A stretch of DNA of 64,000 nt from Terebella lapidaria (taxonomy: Eukaryota > Annelida > Polychaeta > Terebellida > Terebellidae). Of this stretch, positions 1 through 64,000 are shown one piece after another. Below the pieces are notes generated by a model. The model was given only the letters and a program-made list of their open reading frames with translations, made no database searches and was not told the origin of the DNA. Made by a program: the position numbers and the translations under genes. The stretch covers positions 8,172,181 to 8,236,180 of the forward strand of contig OX424570.1 in the NCBI GenBank assembly GCA_949152475.1. The letters are read 5' to 3'. Each line of letters opens with the position of its first letter. The first letter of the stretch is position 1.

Positions 1-155
1 AAAAGTATATATACTTATAATACCAATCTATAATGTGAGCTAGATGGTGTGTTGGGTTACACCAGCAAATGTCATTTCATAAACCTAAATGGGAAATTTC
101 ACACCTTTGACAGGTAGATGGTCACCATGGCAACGTCGTAGGCGAAACAATTGGT
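1..155. repeat. Left terminal inverted repeat of a ~7.9-kb repeat unit
   Basis: This stretch is the imperfect reverse complement of 7721-7868. The shared core includes GGTAGATGGTCACCATGGCA and, further out, the GTATATACTTATA and ACCAATCTATA blocks. The window starts inside or right at the repeat, so the outer end and any target duplication cannot be seen. No transposase is recognisable between the two arms. It could be a large non-autonomous DNA transposon or two independent insertions in opposite orientation. Its inner part (about 133-200) also matches 3650-3712 in reverse orientation, so this end sequence is itself repeated. Confidence 0.6.
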
Positions 156-2150
156 AAGGTTCTTATGTAGACAAGAAAATTGTGTGACAGGCATTCAATA
201 ATGTACCCCACTCTGTTTGATTCCGTTTCCAAAGATTTATTCAATGCAATTAAGCATATTAGATATCACGTACATGTAGAATAAAGCATTCATAAAATAC
301 AAATTAATAAATGCTGAATGACTAAAGATAACACAAGCTAAAGATTCCATATTATATGCATGAATGATTCTTTTGTATTGGTTCTAACGTTGAGTTTCTA
401 TGAATTATTATGGTATTTCAATTTCAATCATTTATCCTCACAATTCGGAATGAGAAGCATCCAGTGCTCTAGCCTAATAACAGATCGAACATTCGAAGGA
501 AATCCATTATCTCCTGTGTGAAATCCCTTTGCGTAAAACATTTTTTTGTGTATTAGGTCTGCATTAATTAAAATTGTATGCGTTATATATGTCGGTATGT
601 ATTTCTTTGTCCTGTGGCACCCAAGAACATTGCCATCACTGTGACATTATATAAGATGAGAAATTGATAAATTGGGAAGTAAATTATCTGCGTGTCATCA
701 TGATGGCCTTTCAAAGCACCGTAGAAAGGGAAGTGATGTAGCCAGCTCTTACCTCCACCACGGGAGCGTGAGCGAAATACATGAGCCCCAGCGACGTGGT
801 ACTGTACAGCCTTTTGCCATAAAACATACAACCATTTCATTATGAATCTTCAGCAAATTAAGAACGACCATACATCAGAACAGTATGTAATCACAGACAA
901 GAAATTTGATATGATGATAAATTTTGAATGGGTAAAATATGTAACACAGGCGTTCCTATCAAATATATGAAAAACTACCTAACAGGCCTGTCTGACAGAC
1001 CTATATGTCATATAAATTGTATAATTTTCTGACAACCCTATAGGTAATGTCCACTCAAGCATATCTTTTATCACAGGCGCAATTCAGAAGCGAACATTGT
1101 AGCTAGCAGGCTGATAGGCCTGCCAGTTTGTTACAATAGCTAAGAGGGGAGTCGTTCCCTACATTTTATATTTATGTTGTCATTCCGCATTCCACACACC
1201 GAATAAACACAATAATTTTTAATTTTGCAGTGCTATATCAACGCACTGCATTTCCTGAATCAATTTTGTTCAGGAAAATGAAAAATACGTGACAAGAACA
1301 ATCAAAAGTGCACACATGGGGCAATTTTGAAAACCACACAAAGAATACGCCTTCAACAGTGAATTGTTGAATATTCTGGCCGAATGAAACATGAGAAGCA
1401 AACTACAACTCAAGGACAAACCATCAAAAAGCTTATCTTACAAAGTGTATTAGTTAATATCACATACATCATTGACATAATGGTACGTATAGTGCTAACA
1501 AACAATATCTACTTAGTACCAGCTACGATTGTATATAACAAAAACAGCATCTCATCAAGATGCAGTGAACTACCGTACATTGAATGAGATGGAAAGAGCA
1601 GACTTCATTTCGGGGACTGTGTCAATACGTTTAGCCTTGAAATCCAGACAGGAGAATGGATGGGACTTTATGTTTACTACGAATGGTTTCCTCTTTGTTC
1701 TGGGTGTGATATAAAAGCCTGAGCGAGCGGAACCAGATAAAGTGCCATCAATTAGTATTGAATCAATTTTGAAATTGAGAACATCGTGCGAACCATTGCC
1801 AAGTTATAAGAATGTACACAATCCGCAAGGATTAGCGATACATTCTACCCAGAAATTACTGAACAATCAAGATAATTCCTTTGTGTTATTAAAGATGAAA
1901 TATGGGTACTTGAATATTTTACTGAACGCTGAAGCTCACACAATATGTCTGCATGTGCAGTGTGTGTCGGGATTTGCAAAAATATTCCATCAAAAGTCTC
2001 ATACATTTTATCTTCTACAACAATAATGCGTATTGTTAGATGGATTACTAAGATGTATTATGAGAAGATGGGAACCAATCGAAAAATATAAAAAGAGGTT
2101 TAGTACTGTGTTCCCCACAACACGCCCGAAGCAGTCGTTATCGACAATTA
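156..2150. other. AT-rich non-coding stretch
   Basis: No gene is supported; the open frames are short and lack recognisable motifs. The segment around 640-790 shares blocks with 7130-7230 in the same orientation (for example the CGTGAGCGAAATAC block), so it belongs to the repeat unit bounded by the terminal repeats at 1-155 and 7721-7868. Confidence 0.5.
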
Positions 2151-3010
2151 GCTGTAACCTCCATTAACTGGTTTCCATGTTCTAGCACAATTTGTCTGTG
2201 TATCATAGCATCACATTGTATCTCGTCCCAACTGTGGACACAACCACCTCATTTTCACAAAAAAAGAAAGCGTTGATCAATCACATCAGTAATCACTTGT
2301 AACCAGAACTCAAGCACACCACATACCATTTATTGCTCATTTATGGATATATATCCTTGCAACGCGATACCGCTCATTCGCTGCTCAAGTTTGTTGCAGC
2401 CACCCTCTGTGTCAGATCAGTTCATCAGATTGCCCTTTCCAACATGGATATGGATATATAGCCCTGGAAAGAGATACCCCTCATTCGCTGCTCAGGTTTG
2501 CTGCAGCCACCCACTGTGTCAGATCAACTCATCAAATTGCTCTCTCGGTATTTTCCAACATCCTGAATCCTAACATGAGTAAAACATTTGTTTTGTTCAT
2601 ACATAACTCGAATAGAGTGGAATTAAAACTTGTGAAGTTTGAAACTTGAGTGATGTGATTAGTGTTTGTGTCTGTTGTGGCCTCAACAACTTCCTTGCAC
2701 TAGCCGTATTGCACATTTACAGTCTGGGGTGTTTTCTTCCTGAGATTGTATTACCTCTACGATACATGAGATACATGTTTATTATTGCTACATTTATGGA
2801 TGGAATACACATCAGGTTTATATTCAAAACCACTGTTTTCAGTCACGTTTCCAGTGGATAACGTGATTCAAGCTTTATTATAATCATCTTCCTGTTGTGA
2901 AGAAGGTTCAAAGCTCGAATGTGTGTATGTGATTATATACCCCTCCAGAAATGTAACATAATCGAATATGGTGGTAAATGGGTTGCTCTTATCCTCTCCA
3001 AGGGGCAATG
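2150..3010 (+). repeat. Dispersed repeat family A, copy 1
   Basis: About 0.85 kb closely resembling 3712-4530 on the same strand, and resembling 13300-13660 and 15290-15680 in reverse orientation. Inside it a ~100-bp block containing CAGATCAGTTCATCAGATTG is itself duplicated in tandem with divergence. Small frames in this repeat (for example 2646-2861) are similar between copies, but indels change the frame, so I treat the repeat as non-coding. Confidence 0.7.
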
Positions 3011-3711
3011 ATTTAAACACATGAACACTGTTGGAAAGTTAATATCACACAACATCCGGAAATTTCATGAAGAAGCCTTCAAATTATCTCAAACAAAAGA
3101 CTTCTTGGTTTCACACTAAAGTTATCATACAATATCTGACTGTGTAAGTTGAAAGTTGAACGGGATAATCATCAAGATCCAATGGAATTTGAGGAAGATG
3201 ATCTGACGAGTACAACGGATCCCTTAGGTGATGTACATTGTTACTCAAGCTATAATACTTTTTCATCTTCATCGACATACAAAACATTCATCAAAATATT
3301 ATTTCACAGCAGATTTCAAATATACAACTAATTCGGGATTAATTATATATTCGTGAATTATAATAGCTTGTATTACTAGGTAGATTATGATACTTAACCT
3401 CTTAATCTTTTGGAATGTCTACTGTGAGTCGTCTAACCAAGAAGAAAAACAATAGGTAAAAACTAATGAAGAAATAACATTTAAGTTGCGCTGAATATTT
3501 TAAATGTATATTGGTGTATGATACTTTTCAAATTCGTAAGGATACTATAACGTTACCTGAGCAAACTAAAAACTATCCGATATACCTAATTGCATTGAAT
3601 AAACCTTTGGTAACGGAAACGAACAGAATGGTGTTTATTAAATATGTGCCTGTCACACAACTTTCTTGTCTACATAAGAATTTTACCATTTGTTTTGCCT
3701 ACGACGTTAAC

Positions 3712-4530
3712 TGGTTTCCATGTTCCAGCACAATTTGTCTGTCTATCGTAGCATCACATTGTATCTCGTCCCAACTGTGGAAACAACCATCTCATTTTCG
3801 CAAAAAAAGTAAGTGTTGATCAACCATATCAGTAGTCACTTCTAACCAAAACTCACCCACACCACATACCATTTATTGCTCATTCATGGATATATATCCT
3901 TGCAAAGCTATACCCCTCATTCGCTGTTCGATTTGTTGCAGCCACCCTCTGTGTCAGATCAGTTCATCAGATTGCCCTTTCCAACATGGATATGGATATA
4001 TAGCCCTGGAAAGAGGTACCCCTCACACGCTGCTCAGGTTTGCTGCAGCCACCCACTGTGTCAGATCAACTCATCAAATTGCCCTCTCCTTATTTTCCAA
4101 CATCCTGAGTCCTAACTTGAGTAAAACATTTGTTTTGTTTATACATAACTCAAATGGAGTGGAATTAAAACTTGTGAAGTTTGAAACTTGAATGATGCGA
4201 TTAGTGTTTGTGTCTGTTGGGAACCCAACAACTTCCTTCCACTAGCTGTATTGCTCATTTACAGTCTGGGGTGGTTTCTTCCTGAGATTGTATTACCTCT
4301 ACGATACATGAGATACATGTTTATTGTTGCTACATTCATGGATGGAAACACATCAGGTTTATATTCTATACCACTGTTTTCAGTCACGTTTCCAGTGAAT
4401 AACGTGATTCAAGCTTTATTATAATTATCCTCCCATTGTGCAAAAGGCTTATGCTCGAATGTGTGTATGTGACTATATACCCTTCCAGAAATGTAACATA
4501 ATCGAATATGGTGGTAAATGGGTCGCTATA
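3712..4530 (+). repeat. Dispersed repeat family A, copy 2
   Basis: This is the second plus-strand copy of the family described at 2150. It begins just after a 60-bp segment (3650-3712) that is the reverse complement of about 138-200. The start (AACTGGTTTCCATGTT) and the CACCCTCTGTGTCAGATCAG block are shared with copy 1. There is no protein-coding signal. Confidence 0.7.
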
Positions 4531-5257
4531 TACCTTTCAAAAAAACCACTGAAATATAACGTTTACTTTCCTGTTCTGATGCTGATGAAATCCGAGTGCA
4601 GCTCAGAGTTTCAGTTTTCAGGATATATATACTTTGGTCCAATATTACACATTGGAATGAACCATTCAAATAGTAAATGATCTAACGCAGTTTCAGTAGT
4701 GACCTTGAATTTGTTCTACATTGCCCTTGAAAGGTGAAACAGCCTTTCTATCGCAAAGGGATGATTTTTGGAATTTGGCAACGATTCTCTCGAAGTCTGT
4801 TTACAAACCTTTTCTATGATGGATGACTAAGCCTTCCCATATGTACAAAACTGTGTTGTGTTTAAGGACTGATTACACGTGACACACCAGTGACTGCAGT
4901 GAGGCACTTTCCCATTGACTTATAATGTGAAAGTAAAGGTAACAAAATCACGAAGACAATACAATCCCCTCACCCAAAACTTGGGTAGCACACACACATA
5001 TACTCGTGGATGATGAACCGAGACATGGTTTCATAAATAATATCAGGGAAGCTGTGCAATTTGATCAGATCAATCATTTTATACGTTTCACCAAACAAAA
5101 CAATCGTGTGTTTCGCTTGACAAACACTGGTTGTACCCTATGTGTATAATTTGATGTGGTTTAAATAATGAGAATATCTAGGCCTAAACTTTCTGTGAGA
5201 TGAATACAATGAGCGGAACATTCTTAATCCCAAACACCTCCGTGCACCCGAGTGCAT

Positions 5258-5355
5258 ATCACCCGTGAGTTTTACCAGCATCACTAGCTATTCGCTGTAC
5301 AACATAATCACCCGTGAGTTTTACCAGCATCACTAGCTATTCGCTGTACAACATA
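5258..5355. repeat. Exact 49-bp tandem duplication
   Basis: Two identical 49-bp units (5258-5306 and 5307-5355), each starting ATCACCCGTGAGTTTTACCA, lie head to tail. No differences between copies are visible, which points to a recent duplication. Confidence 0.95.
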
Positions 5356-6769
5356 ATCCTTTCACTCGCTCTGTTGTGAGTGTACTTTGTCTACTGAGAA
5401 ATAGGTCGGAAAATGACCTATGAAAACGGTGGATTTTAACAGATTTAACATTGTTTAGTGAGAAACGGAGTCTCGGTTGGTATTGATGGCTAACAATCAG
5501 AAGGACAAAGTTTCACGTTGATTGGAAGTATGTAAATGTATGAATTTTTTACCTTAATATTTACATTATATGTGGATGGACAGATAGTCAATTCCAGATT
5601 CATGATAATTACATACGATCAATCTTTAAGTTTTGTTGTTGTTCAACCACCGGTCTGCGTGTGTGGGGGGGGGGGGGGGGTTCCCGACAGGTCGCCGAAA
5701 ATAAAAGTTTGCACCGGAATTCAATCACTATTTGTATTGACTCATGAAATAACTGTTTTTAATATTGACAAACATTTTCGATTTGCACAAATTTAATTCC
5801 TTTTTCTCTTCATAATGGGAGCCGTGTGGAGTAAATTCCTAGAATACTTGGAAATTGAGTTGGAGATTGATTATTGGAAGTTTCAACTGAGAAGTCACGT
5901 ATAATTAAAGGGGAGTCAAGATAGAAAAAGCCTTTGGAGATTCATCCATCTATGTGAACTACGATATACATGAACATATGCCAGACTGACGAACAGTATT
6001 TTCTCAAACTCTCAAAATGACAATTGCCGAATGTGATAAGTTTAATGTAATGACCAGATGGATGTATATGAAAGGTAGTTTGGTCATACATTTGATGAGA
6101 ATAGTCCATGTTGTGGGAGTACATTTATGGATGAGGGGAGTCGTTGAAGGAGCCAGTCTTCTCTGGGGGGCCATGACCCAGTCCGATTTATGTTGGAATG
6201 TCGTGATTCGATCCTCGGAGATTTCTCACCAGGGAGAGATTCTTAAGGTTCTTATAATCAGCTAAAAGACCGAACATCAGGACACGCCTCGGGGCAAATG
6301 GGACATTGTGACAATGAACAACCAAATATATGGCGTTGCTTTTGATTATGTCATCTTTCCATGATGGGTGCTGTGTACGAGACAAGAATTTACTGTCATA
6401 GCACATTTTAATTCTGTATAGTTTATGACTGAAGTTATTTATATACATATATGTACATATCATTTATCAAGGAACCTTTTGGCTCAGGTACTTAAGTACT
6501 TGCCATTCAACTATCCCATGGGGTTTGTTTCGAGTTCCCAAATTATTTCTCATACGTTGTTGGGCAGTTGTATGCTAATTCCATCAAGTGTACAGTAGAA
6601 ACAACTACATATGACACCCCTGATACGCCAGTGTGTCCTTTGATAAATTATTTGGTAGGGCTTTGTTGCTATTCCGAAATGTTCTATTTTACATTTGTAA
6701 TTGGTGTCATCAAAATCTGGTTGTATTGGTGGTAACAGATTGATACTTATATAAGGTTCCAATATAATA

Positions 6770-7010
6770 TTGCCAGGTGTGGTGAAAAAGCCACTGTTAC
6801 ACAATTTATAATCAGTATTCATGTCAGCGCTGATTTGTCTTAATCGCCATATCACCTATCTGTCATACAATTCGATTTATTTTAATGGATGCTGCTGGTC
6901 CATATTCATGATTTTAACATGTGTATGTTTTCAGCAGGTGTTGAGTACGTGAACAGCAAGTAAACCATATCAACTAAAGAGTGCTCCGAGTGATCAAAAC
7001 CTAGTCTGTT
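6770..7010 (+). repeat. Inverted partner of 9570-9790
   Basis: A diverged inverted repeat. GTGATCAAAACCTAG near 7000 pairs with CTAGGTTTTGATCAC near 9570, and GGTGTGGTGAAAAAG near 6776 pairs with the TTTTTTCACCACACC block near 9775. The intervening sequences also align as reverse complements. Confidence 0.65.
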
Positions 7011-7720
7011 ATACAATTTCCAAGTCTAATGTCAGGCAAAATCTACATGGACCCAATTCGTGGGTATATTTTATAACAAGAAACGAAACGAGAACGCAAG
7101 AACTAATATATCCCACTATGACTTATATAAGACCAGACATTGATAAATCGGAAATTAATTGATCTTTGTGTCTTTGCCAAGTGGTGTAGCCGGTTATAAT
7201 CCTCACCACCGGGGCGTGAGCGAAATACGCGAATAACGGTAGTTTTATTATAACACAAGACCCAGTCAGTTTATAATGATGCTTCAAATGATATCAGTTT
7301 TAAGATACATAGTTTCACACCGAATAAAGCATATATACACACTACTCAGCCTAGAAAATGAGTTGAGAGGGTTAATTCATCACCACTGTTCAATGGAATT
7401 TCGGAAGTTATACAATGGTATCATCTGTGAGTCCCTATTGATCCCTTACTTGATGTCTATTGTTGAATAAGTGACAGGGGATGTGTAAGCAAGATGTGGG
7501 ACCATATTACTTTTGTCCTGATCAAGGTATTTGAAATATTCAACAATATCCTATTTCACAGCAGATCTAAATAATACAACACATTCGAGAATATCTATAG
7601 ATTCGTGAATTACACTGGCTTGTATATTATTAGGTAGGTGATAATAATGTATTTTTGTCTTTTTTTCAGATCATCATCTCCCCTGGTCACACCATATCAT
7701 ACACCTTAACATAATATATT

Positions 7721-7868
7721 ATTGTTTCCCCTAGGACGTTGCCATGGTGACCATCTACCTGTCAAAAGTGTGAAATGTAACATTTAGGAGTATGAAATGA
7801 TATTTGCTGGTGTAGCCCAACACCCAATCTAGCTCACTCTATAGATTGGTACTATAAGTATATACGCT
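7721..7868. repeat. Right terminal inverted repeat of the ~7.9-kb unit
   Basis: Reverse complement (imperfect) of 1-155; TGCCATGGTGACCATCTACC is the best conserved stretch. A more diverged relative of the same end lies at 41404-41515. Confidence 0.6.
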
Positions 7869-9569
7869 TCTCACTTTCCATATTACTCAGGCAGGAAGTA
7901 ATATATGTTATGTAACATGACGGAAATGGTCAGAAGATGTTAGGGTATATTCCATCAAATCATGAAAATGGGACATCGGAGGCTTTAATATGAGATTTTA
8001 TTACTGTAAGAATATTAGTGTCACAGCTATCGAATGTGACATTCACGTCAACCAGTGATCGAGAAAATGAATACTTAAGTTTTTAAATTGTTCATGTAAT
8101 GTGACAAAGTAATATCATACACTGAAATGTGTCACACCTATATGACATTTAAAATATAAAAAATGTCATGATAAAAAAATTAAATGTTATTTCCCTATAC
8201 TCTGATTTTTCTAACTCATTCACACGGTTTTTTGCCGATATTTCTGCGATGCTAATTCGTATCGTGTTATAACTTGGCACAGCTCACCTTGGGACCAAAC
8301 GGCAATTTCCTGCAAACTTTCAATCTTCTATTCATGAAACTAATAAAGTTAGTGATCTACTGCAATGATAAATTCCTCCTGAAAACTTCCGTCTGCATAT
8401 CAACAGACATTGTTTATTTTGAGCGCGTGACGGAACAGTCTATTCGTATGATTCACGCAGGGAGCGCGGGTTAGGAATGGGACCGTCCTAGCATGGAATT
8501 GGTACATATACTACAGTACATACCCCCATAGTACCTGACTTAAACTTGTCCACTCGAATTACGTAATGAGTAAGGCACTATGGCAGCGTCCTATAGCAGT
8601 GAAAATCCTCGCTTAAATCGAACTATTGGGTTTTGAAAGAAACCCGTCGCTTTTCGGAAGCCAGCTTTGTGAAAATCTATTGCCGTTTGCATCATAGACA
8701 TGTAATATTCAGTTAAATAGTTCGCTTTAGGTAATTTGACTGAAAAAAGGCGAAAAACGGTATGAACGAGTTAGAGAAATCAGAGTATAGTAGTTTCTAC
8801 TAATTGTTTTTCTTGTTGATGAGACACCTCGTTGCTCACAGTACACATGCCAAAAGACAACTAAGTCAATTATCATCGTGTACTTGATAGTATGAGCTAT
8901 AGATAATAAATAATCATTGTGATTTCGATTGGATCGCACCTTTCGGGTTTCGGTTTCAACTTCGTTTTAACAAGCGCCCTGATGAATATATCTACTAGTG
9001 ATGGCGATGTCTCAAGCACATGTCCTGTCCTCAGTAGCCATTGGTTCGTTCTGATATACGGACATTATCAGAAATTACGAGTAAAGCAGATATTTATGAG
9101 ATTCACGGGGTTTTGAGAAATGGTTCATCCGTAAGATATTTCGAATATATATATATTTGTGTACAGAAATTCATACCTTTTTACTGAATATGGTTAAATC
9201 ACTGATTTATGTCAAATACTGGTACAATGCTGCACACGGGAAAGCGAAACGGCAATTTCTTGACGAATATGCAGCCAGGCTCGTTTGTGCATTATTTTTC
9301 TTTAGAATTCACGACTGATGGTAAATGAGGAGATATGAAATGCCCACGCTATCCGTAACACCTGATTTCACCACTTTATTGCGATATATTGAGGTTCGTG
9401 AGGTTCCTAAAAATTCTCGATTTTGCCTAACAGTGGATTCAGAAAATGGATAACGGACCCGGTTTCGTTTGCTTGTTAGAAATTATACTCGAGTTTTGGT
9501 TCCATGTATATCCCTGAGAACTTATGTATCAATTGCAGGACACTACACTTAAAAATTGTATAACATACT
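7869..9569. other. Non-coding stretch
   Basis: No gene or RNA gene is recognised. It contains a GGATAACGGACCCGGTTTCG block near 9448, a sequence that recurs with variation near 32074 and 37003 and in reverse near 49266 and 49640. It is therefore part of another dispersed repeat family. Confidence 0.45.
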
Positions 9570-9790
9570 AGGTTTTGATCACTCGGAATGTTTTTAGTTG
9601 GTGTTGGTTACTTGTCCACAAACATGCTAAAAACTTACACATGTTGAAATCATGAATATTGACCAGCAGCTTTCATGAATAATTCGAATGGTATGATAGA
9701 TTCGTTATGGTGATTAGGACAAATCAGCAATGACATAAATACTGATTATGAATTGTGGGACAATGATCTTTTTTCACCACACCTGGCAAT
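9570..9790 (-). repeat. Inverted partner of 6770-7010
   Basis: See 6770. The two arms face each other about 2.6 kb apart. There is no open frame of note. Confidence 0.65.
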
Positions 9791-10810
9791 AATATTTTTA
9801 CACCGTATGTAAATCATATGTTGATACACGTATTAAAACAATAGTTTTAATAGTGAATACTAGGTATTGAGGACGAAGTGGTATGTTTTTGACAAACGAC
9901 TGCATAGAGTGGATTATTCATAGTTCCGACCACATAGCAACAGACAACTCCCTCTCGGTAACCTCGGAAAATGTTTATTGTGGTATTCTCATTGTGGCAT
10001 CATACAGTAGCTGCCGATGCCTTTGGTTTCGTTGTTGCTGGAGGTATGTGAGCCCGACTGGCATTGCCTTCATGTCTGAGCTTGTGCTCGCAGTCCTGAA
10101 CGGCGACCGAGCGGGGTCCGGTCGTCTCATACACGATTTTATTGTCCAGGGTATCGTAGAGACGAGCGACACCAACTGCGCGAAGATGGTTTGCATGGAA
10201 ACCTGACAACCCTGACCTGTACACATGTTTTTGGTGAATTTGCGTATCCCTTTACCCTTTTGCTTTTAAACTGGTCTTAAATAACGGCATTGGGTGGTCG
10301 TGCTTTCCGAAAATAACAATGAAAGAGGTATTTCTGTTAAAGCCGGATGATGCAGCGTTCGGGATTGAGATCGTTTGCGTATGCACGTACAGTCTTGGGC
10401 TTGGAGTTTTTCTCTTGGATTCCACCTTGATGTTTTTCAGCATGATCCTCCGTCTATCGGGCCAAGGTGCGGTATTTGACTTTCACCATGGTGATCTAAC
10501 CCCCTCATTGGATAGATGGGCCTCTAGAATCAACTCAAATATACCATAGCTCACTGATGTGCTCATATCGCACCTTAATGGTCTGTCGGAGGAATCGACC
10601 CACCTATTCATCAGTGTGGAAAGAAAGTTTATCACATGCTATGAATTCATCTTAAACTACAAACAGTAGGAACACACAGTGATTTCCGACACTGTGATAA
10701 CCTTTGCCGGAAACATCATCTTTGCACTATTTTTTCTTCTTCACATTTTTGCTTCACGTGTCACATGTTCAGAAGCTCTTTTCTTGATATGACGGTGGGA
10801 AAGATGAGAT
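9791..10810. other. Gene-free stretch with a GC-richer island
   Basis: The part from about 10000 to 10220 is markedly GC-richer than its surroundings and is open in two overlapping frames on the minus strand. That looks like an exon or an old coding fragment, but I recognise no family. The rest shows nothing supportable. Confidence 0.35.
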
Positions 10811-11360
10811 TCAGACAATTAAGACGTTCGTTAAGGGTGTTGTAAGTCTGTATGAAGGAAGCAGGCTGAGTGGTTCGTCCTTGTGTGGGATCTCCAAATG
10901 ACTTTGGGCATCAAGGTTACCCATTGACGTCCTGTTGATACAGCGGAAGTGCGCTCTTGCGTGTTTCCATGCACCTTCATTTGTGTTCGTATGCACTTCT
11001 AATTCTACAACCTGGCCGGTGTTACGTCTGATAGTGCTGCAGAAAGGTGGTTTGTGGACTACCGTAAAGTGGTAGTAGCCAAGGGCATTTAAACTGACAT
11101 ACCCTGCCCAACCATCAGAATAGATACAAATTTCGTGGTTATCGTTAACAGGGTATCGGCATCATGCCTGTGCACCGGGAACACCAACATCCCCCCAGTC
11201 TTCCTCCACCATTCCAAATATCCAAGTACGCTTCCCCCGACGTGAGTACCCCCGGTGGTGCTTGCACGCCCTGCTAAACAAACTTTCATCTATCTCGACT
11301 GTACCGGAAAACTGTTGGTCTGCAAGAAAGTCGTGTGCGTACTTTTTGAACACAGCAGTT
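10811..11360 (-). pseudogene. Decayed Merlin/ISXO2-like DDE transposase
   Basis: Read on the minus strand, three consecutive frame segments give the typical order of an ISXO2-like (Merlin superfamily) DDE domain. First comes a TVEIDES block (first Asp) followed by RGYSRRGKRTWIFGMVE (about 11300-11180). Next is YSDGWAGY (second Asp, about 11115-11090). Last is VHTNTNEGAWKHARAHFRC (third acidic residue, about 10990-10935). The first and second segments lie in different frames, so at least one frameshift breaks the gene. The N-terminal part is missing; upstream sequence is replaced by the 42-bp minisatellite. Merlin elements encode a cut-and-paste transposase related to bacterial IS1016/IS1595. 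This copy cannot make a whole protein. No terminal repeats were found. Confidence 0.7.
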
Positions 11361-11399
11361 TTTTTTGTAATCCATGCCAGATTTTATGGGAGTGGCGGT

Positions 11400-11757
11400 A
11401 CCATGAGGCTCTGGATCCTGGGCGGTAACTGGAGTGGCGGTACCACGAGGCTCTGGATCCTGGGCGGTAATTGGGGTGGCTGGACCATGAGGCTCTGAAT
11501 CCCGGGCGGTAACTGGGGTGGCTAGACCATGAGGCCCGAATCCCGGGCGGTAACTGGGGTGGCTGGACCATGAGGTTCTGAATCCCGGGTGGTAACTGGG
11601 GTGGCGGGATTACAAGGCTCTGGATCCTGGGCAGTAACTGGGTGGCTGGACCATGAGACTCTGAATCCTGGGGGTAACTGGGGTGGCTGGACCATGAGGC
11701 CTGAATCCCGGGCGGTACCTGGAGTGGCGGGACTATGAGGCTCTGGATCCTGGACTG
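11400..11757. repeat. 42-bp minisatellite, about 9 units
   Basis: Head-to-tail units of about 40-43 bp, mostly 42, each containing a variant of GAGGCTCTGGATCCTGGGCG followed by a GTAACTGGGGTGGC-type block. Because 42 is divisible by three, a long minus-strand frame (11290-11781) runs through and reads as a 14-residue repeat rich in Pro, Ser, His and Trp. Indels in several units shift the frame, so protein coding is doubtful. It abuts the Merlin remnant directly. Confidence 0.9.
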
Positions 11758-12090
11758 CCAGGGGCTGACAATAACTCTCATACGTCTGATTCTGTGGATT
11801 TACCATACAAAAACTTTCATGTGGATGTTCATATTGCAACATGTTTAGGAAAAGAATCAATAACAGCAGTAAGAATAAAATCGTTTCGTAGATACTTGAA
11901 TGTTTGAGTAATGATAATTAGTTGTCTTAATCAGAGTTGAGGATTGTTGTGCATCATGCATTCAAGTGGGCTAAAAATGTATTGCGAACACACCAAACAT
12001 TGCTGTGAAAGGCATCGGTAAGTTGGAGGGTATCCCTGGCAACACACACACATCTGCATGCAATAAAATTAAATGAAACAAAATGTTACC

Positions 12091-12545
12091 TTAACTTAAC
12101 ATGACCAAATACAACACATGTAAACTTTAATTCACCACACAAATAAACTCGTACCTATGACTGGAATATGCTGGACCTTCTCTGTGACTGTCACTGTTGT
12201 GCCGCTCGGAGCCTGCTCATTCTCTCTGGGAGTCCGTGTGGGTCCTGAGAATCCAAATATGGTACGAACAGTCTCGTCTGTGGACAGGTCATTATGGCAA
12301 CAATACCATAAATATGACATATTGCAATTTCGCTTATAACCTAGCATTCGCATCTAGATGCAACTTAACATGACTAAATACAACACATGTAAACTTTAAT
12401 TGACCACAAAATAAAAACTCGTAATGATGGCTGGAAGATGCTGGATCTCCTCTGTGAGTGTTATTGTTGTGCCGCTCGGAGCATGCTCATTCTCACTGTG
12501 AGTGTGTGTGGGTCCTGAGAAACCAAATCTGGCTTTGGGTCATTC
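12091..12545 (-). repeat. Direct duplication of an exon-like segment
   Basis: About 190 bp at 12091-12285 is repeated with divergence at 12361-12545, offset about 268 bp. Shared blocks are AATACAACACATGTAAACTT and GTTGTGCCGCTCGGAGC. On the minus strand each copy reads FGFSGPT and an ASSGTT-like stretch. In the first copy the frame is followed by GTACGAG, a possible splice donor near 12154. This could be a duplicated exon of an unrecognised gene, but no partner exons are evident and the second copy lacks the donor. Confidence 0.4.
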
Positions 12546-13007
12546 GATTCCTTCGGCTTCAGATTCTGCAGATTCAGTGGAGACCGGGGCATTTTCCATC
12601 AATGTCATTGAGTGAACATGTAGTGGTTCCCGTTTGTGTGGTTGTATATGACGTAGTGATTTATAGTGGTGATTTAAAGCCATAGCCATTATCCACAGAT
12701 GCTGGTTCTGTGAGAATGCTTTCATACGGCTTGTCTCCATCAAGCTTGAACCTCTTCAGCAGGACTGCTCGGATCTCTCTCTTCAGGTCCAGTGTAACGG
12801 GTGAGTCAGCCTCATCAGGCTTCATGATGACTGTCAGTCTTCAAACAGCACAAAGGTTGTCGATAGCGTTGGTAATTGTTAATCACCAAGAACTTCCGCG
12901 GCCACCGCCAGGGGCTCCAAGATGGGACAAAGTCTTGCATCACTTTCATAATATGATCCCTAATATCGAGTACAATTCGATCTGCCACGTGACTTACAGG
13001 CCCTATT
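12546..13007. other. Unassigned stretch
   Basis: No recognisable gene. Short open frames exist on both strands without family motifs. Confidence 0.35.
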
Positions 13008-13830
13008 ATGAAATGCAACAGAACACTGTGAGGTGGGGTACTTGACACATCATAACGTGTCGGTGTTATACATAATACATGTAATAAATGTTTGCACAAT
13101 GCTTTTAGGCGAGTTCCATATATACCGTCACTAATAGCTCGGATTAACCACTGCATAATCTTAACAATCTTCTTTAAATCTCATACTTTCATTTTTTTAT
13201 TTCGAGTTTGATGTGAAGTCACCTGCAAGATATTCATCTTTTATTATGTTAGATTCTGGAGGGATATATGATCACATACTCACTTTAAGAATTTTTCACA
13301 ACAGAAGGATAGTCATTATAAATATGGAATCACGTTACTTACTGGAAACGTGACTGAAAACAGTGGTTTTAAATATAAACCTGATGTGTTTGCCATGCAC
13401 AAAAAGTGGCAATGATAAACATGTAGCTCATATATCGCAGAGGTAATACAATATGTGTGAAAAAACACCCCAGACTGTAAATGAGCAATAAAGCTAGTGA
13501 AAAGAAGTTGTTGAGGGCCACAACAGACACAAACACTAATCGCATCACTCAAGTTTCGGACTTCACCAGTTACAAATCAACTCCATCTGAGTTGTCTTAG
13601 CAAGATAAATATCACAATCCTGTGAGGATTGAGGATGTTGGAAAATAAGGAGAAGGTGTTATGATAGCCTAATCTGACGTAGGGAATGATTACAATAAAC
13701 CTGACCAGAAAATTATTGGGTATCTATATAAAGAGTTTATATTCAGGATAAAAGCAAATAAATAGTTCCCTGTATCCCTGTCTGTAGTATGGCGAAGATT
13801 TATATTTACTTTTTTGCAATATAACGAACA
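13008..13830 (-). repeat. Dispersed repeat family A, copy 3 with tandem partner at 15055
   Basis: The segment 13008-13830 is repeated in the same orientation at about 15055-15830. The AACCACTGCATAATCTTAAC block and the ACACCCCAGACTGTAAATGA block are in both. Its middle part (13300-13660) is the reverse complement of the family A copies at 2150 and 3712. Non-coding. Confidence 0.7.
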
Positions 13831-15054
13831 ATCAGAAACACCTGTTTATGGGGTCATGGGCTTTTTTTAAAAAAAATGTTCTTTTTCGTTTGTTCCGACT
13901 TTTTCGTCGTTTGTTATGTATTCCAAAGATACTTTTCCCTTATGGTGTTTCCACTTCGGTGACCTATGAAAATACCATTGGTAGGATTAGATGATATTTT
14001 GCAATTGATTTATGGTAATTGCAATTTCGTTACCAATTATACCACTGAGAAAATGCAATATGTTCGTTGTGCAACAAAAACCTGTGGCAAATATGGCTGA
14101 AATGCCTAGATGACATGAAGCAAGTGACATCTACATGTAAGATAGCATCCAATTGGCATTTTGTAATGATTACAACACATAGGGCAGGAAATGATCACTT
14201 TCCCCTTCTGTAGAAAAAAACCTAATGTTAATGAATCTGAAATCAACAGTATGATAAGTAATAACAATAACAGTGATAATTAAGTAATCAGCTTGTGATA
14301 ACAGTGACTGTGATAAGTAATTTGGGAATCAGTCGGTAATAACAGTAACTGATAATGGTAACATATAACAATTTTTTACTGATATTAAAAACTTAATTAG
14401 GCTTATCATTCCAGGCATCCTGACAATGTTCTAGTTCCAACTGTATACATGCTATAGGGGCTTCTTCTTTGGTATCTTGCTGCAATTAATTGACAGATGT
14501 ACAGCATAATCATTCAGGTTCGTGTCTTGGTATTTAAAATCAGTACTATTTATTCACCCAGAACGGAGGTTTGTTGAACTACAAGATGTCCAGTACTTGC
14601 AGGTTTTTGCGTGTTTTCTGTTGAATCGCATGCATTTTGGAGTGATTTTCCATCTTCGAGCTGGCCACCAAATTACGTTTTTGGCGAGCCATCAAAGCAC
14701 ATCTTGCTTCAGCTGACGTCACGATTACGGAAATCGCCGAAGCTCTTTCTTTCATCGGCTGGAGAAGACGATTGTTATACTGTCTCAATATACTAGTACT
14801 CCATCACATGTCGCTGTTATTAGTTACCAATTAACGCAAACATCTTTTTTTTATCACTAATTGTCCACGATGTCTTCATCTGAGCAGGAAGAAAACCATA
14901 TAATGGCACCTTGCTACTATGACTTCAAGATGAGATAAAACATTATTTAATGTCGTGGTACAATGAAACAAGTAACATTAGCACTTGTGGTGTTATTAAC
15001 CGACAGGATGACATGATGAATATATGCAGTGAAAAGCTGAAAGATTATGCGATG
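13831..15054. other. AT-rich stretch without a recognised gene
   Basis: Contains T and A homopolymer runs near 13862-13878 and a minus-strand open frame at 14579-14788 without family motifs. Nothing is supportable as a gene. Confidence 0.4.
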
Positions 15055-15830
15055 ATTTTGAAATGCAACAGAACACTATGAGGCGGGGTACTTGACACAT
15101 CATAACGTGTCAGTGATATACAAAATAAATATAATAACTATTTTCACAATGCCTTTAGGCGAGTTTCATATATACTGTCACTATTAGCTCGGATCAACCA
15201 CTGCATAATCTTAACTTTTTTCAATCATCTGCGGTCACTTGCATTATATACATCTTCAGTTATGTTAATTTCTGGAGGGATATATATAATCACATACTCA
15301 CTATAAGAAATGTTCACAATAGGAGGATAATTATAATAAATATTGAATCACGTTATTCACTGGAATCGTGACTGAAAACAGTAGTTTAAAATATGAATCC
15401 GGTTTGTTTTCCATCCATAAATGTAGCAACAATAAACATGTAGCTCACATATCGCAGAGGTAATACAATATGTGTGAAAAACACCCCAGACTGTAAATGA
15501 GCAACAAAACTAGTGGAAGGAAGTTGTTGATGCCTCCAACAGACACAAACACTAATCGCATCACTCAAGTTTCGGACTTCACTAGTTTTAATTTAACTCA
15601 ATCTGAGTTGTCTTAGCAAAATAAGTATTTCAGTCGTGTGAGGATTCAGGATGTTGGAAAATAAGGAGAGGGTTTTGTATGATAACCTAATCTGATGTTC
15701 GGAATGGTTGCAACAAACCCCACCAGTAAATTATGGGTATCTATATAACGATTTTATATTTATGATGAAAGTAAATAAGTAGTGCCCTGTATCCTTGCCT
15801 GTCCATCATGGCGAAGATTTATATTTACTT
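15055..15830 (-). repeat. Dispersed repeat family A, copy 4
   Basis: Diverged tandem partner of 13008-13830 and reverse complement of the family A copies near 2.2 and 3.7 kb. Together the four copies form an inverted arrangement spanning about 13.5 kb. Confidence 0.7.
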
Positions 15831-16287
15831 TTCGATGAGATGATAAATTAGTGTATTCTTAGACTTTCTGTATTCAAGCCTCATAAACTGACCTAAGTAA
15901 TGATTGCATGTTCTGTCACGTTTGATATTGATTTATTTTTAAGTACCAAAACATATGTACACGAAGGCATCCAGCTTGACCCCTGTTCATTCCTATTAAC
16001 ATCTGTCGTTGATGTAGGCATAGCAATTGATTTATCAGGGGATCAGATACAAACCACTTAGCAAGATATCATATTATGCAATTTGATTTCTCCCGCACCG
16101 CACAAGGACTTTTTACCAGATGTTCTCACTCGTTGTACACAGAGAAGTTTTACTCCGAGTGTCCAAAAAAAGCATCCTTTTTTCGTCAGCGGATATTCTT
16201 CTCATACACGTGCTATTTTCAATGATGATATAATGTGAAATGGCGTTTTTGTCAGTTATGTCTCAATGATAATGTCAATCCCAATAT
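15831..16287. other. Gene-free stretch
   Basis: AT-rich and without recognisable motifs. Confidence 0.4.
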
Positions 16288-16825
16288 AGTTCAGTTCAGG
16301 TCAGTTCAGTTTGTTTATTAAAGTGACATAAGCATATATATATACAGAAATGTAACACATGAGAAACATAATGCTTCCAGCCTCACAGGGCTTACAGGTC
16401 ACTATAAATCAAACAATGATACATACAGATGGCAACATATCTCATCAGACAAAAACACACAAAATATATCACAAGCACAGAATCACATAGATAATAACAT
16501 AAAATCAACAATATAAGTTATTTCTTCTGATTTCATATGCATCAGCAGTAAATTTGGCAACATATCTTTGACACTTTTGTAAAAGGAGTATGAACAAATT
16601 TTCATTGGTAATTTCTGTAATGTTTGGAATACATGATTCGGCCTTATAAAAAAGATTATCTCGTAAATTTGTATATAATGGGCATGACATGATAAAATGG
16701 AACTCATCTTCAATTTCTCCAAGTGCACATACATTACATAATCTTTTTTCACAAGTGCACATACATTACATAATCGTTTTTCTATATTATTTCTGAGAGC
16801 TTGGAAACAACGATACAAGGATCAT
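16288..16825 (-). mobile_element. 5'-truncated non-LTR retrotransposon, 3' end only
   Basis: On the minus strand the frame 16505-16762 encodes the extreme C-terminus of a non-LTR reverse transcriptase ORF. A C-x2-C-x8-H-x4-C knuckle (CNVCALGEIEDEFHFIMSC) is followed by PLYTNLRDNLFYKAE. Reading on, an AATAAA signal (near 16314) is followed by a (GAACT)n-like tail at about 16288-16312, typical of non-LTR elements that end in a short microsatellite. A ~24-bp block (CACAAGTGCACATACATTAC) is duplicated inside the coding part, which breaks the longer frame. Endonuclease and RT core are absent, as expected for incomplete reverse transcription. Inactive. Confidence 0.75.
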
Positions 16826-17523
16826 TTCCTCACCATTTCCATTGTTGACACAAAACAATGGACCACTGTTTACACAAAAGGATCAGTTTTAACAGAAATG
16901 TGAATTATAGATTTTCTCACCACTTCCAAAACAATACTTCTATGCCCTGTTTGCGTCTCTATTCATACACATCTATTCACTCTATAGCTAGTCTCCTGGA
17001 CGAGATTTGAAATATTGTAAAGTGGCTAATGTAGCCCTGAGAAAGTGCCAATAATGAACAAAATTCTTTGTTAACATTTCTGTGGCCAATCGTTCTTGCC
17101 TCATGTCAAATATAAAAACAAGCTGCGTGGGAAGATACACCGCGTAATCAAGCTGTACTAAATCAGCTCACTTACATACACCATTAAGGAGCCTACAATT
17201 GTCATATATCATATATCAATACTGATGTCTTTTGAACCTGATACAGCACAAAAGAAATTCCAACTTAACAATCTGTTTGGGATCAGTATGGTGCACAGGA
17301 GATATATATTACAAGGCTGTGACCTACAAGCCTTATGTAATCCTACAAGCCTTATGTAAATATGTGAGTATATACACATAGAACACTCTGTGGAATAGAC
17401 GATAATTCGCTATTTAATACCAATTATATATTATTCATTTTGTATAATGTAAAATTTCCTGTGAATCTTACTGTTATGCAGAACCATTACCAGAGAAAAA
17501 AAGATGATTTATAGTATGAACAT
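16826..17523. other. Gene-free stretch
   Basis: Only a small tandem duplication (CTACAAGCCTTATGTAA twice, about 17325-17358) stands out. Confidence 0.4.
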
Positions 17524-18067
17524 CTATTTACGTGAGCTACAATACCAGAAACCGGTGAAGTATTCTCCGTAAGCAATTAAATCAAGGATAATTGTTCCAA
17601 GACACTGACTCAAGCACCATCACATAGCAGCTTCAGATGGATTACACATACAATAACAACTTCAAGGAGTATGTACTTCCTTTGTGATTTTATGGTAATC
17701 GATACAACATCAATGCAGAGAGTATTATCCTTTTATCTAGGTGCATGGTATGCACTTGTTTCTTCCCAACAAATAGGGCGAATAACACTACTGCTCTATT
17801 TACGTGAGCTACAATACCAGAAACCGGTGAAGTATTCTCCGTAAGCAATTAAATCAAGGATAATTGTTCCAAGACACTGACTCAAGCACCATCACATAGC
17901 AGCTTCAGATGGATTACACATACAATAACAACTTCAAGGAGTATGTACTTCCTTTGTGATTTTATGGTAATCGATACAACATCAATGCAGAGAGTATTAT
18001 CCTTTTATCTAGGTGCATGGTATGCACTTGTTTCTTCCCAACAAATAGGGCGAATAACACTACTGCT
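17524..18067. repeat. Exact 272-bp tandem duplication
   Basis: Units 17524-17795 and 17796-18067 both start CTATTTACGTGAGC and end AACACTACTGCT. I see no difference between them by eye, so the duplication is either recent or an assembly artefact. Confidence 0.93.
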
Positions 18068-18121
18068 AAACTGCACAGTACTGCTAAATCGGTTCTAAAA
18101 TGGGAAGACAGAGGTCCCAAA

Positions 18122-18561
18122 CACCCTGCCAAATGGCATAGAGCGTTGTCCGGCCTAGTTCTTTTGTTTAGGGTTCAGGTCATGTTGTTGTCAACGCTGT
18201 AATGCTAACTTTTTGGCAGCTGATGCCGACACATGGGGAGTAAAATAATTTTTCTGTGAGATAGATGATCTTTGGACACTACATATTTGTGGGCCACATT
18301 CGTGGGCGAGGGCCTATTTCTTCACAAATCAGACTCCAAAGAATAATTGGACAACACAGGATTGTACATTGGTGTCTCGTACGCTGCATCGAAAACTCAT
18401 TCTAAAGTAATATGGTCAGTATTTTACAGAGAAAATATTTTACTCACCATGTGTCGTAATCAGTTCAGAAAAAGTTAGCCTTACAGCGTTGACAATAACA
18501 TGACCTGACCCTTAAACAAAAGAACTAGGTCGGTCAACGCTCTATGCCATTTTGCAGGGTG
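18122..18561. mobile_element. ~440-bp inverted-repeat (MITE-like) element
   Basis: About 95 bp at 18122-18216 is the reverse complement, with scattered mismatches, of 18468-18561. The outer ends read CACCCTGCCAAATGGCATAG and CTATGCCATTTTGCAGGGTG. ACAGAGGTCCCAAA occurs directly before the left arm (18108-18121) and 3 bp after the right arm (18565-18578), which looks like a 14-bp target duplication. No coding sequence lies between the arms. The element class is unknown: the long arms fit a foldback/MITE, while a 14-bp duplication is long for most DNA transposons. Confidence 0.65.
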
Positions 18562-18578
18562 CAAACAGAGGTCCCAAA

Positions 18579-20190
18579 TAACGCACAATGCTCCTTAATA
18601 CTACTCGTCCACTGAAAACAAACTATTTGATTCGCATCGCACCTCTTTACACCTTATTGAAAATAGGGGAATTAAAAACGCAGGATCTGATACTTGGGTT
18701 ACATTCGGTTCTGTTCGCTCCATGATTCCGTTTATCCAGGATTTCATTTTACACACGATCTCAGGCAAAAGAACTACATTTAATAATGATATAATAATGT
18801 AATATGTTGGAAAATACATGTGCTCTTTGCGTTCATGACAGGAGCAATATCCACCTTGTGTGAACGCGCTTCAACGGTTCCATCATCGGCCATTACATAA
18901 CAAAAGTTGAGAATATATCTCCCCATTCGAATATTTCAGCCCAAACAAATGAACAACAACAATAATTCCTCGACTTAGTACACAGAGGCCATGTCAGAAG
19001 GAAATTGTATGCTCCACTTCAATAGTAGTCTCATATTCTCCAGAAACCAAACCACACCTCTCAATCAAGAGGAATATTATTGTATCAGCATATCACCACC
19101 AATACAATAATTGTTGATGACACCAATAGAAAACCTGAAATACAACATTTCTTGAAGGAACACGAAGCCCGTCTAAATATTTACAGCCAAATCCATACTG
19201 GCGTATTCAGGTGCAAATAGTTGCAATGAGGATATATGTGCCCAACAGCATACTGAAGTAATTCAGAAGATGTAGCTACATCATTGCCCATTCTTACTTG
19301 TGCTTGTACTTTCCCATGAATTATCCAAAGCCGGGCTCCAGATAGTATTGACAATATCCATAAGTTTTTGTTCATTGTAGAAAACACGGTTTGACCTGTC
19401 ACACTGGAAGACAAGGTTATTGCATTTGCGACCTGTACAAGTCAAGCCAGTGTGTTGACACTGTATTAATCAAAATAGATTTGATGACCAAGAACCATCT
19501 ATAGGTAGATGCGTTCTGATGCCGGTGATGAGGACTGGAAATGATGGGGTTCAGTACTAATGATCTGGCTCCTGTTGGCATTTCACCTTTATGGGGTTTT
19601 TTTATTGACAGTGTGATCATCATCTTAGTTTTGTAACATATGCACATTTCATGTATATAATACTGCGGGTATCATTTATGAGATCATATGCGCAACATGG
19701 ACCCAACAATAAACTGAACTGGTACATGTTAGTAAACACGGGTAGAAACCATTTTCTATGAATTAAATTTGTGTGAAGTTAATAACTACATCTTTGACAT
19801 GTTAGTTGATGTTACCTACCCACCAACTGGGATTCATTGTTTGGTTTTCTGTGGACGTCCTCGTGTCATTTGTGTAAACTAGTGGTAGTCACAGGCACTG
19901 TCGACATATTAAGTGTTAGTTCTGATTGAGCAAGTTACCTTATAGTAGTACTCGATTTTCCTTACCGCTACTATTAATTCTATGCTATTTTTATGAGGTC
20001 TAAATGTCTCCACCTGAACGCGAATATTTCAATATCTAAACGGATTTGTTCTAGAACGCAAATCTTTGCAGATGACTGCACGCTAGCTTAAAGCTTCGTT
20101 TCGAGCTGGACCTGAATTGCATCCAGTAGAAATTAGCATACACTCATTTAAATTACATAGAAGCGTAGAATCCCTTATTTAAAGGATGTA
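18579..20190. other. Gene-free stretch
   Basis: No gene, RNA gene or strong repeat recognised. Minus-strand frames at 19181-19414 and 19417-19647 lack family motifs. Confidence 0.4.
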
Positions 20191-20925
20191 CGCTCCCTTC
20201 GGACCCAAGCAGAGGGGCTAAAATTTGAAATTCGTTTGATGATTTTCATACTTTTAAACAATCATCAATATGATATTGTGCATTCGAAAACAGAATATTC
20301 GGATCAAATATTCTCTCCAGTGTGGAATTATGGGTAATTTTACCCCAAAATACCAGCAAAACGGGTAATTTTTGGCCATATTCACTAAAATCAATATTCA
20401 ATGAAAACCTGAAAATAGATTTCTCAAAATTTTTGCTTGTTTATCAACAAACCGATATGCATGTTTTTGATGGAAAAAAATATGGGGGTCACCATGCTAT
20501 TTTTTCTATTACAGGTTGTCATATTTGTGAATGTCAGTGAATTTTATCAAAATTTTAACAAATTTAAGTAAAATTTTCTGTTCTGGACTCATACGGATGC
20601 CTGTAGACGGAAAATTAGCATGGTGACCCCCATATTTTTTTCTATCAAAAACATGCACAGCAGATTGTTCATAAACATACACAATCTCAGAGAAATCTAT
20701 TTTCAGGTTTTCATTAAATATTGAATATAGTGAAAATGGCCCAAAATTACCCATTTTCCTGGTATTTTGGGGGTAAAATTACCCATAATTCCACACTAAA
20801 CAAAATATTTAACCCAAATTTGCTGTTTTGGAATGCTCGATATCATATTGATGATTGTTTGAAAGTCTGAAATACATTGAACAAATTTCGAATTTTAGCC
20901 CCTCTGCTTGGGTCCAAAAGGAGCG
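20191..20925. mobile_element. Foldback element with ~325-bp arms
   Basis: 20191-20515 and 20600-20925 are long inverted repeats separated by an 84-bp spacer. The outer ends carry GGACCCAAGCAGAGGGGCTA and its complement; the inner ends carry TATGGGGGTCACCATGCTA and its complement. The short frames seen on both strands here mirror each other because of the palindrome and are not genes. A transcript would fold into a long double-stranded RNA. Confidence 0.85.
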
Positions 20926-21271
20926 AACAACCTTAACGAAAAGCTGTACTGTAAAATCAATTAAACACGATAGTAATACATGTACTGACGAGTTATGTTG
21001 CTGCATTTCGAAGAACTCTTCATCATTATGACTGACTGTATCTAAACGAGCCTAATCACCTTTAGAGCGTTTGGTTGGTTACAACAACATTAAGATTGGT
21101 GGCGATGATAGCTGACGGGCGAAACGCAGTAATTGAAATTCCTCAGTCGGCAATAAACTTCTAAACAGGAATGATTAGTGTGCAAAATGGTTACAAATAG
21201 TGCTTGAAAATCATAAACTGAGCCTTGATTACAGCATCTGTATTATTGCAAATCTCAACTGAGCCTGGAAC
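20926..21271. other. Gene-free stretch
   Basis: Nothing recognised between the foldback element and the GACGTC-rich repeat. Confidence 0.4.
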
Positions 21272-21461
21272 CCACTGGGCACATGACGTCTCAAAGACGT
21301 ATTTTTCCGTCATTTGGTGACGTCTTATTCACGTCTCATCTTAGTCTTATATGCAAAGCTAAAAGACGTCTTTTATATGACAGAAAAATGACGTCTTTTC
21401 CATAACAGTAAAAAGACGTCTATTATATAACGGTAAAAGACGTCTTTTATATAACAGTAAA
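21272..21461. repeat. GACGTC-rich repeat, left part
   Basis: Contains many GACGTC palindromes in an AAAAGACGTCTTTTATATAA-type context. The same kind of sequence resumes at 29119, right after the non-LTR element, so the element interrupted this repeat. The outer sequence (CCACTGGGCACATGACGTC, about 21269-21287) resembles the reverse complement of the far right end (about 29825-29842). Confidence 0.65.
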
Positions 21462-21908
21462 CATGCGTTAGTACGGTAGTGTCATCAACACGTGTTTCGG
21501 GATATTTGTGAACATTTTCGACAAGATTTAACCAGCCATAGTGTGTATTTCGTACAAGTATGGTGTCTTGGGTGTTGAACTACGTCCGTAGCACCCAAAT
21601 GTAACTCTGTTTTATCACTGTGTATGAACAATGTAGGATTCTGACTCTTGAAGTTCCCCGTCTCACGTGTTATCGCTCATTTCGTCCGCGCACAGCACGC
21701 CATCATAACGCCCCCGCCAGAGACCCAAACACGTGGCGAAGTGCTCGCCGATTTTCTAGATATCATAACGTGCCCGTGTAAGACCTCGGATGCTGTTTTT
21801 GTGGGTCGGACAGTGCGGGTACAGGATGAGCACATGAACTGGACAATATTAACATCGCTATGTGTTCAGTCTACAGCTAAATGATCCATAAGCACCAATC
21901 AACACAAA

Positions 21909-24575
21909 ATGGGTAAAACCAAAGCATGGAACGTGGACTTGTTGTCTGTACCAGCAGATGAAACACTATATACAGATTACAAAACTGACGACAAGACCGA
22001 AGCATGTAGTGTTAAATTAAAAACGCGACGCATTTCAAAGTGGCAACAATTGCATAAAGTGAAATACAATCCTGACTTTTGCAAGAACGAAAACATATCG
22101 GTACGATGGGAAACTCGACCGAACGAATGTGACATCCTCAAACTTGTTGAGAAGAACAAGCACAAGCTGACTGTGTCATTTTTCAACAGTGACGGAACTA
22201 TTCTCGTTCAAGGAGATTGGTTCCAGAGATGGGTTGATCTAGTTTATTCTCAAGCTACAGTGGACCTCAATGTACAGTCTGAGACAGTGATGACCCCAAC
22301 AAAATCGGACACGTTCACAGATCAACTTCAGACATCTGATGACACTCTAGTTAAAACATTTGAGTCAGCCATGGACCAGCATGATCAGGAGGAAGTGTTT
22401 GGTCAAACGTCAACGAAAACATTGGTCTCTACAACGGAGGATGAATACATACCTGAGGAACCACGTGTGGAGCAGGACTTCACGGAATCAGGGGACCTCA
22501 AAATGTCACACTCTAACAAAGTGACTGGATCTCAAGAAATCAGATCAGACGTGCAGCCCTCGGATGACCCCCCGCCCCAGACAGTTTCAGCTCATGGGAC
22601 CACAGGTATGATTCCTGGGACGCCAGTGAATGATAGAGTTGTGTCTCGGCTCAATACTGTTCTATCAACTCCACACGTGCCCGGCCAGTCGAGGATATCG
22701 GTCATCAGATCCCAGTTCAAATCTATCGAGGACTGTTACGTCACCCAGAATGACCGGATCTCTGATATGGAGTCTTCAATCCATCAATATGACGAGACGC
22801 AACAACGCCTTCTACAAAGAATGACACAACTGGAACAGAAACTAGCATCATCTCTCCAGGGTGGCAAGAAAAATAAGGAGCACAAGGAGACCGAGGCGCC
22901 ACCCAGCCCTTGTCGCACAGAAGCTCCAAAGTACTTCCTTGTCCAGGGTCGAGATGATCCTCTCTCTAACTTTTTCGAATGCAGGATGGAAGTTTCCATC
23001 GATGACACACTCTTCGCATATTCCAGTCTTGAACAGGCATTCCAACATCGCAGGGCACTCACACTGCAAGACTCACAATTAGCGGATGCTATTATGAGAG
23101 AAAAAAATCCAGGGAATATCAAACAATTAGCCCGCCGTCTCGAAAACCACACAAACTTGACCTCTTGGTCTAGCATTGAACTCGAAGTCATGCGATCGCT
23201 ACTCATACTGAAACACCAAACGTGCAGAAGATTCGCTGAGAAACTTGTGTTGACAGCCAACGCCACCCTCCTGCATAGCGTCCCTTGCCCCAAGTGGGGT
23301 ATAGGTATAGCGACCACAGATGTGTGCCATCCCCTAAACATACACTCTGTCCAGGGAGAGAATCTGATGGGCAAACTACTGATGGAAGTGCGATCGACTC
23401 CAGTATCCCCTTCCGCGGACGTGAGTAGCTCTGATCGCCACACATCTCCCCAGGGACGTTCCCCGATGAACGATCGCACAAACAAGTCTCCACAATCCAC
23501 TCCTATGCCACAACCGGATGCCAAACCGGAGTCCAGAACGTCTGATGTGCGTAGGCCTACTCGATCTGCGCCTCTACGGTCAAGCAACACGACACGACAG
23601 TCGCCAAACCATCATGTCAACACTGACCGCGTCCAACCAGTAGATCCACCATCATCGTTCAGAGCGATTCTACTGGGCAGCTCAAACACGAAATACGTGG
23701 ACAGCAATCGACTTTTTGGCCGCACTCCCGCTCGAGTCAAGAGAACGCCAACAGCGTCAGCGGCAAAACAGGACCTGCTGTCCATGAGCAAATCGCCAAA
23801 CATGAACTTCCTTGTCCTACATGTAGGGCTCAACGACCTGCGGGAAGGCAAGTCGCCCATTCAAACTGTATGCGATATTAAGGACTGCCTGAACATCGGC
23901 GCCAACACGTTTCCCAACGCTAAGATCGGCTATTCTGAACTGCTTCATGTCGAAGGGGACTCCGACCTTAACACCAAAATCGACAGCACGAACGAAGCTA
24001 TCAATGCTTACTGCCGCGAGTACCGAACCTTCGTGTATATCTCTCATAGAGAGCTCCAAGTGAGAAATGACCTCTATGAGGACAAGGTCCACATGAGCAA
24101 GGCAGGAATTAGGTCCTTCGTACGAGACATTCATGACGCCATGTACTCGAGAGCTCGTACATCCGCACCACTGCCACCACCGCCACGACGGCCTGGCGAT
24201 AGACGTCCATCGATCTCGCCATACCAGTCAGAGCAATCTCGCTACTCCAAATATGGTACACACGAAACTAGAGAGTACCCTCCGAATGCCTGGAGGAATG
24301 GTCCTCCCAAATTCCCCAGTGGGCCCGTGTCGTCGCCTGTTAATCTCCCTGGTCCAACAGCTTGGGGAGCGAGGCCTCTAGACACAGACTCCCGCCAGTT
24401 ACCTTTGACGTCTCAGCCACCGCGGGATCCTACATCCCAAGGTCATCTCCCTGCTCCAGCGAAAGGACATGACGTGTCAACCGCCCCAACGCCCGACCAA
24501 GGAACACAGAAGTTCACAAATCCAGATGAGCTTCTAAGGCTTCTCATGATCAATTTCCTCAACAAATCTTACTAG
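21909..24575 (+). CDS. Non-LTR ORF1 protein with coiled coil, NADAR and SGNH hydrolase domains
   Basis: An 888-residue ORF1. Residues 1-115 form an unrecognised N-terminal region containing ILVQGDWFQRWVD. Residues about 115-265 are acidic and probably disordered. Residues about 270-318 look like a coiled coil (ISDMESSIHQYDETQQRLL), which fits ORF1 oligomerisation. Residues about 342-495 match the NADAR/YbiA family: DPLSNFFECRMEV, then YSSLEQAFQHRRA with the conserved Glu, and PKWGIGIATTD. Known NADAR proteins are N-glycosidases, including enzymes that remove ADP-ribose linked to guanine. Residues about 585-745 are an SGNH (GDSL-type) hydrolase: LLGSSNTK (Ser block), HVGLND near 637-642, and DKVHMSKAG with Asp725 and His728. 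SGNH/esterase domains are known in ORF1 of CR1-like elements. The C-terminus is Pro/Ser/Arg-rich. No CCHC knuckle is evident. All functions are inferred from motifs. Confidence 0.85.
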   Translation: MGKTKAWNVDLLSVPADETLYTDYKTDDKTEACSVKLKTRRISKWQQLHKVKYNPDFCKNENISVRWETRPNECDILKLVEKNKHKLTVSFFNSDGTILVQGDWFQRWVDLVYSQATVDLNVQSETVMTPTKSDTFTDQLQTSDDTLVKTFESAMDQHDQEEVFGQTSTKTLVSTTEDEYIPEEPRVEQDFTESGDLKMSHSNKVTGSQEIRSDVQPSDDPPPQTVSAHGTTGMIPGTPVNDRVVSRLNTVLSTPHVPGQSRISVIRSQFKSIEDCYVTQNDRISDMESSIHQYDETQQRLLQRMTQLEQKLASSLQGGKKNKEHKETEAPPSPCRTEAPKYFLVQGRDDPLSNFFECRMEVSIDDTLFAYSSLEQAFQHRRALTLQDSQLADAIMREKNPGNIKQLARRLENHTNLTSWSSIELEVMRSLLILKHQTCRRFAEKLVLTANATLLHSVPCPKWGIGIATTDVCHPLNIHSVQGENLMGKLLMEVRSTPVSPSADVSSSDRHTSPQGRSPMNDRTNKSPQSTPMPQPDAKPESRTSDVRRPTRSAPLRSSNTTRQSPNHHVNTDRVQPVDPPSSFRAILLGSSNTKYVDSNRLFGRTPARVKRTPTASAAKQDLLSMSKSPNMNFLVLHVGLNDLREGKSPIQTVCDIKDCLNIGANTFPNAKIGYSELLHVEGDSDLNTKIDSTNEAINAYCREYRTFVYISHRELQVRNDLYEDKVHMSKAGIRSFVRDIHDAMYSRARTSAPLPPPPRRPGDRRPSISPYQSEQSRYSKYGTHETREYPPNAWRNGPPKFPSGPVSSPVNLPGPTAWGARPLDTDSRQLPLTSQPPRDPTSQGHLPAPAKGHDVSTAPTPDQGTQKFTNPDELLRLLMINFLNKSY

Positions 24576-25269
24576 TGACTTGAGGTTGAAATTATGACTT
24601 TTCTCTGCTCATTGCATTTAGTGAGTAATATTTTTGCATTATATAATGCGTTCTGTGCATTGCGTGCATGAATGTGTATGCAAATTGCATGTGTATGACT
24701 TGTAAATATCAATATATAACACAATATTACATGTGTATATATCAATATATAACCCAATACTCCAGTAATGCATATCTAGCGTCGACTTATAAATTACATC
24801 GGTGGATGTATATAAATAATACTGCAAGCTAGATGTACTGTTACTTTATTATAAATCGAACTCTTATATATGGGCGTATGTGATTTGCCATCCCACGTTG
24901 TCCAAAATATTCTAGATATACTGTATGTGTGCATGCTTACAGCATTTGTACAGTACTCTAAGATGAACCTAAATATAATACAGGATTTTCGAAGAGGACT
25001 TTATGTATGTGTATTAATACAAATTGGGCATGTTAGCTGTACGCTTTGCTTTCACACTATGTCATATTTGTGATATAGCGGTATGTACATTGCATGATAG
25101 TGTATGTATTTCGCCTACTTTATATGTAATCAAGATATGCCATAGGAACTATAGAATTTACGAAAGATTTCTTGTAAACATGTGTTTTGTATAAATACCA
25201 TATTAGTTGTGTAACATCTGGGTGCAAACGGATCTTTGAGCGCTTGACGTAATACCGTAGCCTAATACA
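24576..25269 (+). other. Inter-ORF spacer of the non-LTR element
   Basis: 694 bp of AT-rich sequence between ORF1 and ORF2 with many stops in all frames. ORF1 is in frame 3 and ORF2 in frame 1. ORF2 must therefore be reached by reinitiation, an internal start or a separate RNA rather than a simple frameshift. No conserved element is recognised. Confidence 0.6.
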
Positions 25270-28200
25270 ATGAAGCATAATTTGAAGATAGGATCTGTAA
25301 ATATTGAAGGAGGTTTGAACGACAAACTATCACTACCTGACTTGTATAACATAGTTAAGAGTTTCGATATTTTCATTTTTGTTGAGACTTGGTTACATTC
25401 TGACGATCAAAGGGTGTCGCTAGATGGATATGGACATTTTCGGTCAGACCGAAAGAAAAACAAGCGCGCAAAGCGAGGATCAGGGGGTGTATGTGTGTTC
25501 TTTAGAAACAATATCGCGAAAGGCCTGCAAAAAATCAAGAGTAAAAATGACGATTGTATGTGGATAAAATTTGACAAGCATTTTTTCGACATCACGGATG
25601 ATATATATGTATGTTGTTGTTATTTACCCCCAGAGACCTCGAGTGTCCTCACTACATGTAAAATTGACGTACATGACATTCTTCTGGAGGAGATCACCTT
25701 TTTCCAAAACAAGGGAGAAGTAATTATAATGGGTGATTTGAATAGCAGAACAGGGGAGAAACAAGAAACCTGGATAAATATTAATTCCATATCCATGGAC
25801 GGGCATGTTGATTGTGACTATGTTCCATTACCTATCAGATTCTGTCAAGATAACAAATGCAACTCGTATGGACGTAGGTTAATAGACACCCTCAATGAAT
25901 GTCATCTACTGATATTAAACGGAAGAACTCCGGGGGACCTGTTGGGTCTCCAAACATACCATGGCTACAATGGTAGCTCGTGTATTGATTTGGGCATTGT
26001 AAGTGATAAGTTGTATAGCCGTATTCAATACTTCAAAGTTTATGACACCCCGTGGTTTTCGGATCACTCCCCGATAGGACTTTGTATGTCGACTGGTATC
26101 ATTAACAATAACACGAGCAGATGTAACCTTGTCAACCCTCCACTAAAATATAAATGGGACGAGCAAGGTAAACAAGAATATATTAGGATATCTCGTTCTG
26201 ATAACGCGATCTGTGACATGAATAGCATTGTCAATAACTTTAACCTGAGCGGTTCTGAAGCAGTGTCTAAATTAACAGACCTAATTCGTTCCTTCGCAGA
26301 GGAAAGCTTGAAACCTATGAACCCCATAGCTAAAAGTAAAAACAAATACCCATGCAAATGGTCTCGCGATTCGGAAACTGCCGATGCAAAGAAGTATTTC
26401 AAACATACAAGACATATATTCAATAAGGATCTCACCAGTCTTGATAAACGACAACAATTTTTGAATGCTAAGAAAAAATACAAAAAATCTATCAAGAATT
26501 TCCAGCGTAACTCTAAGTCTAGTTGTTGGAATAAATTAGCATCTATGGAAAAAGATAACCCTAAGGGATTCTGGAAAGAAGTTAACCATATTTTGGGGAA
26601 AAACCAGAAGGAACAACAGCCGGTCGAACCTGAGGAGTGGGTCTCTCATTTTAAAACATTACTCAATTCACAGGCAGATAATTCCGACACCCAGTTCCAG
26701 GAATACGTCCGATCGGGACTAAGTACCATTGAAAATTGTTCAAGTAGCCCGGGTGTTTTAGATTTCCCATTGACCGAAGAAGAGCTATCAACAGCCCTGA
26801 AAAAACTCAGAAGGGGTAAATCGAGCGGTATAGATTCGATCACAAACGATATGCTAATTGATGGCGGATTATGTCTGCATCAGACAATTCTTCACATCTT
26901 TAACAAACTACTATCTGAAGGTTGTTACCCATCCTCTTGGCAGTCTAACATCATTGTTCCAATATTCAAATCCGGGGCAAAAACTGACCCCGACAATTAT
27001 AGAGGAATTGCCATCTCCAGTTGCTTGGGAAAACTATTTAGCTCATTAATAAATAGCAGACTGGAATCCTTTCTGAAAACAAATAACATGATCTCAATTA
27101 ATCAAAACGGCTTTAAAAAAGATCATCGTACGGAGGATAATATTTTCATCCTACAATCCCTGTACGACAAATACGTTAAATCAATGGGCAATAAATTATA
27201 TGTTGCCTTTATTGACTTCCGTAAATTCTTCGATACAATTAATAGAGACTTCTTGTATTACAAGTTGCAGAAAATGGGCATAACCGGCAATGTATATAAT
27301 GTTATCAAGTCGATGTATGCTTCCTGTTTTTACCATATCAAATGTGATGATGGAATCACAGACAAAATACGATCGTCTTCTGGTATGAAACAAGGTTGCA
27401 ATTTGAGCCCAGCGCTCTCTAATATATATCAAAATGATATACACGACATCTTTGGTGATTCTTGTCACCCTGTATCTCTTGGTGCTCATAAATTCAACTC
27501 TCTGTCTTGGGCGGATGACCTTGTCCTTTTGTCGACCTCTCCAGCTGGTCTACAGAATTGCTTGGACGCTCTTTATAAGTATTGCTTTAAATGGGCTATT
27601 AATATTAATCCAGTTAAAACCAAATGTATGGTTATGTCGAAGGGCAAATGTAAACACTGCCCCACTTTTACTCTGAACGAGTCTGTACTGGAGAACACTA
27701 AGCAAACAACATATCTTGGTTTTGTGATAACTTCGAATATGAGTCACAGTGCTATGATGGACGATAGGATCCTGAAAGCGAATCGTGCCTCCTTTGTTCT
27801 TCGAAAGGCCATCATGTCTTCCAATAATTCTAGTATAAATGTAAATATTGCAATTAGTCTTTTCGACAAAATTATATCTCCAATCCTACTATATGGATGC
27901 AGTATATGGGGGATGCCTACCTCCAATAATTTAATATACTTAAATGGTGTACAGGAAGGGGGAGACACCAGAGCTGCCACGAATAATGCTTTCTATAAAA
28001 TTAGCGGGCAACATATCCAGTTTTGCTCGGCCAAACGCGTAGGAAAAATAGATATTAACACGCCGAGACCTATATTAGTTAATGTAGGACGCTTGCAAGA
28101 CAAACTGTTACTACTCAACAACTCGCCATTGGATAACAACCACGTTGTAAATTACGATTCTCGCTCTGAGAAAATTGCTTACGAGAAAATGCATTCTAAA

Positions 28201-28956
28201 TATCTTAAGTTCGTTTTAGGAGTCAATAAATGGTCTAGTAACTCGGCTGTCAGGGCTGAACTCGGAAGATTCCCTATATCTATCAAAGCAATGTCCTTGG
28301 GTGTAAAATATTGGCACAAGATTGCGTGCGGCAACACCCCGAATGCTCTCTTAGTAGCCGCCTATACTTCCACGAACGAGAGACCATCTGCGTGGTTACA
28401 GTCGATTGAGTACGTCATTAAAATGACTGGTATGAACTACGTGTGGGAAAATCCCCTATCTATAACAAACAAATACATTTACCACAAAATTAAGCATATA
28501 CTTTGTGATCAATATGTACAAAACTTTTTTGCAAACCAGCCGTATGATGCTTGCGGTTTGAATGGTATTAAGGATACATACATATTTAGTAACTACCTCT
28601 CTATCATTCAATCGCCATCGATGCGAAGCACATTCACAAAATTTAGAATAGGGAATATACACAAATATGTTCGAAACAGTGATATCAGTTGCCCCCTGTG
28701 TTCCTCAAATGTTAACAATGGCCTTCACCATGTATTTTTGCATTGTAAAACTGACAAAGTATATAATCTAAGAAACGGTTTTGACCATGATATGAAAAAA
28801 CTCATAAAAAATTACGAACGTATGTCTGACAAAGAGAAGTTATTCACCATTTTAGATCTAAGGACAGACAAATGTTGCAATAAAGAAAAGTATCAACAAT
28901 TTATAAGGTTAGTAACTTCCTATATTAAAGCAATGCAGGTGATCCTAAAAGAGTAG
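25270..28956 (+). CDS. Non-LTR ORF2: APE-type endonuclease and reverse transcriptase
   Basis: 1228 residues, uninterrupted. Residues 1-~270 form an apurinic-endonuclease-like domain with Asn11, Glu39 in FVETWL, Asp156/Asn158 in IIMGDLNSR, and Asp265/His266 in SDHSPIG. This domain nicks target DNA to prime reverse transcription. The RT domain spans about 500-800: KSSGIDSITNDML, then YRGIAISSCLGKLFSSLI, FIDFRKFFDTINRD (Asp649), SGMKQGCNLSPALSNIY, and LSWADDLVLLS with the catalytic pair Asp749/Asp750. The usual Tyr before ADD is Trp here. The C-terminus carries a C-x2-C-x8/9-H-x4-C knuckle (from Cys1141, CPLCSSNVNNGLHHVFLHC). No RNase H domain is seen. Length and order are typical of jockey/CR1/I-like ORF2. 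The start ATG at 25270 gives a complete endonuclease. Confidence 0.93.
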   Translation: MKHNLKIGSVNIEGGLNDKLSLPDLYNIVKSFDIFIFVETWLHSDDQRVSLDGYGHFRSDRKKNKRAKRGSGGVCVFFRNNIAKGLQKIKSKNDDCMWIKFDKHFFDITDDIYVCCCYLPPETSSVLTTCKIDVHDILLEEITFFQNKGEVIIMGDLNSRTGEKQETWININSISMDGHVDCDYVPLPIRFCQDNKCNSYGRRLIDTLNECHLLILNGRTPGDLLGLQTYHGYNGSSCIDLGIVSDKLYSRIQYFKVYDTPWFSDHSPIGLCMSTGIINNNTSRCNLVNPPLKYKWDEQGKQEYIRISRSDNAICDMNSIVNNFNLSGSEAVSKLTDLIRSFAEESLKPMNPIAKSKNKYPCKWSRDSETADAKKYFKHTRHIFNKDLTSLDKRQQFLNAKKKYKKSIKNFQRNSKSSCWNKLASMEKDNPKGFWKEVNHILGKNQKEQQPVEPEEWVSHFKTLLNSQADNSDTQFQEYVRSGLSTIENCSSSPGVLDFPLTEEELSTALKKLRRGKSSGIDSITNDMLIDGGLCLHQTILHIFNKLLSEGCYPSSWQSNIIVPIFKSGAKTDPDNYRGIAISSCLGKLFSSLINSRLESFLKTNNMISINQNGFKKDHRTEDNIFILQSLYDKYVKSMGNKLYVAFIDFRKFFDTINRDFLYYKLQKMGITGNVYNVIKSMYASCFYHIKCDDGITDKIRSSSGMKQGCNLSPALSNIYQNDIHDIFGDSCHPVSLGAHKFNSLSWADDLVLLSTSPAGLQNCLDALYKYCFKWAININPVKTKCMVMSKGKCKHCPTFTLNESVLENTKQTTYLGFVITSNMSHSAMMDDRILKANRASFVLRKAIMSSNNSSINVNIAISLFDKIISPILLYGCSIWGMPTSNNLIYLNGVQEGGDTRAATNNAFYKISGQHIQFCSAKRVGKIDINTPRPILVNVGRLQDKLLLLNNSPLDNNHVVNYDSRSEKIAYEKMHSKYLKFVLGVNKWSSNSAVRAELGRFPISIKAMSLGVKYWHKIACGNTPNALLVAAYTSTNERPSAWLQSIEYVIKMTGMNYVWENPLSITNKYIYHKIKHILCDQYVQNFFANQPYDACGLNGIKDTYIFSNYLSIIQSPSMRSTFTKFRIGNIHKYVRNSDISCPLCSSNVNNGLHHVFLHCKTDKVYNLRNGFDHDMKKLIKNYERMSDKEKLFTILDLRTDKCCNKEKYQQFIRLVTSYIKAMQVILKE

Positions 28957-29093
28957 GCCTTTATAACACCATCGGTGCTCATGGTCATGTCTGTAACATG
29001 TTCTGTCTGTATCATTTTTTATTTACACGTATCTCATGTATAATATTTGTCTGTATGTTGGTTATTATGTACCCTGTACATTTACGCCAATAA

Positions 29094-29118
29094 ACTTGAT
29101 TGATTGATTGATTGATTG
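29094..29118 (+). repeat. (TGAT)n 3' tail of the non-LTR element
   Basis: A short run of TGAT units follows CCAATAAACT near 29086, which includes an AATAAA signal. Microsatellite tails of this kind mark the 3' end of many non-LTR families. Confidence 0.85.
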
Positions 29119-29842
29119 AGTAAAAAGACGTCTTTTGGACAATGTAATAAGTCGCTGAATAGACGACACTACTTGCCACCATTAAAGACATCTTTAGAGC
29201 TGCTGAAACACCCCGAAAGTTGTTTTTAGAGAAAAGACCTGACTTGACCTCGTTCTGAATCTGTACACATCTTTGTATATGCTCTGTGAGACACAGAACT
29301 CAGTGGCTGCTGACTCGCCGGACACATGTGCTTCCCCACCCAAGGCCGGAGGCAGTCAGAGCTCAGTATCTGATAGGCTAGCAGCCCTCTATCTCGATAT
29401 GAGGCTGGGTTATCCGCTGCCGGGTGGATGCGATTGTAAATGATCCAAGTAAATAGCCCAACGGTCAGTGCAGGGAGAGGCTGTGTATATTCTTGAACCG
29501 CGAAACTTCAAGTTTATTTATGGGGAGAACTCGGATCGAGTATATATATACAAACAGTCCGATATTTTTCCATCTAGAGCGGTGCATTCGAAAACCCTTT
29601 GATTAAATTCTAAAGGCCAACAGCATGTAGATCTATATGTTCAGTAAACTATAGCTACCTGTAGGACAAGAAGTTCAAAAATATATTCGATCCTTGTGCG
29701 AAATAATGAATTAGGCCTATATCTGTGTTACCAGTAGTGAAACAACGTCTTAAAGACGTTTTTTTTTCAGTCACGACCGTCGTAGTGAATGCGACGAGAA
29801 AACGACCGTGAAAAGACGTCTTAATCATGTCGCGTGTCCAGG
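29119..29842. repeat. GACGTC-rich repeat, right part, and adjoining non-coding DNA
   Basis: Starts TAAAAAGACGTCTTTTGGAC and carries another cluster at 29745-29825 (ACGTCTTAAAGACGT, AAAAGACGTCTTAA). It is the counterpart of 21272-21461. The middle (about 29160-29740) holds nothing recognisable. Confidence 0.55.
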
Positions 29843-30959
29843 GGGGAAGAGGATGATGACAATAAAAATCCTCGGATGAAACACTTTTGACCTCATTTAC
29901 GATAACTGAGAGCGGAATGCTGCAACGAGTTTATTCATTTCACACTCTGGTCACAATATTAGAAAGTCTCATCTTTTTCATTTTTGACATTCTTGGTGTA
30001 ACGCTCACATTCAATAGCACAATAGCGTTAACCTAAATGTGAAGTAATTATTTGTTCAGTTCCAAAGTTGGTTGTTAGAATTATATATATTCCATGTACA
30101 AATCTAAAAGTGTTGCAGCGAAGGAACATAAACAACACATGGACAACTTTTATGCAGCTTTACAGACTTTGTCCGTGAAGCGTGATATGTGACATCCAGA
30201 ATCACACCAGTAGAAGGCTTTCCATTGAATCGATTCAGAACTGGGATGAATCCATAATCATAACTCTGAGAGACACGAGAGCCTTTCGTCGTTGGAGAGA
30301 CCATTGATATATTTCATAAGCTTGTCTATGAGAGTCTATCGTCCTTGGACTACTTTTGTTATCAATGCATGAGTGCGTGGGAATTGACTGAATGCCACCT
30401 CTTTCATTGACTGTCGACACTACGTTGACCGCAATGTACTTCCCTGTATATCTGGAAAATACACTATTTCCATTGTTCGTACCTTTGAATGTTTGTTTTG
30501 ATGTTTGAATGATTTGAGAATGAATGATATATTTCAAAAGGAAGTGATGAGTGATATGAACAAAGTGATAATCATGTTCCACGTCGACCTGAAACAGCAA
30601 GGATTGCACGGATTTAAGTGTATATCATTAACATACATTATATAATACTTCCTTAGAAAACATTTATTCAGCGTATCTGCGTTACAAGTGCTAAAGTTTT
30701 ATCATTTCTGTGCATGTAATGTTGTTGAAATTATTATTTCAATGCGACGAGCAACAAACACTGAACGTCCAGTTCTTGAATCCTGAAGTTGCGTCATTGC
30801 ACACATTTTGAGGCATTATAAATGAGGTGGAATATGGATGGTTGCTACTGTGCAAAAAAAAAAAAAAAACGATTGCACTCATAATACGGCAAGTTACATC
30901 ATGACATCCCCATCAGAATCCCTGAAATACAGACAAAAACATAATATGTAAACAGACTT
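29843..30959 (-). other. Stretch with a diverged, coding-like copy of the 31.0/33.7-kb segment
   Basis: About 30250-30490 is a diverged relative of 31020-31270 and 33650-33890. On the minus strand the first two share FSR, SIPTHS and SSPRT at equivalent positions, so the family may once have been coding. In this copy the frame 30235-30609 is open over 124 codons and a second frame (30104-30304) continues it after a shift. I do not recognise the protein. There is also a 16-base A run at 30854-30869. Confidence 0.35.
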
Positions 30960-32250
30960 TAAAAAAATGTTATAATCAGAGTATAGATGTCTTTTTTCTT
31001 GACATTATTCCGAACTTTGGTGAATCAATAAGTGTAGCTTTGAGAGATCTAAAAGCCTGTCCTCGTTGGAGAGACCATTGAAATTCTTTCTAAGGTTGTT
31101 TTATGGAACTGTGTCGTCCTTGGACTACTTGCTATCTGAAAGCCTGAGTGTGTGGGAATGGACTGATGCCATAAAGTATAATTCAATTCTCTTTCATCGC
31201 CTTTGAAAGCGGTGTAGACCATATTGTACCTCCTCCTATAATTCCTTGAAAAGATGCCCTGTTTCTATTATGTGCAAGTATTAGGCAAAAGAATTGGCAC
31301 ATATATATTCAAGTGGATACATGTAATCTTAATTTCGTTGAGGACCCAGGGTTTGACGCCACATGGCAACATCATATAAATTCACATTATCTTTCAATAG
31401 TTTCATAATCACGAATAGGAAGATGCGCATTGTAAATACAATTATTTCCAGGTTCGCAATCAGGTTTACTTGTGTCTATCAATCAGAAAGGCACACACAT
31501 TCATTTGTTTTAGATAAAACACTCATAAAGAGGGGATGCACAATATACAACATAAATGTAAAACTACCCTGAAATACGGAATGGAAATAGATGGTCATGC
31601 AAAAGTATTGTATTTTGTGGGCTCTCTGTGAACAGGAGAAAACAGGCTCAACAGAATAATTGAATCTGTTCATGGGTTCATAATGAAATTCCAAGGGCTA
31701 ACAATCTCTTATAATTAAAACTGACCTAGATAGACATAAACAAGCAAAACATGGTGATTGCAATTTTCCGGTTGATGAATAAGCTTGAGGCAGAAAGTGA
31801 TTAATAACTAACACTTCACAGACAATCTCGACAACTTACGTGTACCGAAAGTCGAGTAATTTCCACACGTGTGTACCAGTATTTACCTGGATGTACTTAC
31901 ATTGATAGAATATGTGTATACTAGTATATGGATACATATGAACACCTAGAGGTCTGACAGATGATATTTTTTATCGTAAAACATAATTTACGGGGGTTCA
32001 TGAGTTTCCCTGTCATTTTTGTTTCTCTCACTTCGTATGCCTGATATGACTTTCTGTCCCCGGACTATGAGATTGGATAACGGACCCTGTTTTGTTTGCT
32101 CGGAATACTTAATACTGGGTATTGATTCCACGTCTATAATTCTCATCATCATTCCTGCAACCCTTTGTGTAGAGATTAGAATTTAGTTATGAGCTTTACA
32201 ACACCAATTTTACAGTATACATGTATATTATTACGCAGATTGATCACGCT
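30960..32250. repeat. Segmental duplication, copy 1 (partner 33580-34740)
   Basis: About 1.2 kb collinear with 33580-34740. Shared landmarks in order are CTAAAAGCCTGTCCTCGTTG (near 31050), GATAGACATAAACAAGCAAA (near 31730), CACAGACAATCTCGACAA (near 31816) and CATTCCTGCAACCCTTTGT (near 32152). The first part is also related to 30250-30490. No intact gene is seen. Confidence 0.8.
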
Positions 32251-33579
32251 TAGCCAGTTTCAGCAACAAGCTGGAGCCCAAATTCGTTATCCACCTATGC
32301 AGTCTATAGATCAAATTGCCTGGCAGTGGGATAAACGTAGCATAACACAATATCCTGATCCAACTGTGAAAACAACCAGCTCATTTCCGCAAGCCACACA
32401 TAATTAACCCACAATAAACAAAATCGATTCGTTTTCACTGCAATCTGATAAATGGGTTTGGCAATGGAATGTCTATTCGTTTGAAGGATTCTTGTGTGAA
32501 TAATATATTCTGTCTAAACTGTTCAGTGCCACATCTCGTTCTACGCTGACATAGGACAATATACACAGATGTGCCGGTGTGATTCAAGTTTGAATTAAAA
32601 CTAAAATTTAACTAATCTATATAATATTTATTAATTAATATTATGTGAATAAACATAAACTTACAGTGTGGGAAAAAAGTTTGGTAGTATTTAATTTTCT
32701 CATTCAGCAACCAGCTATCAATCATTTATTTTTGAGAGTTATCGTTTGTTTTTCTTTGGAAATATTTATCTTGATGATAAATTTTCCTCTGACAGTCGAA
32801 TGAACCATCACGTAGGGATTCCTGCCAAATAATTCCGAAGCCTGGAAAAAAACATTTCTGGATCACTCAGACAGCAAGAAGGGCTCTTAATCAATTTCAA
32901 CCATTTTGTGCATAACTTTGTAAGATAAATGCAGACACAAATCATATTCAATTCAACTAAAACTCGTATGTTTGAGTTTTTGTTGACGTTATTTTCGGAC
33001 TCATGGCCCTGGATAAACATGTCTAAGATATATCAGGGATGAACTATGACCTGGACGTGATATTTTTTTGCGAGTCGGCATTTTTCATTTCCGTGAATAT
33101 TTCGGAAACGGTGCATCGTAGAGTGAAACGGGCGTCATATTTTCGAGTTTTTAAAGTAAATAAACATGTGTTCGGGATATTGAGGACCCTGGCCCGAATT
33201 TTGATGAGTAAGCATTTTATTGGATATTCATCACCGTGCAACCATCTTATAAATCTTATGAAATGGTCGGACTGGTTTCTATCCCAAAACGTTGTATTCT
33301 ACGTTTGTTATAGGCATCATCGAAATCTGACTGTATTGGTAGTAATAAATTGAGTATTCTCACATCCACGCCATCTTTTGGCTTTGATGACAGATTAGTT
33401 GTTTGTTTTTCTACTAATACTCTGAGCAGCTGTAAGTGATAATGTTCTCCTAAAAGTTAAGGCTCCATTATGATGTACATGAGCATCTGTTCTCAAACCT
33501 TCTGAACACAATACTATTCGTATTGTCAATTTTTATCATATAAGAGAACTGATGATGTCACTAGAACAACTACAACTCG
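32251..33579. other. Gene-free stretch between the two duplicated segments
   Basis: Mostly unrecognised AT-rich DNA. About 33190-33360 resembles 6600-6760, another trace of a dispersed repeat family. Confidence 0.45.
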
Positions 33580-34740
33580 TATGTAAACAGACTTTCAAAA
33601 ACGGTTAAAATCAGAGTATAAATGACTTTCTTGACATTTTTCCGAAATAACAATGTAGCTTTGAGAGATCTAAAAGCCTGTCGTCGTTGGAGAGACCATT
33701 GAAACTCTTTCTAAGGTTTTTTTATGGAACTGTGTCGTCCTTGGAGTACTTTTTACATGAAAGCCTGTGTGTGTGGGAATGGACTGATGCCATAAATTGG
33801 AATCAAATTCGCCTTTCATCGCCTTTGAAAGCAGTGTTGACCATATTGTACCTCCTCCTATGATACCTTGAAAAGATGCCCTGTTTCTATTATCTGTGTG
33901 TAAGTATTAGGCGAGCGAATTGGCACATATTTATTCAAGTGGACGCAGGTAATCTCAATTTCGTTAAATAACTAAGGTTGGACTCCACATAATTACACTA
34001 TACAAGTTAACAGGTTTTATCATATCAATGATAGAATTGTTTTATTTGTAATGAAAAACAAATAGAAGTTCGTATCTAGAAGGATGTCTTGTTCCTATTT
34101 TTAGGAGGCTTCGTTTCGGGTTCGCAATCAGGTCTGTCAAGTCGTCACAAACTTTCATCTATTTCGGGTAAAACACTCATAAAAAGGAAGTTCACAATAT
34201 GCAATATGCCTGAAATAGATGGTCATGTAAAATATTGTCCTTTGTGGTGTCTCTGTGAAGAGGAGAAAACAGGATCAGCAGAATAATTAAATCTGTTCAT
34301 GGGTTCATAATGAAATTCCAAGGGCTTACAATTCATTATAATTAAAACGGATGTAGATAGACATAAACAAGCAAAACATTGTGACTGCAATTTTCCGTTT
34401 GGGGAATAAACTTGTGAGATAGGAAGTGATTAATTACCAACACGTCACAGACAATCTCGACAATGTACGTGTACCGGAAGTGTAATTTCGTATAACTTCC
34501 ACACATGTGTACCAGTAGTTACAGGATGTACTTACATTGATGAAATATGTGTATACTAGTACATGGATACATATGTACCTAGAGATCTAACAGATGCTGT
34601 TTTTCATGTAAAACATAATCATCATTATCATTCCTGCAACCCTTTGTTGAAGATTGGAATTTAGTTATGAGCTTCACAATAGCAACTCTACAGTATACAG
34701 TCATGTATATCATTAATCAGATTGAACACGTGTACAAGTT
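33580..34740. repeat. Segmental duplication, copy 2 (partner 30960-32250)
   Basis: Collinear with copy 1 but somewhat shorter. The minus-strand frame seen in copy 1 is broken here by frameshifts, so the copies are not conserved as coding sequence. Confidence 0.8.
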
Positions 34741-36005
34741 TCGTGACCTAATGAAGCTTAGGTTCGTAGGTTTACTGGTGACCTTGACCATAGATCCACT
34801 TAATTGGCAAAGCGTGAATTAGCTGCTGCTGACAGAAAACTTCGAAAAACACCCAGTCATCTTTTAATGACTTGACCAAGGATGAAATTCGAGGCCATTT
34901 TGAACTGAAATATGTGGACTGATTAATTTGATAAGTCAGAGTAGTGAAAGCAATTTGGCTCAGAAATTTCAGTAATTTTTTCAGAACATAATTCATCTCT
35001 TTGAATTCAAATCTCCATCTTATCCAACTTATCCATCAAATCAGTATTATAGATCTATGTGTGAAAGTGTTAAAACCTACCAGACCAACATTTGTCTGGA
35101 AGTTTCGCAAAGATGTATTACTTATTTGCAGGGTTGAAATATTTGACAGACTTCTAACTGATGTGCATGAAAAGTTGTGTGTTCTTTCATCACGTTCCAT
35201 AATCCATTGCTGGCCATGAAAATTTTGGACAGCGTAGACGTGCTCGTCTTTGTAAACAGTATCATGTCCGGTACATTTGTCAAATATATTTATTCATATT
35301 GATATTAATATGTTTGTATCATCCAATGTCAGTCAACTTACCATCATCTTTCGTCTTGCTAACCTAAAACTAGAACCTAAAACTCCACACTGTATTTCTG
35401 GCTACCATGTATTTTGTCGTTTCTGCGAAATGATGTATTTGTTGACATTACATCATCAACGGAAACCTAATGTGTGGAACGTGAAGTGAGCACATAAATT
35501 GCAGTAGCAACTGCCTTAAGCTATTGTACCTAGTTGTGATCCAATAACATACCAAATATTATTCAACTCTTAGTTTTTTTTTTAAATTAACATTGCAATG
35601 AGACTTAAGATATCGAATGTGGATGACGTCATCGACACATTGTAGGTTACTGGATTGACTGTGTACATCAATGTCAATAACACGGAGTAGAGGTATAAGT
35701 AATGTAGGTCCATATGCACAGATTTCAGTGCCATTGAACCCACAGCCCACCGAAATCACACTACCAAAGTTAGAGCTCATACACGACAAATTGCTGATGT
35801 GTCCAAAACAGAGATTTCACATTGTATTCGAAAGACACCCAAAAATAATTTGCACAGTTTTGATAACTTATTATTTTCCAGTGTCTGTTAATTTTTGTGC
35901 ATTTACAATTTCATACTTTCGCTTTAGATATGCCAATTTATATATCTGCCTTTGTCTGTGCACATGTGTATCTCCTTTGGCTGATGGATTCTCGTTTCAA
36001 TACAG
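34741..36005. other. Gene-free stretch
   Basis: No gene recognised. The plus-strand frame 35671-36051 runs into the next element and has no family motifs. Confidence 0.4.
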
Positions 36006-36714
36006 TGTCGGTCTACGGTGGCTGATTCATGACATAATGCGTTTTTCCTGAACAGTCTTCATTGCGAAATTAATTGTGAAGACTGAAAGAAACGCGACCA
36101 AAATCATTAATTCCGCGACCAAAACGTTTTCGCTGCGGCGAAAACATTCTCGCCACGACTTAAATACTTTTAGCTGTGGCAAAAACATTATCGTCTCGAC
36201 CAAAATCATTTTCGATGCAGCGAAATTGTTCTCGTCGCTATTTAAATACTTATAGCCTCGATCAAAACATTCTTGCTGCAGCGAAAATGATTATCGCCAC
36301 GGCGAGAATGGCCATACTTGTTAGAACGTTTTTTTTCCATCACTTCCAGAACAAAATATTTATTATTGCAAATATCGCCGCAGCGAATATTCACAGTTAA
36401 GTGCAATAATCGCTGCGGCAGTAATTATTCTCGCTGCAGCAGAAATGTATTGGTTGCGGCAACAACGATTTTCGCTGCAGTGAGAATATTTTGGTCGAGG
36501 CAACAATGGTTTTCGCTGCAACCAAAATGTTTTAGTCGTGACAACAACTACTTTCGCTGCCACAAGACAATGGTTTGGTCGCAGCGAGAATGTTTTGGTT
36601 TTGGCGAGATTGTTTTCGATGCAGCGAAAACGCTTTGGTCTCTACAATTAAATTCGCTACGAAAACTATTCAGGAAAAAGCACATTATGGCATGAATCAG
36701 CCTCGGTAGTCGGT
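36006..36714. mobile_element. Inverted-repeat element filled with short palindromes
   Basis: The ends (about 36006-36075 and 36640-36714) are ~70-bp imperfect inverted repeats sharing GGCTGATTCATG, CATAATG and TTTTTCCTGAA. Between them lies an array of roughly 18-22-bp units built on TTTTCGCTGCAGCGAAAA- and TCTCGCCGCGGCGAGA-like palindromes and their variants (CGACCAAAA, GGCAAAAAC, TTTTGGTCG). Units in the left half tend to read CGACCAAAA; those in the right half read TTTTGGTCG, so the whole element is a large nested palindrome. No transposase is present. The class is unknown. Confidence 0.75.
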
Positions 36715-37902
36715 CATTTTCTATTTATAATTTTCTGTGCATTGGATTGCTTAGCTCACTCCAGTATTAGGATGCTTACAATAATGTTTTCCTCACCGCA
36801 ATTAAAAACATACCATTACAACAATTCCTGTGAATTGCACAGAAATTTCAGGAGTATAATACTCAGATTTTTTCGATGATTTTCCATGTAAAGTTGCAGT
36901 GTGTTATTTTCGTTTTCCAAACAGTGTGTTTGTCTCGCGAAGTATAGAGTATTCCTTATCTAGTTACATATTCTGCCTGAAACTTCCATTTGAGTTTGGA
37001 TGAAGGACCCGGTTTTGATCACTTGGAGTATATAAGATGTAAATTGGCTGTTGGTTTCATATTCAACACAAAACAAGTCCAAGATATGTATAATGCCGTA
37101 GTTTTTCCATACATTATTGATCAGTATGATCTTATTTGAATTGACTTACAAGCTGCAAATCAAAGAGAATTACCAAACACCACATCCACGGAATCAAAGG
37201 AGTTTCCAAGGACTCATGATCTTTGCATCTGACACCAGCTATTGAATATTCAAAACTGCAATTCCAGCGCACTTAATTCCAAGGTCAGGCGCTGGAGTGC
37301 CAAATCGTAAACATCCTACTGGATTTATGCGGTGGTAATTTAAAGTAAGACGGTCATATATCCTAAACAAGCTCGCCTCTTAAATGTGAGATCAATCTAT
37401 TTGTTTGAGGTGATGTGTATCTAAACATAAGAATAACGTCATTAATCAGCCACTGTACAAAACACGTATTGCAGTCTGAAAATAGTTTAATCATTTTGAA
37501 AATGAGCATTTAATATTTCACGCGGTGGTAGAGAATTGAACTGTTTCATTATTGCATATAGTGTCCACCCAACACATAAAGTTGCTCAAGTGGTTTCCAT
37601 TCCAGTAATTGAAATCTAACCACAGGAATGTTAGACTAGTTGAATGCCTTTTATGTGCTGTTATGATTCCCTACAAGTGGTATAATGCTATGGCACGATT
37701 TAGATAATGTTTTTCAGGTACTAAGTCAAACAGTACTTTGTCATGGAGTAATGTTTACTAATGCACTGACAATAATATACTCCATATGTGGCTATATGGC
37801 GATAAAATGGAACCTGATTGTTTTGAAAACGTCCTTGTTTCAGGACCCAGTAGTTCAAAATGAATGATTATGAAACGGATACACTATGAAGTTATTATTA
37901 AA
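36715..37902. other. Gene-free stretch
   Basis: Contains another member of the GGACCCGGTTTTG-type dispersed repeat (near 37003). No gene recognised. Confidence 0.4.
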
Positions 37903-40495
37903 AGTAGTAGTAGTAGTAGTAGTAGTAGTTTATTTACAACTTCAATATACAAAAAAACATTAATCACATTCATTCATCTCAACATCAAAACTATTGGTAT
38001 ATCTATTAGTAAATAAAATGATTTGTACATGTTAAATGATTTGAATGACAAAATATTTCATTAATGCATGAAATAGAACAATATATTGAGGTCGTGGGAT
38101 TGAATTAGCTGTAGCTGTCTTCCATTCAACCCCAAAATAGATGTAATTATTTTGATACATAATATAGGATAAGTTATAAATAATAAAGGAATTTGCGATG
38201 CTGCATAATGACAGATGCCACAAGAGACCCCAAGCCACACCACGAGACGCCACGGGAGATGGAAGGCTAAGTGTATGGGGAATGAACACTGGACCAAGTC
38301 GACTTTCAAATAAATGGTGGAATATTTGAAGAAGAAAAAAACAGATTCAATTCATACTGTTAGTTATTTTTAGGTTACTTCGTGGCAGTCAGTGCAGAAT
38401 ATGTTTGTACAAGTTACGGATCTGTTATATGAAGCGAACAGTAGAGATTTTATTTTCCTTTTGGCTTGTTGTTTGGAAATAATGTTTTGGAGATTCAAAG
38501 CAGTTTGATTCCATACAGTTGGGAAATTGAATAACGGAAGTCTCCCTGCGAACCGAGAATCGCAGCGCTTGATGTGCAATAAATTTGACTGCCTTGTATG
38601 ATATTTGTCACTCACCTGGTGGTTGTATTTAAATAATTCGTTGAAAGAAGCTGGTAGTTTGTTCCTGACATAATCATGCATGAAAAGTATTATTTCATAT
38701 CTGTGTTGATCGAGGATATTTAAAATATTAGATTTGATAAACAATGGATCGGTGTGACTATTGTATGATGCATTATGTATGGTCCTTATTGCCCGTTTTT
38801 GCAGAATTATAGATCTTTTCATTGTAGAGGGGTTTGCATTGCCCCAAGCCAGAATTCCATACAGTATATATGGGTGTATTAGAGCATAATACAGTGTTTT
38901 CAGACTGTCAGGAGGCAGGATCTTCTTGACTTGTTTGATTTGGAAAAGCCCTCTGGAAATTTTGCTATTAATGTGAGATAAATGATACTTCCAGGACAAA
39001 TGTTCATCGATGTGTAATCCTAAGAATTTAGTACTGTGTTCTTGATAATTTTCACCAATTTGTTGCAACGATGTGCCATTTATTTGCAGTGACAGGTTAT
39101 CAGAATTATATTTCGTGTGTTGACTTCTAAAAATAACAAATTTGGTTTTTGTTGCATTCAGAGACAGTTTGTTGGCACAAAACCATATGTACAGTTTATT
39201 TATTTCTGCATTTGCGCGTTCAAAGAGGTTAGTTATGCTAATATCAGAGATAAATAGGGATGTGTCATCGGCGAATGATAATATGCTGGCATTAGTCGAG
39301 TTGGCTATGTCGTTTACGTAAATTAAATATAAGAGTGGTCCTAGTATTGATCCCTGAGGGACACCACAAGTGATGTCTTGCATATCAGATTTTTCATTGT
39401 CAAATTGGACATACTGCTTACGATTTGATAAATAGTTGATGAGCCATACTTTTGCGATCCCTCGAATGCCATAGTGATCTAGTTTTTTAAATAAAATATC
39501 ATGATTGATAACATCAAATGCTTTAGAAAGATCGCAGAAGATTGACATCGTCAAATATTTAGAGGATAAGTTAATGTTGCTGGCTATGTCATTTAATAAA
39601 TGTATTATTGGGTGGATTGTTGAGTGGTTAGGGCGAAACCCATATTGATGATTGTAGAATAAATTTTGACTATTCATAAATGATAGTATCTTATTGAACA
39701 TGACTTTTTCAAGTATTTTAGAGATTGCCGGAAGTAAACTAACTGGTCTGTAATTGTTAAGTAATCCAGAGTTAGAAGCTTTATAGATTGGAATAACCTT
39801 TGCAATTTTCAGTTCATCTGGTACTACACCATTTGCAAGGGAAATGTTAATTATGTGCAATATTGGTTCAACTATTAAGCTTATTGTCTCTTTCAAAATA
39901 ATTGTGGAGATTTCGTCATGCCCCGAACTTAACTTTGATTTAAGTTTCCCTACCAGTTCAATGATAAGGGATGCTTGAATAGGTTCTAGGAATATGCTGT
40001 TCGGATTGGGATCTTTGAGATATTGTGTGAAATGTTTGTCCACTGTGGGAACATTCTCACTAGTGTTTTTACCGATAGTAGAGAAGTAGTTATTGAATGC
40101 TTTGGCTATTTCAACTTTATCAGAGACTTGCGCATTATTAATGCTGAAATAATTAGGGAACTGTGATTGTTTGGAATGTTTACCAATTACCGACTGCAAA
40201 ATCTTCCAGGTCTGTTTCATGTTTTGTTTGTTTACCTCTAGTGCCTCTGTGTAATAATTTATCTTCAAAATGTGTTTAAGTTTGTTGTACGTATTTACAT
40301 ATTTTTTGTATTTAGCGATATTAATTCTAGAAGGATCCTTAACTTTTTTAGAGAACAGTTTTGTTTTTTTTCGTCTCGATATTAACAGTCCATTAGTGAC
40401 CCAGGGTTCATTCTTAAAATGTTTTTTGTTAGTTGATTTGTTTAAATCAATGCTTTGTTTGAATCTATTCATCTTTATCACGATTTATCACTTTC
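37903..40495 (-). mobile_element. 5'-truncated non-LTR retrotransposon with intact RT
   Basis: Minus-strand element. Its 3' end is an (ACT)n microsatellite (plus-strand AGT units at 37903-37929), preceded by AATAAA-like sequence. The ORF 38370-40481 covers the linker and the whole RT, but the endonuclease is missing. The 5' end near 40490 is therefore a truncation close to the endonuclease/RT boundary. The 5' flank shows no clear relationship. It belongs to a different family from the 21.5-29.1-kb element, as shown by FADD versus WADD and by the tail type. Confidence 0.85.
38370..40481 (-). CDS. Reverse transcriptase domain of a truncated non-LTR element
   Basis: 703 uninterrupted residues. 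An N-terminal linker (PWVTNGLLISRRKKTKLF, typical of the segment after the endonuclease in jockey/CR1-like ORF2) is followed by the RT core: KLSSGHDEISTIILK, NYRPVSLLPAISKILEKVM, QYGFRPNHSTIHP, FCDLSKAFDVINHDILFKKL (first Asp), GVPQGSILGPLLYLIYVND, and SFADDTSLF with the catalytic Asp pair. The C-terminal region (WNQTALNLQNII) ends without a zinc knuckle. The ORF ends with a stop at 38370-38372, before a 3' UTR of about 440 bp. The frame is intact, but the missing endonuclease and 5' end mean the copy is unlikely to be autonomous. A start at 40481 is nominal because the true N-terminus is lost. Confidence 0.9.
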   Translation of the reverse strand: MIKMNRFKQSIDLNKSTNKKHFKNEPWVTNGLLISRRKKTKLFSKKVKDPSRINIAKYKKYVNTYNKLKHILKINYYTEALEVNKQNMKQTWKILQSVIGKHSKQSQFPNYFSINNAQVSDKVEIAKAFNNYFSTIGKNTSENVPTVDKHFTQYLKDPNPNSIFLEPIQASLIIELVGKLKSKLSSGHDEISTIILKETISLIVEPILHIINISLANGVVPDELKIAKVIPIYKASNSGLLNNYRPVSLLPAISKILEKVMFNKILSFMNSQNLFYNHQYGFRPNHSTIHPIIHLLNDIASNINLSSKYLTMSIFCDLSKAFDVINHDILFKKLDHYGIRGIAKVWLINYLSNRKQYVQFDNEKSDMQDITCGVPQGSILGPLLYLIYVNDIANSTNASILSFADDTSLFISDISITNLFERANAEINKLYIWFCANKLSLNATKTKFVIFRSQHTKYNSDNLSLQINGTSLQQIGENYQEHSTKFLGLHIDEHLSWKYHLSHINSKISRGLFQIKQVKKILPPDSLKTLYYALIHPYILYGILAWGNANPSTMKRSIILQKRAIRTIHNASYNSHTDPLFIKSNILNILDQHRYEIILFMHDYVRNKLPASFNELFKYNHQVSDKYHTRQSNLLHIKRCDSRFAGRLPLFNFPTVWNQTALNLQNIISKQQAKRKIKSLLFASYNRSVTCTNIFCTDCHEVT

Positions 40496-41403
40496 TTCAG
40501 ATTCCAATCCCCATGAATTTGTGTATATACACATATTTGAGACAAATGTATTACCAGATGTGGTCTGTGTATCTGTAAACAGAAAAAGAAGAGTCGAATG
40601 AGACATTCTCACATTTTGAACCAGAACCCAGTGACAAAAGCAGCGGAACAGGGTGAGTGTCAATCTCACCTCTTTCAACAGTAAATCCCATCTCACATTT
40701 GCTATATCGTGGACATACAACTTGGAAAATATTTACTACTTCTGTATTGCATTGTTCCACACTGATATCAATTTTGTTTGGTAGAAGCGAGGTGGAATTT
40801 TGTAGTGCATTATCTATTATAACGAGTATTCATGACGTCACACCAATAAATTGCAAAGGGCATGGCTGACGGTCAGACCTCGCTTCACCTTCATGCTCTA
40901 TCAGATTGATTATTCGCAATTCGGACTGAACCTTGTTTTGTTTAGTAATCATAATATATACACTTTCACATTTCTAATCGTATCAAGGTTTGACGTGCAT
41001 GAACACGGGTAACCCAAGTTGCAAGGAGACATGAATCAAAGTTGCGCATCGGCTTACATAGAAATATCAATGACGGCTGAACCTTTATTATTATTATTAT
41101 TTTTATTATTGGTTCAATTCATTCGGTCGAAAATACTATTGTGGAAGAGTTTTTTGTGTTGTGTAACACAAACACATTAGGTCTTCTGCATGTTTGGACT
41201 GTCCATCCATTTATCAAATGTACATTCTCGTTCTATTCGTGCTCAGACTTGATTGTCATACACTACATAAAGTTGGTCAGTGGATTTCTATGACTTACCA
41301 GGCCACATGACAATATATGACCTTGAATGCTCTGGGTGTGAAAAAAGCTCATGATGTGAAAAAAGTCATGTTATGTGTTTATACAACTTAGTGAGGAAGT
41401 TAG
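40496..41403. other. Gene-free stretch with an (ATT)n run
   Basis: Short TTA/ATT microsatellite at about 41087-41109. No gene recognised. Confidence 0.45.
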
Positions 41404-41515
41404 ATTTTGTACATTGAAAACGTTGCTATGGTGACCTTTTACCTGTACCAACAGTCGTGTGTAATTTCACATTAGCCATGCGATGGCATTTCCCGGTGTT
41501 ACTTAACAGACAGTG
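41404..41515. repeat. Diverged relic of the 7.7-kb terminal repeat family
   Basis: AACGTTGCTATGGTGACC and TTTACCTGT align with the right terminal repeat (7736-7770), and later blocks (AATTTCACATT, GGCATTTCCCGGTGTTAC) align with it too. The relic stands alone here with no partner nearby. Confidence 0.5.
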
Positions 41516-42395
41516 CAGTCAAGTAAAAAACTAGTAACTCTCTAGTTCTCTCAAGTTCATAGAAGTCTCAAGTATCCGGTTACTCAGACGGTCAAGAGTG
41601 GTGATATCTATTTGGTGATATGACATAATTGGTCAGATCATCCCAGAGTACATGCCTCATCACGGGGGCGAACGTTCCCCGCCACATTAGCTTTACGTGG
41701 TGTTCCATGAAACGTTTTGCTTCTAGTTGATATGCTTTCCAACAGTTGTAAACACACAGCCGGGGCAAATGCAGTTGGAATTTATTAGATATTTTTGCAT
41801 ATGAGACAAGTCAGGTATATAAAGTATTTAAAACTCCTTACTGAATGTTGCAATGTCGTAAATAAATGGAATTAAATACAGAACATGTACGAAGTGTTCC
41901 AAAAATGCAAAATTTAGTCTGATGGATGTGACACTGAAAACTGTTTGAACAAAATTTGTGCTCAGTTCGTCCGGGTGAATATTATATTTATTGCCTTTGT
42001 TGTCTTTAATAAACCTCCATATTGCAATGTAGGTATCAATCTATTACCACAAATACAGTAGATTAATATATGACAGAACACGCTCTTGTGAGAGATATGT
42101 GATGTCAATAGAACAATTCGTCTTCTTTTACTTATGCCTAAGTGTAATTGTATCCATTTACAAATTGCATTTGTGACTCGACAAAATGCGACATGTAATT
42201 TCTTCGTTATTTATTCATTGCCCCACATCCTACATCATCCCATTTCATTCTTCCTACGAGATCGAGGATTCATTGGTTTCAAATGTGTATGTGTAACACA
42301 GACTCAATACACAAAACTTGTGATGCCACCTCAAAAGTCAAACTGAGAAAGCGAATTCTGGATTCACTAGGAAACACTCCGATACAGAGGAAGTG
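41516..42395. other. Upstream region of the EGF-domain gene
   Basis: Non-coding. It should contain the promoter and 5' UTR of the gene starting at 42396, but I see no convincing TATA box or initiator and do not place one. Confidence 0.35.
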
Positions 42396-42690
42396 ATGTT
42401 GTTTTCAATAATAATAACGTTTGCCATTTTACCGGAAGTGCAAAGTTCCTGTCTACTGAGTCACAAACTTGGACAACGTCTGAACACGACCGTCCAAGGG
42501 ATGTCCAAAGTTTTCTCAGGAGGTCCCTTCTGCCGTATGCGATGTGCCTTGAAGGAGGACGACTGCGTCTCTGCGAACGTTGTACTCAACAAACAGAACC
42601 GATTCGTTTGTGAACTGTATCCGAGAATTCCCTGCAACTTCGAAAAACTAGTGGTTAAGGACAAGAACGCAGTTTGGTACCTACGGGTTG
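42396..42690 (+). CDS. Exon 1: signal peptide and PAN/Apple-like domain of a secreted multi-EGF protein
   Basis: First coding exon of the only host gene that can be modelled. The ATG at 42396 opens a hydrophobic signal peptide (MLFSIIITFAILPEVQSS), followed by a cysteine-containing region (FCRMRCALKEDDC, then FVCELYPRIPC). The spacing and the Asn/Leu pattern resemble a PAN/Apple domain. The exon ends in phase 1 at CTACGGGTTG followed by the donor GTGAGTAC. Exons at 46293, 48643 and 49857 all begin and end in phase 1, so they join cleanly into a secreted or cell-surface protein with at least three EGF-like repeats. Introns are about 3.6, 2.2 and 1.1 kb. No exon is found after 49976, so the 3' part lies outside the window or has been lost. 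The ligand and role are unknown; such proteins in molluscs are often adhesion or immune-type molecules. Confidence 0.7.
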
Positions 42691-43263
42691 GTGAGTACAG
42701 TATACATATGTACAAGCTTATGGTGGCTCTAAGAATGGTGCAAATTTCGGGACGTGGTCTCAATGTCACTTTCCAGAAGAGCTATTGTCGATTGGTTTGG
42801 TCTTTTCACAGATGAATATGAAACTAGTTTATTTGAGACTCGTCAATTGGAATGATCTTCGCTCATCTGGTTGGAATGGATATTCCAAAGATTTTTCAGT
42901 AGTTCAGAATGTTCAAACTCCCTTTTAAAGTTCCAGCAGACCATGAATGTTCCAATTATGTTAGAGTTTATTATCAAACTCCCATTGAGAGCTCAAGCGT
43001 ACCATTCAATTGTGCCTGGGGAAGAGACCTCAGGATAACGCACGAAACTGCGCATACTGTTTTTTCCAGTGGTCTCGTGTTTTGTGTGATGTATGCTATG
43101 CATTGTCAGAATTCTTTAGCGGCCTGAAGCAGATCAGGGTACACCTGTTAGCTTCCTTCACCGCCGCTGGAAATCCCTGGCGCAGCAACTGTAATCCTCA
43201 CCCAGCAGCAAGTTTGATGTTATCTTCGGGCTGAAAGACAACATATCAGGTGTTAAAATTGGC

Positions 43264-43342
43264 ATTGTGCGAGACCTGGGATCGAACCCGGGACCACTCG
43301 TTTGTGAAGCTATTGCTTTAACACTGAACAACTGACATCTAA
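43264..43342 (-). repeat. tRNA-derived relic (pseudo-tRNA or SINE head)
   Basis: On the minus strand, CCCGGGTTCGATCCCAGG (43272-43289) is a T-arm with a good B box. About 20-45 bases upstream are AGTGTTAAAGC (D-loop/A-box-like) and GCTTCACAAACGAG, which resembles the anticodon arm of tRNA-Val(CAC). Stems are imperfect and the acceptor stem does not pair, so this is not a functional tRNA. No long SINE body could be delimited. Confidence 0.5.
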
Positions 43343-44890
43343 TAATGATACAACCTATTAGTTTTGGTGGACGAAATGTGACATATCAGTATAACTTGAT
43401 AGGGTTACGTTGAGGTGAGAGTTATTAACCCTATAGTTTCAGCATACACTTCAACTGCCTCATCTTCAGTTCAATTGACATTTCTCTTTTTTAAAAAAAA
43501 AAAAATTCATCATTGTGCCTCGGACATTCAAGAATTTGCATGCGTCCAACAAGAGCGAAGAAACGTTTAAAATCTTTCCGAGATTGTCTTTTTGATGAAT
43601 CTTCAAAATTCTACTGCCAGTTGGGTTTTGAATACAGTACCAAAATAATTCTGAAACTTTTTGCTCATCAAATTCAGTGACCAAGGAAAGTAGGAGCATG
43701 AAAAATATTGAGTATAGTAAGCATGAGGCAGAGTAAAAACTACATACGTCTGATTGTGGCAAATCAAACAAGTATCATCAGCCAGGCACATGTATGGAAA
43801 GGCCCAGAGGCTGAAACTCAAGCCAGGCAAACCCCCACAACTAATAAGTGATCCAGAACTGAGGATTGAGACATGTAAATTGAAGGGGCAGTAGATGGAC
43901 CATAGTTGGAACTGATCTTAGACATCGGTAATTCCGTCAGCATGATTAATCAAGCGAGGAAGCTGAGTTGGTCAACTACTCAACTGACGGTAGAACAAAA
44001 TGTCATGATGTCCTTCAGATGCAAGGAGCTTCACTTAGGTGAAGACACATTCCAAGAGGACCTGACGTTCAGGCTGATTCGATATTGACCTCATTTGAAA
44101 CAGAGTGCCACGTATAGAATTCGACCGACTGATGATAATCAGCAACTACATGGCCTAATTCTCAGTGTGACTAGCAAAAACGCTGTCACAGTTCAGTCGA
44201 TTAGTCTAGATTAGTCATACTTAAAAAAACATAATAAAAAGTTAATTATCAAAATGCGTCGAACACCGTGGATTATGTCATCGGTTGGAGGGTCTTCAAG
44301 ATTGAACAACGACAATATGTTGAAAATGGAAGAAAAACGTATGTCTTCTTGTGAAAATTTGTGACCTAAAGCTCGACAACTGAAGCAGACAGAGTGATAA
44401 CAGTGTTGGGAGTCCATCTCTTCCAAGTATATGGTTCTCGGGAACAAAAGCGTTAGGAAAGGTGATCGCATACCCAGATGAAGTCTGACGAAGAAGGAGA
44501 AATGCTTCTGTTTCACCTGGAATGAGCGATTGGGGACTGACGAGCAATCATTGACTGCTCAGTAAGAAAACCAAAATAGCCTACACCTGAAGAATAGGAG
44601 AAATTCTAAACAGCGAATCTACAGGCCCAGAAACTGAGCGGAGCAGCACGTCCTCAATCCGACTGGGATCGACCCTCACTGCAGAATATCCAGATCGTCT
44701 ACCACAATAACTACATATCATTTTCGTTTAGTTAGTTGGTAACACTCGATTTTTAAAAATCATTTTATCTCTCGGTAAATTGGGCTCACTCCGATAACCT
44801 CCACCATTTTGTAAATGTCACAAGATCCAAGTTTCTGATGGTGCATTTTGTGACATCGGTCACTGACTGTTGTTAACTCAAAAAAATGTG

Positions 44891-45459
44891 CAGGGGCGCC
44901 GGAAGCAAATTTGAAGGGCGGGGGCAGCTTTCATCAGAAGGGCATTATAGCTGGCTAAATAAAAAATCGTAAATTAAAGAATAAACCTGAAGGGGTAAGT
45001 GGTAACCCCCATGCGCTTCCTCACAGACTTGTGTTCTTGTTTATTAAACAGTACTCATTATCCGAAATACTAGTATCCTACTTTATCATGCCTTACAAAC
45101 ATATCTATTAGACTACTCCACTTTGTACTTATATAAAATAACCCAATGAATATGTTTTTGCTAAAATCGATGCGATGAGTTATCAATGAATAATTTGAAG
45201 GCCAAATTCAAGGTCGCCAAACGATCACCTACATGTACATGTGTATGGCTATATACGCATAACCCAAACTCAATCCACAAACATTTTGTCTACAGCGGCT
45301 AATTTACACGTTCGAGGCCCCCCAAAATTACCACTCAAGGTGATGTTAGGTCGAGTTCCATTTATCCCAATATGAGATAATTTGACTCACGAAAGGGCAC
45401 ATTTCTGCCCCCGTGCTGCCCCCGCAACAAAAGGGCACCCCGTGGTTCCAGCGCCCCTG
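44891..45459. mobile_element. hAT-like MITE, ~570 bp
   Basis: Terminal inverted repeats CAGGGGCGCCGGAA (left) and its near-complement TTCCAGCGCCCCTG (right, one mismatch). The 8 bp flanking each side (44883-44890 AAAATGTG and 45460-45467 GAAATGTG) match at 7 of 8 positions. A CAGGG-type end with an 8-bp target duplication is the hallmark of hAT transposons. There is no transposase, so this is a non-autonomous copy. Confidence 0.75.
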
Positions 45460-46292
45460 GAAATGTGTATCTGCCTATTTCGCCGTACCCCATAATTGTG
45501 CGTCTATCCGTTGTGTTGTATCATTTGTGAGTTGCATCCGTTTAGAAAATGTGACAGTTTCATATATTATTAACTTTGTGGAGGATGCTAGTAATCCATA
45601 TTATTGTCCTTACGAGGCAGCATACTCGTCAAACAACGGGATAACCGATCAATAGGGAAGGACTGTTCACAATTATTCTCGGGTAAAATTCGCTTACACA
45701 TATCAGTAATGTAGTTAAAAGTAAACAGCTTTTTTCACGAACCATTTGCCGTAATTCTAATAATATCTATTATAGTAATTCATGCACTTTGAGTGGGCAT
45801 ATAAAAGTATAATCGGTATATCGAGTTGAGACGCTACTGGAGTAATGAATTGAATTGAAGAAAGCTTCTGAAACACCGTGAATAGGTGAATGATCTTGAT
45901 TTAAAAGACATTATCAAGAGATGCGGATAGAGCTTAGGTTTATATGTTGTACACATATGAGGACTCATACTATATATGTTATATAGCATATGTTTTAATT
46001 TATCTCAATCACATTGTTATTCACACCCCAATAAATACCAAAGTCCATTTCCTATGGAAGTTGAGCAATCACCCCTTTCTTGATCCATTGTGCGTTCTGG
46101 CACATGATATTTTTCGAAACGTTAGTCTGATCACATCCCCTTCTCGAAAGACAATCGCATGAATAGATACGGCTATAGGATAACGTGGCATGTCGCTTTC
46201 AGATACAATATATATGCGAAATGACAAAAAAATTGCACTGTTCTTTCATTCATCGTATTCTATTGTCATCACTACAACATTTATCATGGTAG

Positions 46293-46409
46293 ACTATGAA
46301 GAAGACTGCAGCTCCATGACATGCCGGAATGGAGGGACAAAGATGCTTGGAGTAAAGGACGTGACTTGTGCTTGTCCACCCGGCTTCTTCGGAGATGATT
46401 GTTCGGGAG
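46293..46409 (+). CDS. Exon 2: EGF-like repeat 1
   Basis: A 117-bp exon, phase 1 at both ends. It encodes an EGF-like module: CSSMTCRNGG, then VTCACPPGFFGDDC. The acceptor AG at 46291-46292 has a weak pyrimidine tract; the donor is GTCAGT at 46410. The six-cysteine pattern (C, C, C, C, C with the CACPPGFFGDDC ending) is compact, and the third cysteine is replaced by lysine in the NGGTK segment. That is unusual and may weaken one disulphide. It follows exon 1 in frame and precedes exon 3. Confidence 0.72.
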
Positions 46410-46589
46410 GTCAGTTAACAAATATAGTGAATATTCAAGTAGTTGTCTTGTTCGATCATATTCTTGACTAACTATAATAGTAAGTATGCAAAAGGTGACA
46501 TGCTGTAAAAATACCATAATCCGGGAGATTTAATTTCTGGCTAGATTTCATTTTTTATAACTGTGATCGGAACAAGCCACCGCAAAGCT

Positions 46590-46990
46590 CTAATTAGGTT
46601 ACCGAACCTATGGTCTGATAACCTATTGGCGTTGCGTCCGGCGTTCGTCGTCTGTCGTCGTCCACATTTTTATCTTTTCTGTTTACGGTCGAATTTTTCT
46701 GAAATTTTGCGCAAAAATGCTTAAAAATAATTCAAGAAGGACGTATTTTTTAGTTTTTTGATTTTGGCATTGTTTTTCAAAATGGCTACCGTTTTCGACA
46801 AAAATGTCCTGATTTTGGACTTTGGCGGCCATTTTCTCAAAATCTGTTCAGTTTCTTTTTAATTTTTTCATACATAACACTCCTCGTATGTACTCTTATG
46901 ACGTCTATAAATTTCGTTGCCCTTGAATTACTCGAAGTGGGCCATTTTGGCCCAAACTCGACCCAAATGGGATTTTCCCATGTTAAATTC
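46590..46990. repeat. CGTCGTC-rich lead-in to the tandem array
   Basis: Begins AGGTTACCGAACCTATGG and carries GTTCGTCGTCTGTCGTCGTC before T-rich sequence and copies of ATTTTGGAC/CATTTTGGCC. It directly precedes the 134-bp array and probably belongs to the same non-autonomous repeat. No coding potential. Confidence 0.55.
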
Positions 46991-48600
46991 TCCTATATGC
47001 TTCATAATGGGACACATTATGACTAATATCTCACTTAATATTGAGATTAGAGACTAGGAATCAATTGTGGACATATAGGGAATGATATATGCTGAATATT
47101 CTGATGACCTTGAATTTGACCTTTGACCTCATTTTCAAGGTCACAGGACAAAATGGCTAATATCTCGCTTGTTATGTACTTTACAGCTTAGGAATCAATT
47201 ATGAACATATAGGAAATGATATATGCAGATTATTGTCATGACCTTGAATTTGACCTTTGACCTCATTTTCAAGGTCACAGGACAAAATGGCTAATATCTC
47301 ACTTATTATCGATTTTACAGCTTAGGAATCAATTGTGGACATACAGGAAATGGTATATGCTGAATTTTTTTGTGACCTTGAATTTAACCTCTGACCTCAT
47401 TTTCAAGGTCAAGAGCAAAAAATGGCTAATATCTCGCTCATTATCGACTTTACAACTTAGTAATCATATGGACATATAGGAAATGATATGTGCCGAATAT
47501 TCTGATGAACTTGAATTTGACCTTTGACCTAATTTTCAAGGTCACAGGACAAAATGGCTAATATCTCGCTTCTAATTGACTTTGCAGCTTGGGAATCAAT
47601 TATGAACATATAGGAAATTATATATACAGATTATTCTCATGACCTTCAATTTGATCTTTGACCTAAATTTTAAGGGCACAGGACAAAATGACTAATATCT
47701 TCCTTATTATCAATTTTACAGCTTAAGAATCACTTGTGAACATATAGAAAATGATATATGATATATATAGAAAATGATATATTGCCATGACCTTGAATTC
47801 GACCTTTGACCTCATTTTCAAGGTCAAAGGACAAAATGGCTATTATCTTGCTCCTCTATTGATTTTATGGCTTGGGAACCAATTGTGGACATATAGAAAA
47901 TGACATACACTGAATATTTCGATGACCTTGAATTTGACCTTGAACTTATTTTCAAGGTCAGAGCACAAAATTGCTTATTATCAACTTCACAGCTTAGGAT
48001 TCAATAGTGAACATATAGGGAATGATATATGCTGAATATTTTGGTGACCTTGAATTTGACCTGTAACCTCATTTTCCAGGTCAGAGAACAAAATAGCTAA
48101 TATCTCCCTTGTTATCGACTTCAAAGCTCAGGAATCAACTGCGAACAGGGAATGATATATGCTGAATATTCTCATGAACTTGAACTTGATTTCTGACCTC
48201 ACTTTCAAGGTCAGATCACAAATGGCTGATATTACCAACTTTACAGCTTAGGAATCAGTTGTGGTCAAACTCCAAATGATTATGCTGAATATTTTCATGA
48301 CCTCGACTTGCTAATGACCTCATTTTCAAGTTTCCTTTGACCTGATCCTCACGGTGACAGGACAAAATGGCTAGTATCTCACTTATTCACTTCATAGTGT
48401 GGGAATCAATAAAGGACATATAGGAAATGTTATACGCCAAATTTTCTGATGAGTTTCAATTTGACCTTTGCTTTCATTTTCAAGATAACAGTACAAAATT
48501 GCTAACATCTCTCTGATTATTGAATTTACAGCTTAGCAATCAACTGTGGCTATGTTGTATGCTTAATATTATATATGCTGAATATTCGCTTGACTTTGGA
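46991..48600. repeat. ~134-bp tandem array, about 11 diverged units
   Basis: Units repeat with spacing near 134 bp (for example TGACCTTTGACCT or variants starting at 47117, 47251, 47385, 47518, 47652, 47800). Each unit contains GACCTTGAATTTGACCTTTG, then CATTTTCAAGGTCA, then a GACAAAATGGCTAATATCTC-like block and a GGAATCAATTGTGGACATAT-like block. TGACCTTTGACCT is a direct repeat of the nuclear-receptor half-site with 1-bp spacing (DR1). Divergence increases towards the 3' end. Confidence 0.9.
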
Positions 48601-48642
48601 TTTAACGAGTGACCTTGGCCTATTTTTTTTGCGTTACAACAG

Positions 48643-48759
48643 TCGATGTCTGTTCAACTCATAAGCCCTGTGTGAATGGAGGCATCTGCACGAATGACCC
48701 TCAGACTGGATACACATGCCACTGTGCACCTGTATACACTGGAGTCAACTGTACTAGTG
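48643..48759 (+). CDS. Exon 3: EGF-like repeat 2
   Basis: A 117-bp phase 1-1 exon between the acceptor AG (48641-48642, with an eight-T tract upstream) and the donor GTAAGTG. It encodes a complete EGF module: VDVCSTHKPCVNGGICTNDP followed by YTCHCAPVYTGVNC, with all six cysteines and the CxC...GxxC ending. It is the best-preserved EGF repeat here together with exon 4. Confidence 0.85.
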
Positions 48760-49856
48760 GTAAGTGATCGATTAAAGAAGTTTGTCAGACGTGATCTTTG
48801 ACTTTCTAATCTCAGCCTTTTTCCAGGAACAACATTTCAATGAGATATGATACTTGTATTTTTTGCATAATATTATTTTAGGAAATAAAATATACTGCCA
48901 ATTGGCAGTTCAGTGGAAACAAACACTAATATTAAATACCAGCACATGCAGTAGATTCACAGTGTTTCCCACGATAAAAGTAGGTTGATATGGGTTGATA
49001 TGATATATTAAGATGACATAAAATCATCAGAAACAAGATTTACCGCCCATCTTTTGGATATTACATAATAAAACCACACTTATGGATATCAAATTATTGA
49101 AAACCACACGTACACCCTCAGAATGTGCCAATTGGCAGTTTTTTTAGTGGAAACAAACACTAATATTAAATACCAGTACATGCAGTAGATTTACAGTGTT
49201 TCCCACGATAATAGTAGATCCGGGTTGAAACAATACCCAAGTATATAGTATCCGAGCGAACAAAACCGAGTCCATTATCCAATCTCAAAGTCCAGTGTCA
49301 GGTGAAATCGAGAAAATTTAAATAGAATAGTGCAGAATAGAATAATGCACTTGCAGGGAACTCTAATCCTGGACATTTTGTACTGAATTGTTATGACATA
49401 AAATCATCAGAAACAAGATACACCGCCCATCTTATGGATATTACATTATTAAAACCGCACGTTCACCCTCAGAACGTGATCCAAGTAACAATAAATAAAC
49501 AAGTGTATAATATATTTATATATTCTACATGGTGATATTTTTTGTTTAAATTTTGTGCGAATAATTGTAATATTTCCCCATCAATTTCTGAATAAACATG
49601 GAAACAATACCCAAGTATATAGTATCCGAGCGAACAAAACCGAGTCCATTATCCAATCTCAAAGTCCAGTGTCAGGTGAAATCGAGAAAATTTAAATAGA
49701 ATAGTGCAGAATAGAATAATGCACTTGCAGGGAACTCTAATCCTGGACATTTTGTACTGAATTGTTAATGGCATGCATTAAACGAATGACATCTTTCGTT
49801 TCCACTCTATATATCGAAACATGTCGCCAATCAATAGATATCTTTCCGTATTTCAG
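48760..49856 (+). other. Intron 3 with internal direct repeats
   Basis: 1.1 kb. Two segments are duplicated: about 48895-49000 with 49125-49215 (diverged; AAACAAACACTAATATTAAA), and 49227-49393 with 49601-49767 (identical by eye, 167 bp, offset 374). A third block (GACATAAAATCATCAGAAAC) occurs near 49013 and 49392. The repeated sequence includes the CCGAGTCCATTATCCAATC motif, the reverse of a dispersed repeat seen near 9450 and 32070. Confidence 0.8.
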
Positions 49857-49976
49857 AGGTTGACGTTTGCAGGGAAGAGGTACCCTGTGAGAATGGAGGC
49901 ACCTGCACCAACAACCGTTCGACTTGGTATACATGTGTCTGTGCAGCCGGATACACAGGAGTCAACTGTAGCAGTG
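49857..49976 (+). CDS. Exon 4: EGF-like repeat 3
   Basis: A 120-bp phase 1-1 exon after the acceptor TATTTCAG and before the donor GTGAGTGG. It encodes EVDVCREEVPCENGGTCTNN followed by YTCVCAAGYTGVNC, a canonical EGF-like module. Its similarity to exon 3 shows exon duplication within the gene. It is the last exon I can support. Confidence 0.87.
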
Positions 49977-50075
49977 GTGAGTGGAACAAACAAGTTGTTG
50001 GAAATGTATGGTAGTGACCCAAACCAAGGTACAGTTTCTGATACCGGAATATATAGCACAACGTTTAAGTGGTTG

Positions 50076-50137
50076 ATAATATATGTATCTGCCCAGCCGG
50101 ATACACAAGTGTATGTTGTGGTTAGTAATCATCAATG
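50076..50137 (+). pseudogene. Relic of a duplicated EGF exon
   Basis: TGTATCTGCCCAGCCGGATA followed by CACAAGTGTATGTTGTGGTTAG matches the 3' half of exon 4 (GTGTCTGTGCAGCCGGATAC and onward). The 5' half of the exon is not recognisable and the frame would lack the first cysteines. This is probably a decayed tandem exon copy. Confidence 0.55.
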
Positions 50138-51450
50138 ACTGTTAATAGAGAGGTCACTTTCAGAAATGGTAATTGAGGTAATTGGAAAGGAAATCAAAGT
50201 TGAAGCTATATAAAGTCTTCAGAAAGTAAGTATGTTTAGTAGGCATCACTGGCGGATTCAGGGGGGGGGTGCACCCGGCGCGCACCTCCCCCCCCCCCCC
50301 TATTGGGCCGTGGAAAAAAGAGAAAAAGAAAAGAAAAAAGAGACAGCAAGAAGAAAAGAAAAAAGAGAGAGCAAAAAGCTATAGAAAATGTGGGTATGCA
50401 CCTATGTAACGAAATATGAGTGTAATTTTCCTCGTTTGATATTTTTGACCATGCGGGGGGGGGGGGGGGGGGGGTAAAGTGATATTGGCAGTAAGTTATG
50501 GATTTTCCCATACCTTTCTGAAGAAAACAAAGCAGAACGAAGAAAACATAGCAGTTATAAATCTGTACCTGTATGCCCAAACAGATGCCCCTTTCTACTT
50601 GATTTCGTTGCGAGTTTCTGATGGAGATATTTTGAGTTTGTTTACATTACCGCCATTCTCGGTGCTTTGTACCCCTTGATGCAGTGCGATTCCAGCTTAC
50701 TCGTGTATGTTCGAGTCAATCCAGCGTGAAATAGGTCAAGTCAGAGGTAACTCTGAGTGGCGCACAAAACAAAAGAAAAGCGGCTGCTGGTACTGTCAAA
50801 TGCTTGATTTATCCATCTGATCAAGCAAAGTTTCATTTTTGACCTATTTTTCTGAGACCACAGGCATATATGTAATTGATTTGGAAAAAATAGTTTTCCT
50901 GTCAATATCACTTTAATCATGAGTTCTTCAAGTTATATGACATATGATATGTAAAGTGACAATGAGTAGTTTTGGGATGAATAAATTTAAATACCAGCAA
51001 TATTTACATGCATGTTTGGAATGAAAAATACTCAATCAAAGCCAGAGAGAGCTCAGAATCAACCACAGAACATGAAAAAAGCTCTGGCTTCTGGGGCCCT
51101 TGAGCGGGCCCCAGACCCCACGCCGTGTAAGCTACCACCTATCCACCTCACTTCGCTCGGTCGCTTGACTCCTCTAACCGGCTTGCCATCCCCACCCACC
51201 CCTTCAATAATAAATCTAGACCGACACACTTGACTTCATACTGAAACTCTCATTTAATATACACAGGGGATATTTTTTATTTTATTTATATGTTACAGAC
51301 AGTGTTCTTTAAAACTCTGGATATAATTCTGGATGTCGGCATAACTTGGAAGATAATTATATCTTTTTTTTTTTTTAAACGATTGACCATCACCGTGTCT
51401 GGTGCATAAGAACTTCAGAACAGCCTTAGAATGGTAGGACTATTAGACCT
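50138..51450. other. Low-complexity and repeat-derived stretch
   Basis: G run followed by C run near 50258-50300, a GA-rich tract (50315-50380), a 20-base G run at 50455-50474, and a GC-rich block at 51080-51210 containing GGGCCCTTGAGCGGGCCCCA. These look like pieces of non-autonomous repeats. I see no gene. Confidence 0.5.
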
Positions 51451-52562
51451 TCCTTTCTTTGGTTTAAATCATATTTATTCAAAATTGAGCATTGATCAGC
51501 AGGGCAAGCCCTATTTTAAGATCTCTGCTGGTGCATTTCTACATGGTGCATATGCATAGTTCAGTTTAAAATAGGAACAAAGAAACATATATACATCAGA
51601 TGTATCTACACTATTTACAACAAAACATAAACAAAATAGATGATGATAAAATAAATAGGACGCTACAATACGACACAATTAGTTAAACAACCATTCATAC
51701 ATACATATAATATAATTTGAGGTACCTAATATTACATCTATGTTTACATGACAAACAATATAACGAAAAATAATTCCTGTTTTTTTTTTACACAACGTCG
51801 CAATATCAATATCAGAAACAATACATTACTATTTATACATAGTACACTGATGCATACCGATCGGTGATCACAAAATGCTGTAGTGTATGAAGACTCTGAT
51901 GTAAATGATTCGGTGCAGGTGGGAACAACCCCCGTTAATCATCCACAAAAAGCCTTGTGATTTTGTGAATATATATATGTGTATGCGGATGTATCCGTGG
52001 ATGATTCGGTGCGGGTGGGAACAACCCCCGTTAATCATTCACATGTTAAGGCCTTGTGATATGACAAATTTGTATTATGATGCACTGTATGTAGGCTAAG
52101 TGTATCAAGTGAGTGATTCAGTGCGGGTGGTAACAACCCCCGTTAATCACTCACATATTCGATTTATTTTATTTATTATTTTTTTGTTTTCGTGGCAAGA
52201 GATTAAATAATGCTTTTGTTTGTAGGTGTGTCCCGACAAATGATTCGGTGCGGGTGGGAGCAACCCCCGTTAATCAATTGTCAGGTGAAGTGAATGTAGA
52301 CCCTATAATCGTGCTTCACAGTATTCATGCATGCAGTATGCACCAGTGTTCTTAAATCCTGGGATCTCAAGGGTAGGTAAATATTTGATTACCGTAATAC
52401 GGTGAACTTATTCGGCTTAGAAATTGGACCACAGAGCTCCAAGTCAATCAGAAAAATCTATGGGTGGATTTAATAAAACTATGAACTGCCGTCACGATCG
52501 ACTTGTTGTCATGATACGACAACGTTGTGTCACCGTGAAGAAGCACATCTAAGGTGAGCTGC
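51451..52562 (-). mobile_element. Non-LTR retrotransposon, 3' part, left of the Gypsy insertion
   Basis: The minus-strand 3' end of the element whose upstream part lies at 63400-64000. The last ~38 codons of its RT ORF run from 52562 down to the stop at 52448-52450 in the frame carried over from the other side of the LTR element. A ~1-kb 3' UTR follows; it contains four hairpin repeats (51901-52284) and an AATAAA signal (plus-strand TTTATT at 51474-51479) before an A/G-rich end near 51450. The 4-bp CTGC at 52559-52562 is one copy of the Gypsy target duplication. Confidence 0.8.
51901..52284 (-). repeat. Four hairpin repeats with conserved loop and covarying stems
   Basis: Four units share the core CGGTGCGGGTGGGAACAACC plus CCCGTT, with minor changes. 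Each is enclosed by inverted arms: 51901-51910/51937-51946 (8 of 10 paired), 51997-52006/52033-52042 (one wobble), 52109-52118/52145-52154 (perfect, GTGAGTGATT with AATCACTCAC) and 52235-52245/52272-52282 (GACAAATGATT with AATCAATTGTC, one mismatch). The arm sequences differ between units, but pairing is kept by matching changes on both sides. Spacing is 96, 112 and 126 bp. They lie in the 3' UTR of the minus-strand non-LTR element. Confidence 0.8.
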
Positions 52563-52862
52563 TGTAGTAGAAACAGCTAGTAGAAACAGCAAGTGCTGCC
52601 ACCTGGGGAATATAAACGAAATTTATCAAGTATTTAGTGCTGCCCCTATCGACTATAACCTCCGTCATCCCCCGTACGGTGCTGCCTTTGTGGGAGGAAC
52701 ACGAGATACAGGGTAGAAGAACGCCAACCCCCGAGAAGAACGGACCGGATCTCCGCTGCTGCTGATCGTTGCTGTGTCGGAGCCGCGGATTGTCGTTCTT
52801 GATTCCTTCTTCTCAACTTGTCACTGGTATTTATCCAAGTATTATAAACCAGTTATACTATA
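52563..52862 (+). repeat. 5' LTR of the Gypsy element
   Basis: 300 bp, TGTAGT...ACTATA, short imperfect inverted ends. A TATA-like AATATAAA at 52609-52616 could drive transcription. It differs from the 3' LTR at four sites (two adjacent near 52687, one near 52757, one near 52840). Confidence 0.92.
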
Positions 52863-52864
52863 TT

Positions 52865-52878
52865 TGGTGTCAGAAGTG
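52865..52878 (+). promoter_or_regulatory. Primer-binding site, tRNA-Leu type
   Basis: TGGTGTCAGAAGTG, two bases after the 5' LTR, is complementary to the CCA-bearing 3' end typical of tRNA-Leu (known to be used by several Gypsy families). It primes minus-strand DNA synthesis. Confidence 0.82.
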
Positions 52879-53910
52879 ATTCGGGCGCCTGTATAGTAAT
52901 TATCAGTGACACTTAGAAAATATTTTTGCATGGAAAATTTCCATGTGCTTTCACTGGTAAATTAGTGAAGCGTGACGAAAGGCCACCTAAACGTCCCGTA
53001 TTGATTTTTTTTTTCACGGGCTTTGCATTGCCGGGTCCTGTAATTGACTGGACAGTAGTCTAAAGTGTATAGCTCGTGTACATAAGGCACGCGCGCCGGA
53101 TTAGGGAGTTGTATAATTTAGCTTGTCCTGTCTCCGACATGGGACGGGCTGTCACTGTAAATTTACAGTAACAGTTAGTTTTAGTTTGCCATTATCAGTT
53201 TGTTTCTGTCTCTGTCATAGCACAAACTGTACTATAATTAGAAAGTTTTTTTTTTCACTTAGCATTGTGCTCAGTGTACATCAGCATACTTGAGTGATTT
53301 ATAGACTGAACCAATTCTAGTTTGTAGATTACGTTAGTATAAAAAGTTAAACATTTCTGGTATATTGTAAATTTTTCAAAACAACTTAATTTTCCCTAAA
53401 TTGTAGTGGATCTAATTTAATCTTTAATATTTTGAAGTGTATTTTGAGTCAGATATTTCTGTCCAGAATATAAAATAGATCTACATCTGTTTTTTTTCTT
53501 ATCTCATATTATACATCTAAAAACTATTTCGGCAACTAGTCTATTAACGATAGATTAGTATTAATTTTTCAATTTAATAAATTTTGGGAAATAATTTAAA
53601 TTTTCCTAACTAAAACTTTACATATTATCATCTTAGATAATTAGGGGTAGGAGTAGTGTGTATCTACTATATAATATCTGATATTACATACATTTTCGTG
53701 GTACTGCGCATTCGTTATATTGTGGATTTGCAACTTCGTGCTTAGTCAGATTCACACTAAAGTGTGAACTTATAATATTATAGTATTCAACTGGTAAAAT
53801 AATACATTATTTTCAATTTAACAAAATCAGTACGTCCTGTAATTAGATAAGACATCTAACACGAGTAACTAACACGTCGCTGTGAGCACACTCACGCAAG
53901 CAATTTCGAC
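52879..53910 (+). other. 5' untranslated leader of the Gypsy element
   Basis: About 1 kb of AT-rich, stop-dense sequence between the primer-binding site and the first ORF. It presumably carries packaging and translation signals; none can be identified by eye. Confidence 0.6.
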
Positions 53911-54651
53911 ATGGTGCTGATTGATTTAAACACCGCCACACTTGATGAGCTGAAAAGCATAAATGGCATTGGTGATGCTCGGGCCACAGCGATTCTTGGT
54001 CTACAATCACCAAGTCCGATAACGATGCCTCAGTTGGTAGCCGTCACAAACCTGCCAGCCAGATTTTTCCAAGATCTCATCAGTGATTGCAAGATTGTCG
54101 ACATCCCTGTTGATGTGGCAACTGATCCATCAATTCCTGGTGCACTTGCTCACACCATGGAAGACCCACGGGATGCTGATTTTTCACCACTCCCCGTCCC
54201 GCAGTCACAGCACATAGATGCTCGTGATGAGGAACTTCGAAGGAAGACGGAAGAAGTCAACTACTTGAACATGATGTTGGAACGTCAACAACAACAGATG
54301 GCGTACGAGATGGGTATCGCTCTTCAACGCCAAAAAGATGAAATCAAGTACCAGCTGGAACTTCAAAAAAAAAGAATGGAAGAGGAGTTTGAGTATCAGA
54401 GGGCACTGAAACTTCGAAGATCTAAAGACTTTTCAGACTCTGATGCTTCACATAGGAGTCGTAGAACTGTCCTGAGACAATCTGTCCAACAACACAAAAT
54501 CCAGCAGCCACCTCCACCACCGCCACAACCTGTTGACGCTGTCTGCGTGATCCAATCACATCCGAATGTAACCTCAACTGATCAGATTGACGAAATACAG
54601 GAGGTCAACACAAAGGAGATTGAGACATCACCTACAGGAGTGAAAAATTGA
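53911..54651 (+). CDS. Gypsy 5' ORF: helix-hairpin-helix and coiled-coil protein
   Basis: 246 residues in frame 1. The N-terminus (residues 1-~65, LNTATLDELKSINGIGDARA) matches the helix-hairpin-helix DNA-binding motif seen in ComEA-type proteins. Residues about 105-175 are a charged coiled coil (RRKTEEVNYLNMMLERQQQQ). A Pro run (PPPPPPQP) follows near residue 202. It ends 34 bp before the gag ORF in the next frame. Together the two could be one gag precursor split by a frameshift, or a separate accessory protein. HhH modules bind DNA non-specifically through the backbone, so a role in nucleic-acid binding is plausible. HhH at this place in a Gypsy element is unusual to my knowledge. Confidence 0.75.
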   Translation: MVLIDLNTATLDELKSINGIGDARATAILGLQSPSPITMPQLVAVTNLPARFFQDLISDCKIVDIPVDVATDPSIPGALAHTMEDPRDADFSPLPVPQSQHIDARDEELRRKTEEVNYLNMMLERQQQQMAYEMGIALQRQKDEIKYQLELQKKRMEEEFEYQRALKLRRSKDFSDSDASHRSRRTVLRQSVQQHKIQQPPPPPPQPVDAVCVIQSHPNVTSTDQIDEIQEVNTKEIETSPTGVKN

Positions 54652-54685
54652 CAGCAGGAACTCCCAAGAGCACTTCATAGACCAA

Positions 54686-56491
54686 ATGTTACGCTCAACA
54701 GTTTATAATGCAGTTCCTCCAGAGTCCAATTTACCTCTCCAACAGAAACTGGGCTCAGATCCACAAAACCTTCAGCAGATACAAACAGTTGTTGCCCAAC
54801 ACGTGACTCAACCTGAACACGGTTCAGTGTTTCAGGGCGTCAGCGCTCCCCAGCCACCACTGAGTCACAGTAGTCCAAAAGTAACAAGTGATCAATCACC
54901 TTGGCATGGTATGAACCAAAAGTTGGAGAAAGTCTTCAACAAATGGCAACATGAGGGTGGACTTGGTCTCAAGCAGGAAGGGAATATCCAACCATCCACA
55001 AATTATCTGCCCAGCTCCAAACTTGATACTCGTTTACCAAAGTGTGATCCAGGCTTGAGTTTCAACCAAAGATCTGCTGGTCGCCAAGACGATAAATCGA
55101 AACATTTCAATACACGTCACCATGAAGATCCGTTGTGGTCCGGCCACCAAGATGTGAAACCTAGCCGGTCAACTCGAAGCCGCTCTGTCGCTTGTCATCT
55201 GCACAGATTCAGCTCCAGCCCACAGTCGTCTGACACAGAAGCTGAACAAAAGCCGAGAGCTTCAATCAATGCTTCCACCCGTCGAAGAAGATTCAGCACT
55301 TTTGAATCTACCTCAGATTCAGAAGGTCATGATAGCATTCATCATAGGTCGAGACATGCAACCTCAGACACAGGAAGATCTCGAAAGTCAAGGTCAAGAC
55401 GGGATGATTATCAGGATCGTCACTACTCAACCTGGCAACTTCGTCAAGACAGAGGTCCGCATCGTCAAGATGGAGGTCGGGATCGTCAAGTTCGAGAATG
55501 GGATCGTCAGGATCGAGATAGGGACCTAGGTCATCAAGATCGTGATAGAGATCGCAATGAAGGTCGAGATCGTCAAGACTGGAATGGAGATCAGGGCCGA
55601 GATCGAGAACGCAAGCACCACCACGGCCAGTACCGACATAATTCCGATGATGAGTACCGTCATGGTCATCACCATGATAGACGTTTCAGACCAGGAAATC
55701 GAGGTCCACCGCCACCAAAGATGTCTACCTTTGGGGGAAAACCCAAAGACTGGGAACCTTTTTACTTGCAGTTCAAGAACACAGCTCGAATGAATGACTG
55801 GACACGACCAGAGAAATTGGAAAGACTGTTGACTAGTCTGAGAGGACCAGCCATCAAATTTGTTTACACAAAGCCAGCTGTAATCCGTCGGGACTACAAG
55901 ATGTTGGTGGATGTGCTAACGGAAAGGTATGGTCAGATAGACCCACCCAAGTCCATACGGAAACAACTCCTTTCCATCCGTCAGGAGGAAAACGAAACCT
56001 TAGAAGATTTTGCAGATAGGGTTCTGACCATGACTTTCGATGGCTACCCTTCTGCTGATGATGACCTGGCACAGTCGATAGCAGTGGACAACTTTCTGAA
56101 AGGTTGTAAGGAGAGAGGCGCTGTATTCATGACCCTGGAAAAAGAGCCACAGACGGTCCATGAAGCCTTGACCAGCCTGAAGCGAACTCTTCACAACCAG
56201 AAAGTGGTGACACAATCCAAAACTTATTCGACTCGACAAGTGAGCTTCGACTTAGGTTCAATGGGACTCGAAGACAGCCCAAAGGTACAAGCAGTGGGAA
56301 ACAGCACTGAAAGTAGAAAAATGGAACAATTAGTCCAACAGTTGTCGTCCGCTATGACTGTTGGATTTGACAAAATGAACCAACTACTAACTCGCCACAT
56401 GAGATCCCCAAGTCCATCACCAGTTCGGGATTCTCGAAACCGAGAACTGGAGCGTCGAGAGACAAATACTGCAAGGGACCTTCAACTCTAA
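54686..56491 (+). CDS. Gypsy gag (capsid) protein
   Basis: 601 residues in frame 2. The first ~190 residues are polar and low in complexity. Residues about 190-345 are very rich in Arg, Asp, Ser, His and Gln (RDRDLGHQDRDRDRNEGRDR). Residues about 350-515 match the retrotransposon gag/capsid fold: PKDWEPFYLQFKNTARMNDW, AIKFVYTKPAVIRRDYKM, then LLSIRQEENETLEDFADRVL. The C-terminus is basic. The CCHC knuckle expected after the capsid lies just downstream but in another frame (56545-56682). It starts at the ATG at 54686. Gag builds the virus-like particle in which reverse transcription occurs. Confidence 0.85.
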   Translation: MLRSTVYNAVPPESNLPLQQKLGSDPQNLQQIQTVVAQHVTQPEHGSVFQGVSAPQPPLSHSSPKVTSDQSPWHGMNQKLEKVFNKWQHEGGLGLKQEGNIQPSTNYLPSSKLDTRLPKCDPGLSFNQRSAGRQDDKSKHFNTRHHEDPLWSGHQDVKPSRSTRSRSVACHLHRFSSSPQSSDTEAEQKPRASINASTRRRRFSTFESTSDSEGHDSIHHRSRHATSDTGRSRKSRSRRDDYQDRHYSTWQLRQDRGPHRQDGGRDRQVREWDRQDRDRDLGHQDRDRDRNEGRDRQDWNGDQGRDRERKHHHGQYRHNSDDEYRHGHHHDRRFRPGNRGPPPPKMSTFGGKPKDWEPFYLQFKNTARMNDWTRPEKLERLLTSLRGPAIKFVYTKPAVIRRDYKMLVDVLTERYGQIDPPKSIRKQLLSIRQEENETLEDFADRVLTMTFDGYPSADDDLAQSIAVDNFLKGCKERGAVFMTLEKEPQTVHEALTSLKRTLHNQKVVTQSKTYSTRQVSFDLGSMGLEDSPKVQAVGNSTESRKMEQLVQQLSSAMTVGFDKMNQLLTRHMRSPSPSPVRDSRNRELERRETNTARDLQL

Positions 56492-56544
56492 TTTCCAGAT
56501 TCAACTCGAGATCACCATCACCAACTAGGAGCTACAATGGTAAA

Positions 56545-56682
56545 ATGGTATGTTTCCATTGCCAACAACCAGGACACTTTGCGAGGGAATGTCCCCAAAA
56601 GCGGGAAAAGTCAACCTCACCGATCCGGTCACCCGACTCCATCACAGGGAATGGAGTTTTAAACTCCAAAGAGCTGAAGTAG
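56545..56682 (+). CDS. Gag nucleocapsid zinc knuckle, displaced frame
   Basis: Frame 1 encodes CFHCQQPGHFARECPQK, a perfect C-x2-C-x4-H-x4-C retroviral-type knuckle that binds RNA. It ends at TAG 56680-56682. The capsid ORF is in frame 2 and the protease in frame 3, so the knuckle is linked to both only by frame changes (each a -1 step). Either this copy carries small indels or the family uses frameshifting. The frame is open upstream to about the end of the capsid ORF, so a -1 shift near 56490 would join them. Confidence 0.75.
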   Translation: MVCFHCQQPGHFARECPQKREKSTSPIRSPDSITGNGVLNSKELK

Positions 56683-58574
56683 GAGGCCAACTTTCAGCTC
56701 TTCCTCCAAAGTGCCTCACAACAGGACCTGAAGCTCCCATTAAGCTAGAAAATGATGAGGTTATTAATCACATGTCTCGTGCTGATACCTTAGGGATAAC
56801 TGTTGCGGCTTCGCCTGCACAAGCCTTCTCTTGTGTCACAAATGATTCTTGTGATTCAGTTGTTGACACCACAGGGACTGTTGCGGCTCCGTCTGCACAG
56901 GCTCCGCTTGGTGTCACAAATGATGTTTGTGATTTTTCCTCAGGTAACGGTGAATATGCCATTAACAACATCCACGAAGTCACAACGTCAACACCACATT
57001 GGACAATGACTGTTCCGGTGATGATAAATAGCGTCAAGTTATCCGCCGTAGTCGACACTGCTGCTGAGATAACTTTGATCAACAACCGTATGGCTCAACG
57101 CGTACACCTAGATTTGAGGTCTTCAGTCGATTTTCCAATGAAAGGTGCATTCCATGGCTCCGATTCTACTGGACGACTTGTAAAAAGCGTCAGGCTTCAG
57201 CTGGGTTGCCACACCTATCCATGGGATGTAGTAGTCGCTAATATCCATGAAGACATGTTACTTGGTTGCGATTTTTTGAAATCACACTCTGCTCAAATAG
57301 ATTTTCTGAAGAACGTTTTGTCTATCAACAATGACATAATTGTGGCGGAAAGCAAAGTTGGTCCTGGTGGGACCAAAGTCTTGATCCAACGTGTGGTACT
57401 GAAGCGTGGAATCGTGGTACCGCCTAATAGCATGAAGGTCGCTATAGGTCATCTTCCATCAAAACCTACTGACTCCCTTGGAATCATCGCCATTGAGCCG
57501 ATAGGTGAACATCATCAACTTTTGATACCCAGGATGGTTTCTCGATTCCAGCCGGAATTTCCGATTTGCCTTTGTAATAGTACCAACAAGTATATTCGAC
57601 TAAAAGTTCAGCATCAGATTGGCACGTGTGAGGAGGTGGAGGCCATAGAGGGTGACCAGAGGGTGGATTCTGATTCTGATGCGGCGTCTCCCGATGCTTC
57701 TGAAGACGCAAATCTGCTGTCTCTGCGCCAACCTGAAATGGTCTGCCAAATTTCTACCAAGGATGAAGTGTGTGAATCGACAGTGCCTGCACATTTGCAA
57801 AAGTTGTTTATGGACAGCTGCACTGAGTTGGATGAGCCCCAGTCTTCACGAGTTGCAAAACTGCTGACTGAGTACTCAGATGTTTTTTCTAAACATGATT
57901 TTGATTTAGGAAGATTTTCAGAAATCCAACACCGCATAGACACTGGTGATGCTGCTCCTGTCCGTCAACGGATGCGCCGAACACCAATGGGTTTTGAGCA
58001 GGAGGAAGAACAGTGTGTTAACAAAATGCTAGAAGCTGTGGTGATCAAGCCTTCACAGTCAGAGTGGGCATCCGCTCCAGTGCTGATAAGGAAAAAAGAT
58101 GGCAGTGTTCGATACTGCATAGATTATCGCCAGCTAAATGCAAGAACGGTGAAGGACGCTTTTCCTTTACCACTGATTGAACAGTGCTTCGACAGTTTGA
58201 GAGGAACACAATATTTCAGTACTCTGGACCTCTCATCAGGGTACTGGCAAGTTGCTATGCATCCTGATGACCGACACAAAACTGCATTCATCACAAAATC
58301 GGGTCTCTATGAGCATGTTAGGATGGGATTCGGTCTCTGCAATGCCTCTGCCACGTTTCAACGAATCATCAATCTAATTCTCCGTGGAATGATTTGGAAG
58401 GAGGTGTTGGCATACATCGATGATGTGATCGTGATGGGTAAAACCTTTGAAGATCATATAAAGAATCTTGAAAGAGTATTTCAACGCTTTTGCACCAGCA
58501 CCCTGAAACTGAAACCTAGAAAATGTGTCCTCATGAAAACTTCCGTTGAATTTCTAGGCAAGAGGATAGGGTGA
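56550..58574 (+). CDS. Gypsy pol, first part: protease and reverse transcriptase
   Basis: 674 residues in frame 3, ending at TGA 58572-58574. The first ~45 residues overlap the zinc knuckle out of frame and are probably not real. An aspartic protease follows, with the active site VVDTAAEITLIN (Asp169). RT follows: VLIRKKDGSVRYCIDYRQLN, LDLSSGYWQVAMHP, FGLCNASATFQRI, and AYIDDVIVMG with Asp624/Asp625. The open frame resumes directly after the TGA in the same frame (RT thumb, RNase H, integrase), so the stop is a single nonsense change in an otherwise continuous pol. A repeated motif near residues 85-130 (ACTGTTGCGGCT-type units) gives two near-identical Ala/Gln stretches. Confidence 0.9.
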   Translation: MFPLPTTRTLCEGMSPKAGKVNLTDPVTRLHHREWSFKLQRAEVGGQLSALPPKCLTTGPEAPIKLENDEVINHMSRADTLGITVAASPAQAFSCVTNDSCDSVVDTTGTVAAPSAQAPLGVTNDVCDFSSGNGEYAINNIHEVTTSTPHWTMTVPVMINSVKLSAVVDTAAEITLINNRMAQRVHLDLRSSVDFPMKGAFHGSDSTGRLVKSVRLQLGCHTYPWDVVVANIHEDMLLGCDFLKSHSAQIDFLKNVLSINNDIIVAESKVGPGGTKVLIQRVVLKRGIVVPPNSMKVAIGHLPSKPTDSLGIIAIEPIGEHHQLLIPRMVSRFQPEFPICLCNSTNKYIRLKVQHQIGTCEEVEAIEGDQRVDSDSDAASPDASEDANLLSLRQPEMVCQISTKDEVCESTVPAHLQKLFMDSCTELDEPQSSRVAKLLTEYSDVFSKHDFDLGRFSEIQHRIDTGDAAPVRQRMRRTPMGFEQEEEQCVNKMLEAVVIKPSQSEWASAPVLIRKKDGSVRYCIDYRQLNARTVKDAFPLPLIEQCFDSLRGTQYFSTLDLSSGYWQVAMHPDDRHKTAFITKSGLYEHVRMGFGLCNASATFQRIINLILRGMIWKEVLAYIDDVIVMGKTFEDHIKNLERVFQRFCTSTLKLKPRKCVLMKTSVEFLGKRIG

Positions 58575-58610
58575 GAAGGAATCAGCGTTAGCGACTCCAA
58601 AGTCAAATGT

Positions 58611-61241
58611 GTGCAATCTTGGTCCCGCCCTCAAAACAAGAAAGATGTGGAGTCTTTCTTAGGCTTTATGAATTATCATCGAGAATTTGTGCCTCAATTT
58701 GCTCAACTCAGCATTCCTTTGTATGCTCTCACTGGCAAAGGTACCTTCTCCTGGGGACCAGAACAGGAAGAAGCTTTTCAGACACTTAAAACCAAGGTAG
58801 TAGAGGCTACAGTGCTGAGATATCCAGATGATGAAGGACTATTCATCTTAGACACAGACGCTTCTGATGTAGCTGTGGGAGCTGCTCTTTCACAAGTACA
58901 GAATGGTAAGGAAGTGCCCATTGCCTTTGCCAGCAAGGTCTTGAATGGTCCACGGCGGAAATACTGCACAACAAGGAAGGAACTTTTAGCCGTGGTCGCT
59001 TTCACTCGACACTTCCGTCATTATTTGCTAGGTCGCAAATTCATCGTCCGCACAGATCATCACAGCTTGGTGTGGTTAACTAGATTTCGCCACCCGGAAG
59101 GACAACTCGCCAGATGGTTAGAAGAGGTCAGCCAGTTTGACATGACAATCCAGCATCGAGCTGGGAGCAAACATCAAAATGCTGATGGTTTGTCACGAAT
59201 TCCAGATGAGCTAACTCGCTGCGATTGTTATCAAGCCGGACAAGAATTGACGGACCTACCTTGTGGAGGTTGTAGTTATTGTGCCAGAGCACATCGACAA
59301 TGGGCTCGTTTTTCTGTTGAAGTTGATGACGTAATTCCCCTCGCAGTTCGAAGTGTATCAACCGTTGCAACTGTCAATAACGTCTATGGCTGTGACGTTC
59401 AGTGTGTATCTTCTGGGGGGTCTCCCGATCCCAAGGAGGATAGTTCATTGAGTGTTCAGCCTACTACATTGTCCTGGAAAAATTCTCGGTATGCGTGTTC
59501 AGGTGGGTCTTCCGATCCTAATGAAGACGCCACACTGAGGATTCGGTCAGTCAAAATAGACTCAGAAGAATCGGGGAATGTTACTCTCTCCTCGTACACC
59601 AGCGATGAACTGAGAAAATTTCAGCTAAACGATACAGACATCAAGCCAGTTCTTGTATGGTTGGAGGGGGAGAGTGAGCCAACATCAGCTGAATTATTCC
59701 TGAAATCACCAGCGACCAAGCGACTATGGACCTGCAAGTCACATCTGCAATGTGTGAATGGAGTGTTGTATTACCGCTGGGAGGGTAATATCTCATCAAA
59801 ACTCAAGTTGGTCGTACCGGTCAATCTCAAGGATGAGGTACTCCACCTTTGCCATGATATCAAGTCAGTTGGTCACCTAGGACAAAACAAAACTTTGGAA
59901 CGTCTGAAGCAATCATTTTTCTGGCATAACATGACCATTGATTCAAATCTTTATGTGAGGAGCTGTGCAACCTGCAACCAGAACAAGAAATCTTCACGTA
60001 CCCCGAGGTCAGGACTATCAACATTTCATGCTGGCACTCCAATGGAACGATTGCACATAGATATGATGGGACCGTTCGTCGAGAGTTCCAGCAAGAACAA
60101 ATATATCCTGATGATCGTGGATCAATTCACGAAGTGGGTCGAATGTTTGGCTGTACCGGATCAGTCTGCAGAGATGACGGCATCAACTCTAATTGACAAT
60201 TTCATCACACGGTTTGGGGTTCCCTGCGAAATACATTCTGATCAAGGCAGAAATTTTGATGGGAAACTTTTCAATGCAGTATGTCGTCTCTTGGAAATAA
60301 CTAAGACACGAACCACACCTTATCGACCTAGTTCAAATGGCCAGGTAGAACGCCACAATCGCACAGTGCTGCAGTGCATTCGCTGCTATGTAGGGAGTAA
60401 ACAAAAACATTGGGATCGTGATTTACCCTTGATCGCCATGGCCATACGAAGCACCATCAACAGGAGTACCGGATTTACTCCCAACTTCCTGATGTTGGGT
60501 CGAGAGATCTCTATCGCAGAAGAAGTGTTGGGTATACGCAACATTAACTCTGATAACGATGATAGTATGCCAGACTATGTTCAGAAGCTACTGTTACGGA
60601 TGAGGAAAGCTCATGAAGTAGCTCGAACAACACTACAAAACGAACAACGAGTTCAGAAGAAATACTACGATCTTCGCCAAAGGCATACTGACAAAGGTGA
60701 TCTAGTATACAAACTCGACACATCCAGCAAAGTTGGACAAAGCAAGAAGCTCCGACATGTTTATATCGGACCATATTATCTGGTGACCGAGGTCATATCA
60801 CCAATTCTGTATAGAATTGAGGATCGCAAGGGAAAGTATGTCATTCACCACGACCGCCTCAAGATTTGTCGGGACAGAGCCATTCCCTTGTGGATTCGGA
60901 AGCTCCGTCACCGACTATTGGAAGAAGAATCGTTCTCAGAGGAAGAGGGTAGTCTAGATCTGGGTGACATCTTTAGTGGGTCTCCCGATCTGGATGAAGA
61001 TGTCACACCGGTACAACTACCTGTAGACGAGAGAGATGTTTCAACCCTGAGTAACACCTTTAATGGGTCTCCCGATCCTGAAGTTGTTACACGGGTACAG
61101 CCACCTGCCAGAGAGTATAACCCTGCAAGTGACGCTCACATACAGGAAGGGGATTTAGCCAAACTCTTTAACCAACCTACCTTCACGAGGACAGGACGCC
61201 AGATTAAACCACCTCGTCACCTACAAGATTATTCAGTGTAA
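58611..61241 (+). CDS. Gypsy pol, second part: RNase H and integrase
   Basis: 876 residues in the same frame as the first pol part; the nominal start at 58611 follows the TGA. RNase H: LDTDASDVAVGAALSQV, SKVLNGPRRKYCTTRKELLA, RTDHHSLVWL and HQNADGLSRIP. Integrase: an HHCC zinc-binding region (GHLGQNKTLERLK, then CATCNQNK) and a catalytic core with Asp484, Asp544 and Glu580, spacing 59 and 35 (DD35E). The C-terminal GPY/F module contains HVYIGPYYLVTEV. The linker after RNase H and the C-terminal tail both contain repeated GSPDP/GSSDPNED-like motifs. The ORF ends 95 bp before the TatD ORF. Integrase would insert the cDNA; the upstream TGA would prevent its synthesis unless read through. Confidence 0.92.
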   Translation: MQSWSRPQNKKDVESFLGFMNYHREFVPQFAQLSIPLYALTGKGTFSWGPEQEEAFQTLKTKVVEATVLRYPDDEGLFILDTDASDVAVGAALSQVQNGKEVPIAFASKVLNGPRRKYCTTRKELLAVVAFTRHFRHYLLGRKFIVRTDHHSLVWLTRFRHPEGQLARWLEEVSQFDMTIQHRAGSKHQNADGLSRIPDELTRCDCYQAGQELTDLPCGGCSYCARAHRQWARFSVEVDDVIPLAVRSVSTVATVNNVYGCDVQCVSSGGSPDPKEDSSLSVQPTTLSWKNSRYACSGGSSDPNEDATLRIRSVKIDSEESGNVTLSSYTSDELRKFQLNDTDIKPVLVWLEGESEPTSAELFLKSPATKRLWTCKSHLQCVNGVLYYRWEGNISSKLKLVVPVNLKDEVLHLCHDIKSVGHLGQNKTLERLKQSFFWHNMTIDSNLYVRSCATCNQNKKSSRTPRSGLSTFHAGTPMERLHIDMMGPFVESSSKNKYILMIVDQFTKWVECLAVPDQSAEMTASTLIDNFITRFGVPCEIHSDQGRNFDGKLFNAVCRLLEITKTRTTPYRPSSNGQVERHNRTVLQCIRCYVGSKQKHWDRDLPLIAMAIRSTINRSTGFTPNFLMLGREISIAEEVLGIRNINSDNDDSMPDYVQKLLLRMRKAHEVARTTLQNEQRVQKKYYDLRQRHTDKGDLVYKLDTSSKVGQSKKLRHVYIGPYYLVTEVISPILYRIEDRKGKYVIHHDRLKICRDRAIPLWIRKLRHRLLEEESFSEEEGSLDLGDIFSGSPDLDEDVTPVQLPVDERDVSTLSNTFNGSPDPEVVTRVQPPAREYNPASDAHIQEGDLAKLFNQPTFTRTGRQIKPPRHLQDYSV

Positions 61242-61336
61242 ACGGCGACTATTTAAGATCCAAAATACTAACCATAGAGTTAAGAATATCCAATTATCTA
61301 AATATTCCCAAGTAAAAGTTTTCAGAAACAACCAAC
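61242..61336 (+). other. Short spacer between pol and the TatD ORF
   Basis: 95 bp, AT-rich. It could contain a splice acceptor for a subgenomic RNA, but none is certain. Confidence 0.4.
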
Positions 61337-62821
61337 ATGGAAGGCGACTGGCAGGATCAGCTGGATTATGAGGAGGAGATGCCAGAGGAGGGAGTTTCGA
61401 CCTCTACGTCGGACAAAGTAGAGGAGGACCTCAAGCGTCCTAGCACGTCTGAGGAGGCGGGTCTCTCGAAGAAGAAAAAGAAGAAGCCCAAGCGACAGGA
61501 ATGTCCCATATGCCAGACCTTGACGCGAAACCGGCTTCGTCGGCATGTAGAGGAGGCCCACCTCCCCTGGTACTATGACCCTCACTTGTGCTGCTGGACC
61601 TGCGAGAAGAGCTACTTCTGTGTGGGTCTTTTGAAGAAACATCATGGCCCTGACCAGCCTGGGCATGACAGGGAGTCCCTCCTGACGGATGAACACCTTC
61701 AGCGCTGGTGCCGCCTCATGTGCGGGTTTTTGACACATATCGCCTTTCTCTTTGGCAAGACCACGCCAGAGGGACTGCTGGAGATGGTCCAGAAACAGGG
61801 CCTACATCCGAGTCATCTGCCACTGACGGAGCAATATCAACTGCAGTACCGGATGTTTGACAGGTATTACCAAACTACAGAAGTTGGTGTCTGCCGAGTG
61901 GATCCCCCGAACAGAGCATCCAGTCTACTCCATTGGACCATCACTACCCAGCTGTTGGCGCGATTGCCTACAGAGGCTAGATCCGACTTACGAACGTACA
62001 TGCAGTCGGGGCCTCGTCAGTGGGGCTTGAGGTTGGAAACTGTCGACGCTCATTGTCATCTCGACAAGATGTTGTCTCCCAGATACCCTGGAGTGGATGA
62101 GTTGGCAGCGGATCATCAAGGACGTGGCCTCAGCTGCTGGAGGATGTTATGCTGTTTGGCATTTCCAAGCCGGTGGCTCCGTCTACCTACCTTGGAGAAG
62201 TCGGACAGTATCCTCTTCCAGATGGGGCTGCACCCCAGAGTTGCTGACCTGCCAGTGTCTGACCAAACGTTTGATGACTTAGTAAGGTTACTGCGCCATC
62301 CCCGATGTGTTGCGCTAGGAGAAGTCGGCCTGGACTACGGCCACAGTGATCAACCAGCCCGAAGATGTCAAAAACTTTTCCTGGCAAGAATTCTCCCCGT
62401 AGCTGTTGAACACAAGAAACCGGTGGTCATCCATGCCCGTCAAGATAGCGACCCCGACGAGGTCTACCAGGATGTGCTGGACATCCTTCAACAGCATGTA
62501 CCAGCTGGACATCTCATCTATTTGCACTGCTTCGCTGGAAGCCTGCGCCAGGTGTCAATGTGGACGAAAGCGTTCCCGAACTGTTATTTTGGGTTTGGGT
62601 CGAAGATCATCGACAACAATTCAGGGGAACTCGCCCAGACTCTGCAGGAGTTGCCGCAAGATCGGATCCTTCTCGAGAGCGATGCCCCCTTCTTACTTCC
62701 CCACCCCTGGGCACTGAGGCCCGTAGTGGATGCGATCGCTCGAGCACGCAATCTAGCGCCAGTCATGGTCTGCGACCTAGCCAAGCAGAACGCCTGCCGG
62801 CTGTTTGGGATAGCTGAGTAA
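61337..62821 (+). CDS. Zinc-finger/TatD-family nuclease carried by the Gypsy element
   Basis: 494 residues, intact and intronless, in frame 2, GC-richer than pol. The N-terminus is acidic and Ser/Thr-rich, then carries a KKKKKKPKR basic stretch (45-53, a likely nuclear signal). Two C2H2-type fingers follow: Cys56/Cys59/His70/His75 and Cys86/Cys89/His102-103. Residues ~110-235 are unassigned. Residues 236-494 are a TatD-type metal-dependent hydrolase with every ligand motif: DAHCHLD (His239, His241), GEVGLDY (Glu329), VVIHARQ (His366), YLHCFAGS (His397), LESDAPF (Asp449) and a NACRLFG end. TatD proteins are 3'-5' exonucleases/DNases; animal TATDN2 is the nearest named type, though this is inferred. 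It lies inside the LTRs in the env-like position, so it is element cargo. Function in the element (DNA processing, defence, copy control) is unknown. Confidence 0.92.
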   Translation: MEGDWQDQLDYEEEMPEEGVSTSTSDKVEEDLKRPSTSEEAGLSKKKKKKPKRQECPICQTLTRNRLRRHVEEAHLPWYYDPHLCCWTCEKSYFCVGLLKKHHGPDQPGHDRESLLTDEHLQRWCRLMCGFLTHIAFLFGKTTPEGLLEMVQKQGLHPSHLPLTEQYQLQYRMFDRYYQTTEVGVCRVDPPNRASSLLHWTITTQLLARLPTEARSDLRTYMQSGPRQWGLRLETVDAHCHLDKMLSPRYPGVDELAADHQGRGLSCWRMLCCLAFPSRWLRLPTLEKSDSILFQMGLHPRVADLPVSDQTFDDLVRLLRHPRCVALGEVGLDYGHSDQPARRCQKLFLARILPVAVEHKKPVVIHARQDSDPDEVYQDVLDILQQHVPAGHLIYLHCFAGSLRQVSMWTKAFPNCYFGFGSKIIDNNSGELAQTLQELPQDRILLESDAPFLLPHPWALRPVVDAIARARNLAPVMVCDLAKQNACRLFGIAE

Positions 62822-63085
62822 CTTAGTGTGTATGGTTCTCTGTCGTTGGTTCTCGTCTCCGTTATGATTATCAATGATGGAGAGCAATCATCTCATATTT
62901 CATCGCTTTCGGCTGTTGGTCAGTTGTCTCCGTCATGACTACTGACAGCTGGGGGTGAACTCATTGAACTCATTTATCACCCTTGTGAATAGTTGTATAT
63001 ACTGTACATATAGCCAAGTTGGGCTCTAGTTTCATTTGGGGAACTTCAACATAATTTTTATGGAATAAACACAACCTAGTTTTTC
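62822..63085 (+). other. 3' untranslated region of the Gypsy internal part
   Basis: About 260 bp with no coding signal. A GAATAAA (63063-63069) lies just upstream of the polypurine tract. Confidence 0.5.
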
Positions 63086-63099
63086 AAAACGGGGAAGGG
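63086..63099 (+). promoter_or_regulatory. Polypurine tract
   Basis: AAAACGGGGAAGGG immediately before the 3' LTR; it primes plus-strand DNA synthesis in LTR elements. Confidence 0.85.
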
Positions 63100-63399
63100 T
63101 GTAGTAGAAACAGCTAGTAGAAACAGCAAGTGCTGCCACCTGGGGAATATAAACGAAATTTATCAAGTATTTAGTGCTGCCCCTATCGACTATAACCTCC
63201 GTCATCCCCCGTACGGTGCTGCCCCTGTGGGAGGAACACGAGATACAGGGTAGAAGAACGCCAACCCCCGAGAAGAACGGACCGGATCTCTGCTGCTGCT
63301 GATCGTTGCTGTGTCGGAGCCGCGGATTGTCGTTCTTGATTCCTTCTTCTCAACTTGTCACTGGTATTTATCCAAATATTATAAACCAGTTATACTATA
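63100..63399 (+). repeat. 3' LTR of the Gypsy element
   Basis: 300 bp, four differences from the 5' LTR, followed by the second CTGC target copy at 63400-63403. Confidence 0.92.
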
Positions 63400-64000
63400 C
63401 TGCTGAAAGCCGATCAATTTCGAAAACATGATGTCACGTGCAAATGAATGTAAAGGGCACTCAAATAAATAATGCTGCGCGTCTTCATTTGAGTGTCCAC
63501 ATAAACAACCAGGGTCGCTTTCCACATGCAAGTTGAAATGAAGATGCGATTTTAATGCACTGCATCCCAGACGAATGCGAGTGTAATGGACATCGCAAGC
63601 ACGCTCCCCCACGCCAAACCAAGGAAATTTCGGTGGGCTTGGGATATGTTGCAACAGTTTGCGTTTAAACGTTTGCAGTGTAGGAGAATTACGGATGTCA
63701 AGGGGAAGCTGGTTCCAATCCCTTGTTGTTGTGGGGAAAAATGAATTACTGAAGCGATAACTATTAGTGCGAAAGAGGGTAATATCATTGTTATTACGCA
63801 ACGTGTAACCATGACGATCGGCAGTGGAAGGAGGGACCAAATCGGCTAGGTACGAAGGAACAAGCCCATTCAGTATCTTATAATACCAAACAAGCCTATG
63901 AATTTTACGTCTTTGTGACAAAGGATGCCATCCGGCATCAACATACAATCTAGAAGTAGATTGTATGTTCCTTTCTTTGAAAATATATCCTTCATTTACA
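63400..64000 (-). CDS. Non-LTR reverse transcriptase, C-terminal part, cut by Gypsy and by the window edge
   Basis: The minus-strand frame is open from the window end to the LTR border. It encodes the post-RT region of a non-LTR ORF2: HPLSQRRKIHRLVWYYKILN, GLVPSYLADLVPP, TRDWNQLPLDIRNSPTLQTF, and a knuckle CLCGHSNEDAQHYLFEC (C-x-C-x8-H-x4-C, first pair spaced by one residue). At 63400 the Gypsy element interrupts it. If one CTGC copy is discounted, the same frame resumes at 52562 and reaches a stop at 52448. The endonuclease and RT core must lie beyond 64000. The nominal start near 63948 is not a real start. It is inactive as disrupted. Confidence 0.87.

What the first reader, a model, noticed from the sequence alone, without database searches (positions are those of the whole stretch)
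61337..62821. Gypsy retrotransposon carrying an intact zinc-finger/TatD nuclease in the env position
The sequence shows a 494-residue intronless ORF between pol and the polypurine tract, bounded by two near-identical LTRs with a target duplication, so it is element cargo and not a neighbouring host gene. All TatD metal ligands are present (HxH, Glu, His, His, Asp), and two C2H2-type fingers plus a basic stretch precede them. TatD DNases are known host and bacterial enzymes; I know of no described Gypsy family that encodes one. The ORF is intact while pol has a nonsense codon, and its base composition is GC-richer than pol, which suggests capture from a host mRNA. Possible roles are trimming of cDNA ends, removal of unintegrated competitor DNA, or counter-defence in the nucleus.
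Basis: partly seen in the sequence, partly recalled or inferred. Interest (0 to 1): 0.88.

Follow-up and report, generated by a model that had tools for sequence, protein, structure and literature searches.

The report
Jumping genes with a TatD nuclease
A lineage of virus-like jumping genes in an unidentified, probably animal, genome carries as its third gene a zinc-finger TatD nuclease resembling a host repair enzyme, and natural selection keeps it intact, so it probably performs a step of the element's life cycle that has not been assigned yet.

Summary
The 494-aa ORF at 61337-62821 lies inside an LTR retroelement (52563-63399; LTRs 296/300 identical, duplication CTGC), between integrase and the polypurine tract. 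It is not a passenger: all ten LTR pairs and the one lone LTR of this family found by LTR search enclose or adjoin it. The same zinc-module + TatD ORF follows integrase in 11 further families; these integrases form one clade. Of 76 integrase hits at 49% identity or more, 66 have TatD within 5 kb downstream; of 13 more distant, none (capped lists). TatD and integrase diverged together (Mantel r 0.89). Omega is 0.21 in 9 family-A copies, and 0.14 against 0.29 for the integrase part in the same six. A pol-deleted subfamily keeps it. Three TatD-less relatives read have a finger-bearing ORF in the same place. Splice-acceptor-like sites precede most of these ORFs; no convincing donor was found. The domain lies with a host TATDN2-like gene, apart from bacterial TatD. 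Activity, substrate and expression are untested. Probably a conserved auxiliary nuclease: a new enzyme in a known slot.

The parts
52559..52562 (.). target-site duplication CTGC, left copy
   Evidence: equals 63400-63403; 4-bp duplication also in 7 of 9 other family-A elements with two LTRs
52563..52862 (+). 5' LTR, 300 bp
   Evidence: 296/300 identical to 63100-63399; 26 genome matches
52865..52878 (+). primer-binding-site-like TGGTGTCAGAAGTG
   Evidence: 2 nt after the LTR; TGGTGTCAGAA shared by families A, B, F, I; matching tRNA not tested
53911..54651 (+). ORF1, helix-hairpin-helix motif (gag N-terminal region)
   Evidence: PF00633 1.8e-5; in one frame with gag in the copies of families B, F, I read
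54686..56491 (+). gag
   Evidence: weak DUF1759/PNMA matches, both under Pfam's cut-off; gag matches in B, F, I and a TatD-less relative
56550..58574 (+). pol, first part: protease and reverse transcriptase, ended by an in-frame stop in this copy
   Evidence: gag-asp_proteas 2.9e-11, RVT_1 9.3e-30
58575..61241 (+). pol, second part: RNase H, H2C2 zinc domain, integrase core, p58-type C-terminal domain
   Evidence: open frame 888 aa here, 1565-1566 at 3 of 9 family-A places
61317..61325 (+). splice-acceptor-like agttttcag, 11 nt before the ATG (weak in this family)
   Evidence: the best acceptor score near this ATG is ordinary (43% of control ATGs as good), unlike most other families
61337..62821 (+). 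zinc-module + TatD nuclease ORF (494 aa) in the env position
   Evidence: purifying selection
61364..61378 (+). N-terminal acidic motif DYEEE (F-x-PDY-[EDQ]-E in the 12 other families read)
   Evidence: by eye
61502..61645 (+). zinc module C-x2-C-x10-H-x4-H-LPWY-x5-CCWTC-x13-H
   Evidence: ligands invariant in the 18 rows
62042..62809 (+). TatD metal-dependent nuclease domain
   Evidence: PF01026 2.8e-46
63086..63099 (+). polypurine tract AAAACGGGGAAGGG
   Evidence: abuts 3' LTR
63100..63399 (+). 3' LTR, 300 bp
63400..63403 (.). target-site duplication CTGC, right copy

Best explanation
The ORF is the third gene of a clade of Gypsy-type LTR retrotransposons. SHOWN: it lies between integrase and the polypurine tract; it carries a zinc module and a TatD domain with all metal ligands; it has descended together with integrase; it is kept by purifying selection; three relatives without TatD have a finger-bearing ORF at the same place. 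INFERRED: it is made from a spliced subgenomic RNA, as env is in retroviruses; it binds element nucleic acid through its zinc module and basic stretch; and it works as a metal-dependent nuclease of the TATDN2 type (on RNA in RNA:DNA hybrids, or on 3' ends) while the element finishes its cDNA or while integration gaps are repaired. Because pol-deleted copies keep gag and TatD, it probably acts on the particle or nucleic acid of the copy that encodes it, rather than as a freely shared enzyme. Most likely history: an older finger-bearing ORF gained a host TATDN2-like nuclease domain once, at the base of this clade; loss in the relatives is the alternative.
For: 10 of 10 LTR pairs and the lone LTR of family A have the ORF; 9 of these 11 copies have the full 494-aa frame. 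66 of 76 integrase hits at 49% identity or more have TatD within 5 kb downstream, 0 of 13 below that (from capped lists). Integrase tree: 21 TatD-bearing rows one clade, 100/100. TatD tree has the same groups; Mantel r 0.89, p 1e-4 over 12 families. Omega 0.205 in 9 family-A copies, 2dlnL 27.8, p 1.3e-7; same six copies 0.138 TatD vs 0.293 integrase part. Amino-acid changes are rare among shared TatD changes (A 2 of 16; pol-less F 4 of 24) and commoner among singletons (12 of 28; 30 of 48), Fisher p 0.049 and 0.00035. Nine pol-less F copies share one deletion junction; omega of eight 0.265, 2dlnL 38.0. LTRs identical 505/505 (one family-I copy), 287/287 (one B copy), 266/266 compared (one pol-less F copy). 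Acceptor-like sites before 16 ORF starts score above 1298 control ATGs, p 1.2e-8. TatD domain lies with the host TATDN2-like gene and apart from bacterial TatD, branch 96/93. [quoted passage not shown]
Against: No transcript, protein or activity data; no structure model. No 5' splice donor over my threshold in five leaders; one candidate just inside gag of family F. No spliced copy among 7 family-I leader matches. Acceptor score is ordinary in families A (0.43), O (0.39), Q (0.20) and one outgroup (0.17). In family F, pol-less and complete copies interleave on the TatD tree, so recombination could refresh TatD in pol-less copies and weaken the copy-favouring argument. Omega is only weakly below 1 in the six complete F copies (0.44, p 0.018); single pairs in D, E and I/J gave 0.55-0.75 on few changes. 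The shared/singleton contrast was not seen in the family-A integrase part (shared 4 of 8 nonsynonymous, singletons 11 of 29). Pfam finds no C2H2 family over its cut-off in the three TatD-less ORFs; their fingers are read by eye. Substrate is argued from the TATDN2 grouping alone; the test of one capture is inconclusive (AU p 0.44).
Confidence: 0.55

Rival explanations
1. Counter-defence: the nuclease degrades host nucleic acids that silence the element (small-RNA precursors, antisense RNA) or sensed cDNA, instead of processing the element's own cDNA.
For: Accessory position; strong divergence between families (43-74% different) while catalytic residues stay fixed; a TatD relative is among bacterial defence models (PADLOC QatD, E 1.5e-19).
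Against: Retention by pol-less copies suggests benefit to the encoding copy, whereas counter-defence would be shared by all copies; no direct evidence either way.
Confidence: 0.2
2. The protein acts mainly as a nucleic-acid-binding or targeting factor (zinc module, basic stretch, acidic N-terminal motif); TatD catalysis is secondary.
For: Finger-bearing ORFs without TatD sit at the same position in three more distant elements, one with a FVPDYNEE motif; the N-terminal part is as constrained as the TatD part in family A (0.156 vs 0.219).
Against: All six metal ligands invariant in 20 of 20 rows, unexpected if catalysis were dispensable.
Confidence: 0.2
3. Expression is not by cis-splicing but by reinitiation or internal entry after pol (95 nt gap in the window), or by trans-splicing of a leader.
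For: No 5' donor over threshold in five leaders; an acceptor directly at the ATG would also fit leader trans-splicing.
Against: Acceptor-like context in most families, TatD-less relatives included.
Confidence: 0.35
4. Neutral passenger: a host gene copied once by chance.
For: The TatD domain is of a host type.
Against: Clade-wide presence, co-descent and purifying selection.
Confidence: 0.02

Closest known systems
Bdelloid rotifer LTR retrotransposons Vesta and Juno with DEDDy-exonuclease or GDSL-esterase ORF3 (PMC5408684; abstract, sections 3.3 and 4 read)
   Same: Enzymatic non-env third ORF, invariant residues said to be intact, one type a nuclease; a zinc Cys-His-Cys motif noted in Vesta2 and Vesta5.
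   Different: Different nuclease fold; there the ORF3 is missing from the earliest branches and shows no significant departure from neutrality; here one pol clade carries it throughout and it is under purifying selection.
Host TATDN2 (human/medaka; PMC12709183, passages read)
   Same: TatD domain lies with a TATDN2-like gene of this genome rather than with bacterial TatD.
   Different: The host exon read has a long, seemingly disordered N-terminus and, by eye, no such zinc module; the element ORF is intronless with its own zinc module.
Orchid Ty3/Gypsy elements with an m6A demethylase domain (PMC9289625; search listing with start of abstract only)
   Same: A nucleic-acid enzyme domain acquired by a Gypsy element.
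   Different: Different enzyme; plant host; titled a recent acquisition.
Gypsy/Errantivirus env (recalled)
   Same: Third ORF after integrase, made from a spliced RNA.
   Different: No envelope homology; a nuclease instead.
QatD of the bacterial Qatuor defence system (PADLOC model match; the system is recalled)
   Same: TatD-family nuclease in a conflict setting.
   Different: Bacterial, other partner proteins, no zinc module (recalled).

Membership tests
Ty3/Gypsy LTR retrotransposon | pol order protease-RT-RNase H-integrase between two LTRs | tested here: met
Ty3/Gypsy LTR retrotransposon | short target duplication, PBS and PPT | tested here: met
   4-bp duplication in the window and 7 of 9 others; PBS-like and PPT sequences read; tRNA not tested
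Ty3/Gypsy LTR retrotransposon | RT tree placement among named Gypsy clades | not tested
   no reference set was used
TatD nuclease family | PF01026 above cut-off with all metal ligands | tested here: met
   158.4 bits, cut-off 27; ligands
TatD nuclease family | metal-dependent nuclease activity | not testable with these tools
   needs purified protein
TATDN2 subfamily | lies with host TATDN2-like gene against other TatD | tested here: met
   branch 96/93; host row joined from exons; 'TATDN2-like' is my reading of its long N-terminus, not a database name
TATDN2 subfamily | element-type TatDs form one clade (single capture) | tested here: inconclusive
   13 element rows held together with 12 database proteins: AU p 0.44, neither rejected nor shown
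env-bearing retrovirus-like element | third ORF encodes a membrane fusion protein | tested here: not met
   TatD instead
env-bearing retrovirus-like element | third ORF made from spliced RNA | tested here: inconclusive
   acceptor-like sites enriched, no convincing donor, no RNA data

The most novel reading that the evidence does not exclude
A whole clade of Gypsy-type elements uses a self-encoded zinc-finger TatD nuclease as a required, copy-favouring enzyme beside RT, RNase H and integrase: a nuclease step of LTR retrotransposition (RNA:DNA hybrid or 3'-end processing, or post-integration repair) that other retroelements would borrow from the host. The gene arose when a spliced finger-bearing accessory ORF gained a TATDN2-like domain, and it is kept even by pol-less derivatives.
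Probability: 0.33. Interest if true: 0.87.

Novelty: new variant of a known kind. Interest (0 to 1): 0.72.

Why it matters
Enzymatic third ORFs in LTR elements are known, but the bdelloid cases were reported without significant departure from neutrality (PMC5408684, section 4). Here a nuclease of a host repair family is tied to one pol clade, evolves in family A under at least as much constraint as the integrase part of the same copies, and survives in derivatives that lost pol. That makes a question testable: which nucleolytic step of retrotransposition, or which host barrier, is worth encoding oneself? It also warns annotators: TATDN2-like genes in high copy number may be retroelement genes. 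The TATDN2 annotated in the giant squid Hox region (PMC6962438, figure-legend passage) is a candidate to check; it was not checked here.

Tried and rejected
Passenger/one-off capture: rejected. Neighbouring host gene: rejected (LTRs, duplication, copies). Recent capture from GC contrast: rejected, the contrast is general. IMG/VR scan with the protein: no match. Protein search with the host TATDN2-like exon to name the host: one unnamed hit; the host species stays unknown, and the COX1 search meant for it did not complete. Spliced retrocopies of family I: none among 7 leader matches; the same search for family F did not complete. Splice-site weights were my own, from recalled consensus, not trained; two of the 16 starts (family K and outgroup L047) are internal ATGs that I chose because the motif or the fingers begin there. 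Literature: ten searches listed no paper that I could recognise as describing TatD in a retrotransposon; this was judged from titles and starts of abstracts, with passages read in PMC6962438 and PMC5408686 (a human TATDN2 retrocopy). The library is open-access only and Repbase is not covered. Structure prediction was polled through and never finished, so no fold search was made.

Rows dropped: from the nine-copy omega of family A, L010 (altered N-terminus) and L011 (truncated); from the six-copy comparison also L006, L007, L008 (integrase part broken, shortened or mostly missing); from the pol-less omega L028 (altered start region), leaving 8 of 9. L063-L065 were fetched without their first codons, so the complete-copy and joint F sets were compared on 435 and 434 codons. 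One search left out the more diverged database rows P0011, P0012, P0014-P0017.

Full report
What is there. The window (G000:C17:8172181-8236180) ends with an LTR retroelement at 52563-63399. Its LTRs are 300 bp, 296/300 identical, flanked by CTGC on both sides, with a purine tract directly before the 3' LTR. Inside are a helix-hairpin-helix ORF (53911-54651), gag (54686-56491), pol with protease, RT, RNase H and integrase (56550-61241, one in-frame stop in this copy) and a 494-aa ORF (61337-62821) with TatD_DNase at E 2.8e-46.

Is it cargo of the family? A genome search with the protein gave 88 matches (87 of 353 candidates scored), 65 of 88 with no stop inside the match. Eleven are the window itself or 98-99% identical to it. 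The LTR search, which does not depend on TatD, gave 26 matches: ten LTR pairs, nine with 10.5-11.2 kb from start to start and one with 1.9 kb that holds part of TatD; one lone 3' LTR; one partial match; four diverged ones (69-79%). All ten pairs and the lone LTR go with the eleven TatD copies. The partial match and three of the four diverged ones have no listed TatD match near them. Four-bp duplications flank 7 of the 9 other two-LTR copies, the short one included; two of nine lack them.

How far does the association go? A search with the integrase part gave 89 scored matches of 7325 candidates. With TatD positions (150 listed rows), 66 of 76 matches at 49% identity or more have TatD within 5 kb downstream on the same strand; 0 of 13 below 49%. 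The lists are capped, so these are not full censuses. Three of the ten exceptions were read: one deleted between integrase and the 3' LTR, one cut at the start of the ORF, one with the zinc module and part of TatD; seven were not read. In an integrase tree of 24 rows the 21 TatD-bearing rows, 12 families by my count, are one clade at 100/100, against three TatD-less rows. The TatD tree has the same groups, N with H and K only weakly (83/33), and family E is placed differently with weak support. Distances correlate at r 0.89 over 12 families. Three database proteins from unnamed sources, 40-43% identical to the window ORF, nest beside family A; whether they lie in retroelements is unknown.

Anatomy of the ORF. 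The families read share an N-terminal F-x-PDY-[EDQ]-E motif (LDYEEE in family A), a basic stretch in most, a zinc module with C56, C59, H70, H75, C86, C89, H103 invariant in the 18 rows, and the six TatD ligands. Three of the 13 more distant elements were read (L045-L047, integrase 39-44%): no TatD, but an ORF of 426-640 aa at the same place that begins, by eye, with C2H2-like fingers; one also holds FVPDYNEE. Pfam gives these fingers no match over a cut-off. I take this as an older finger-bearing ORF, with TatD gained in one clade; loss in the others is not excluded.

Expression. A pyrimidine-rich stretch ending in AG lies 0-19 nt before the start codon in most families, TatD-less ones included. 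Scored against 1298 other ATGs of the same loci, 12 of 16 starts are at or above the 90% quantile and 9 of 16 at or above the 95% quantile, p 1.2e-8; the families are related, the weights are mine and two starts are chosen internal ATGs, so this p is optimistic. The window's own site is ordinary by this score. In eight pol-less F copies the block about 200 nt before the ATG differs by 0.7% against 2.3-2.6% in the three blocks upstream of it; the outermost block, badly aligned, by 13.6%. No donor over threshold was seen in five leaders, one just inside gag of family F. Splicing is thus a reasoned guess.

Selection. Nine family-A copies: omega 0.205, lnL -2345.52 against -2359.44 at omega 1. Same six copies: TatD 0.138, integrase part 0.293. 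Changes shared by several copies are mostly silent (A 14 of 16, pol-less F 20 of 24), singletons less so (16 of 28, 18 of 48), Fisher p 0.049 and 0.00035, as expected if selection acts while the element replicates and stops after insertion. The family-A integrase part does not show this contrast. Other families have few changes; single pairs in D, E and I/J gave 0.55-0.75.

Natural deletion test. In family F nine copies share one junction that joins gag to the integrase tail. In the copy whose upstream stretch was read, gag is an open frame of 611 aa with its HHH motif, no protease or RT match was found, and the LTRs are identical over 266 compared bases. Their TatD frames are without stops, one with an altered start region, and eight of them give omega 0.265, 2dlnL 38.0. 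Pol can be lent by other copies; TatD was kept. Caveat: complete and pol-less copies interleave on the TatD tree, so recombination may help, and six complete F copies give only 0.44, p 0.018.

Origin and function. The TatD domain lies with a host gene that has a long N-terminus (TATDN2-like by my reading, L048), apart from bacterial TatD and a second host TatD gene, branch 96/93. [quoted passage not shown] From this I infer a nuclease acting on RNA:DNA hybrids or 3' ends of the element's cDNA. Counter-defence and a mainly binding role are the chief rivals.

Known or new. Ten paper searches, judged from listings, showed no TatD-bearing retrotransposon. The closest described case is the enzymatic ORF3 of bdelloid rotifer elements (PMC5408684, abstract and two sections read). 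I call this a new variant of a known kind.

Noticed in passing
window 21885-28953 (+): An 896-aa frame with a NADAR domain (PF08719, 1.4e-23) and a weak GDSL-lipase match under its cut-off lies before a 1231-aa endonuclease-reverse transcriptase frame: it looks like a non-LTR retrotransposon whose first ORF carries NADAR.
   Followed up: no
window 53911-54651; L051, L052, L053, L054: A helix-hairpin-helix motif begins the gag region in the copies of families A, B, F and I read but was not matched in the one TatD-less relative read upstream (L054): a possible second clade marker.
   Followed up: partly
P0014: A TatD protein filed under a bacterial MAG (Candidatus Thiodiazotropha endolucinida) groups with a Dreissena polymorpha protein, P0016 (97/99); possibly host DNA in the symbiont assembly.
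   Followed up: no
L040, L068: Family O shows tandem copies of the ORF: a 302-aa and a 517-aa frame in L040, two partial ones in L068.
   Followed up: no
C8:7200797-7202991 (L011): LTR - part of TatD - LTR mini-element of about 2.2 kb with its own 4-bp duplication.
   Followed up: partly
window 59400-61077: Repeated GSPD-like acidic motif in the C-terminal part of pol.
   Followed up: no
window 17523-18066 and 46934-48165: A perfect 272-bp tandem duplication and an array with a period of about 134 bp.
   Followed up: no
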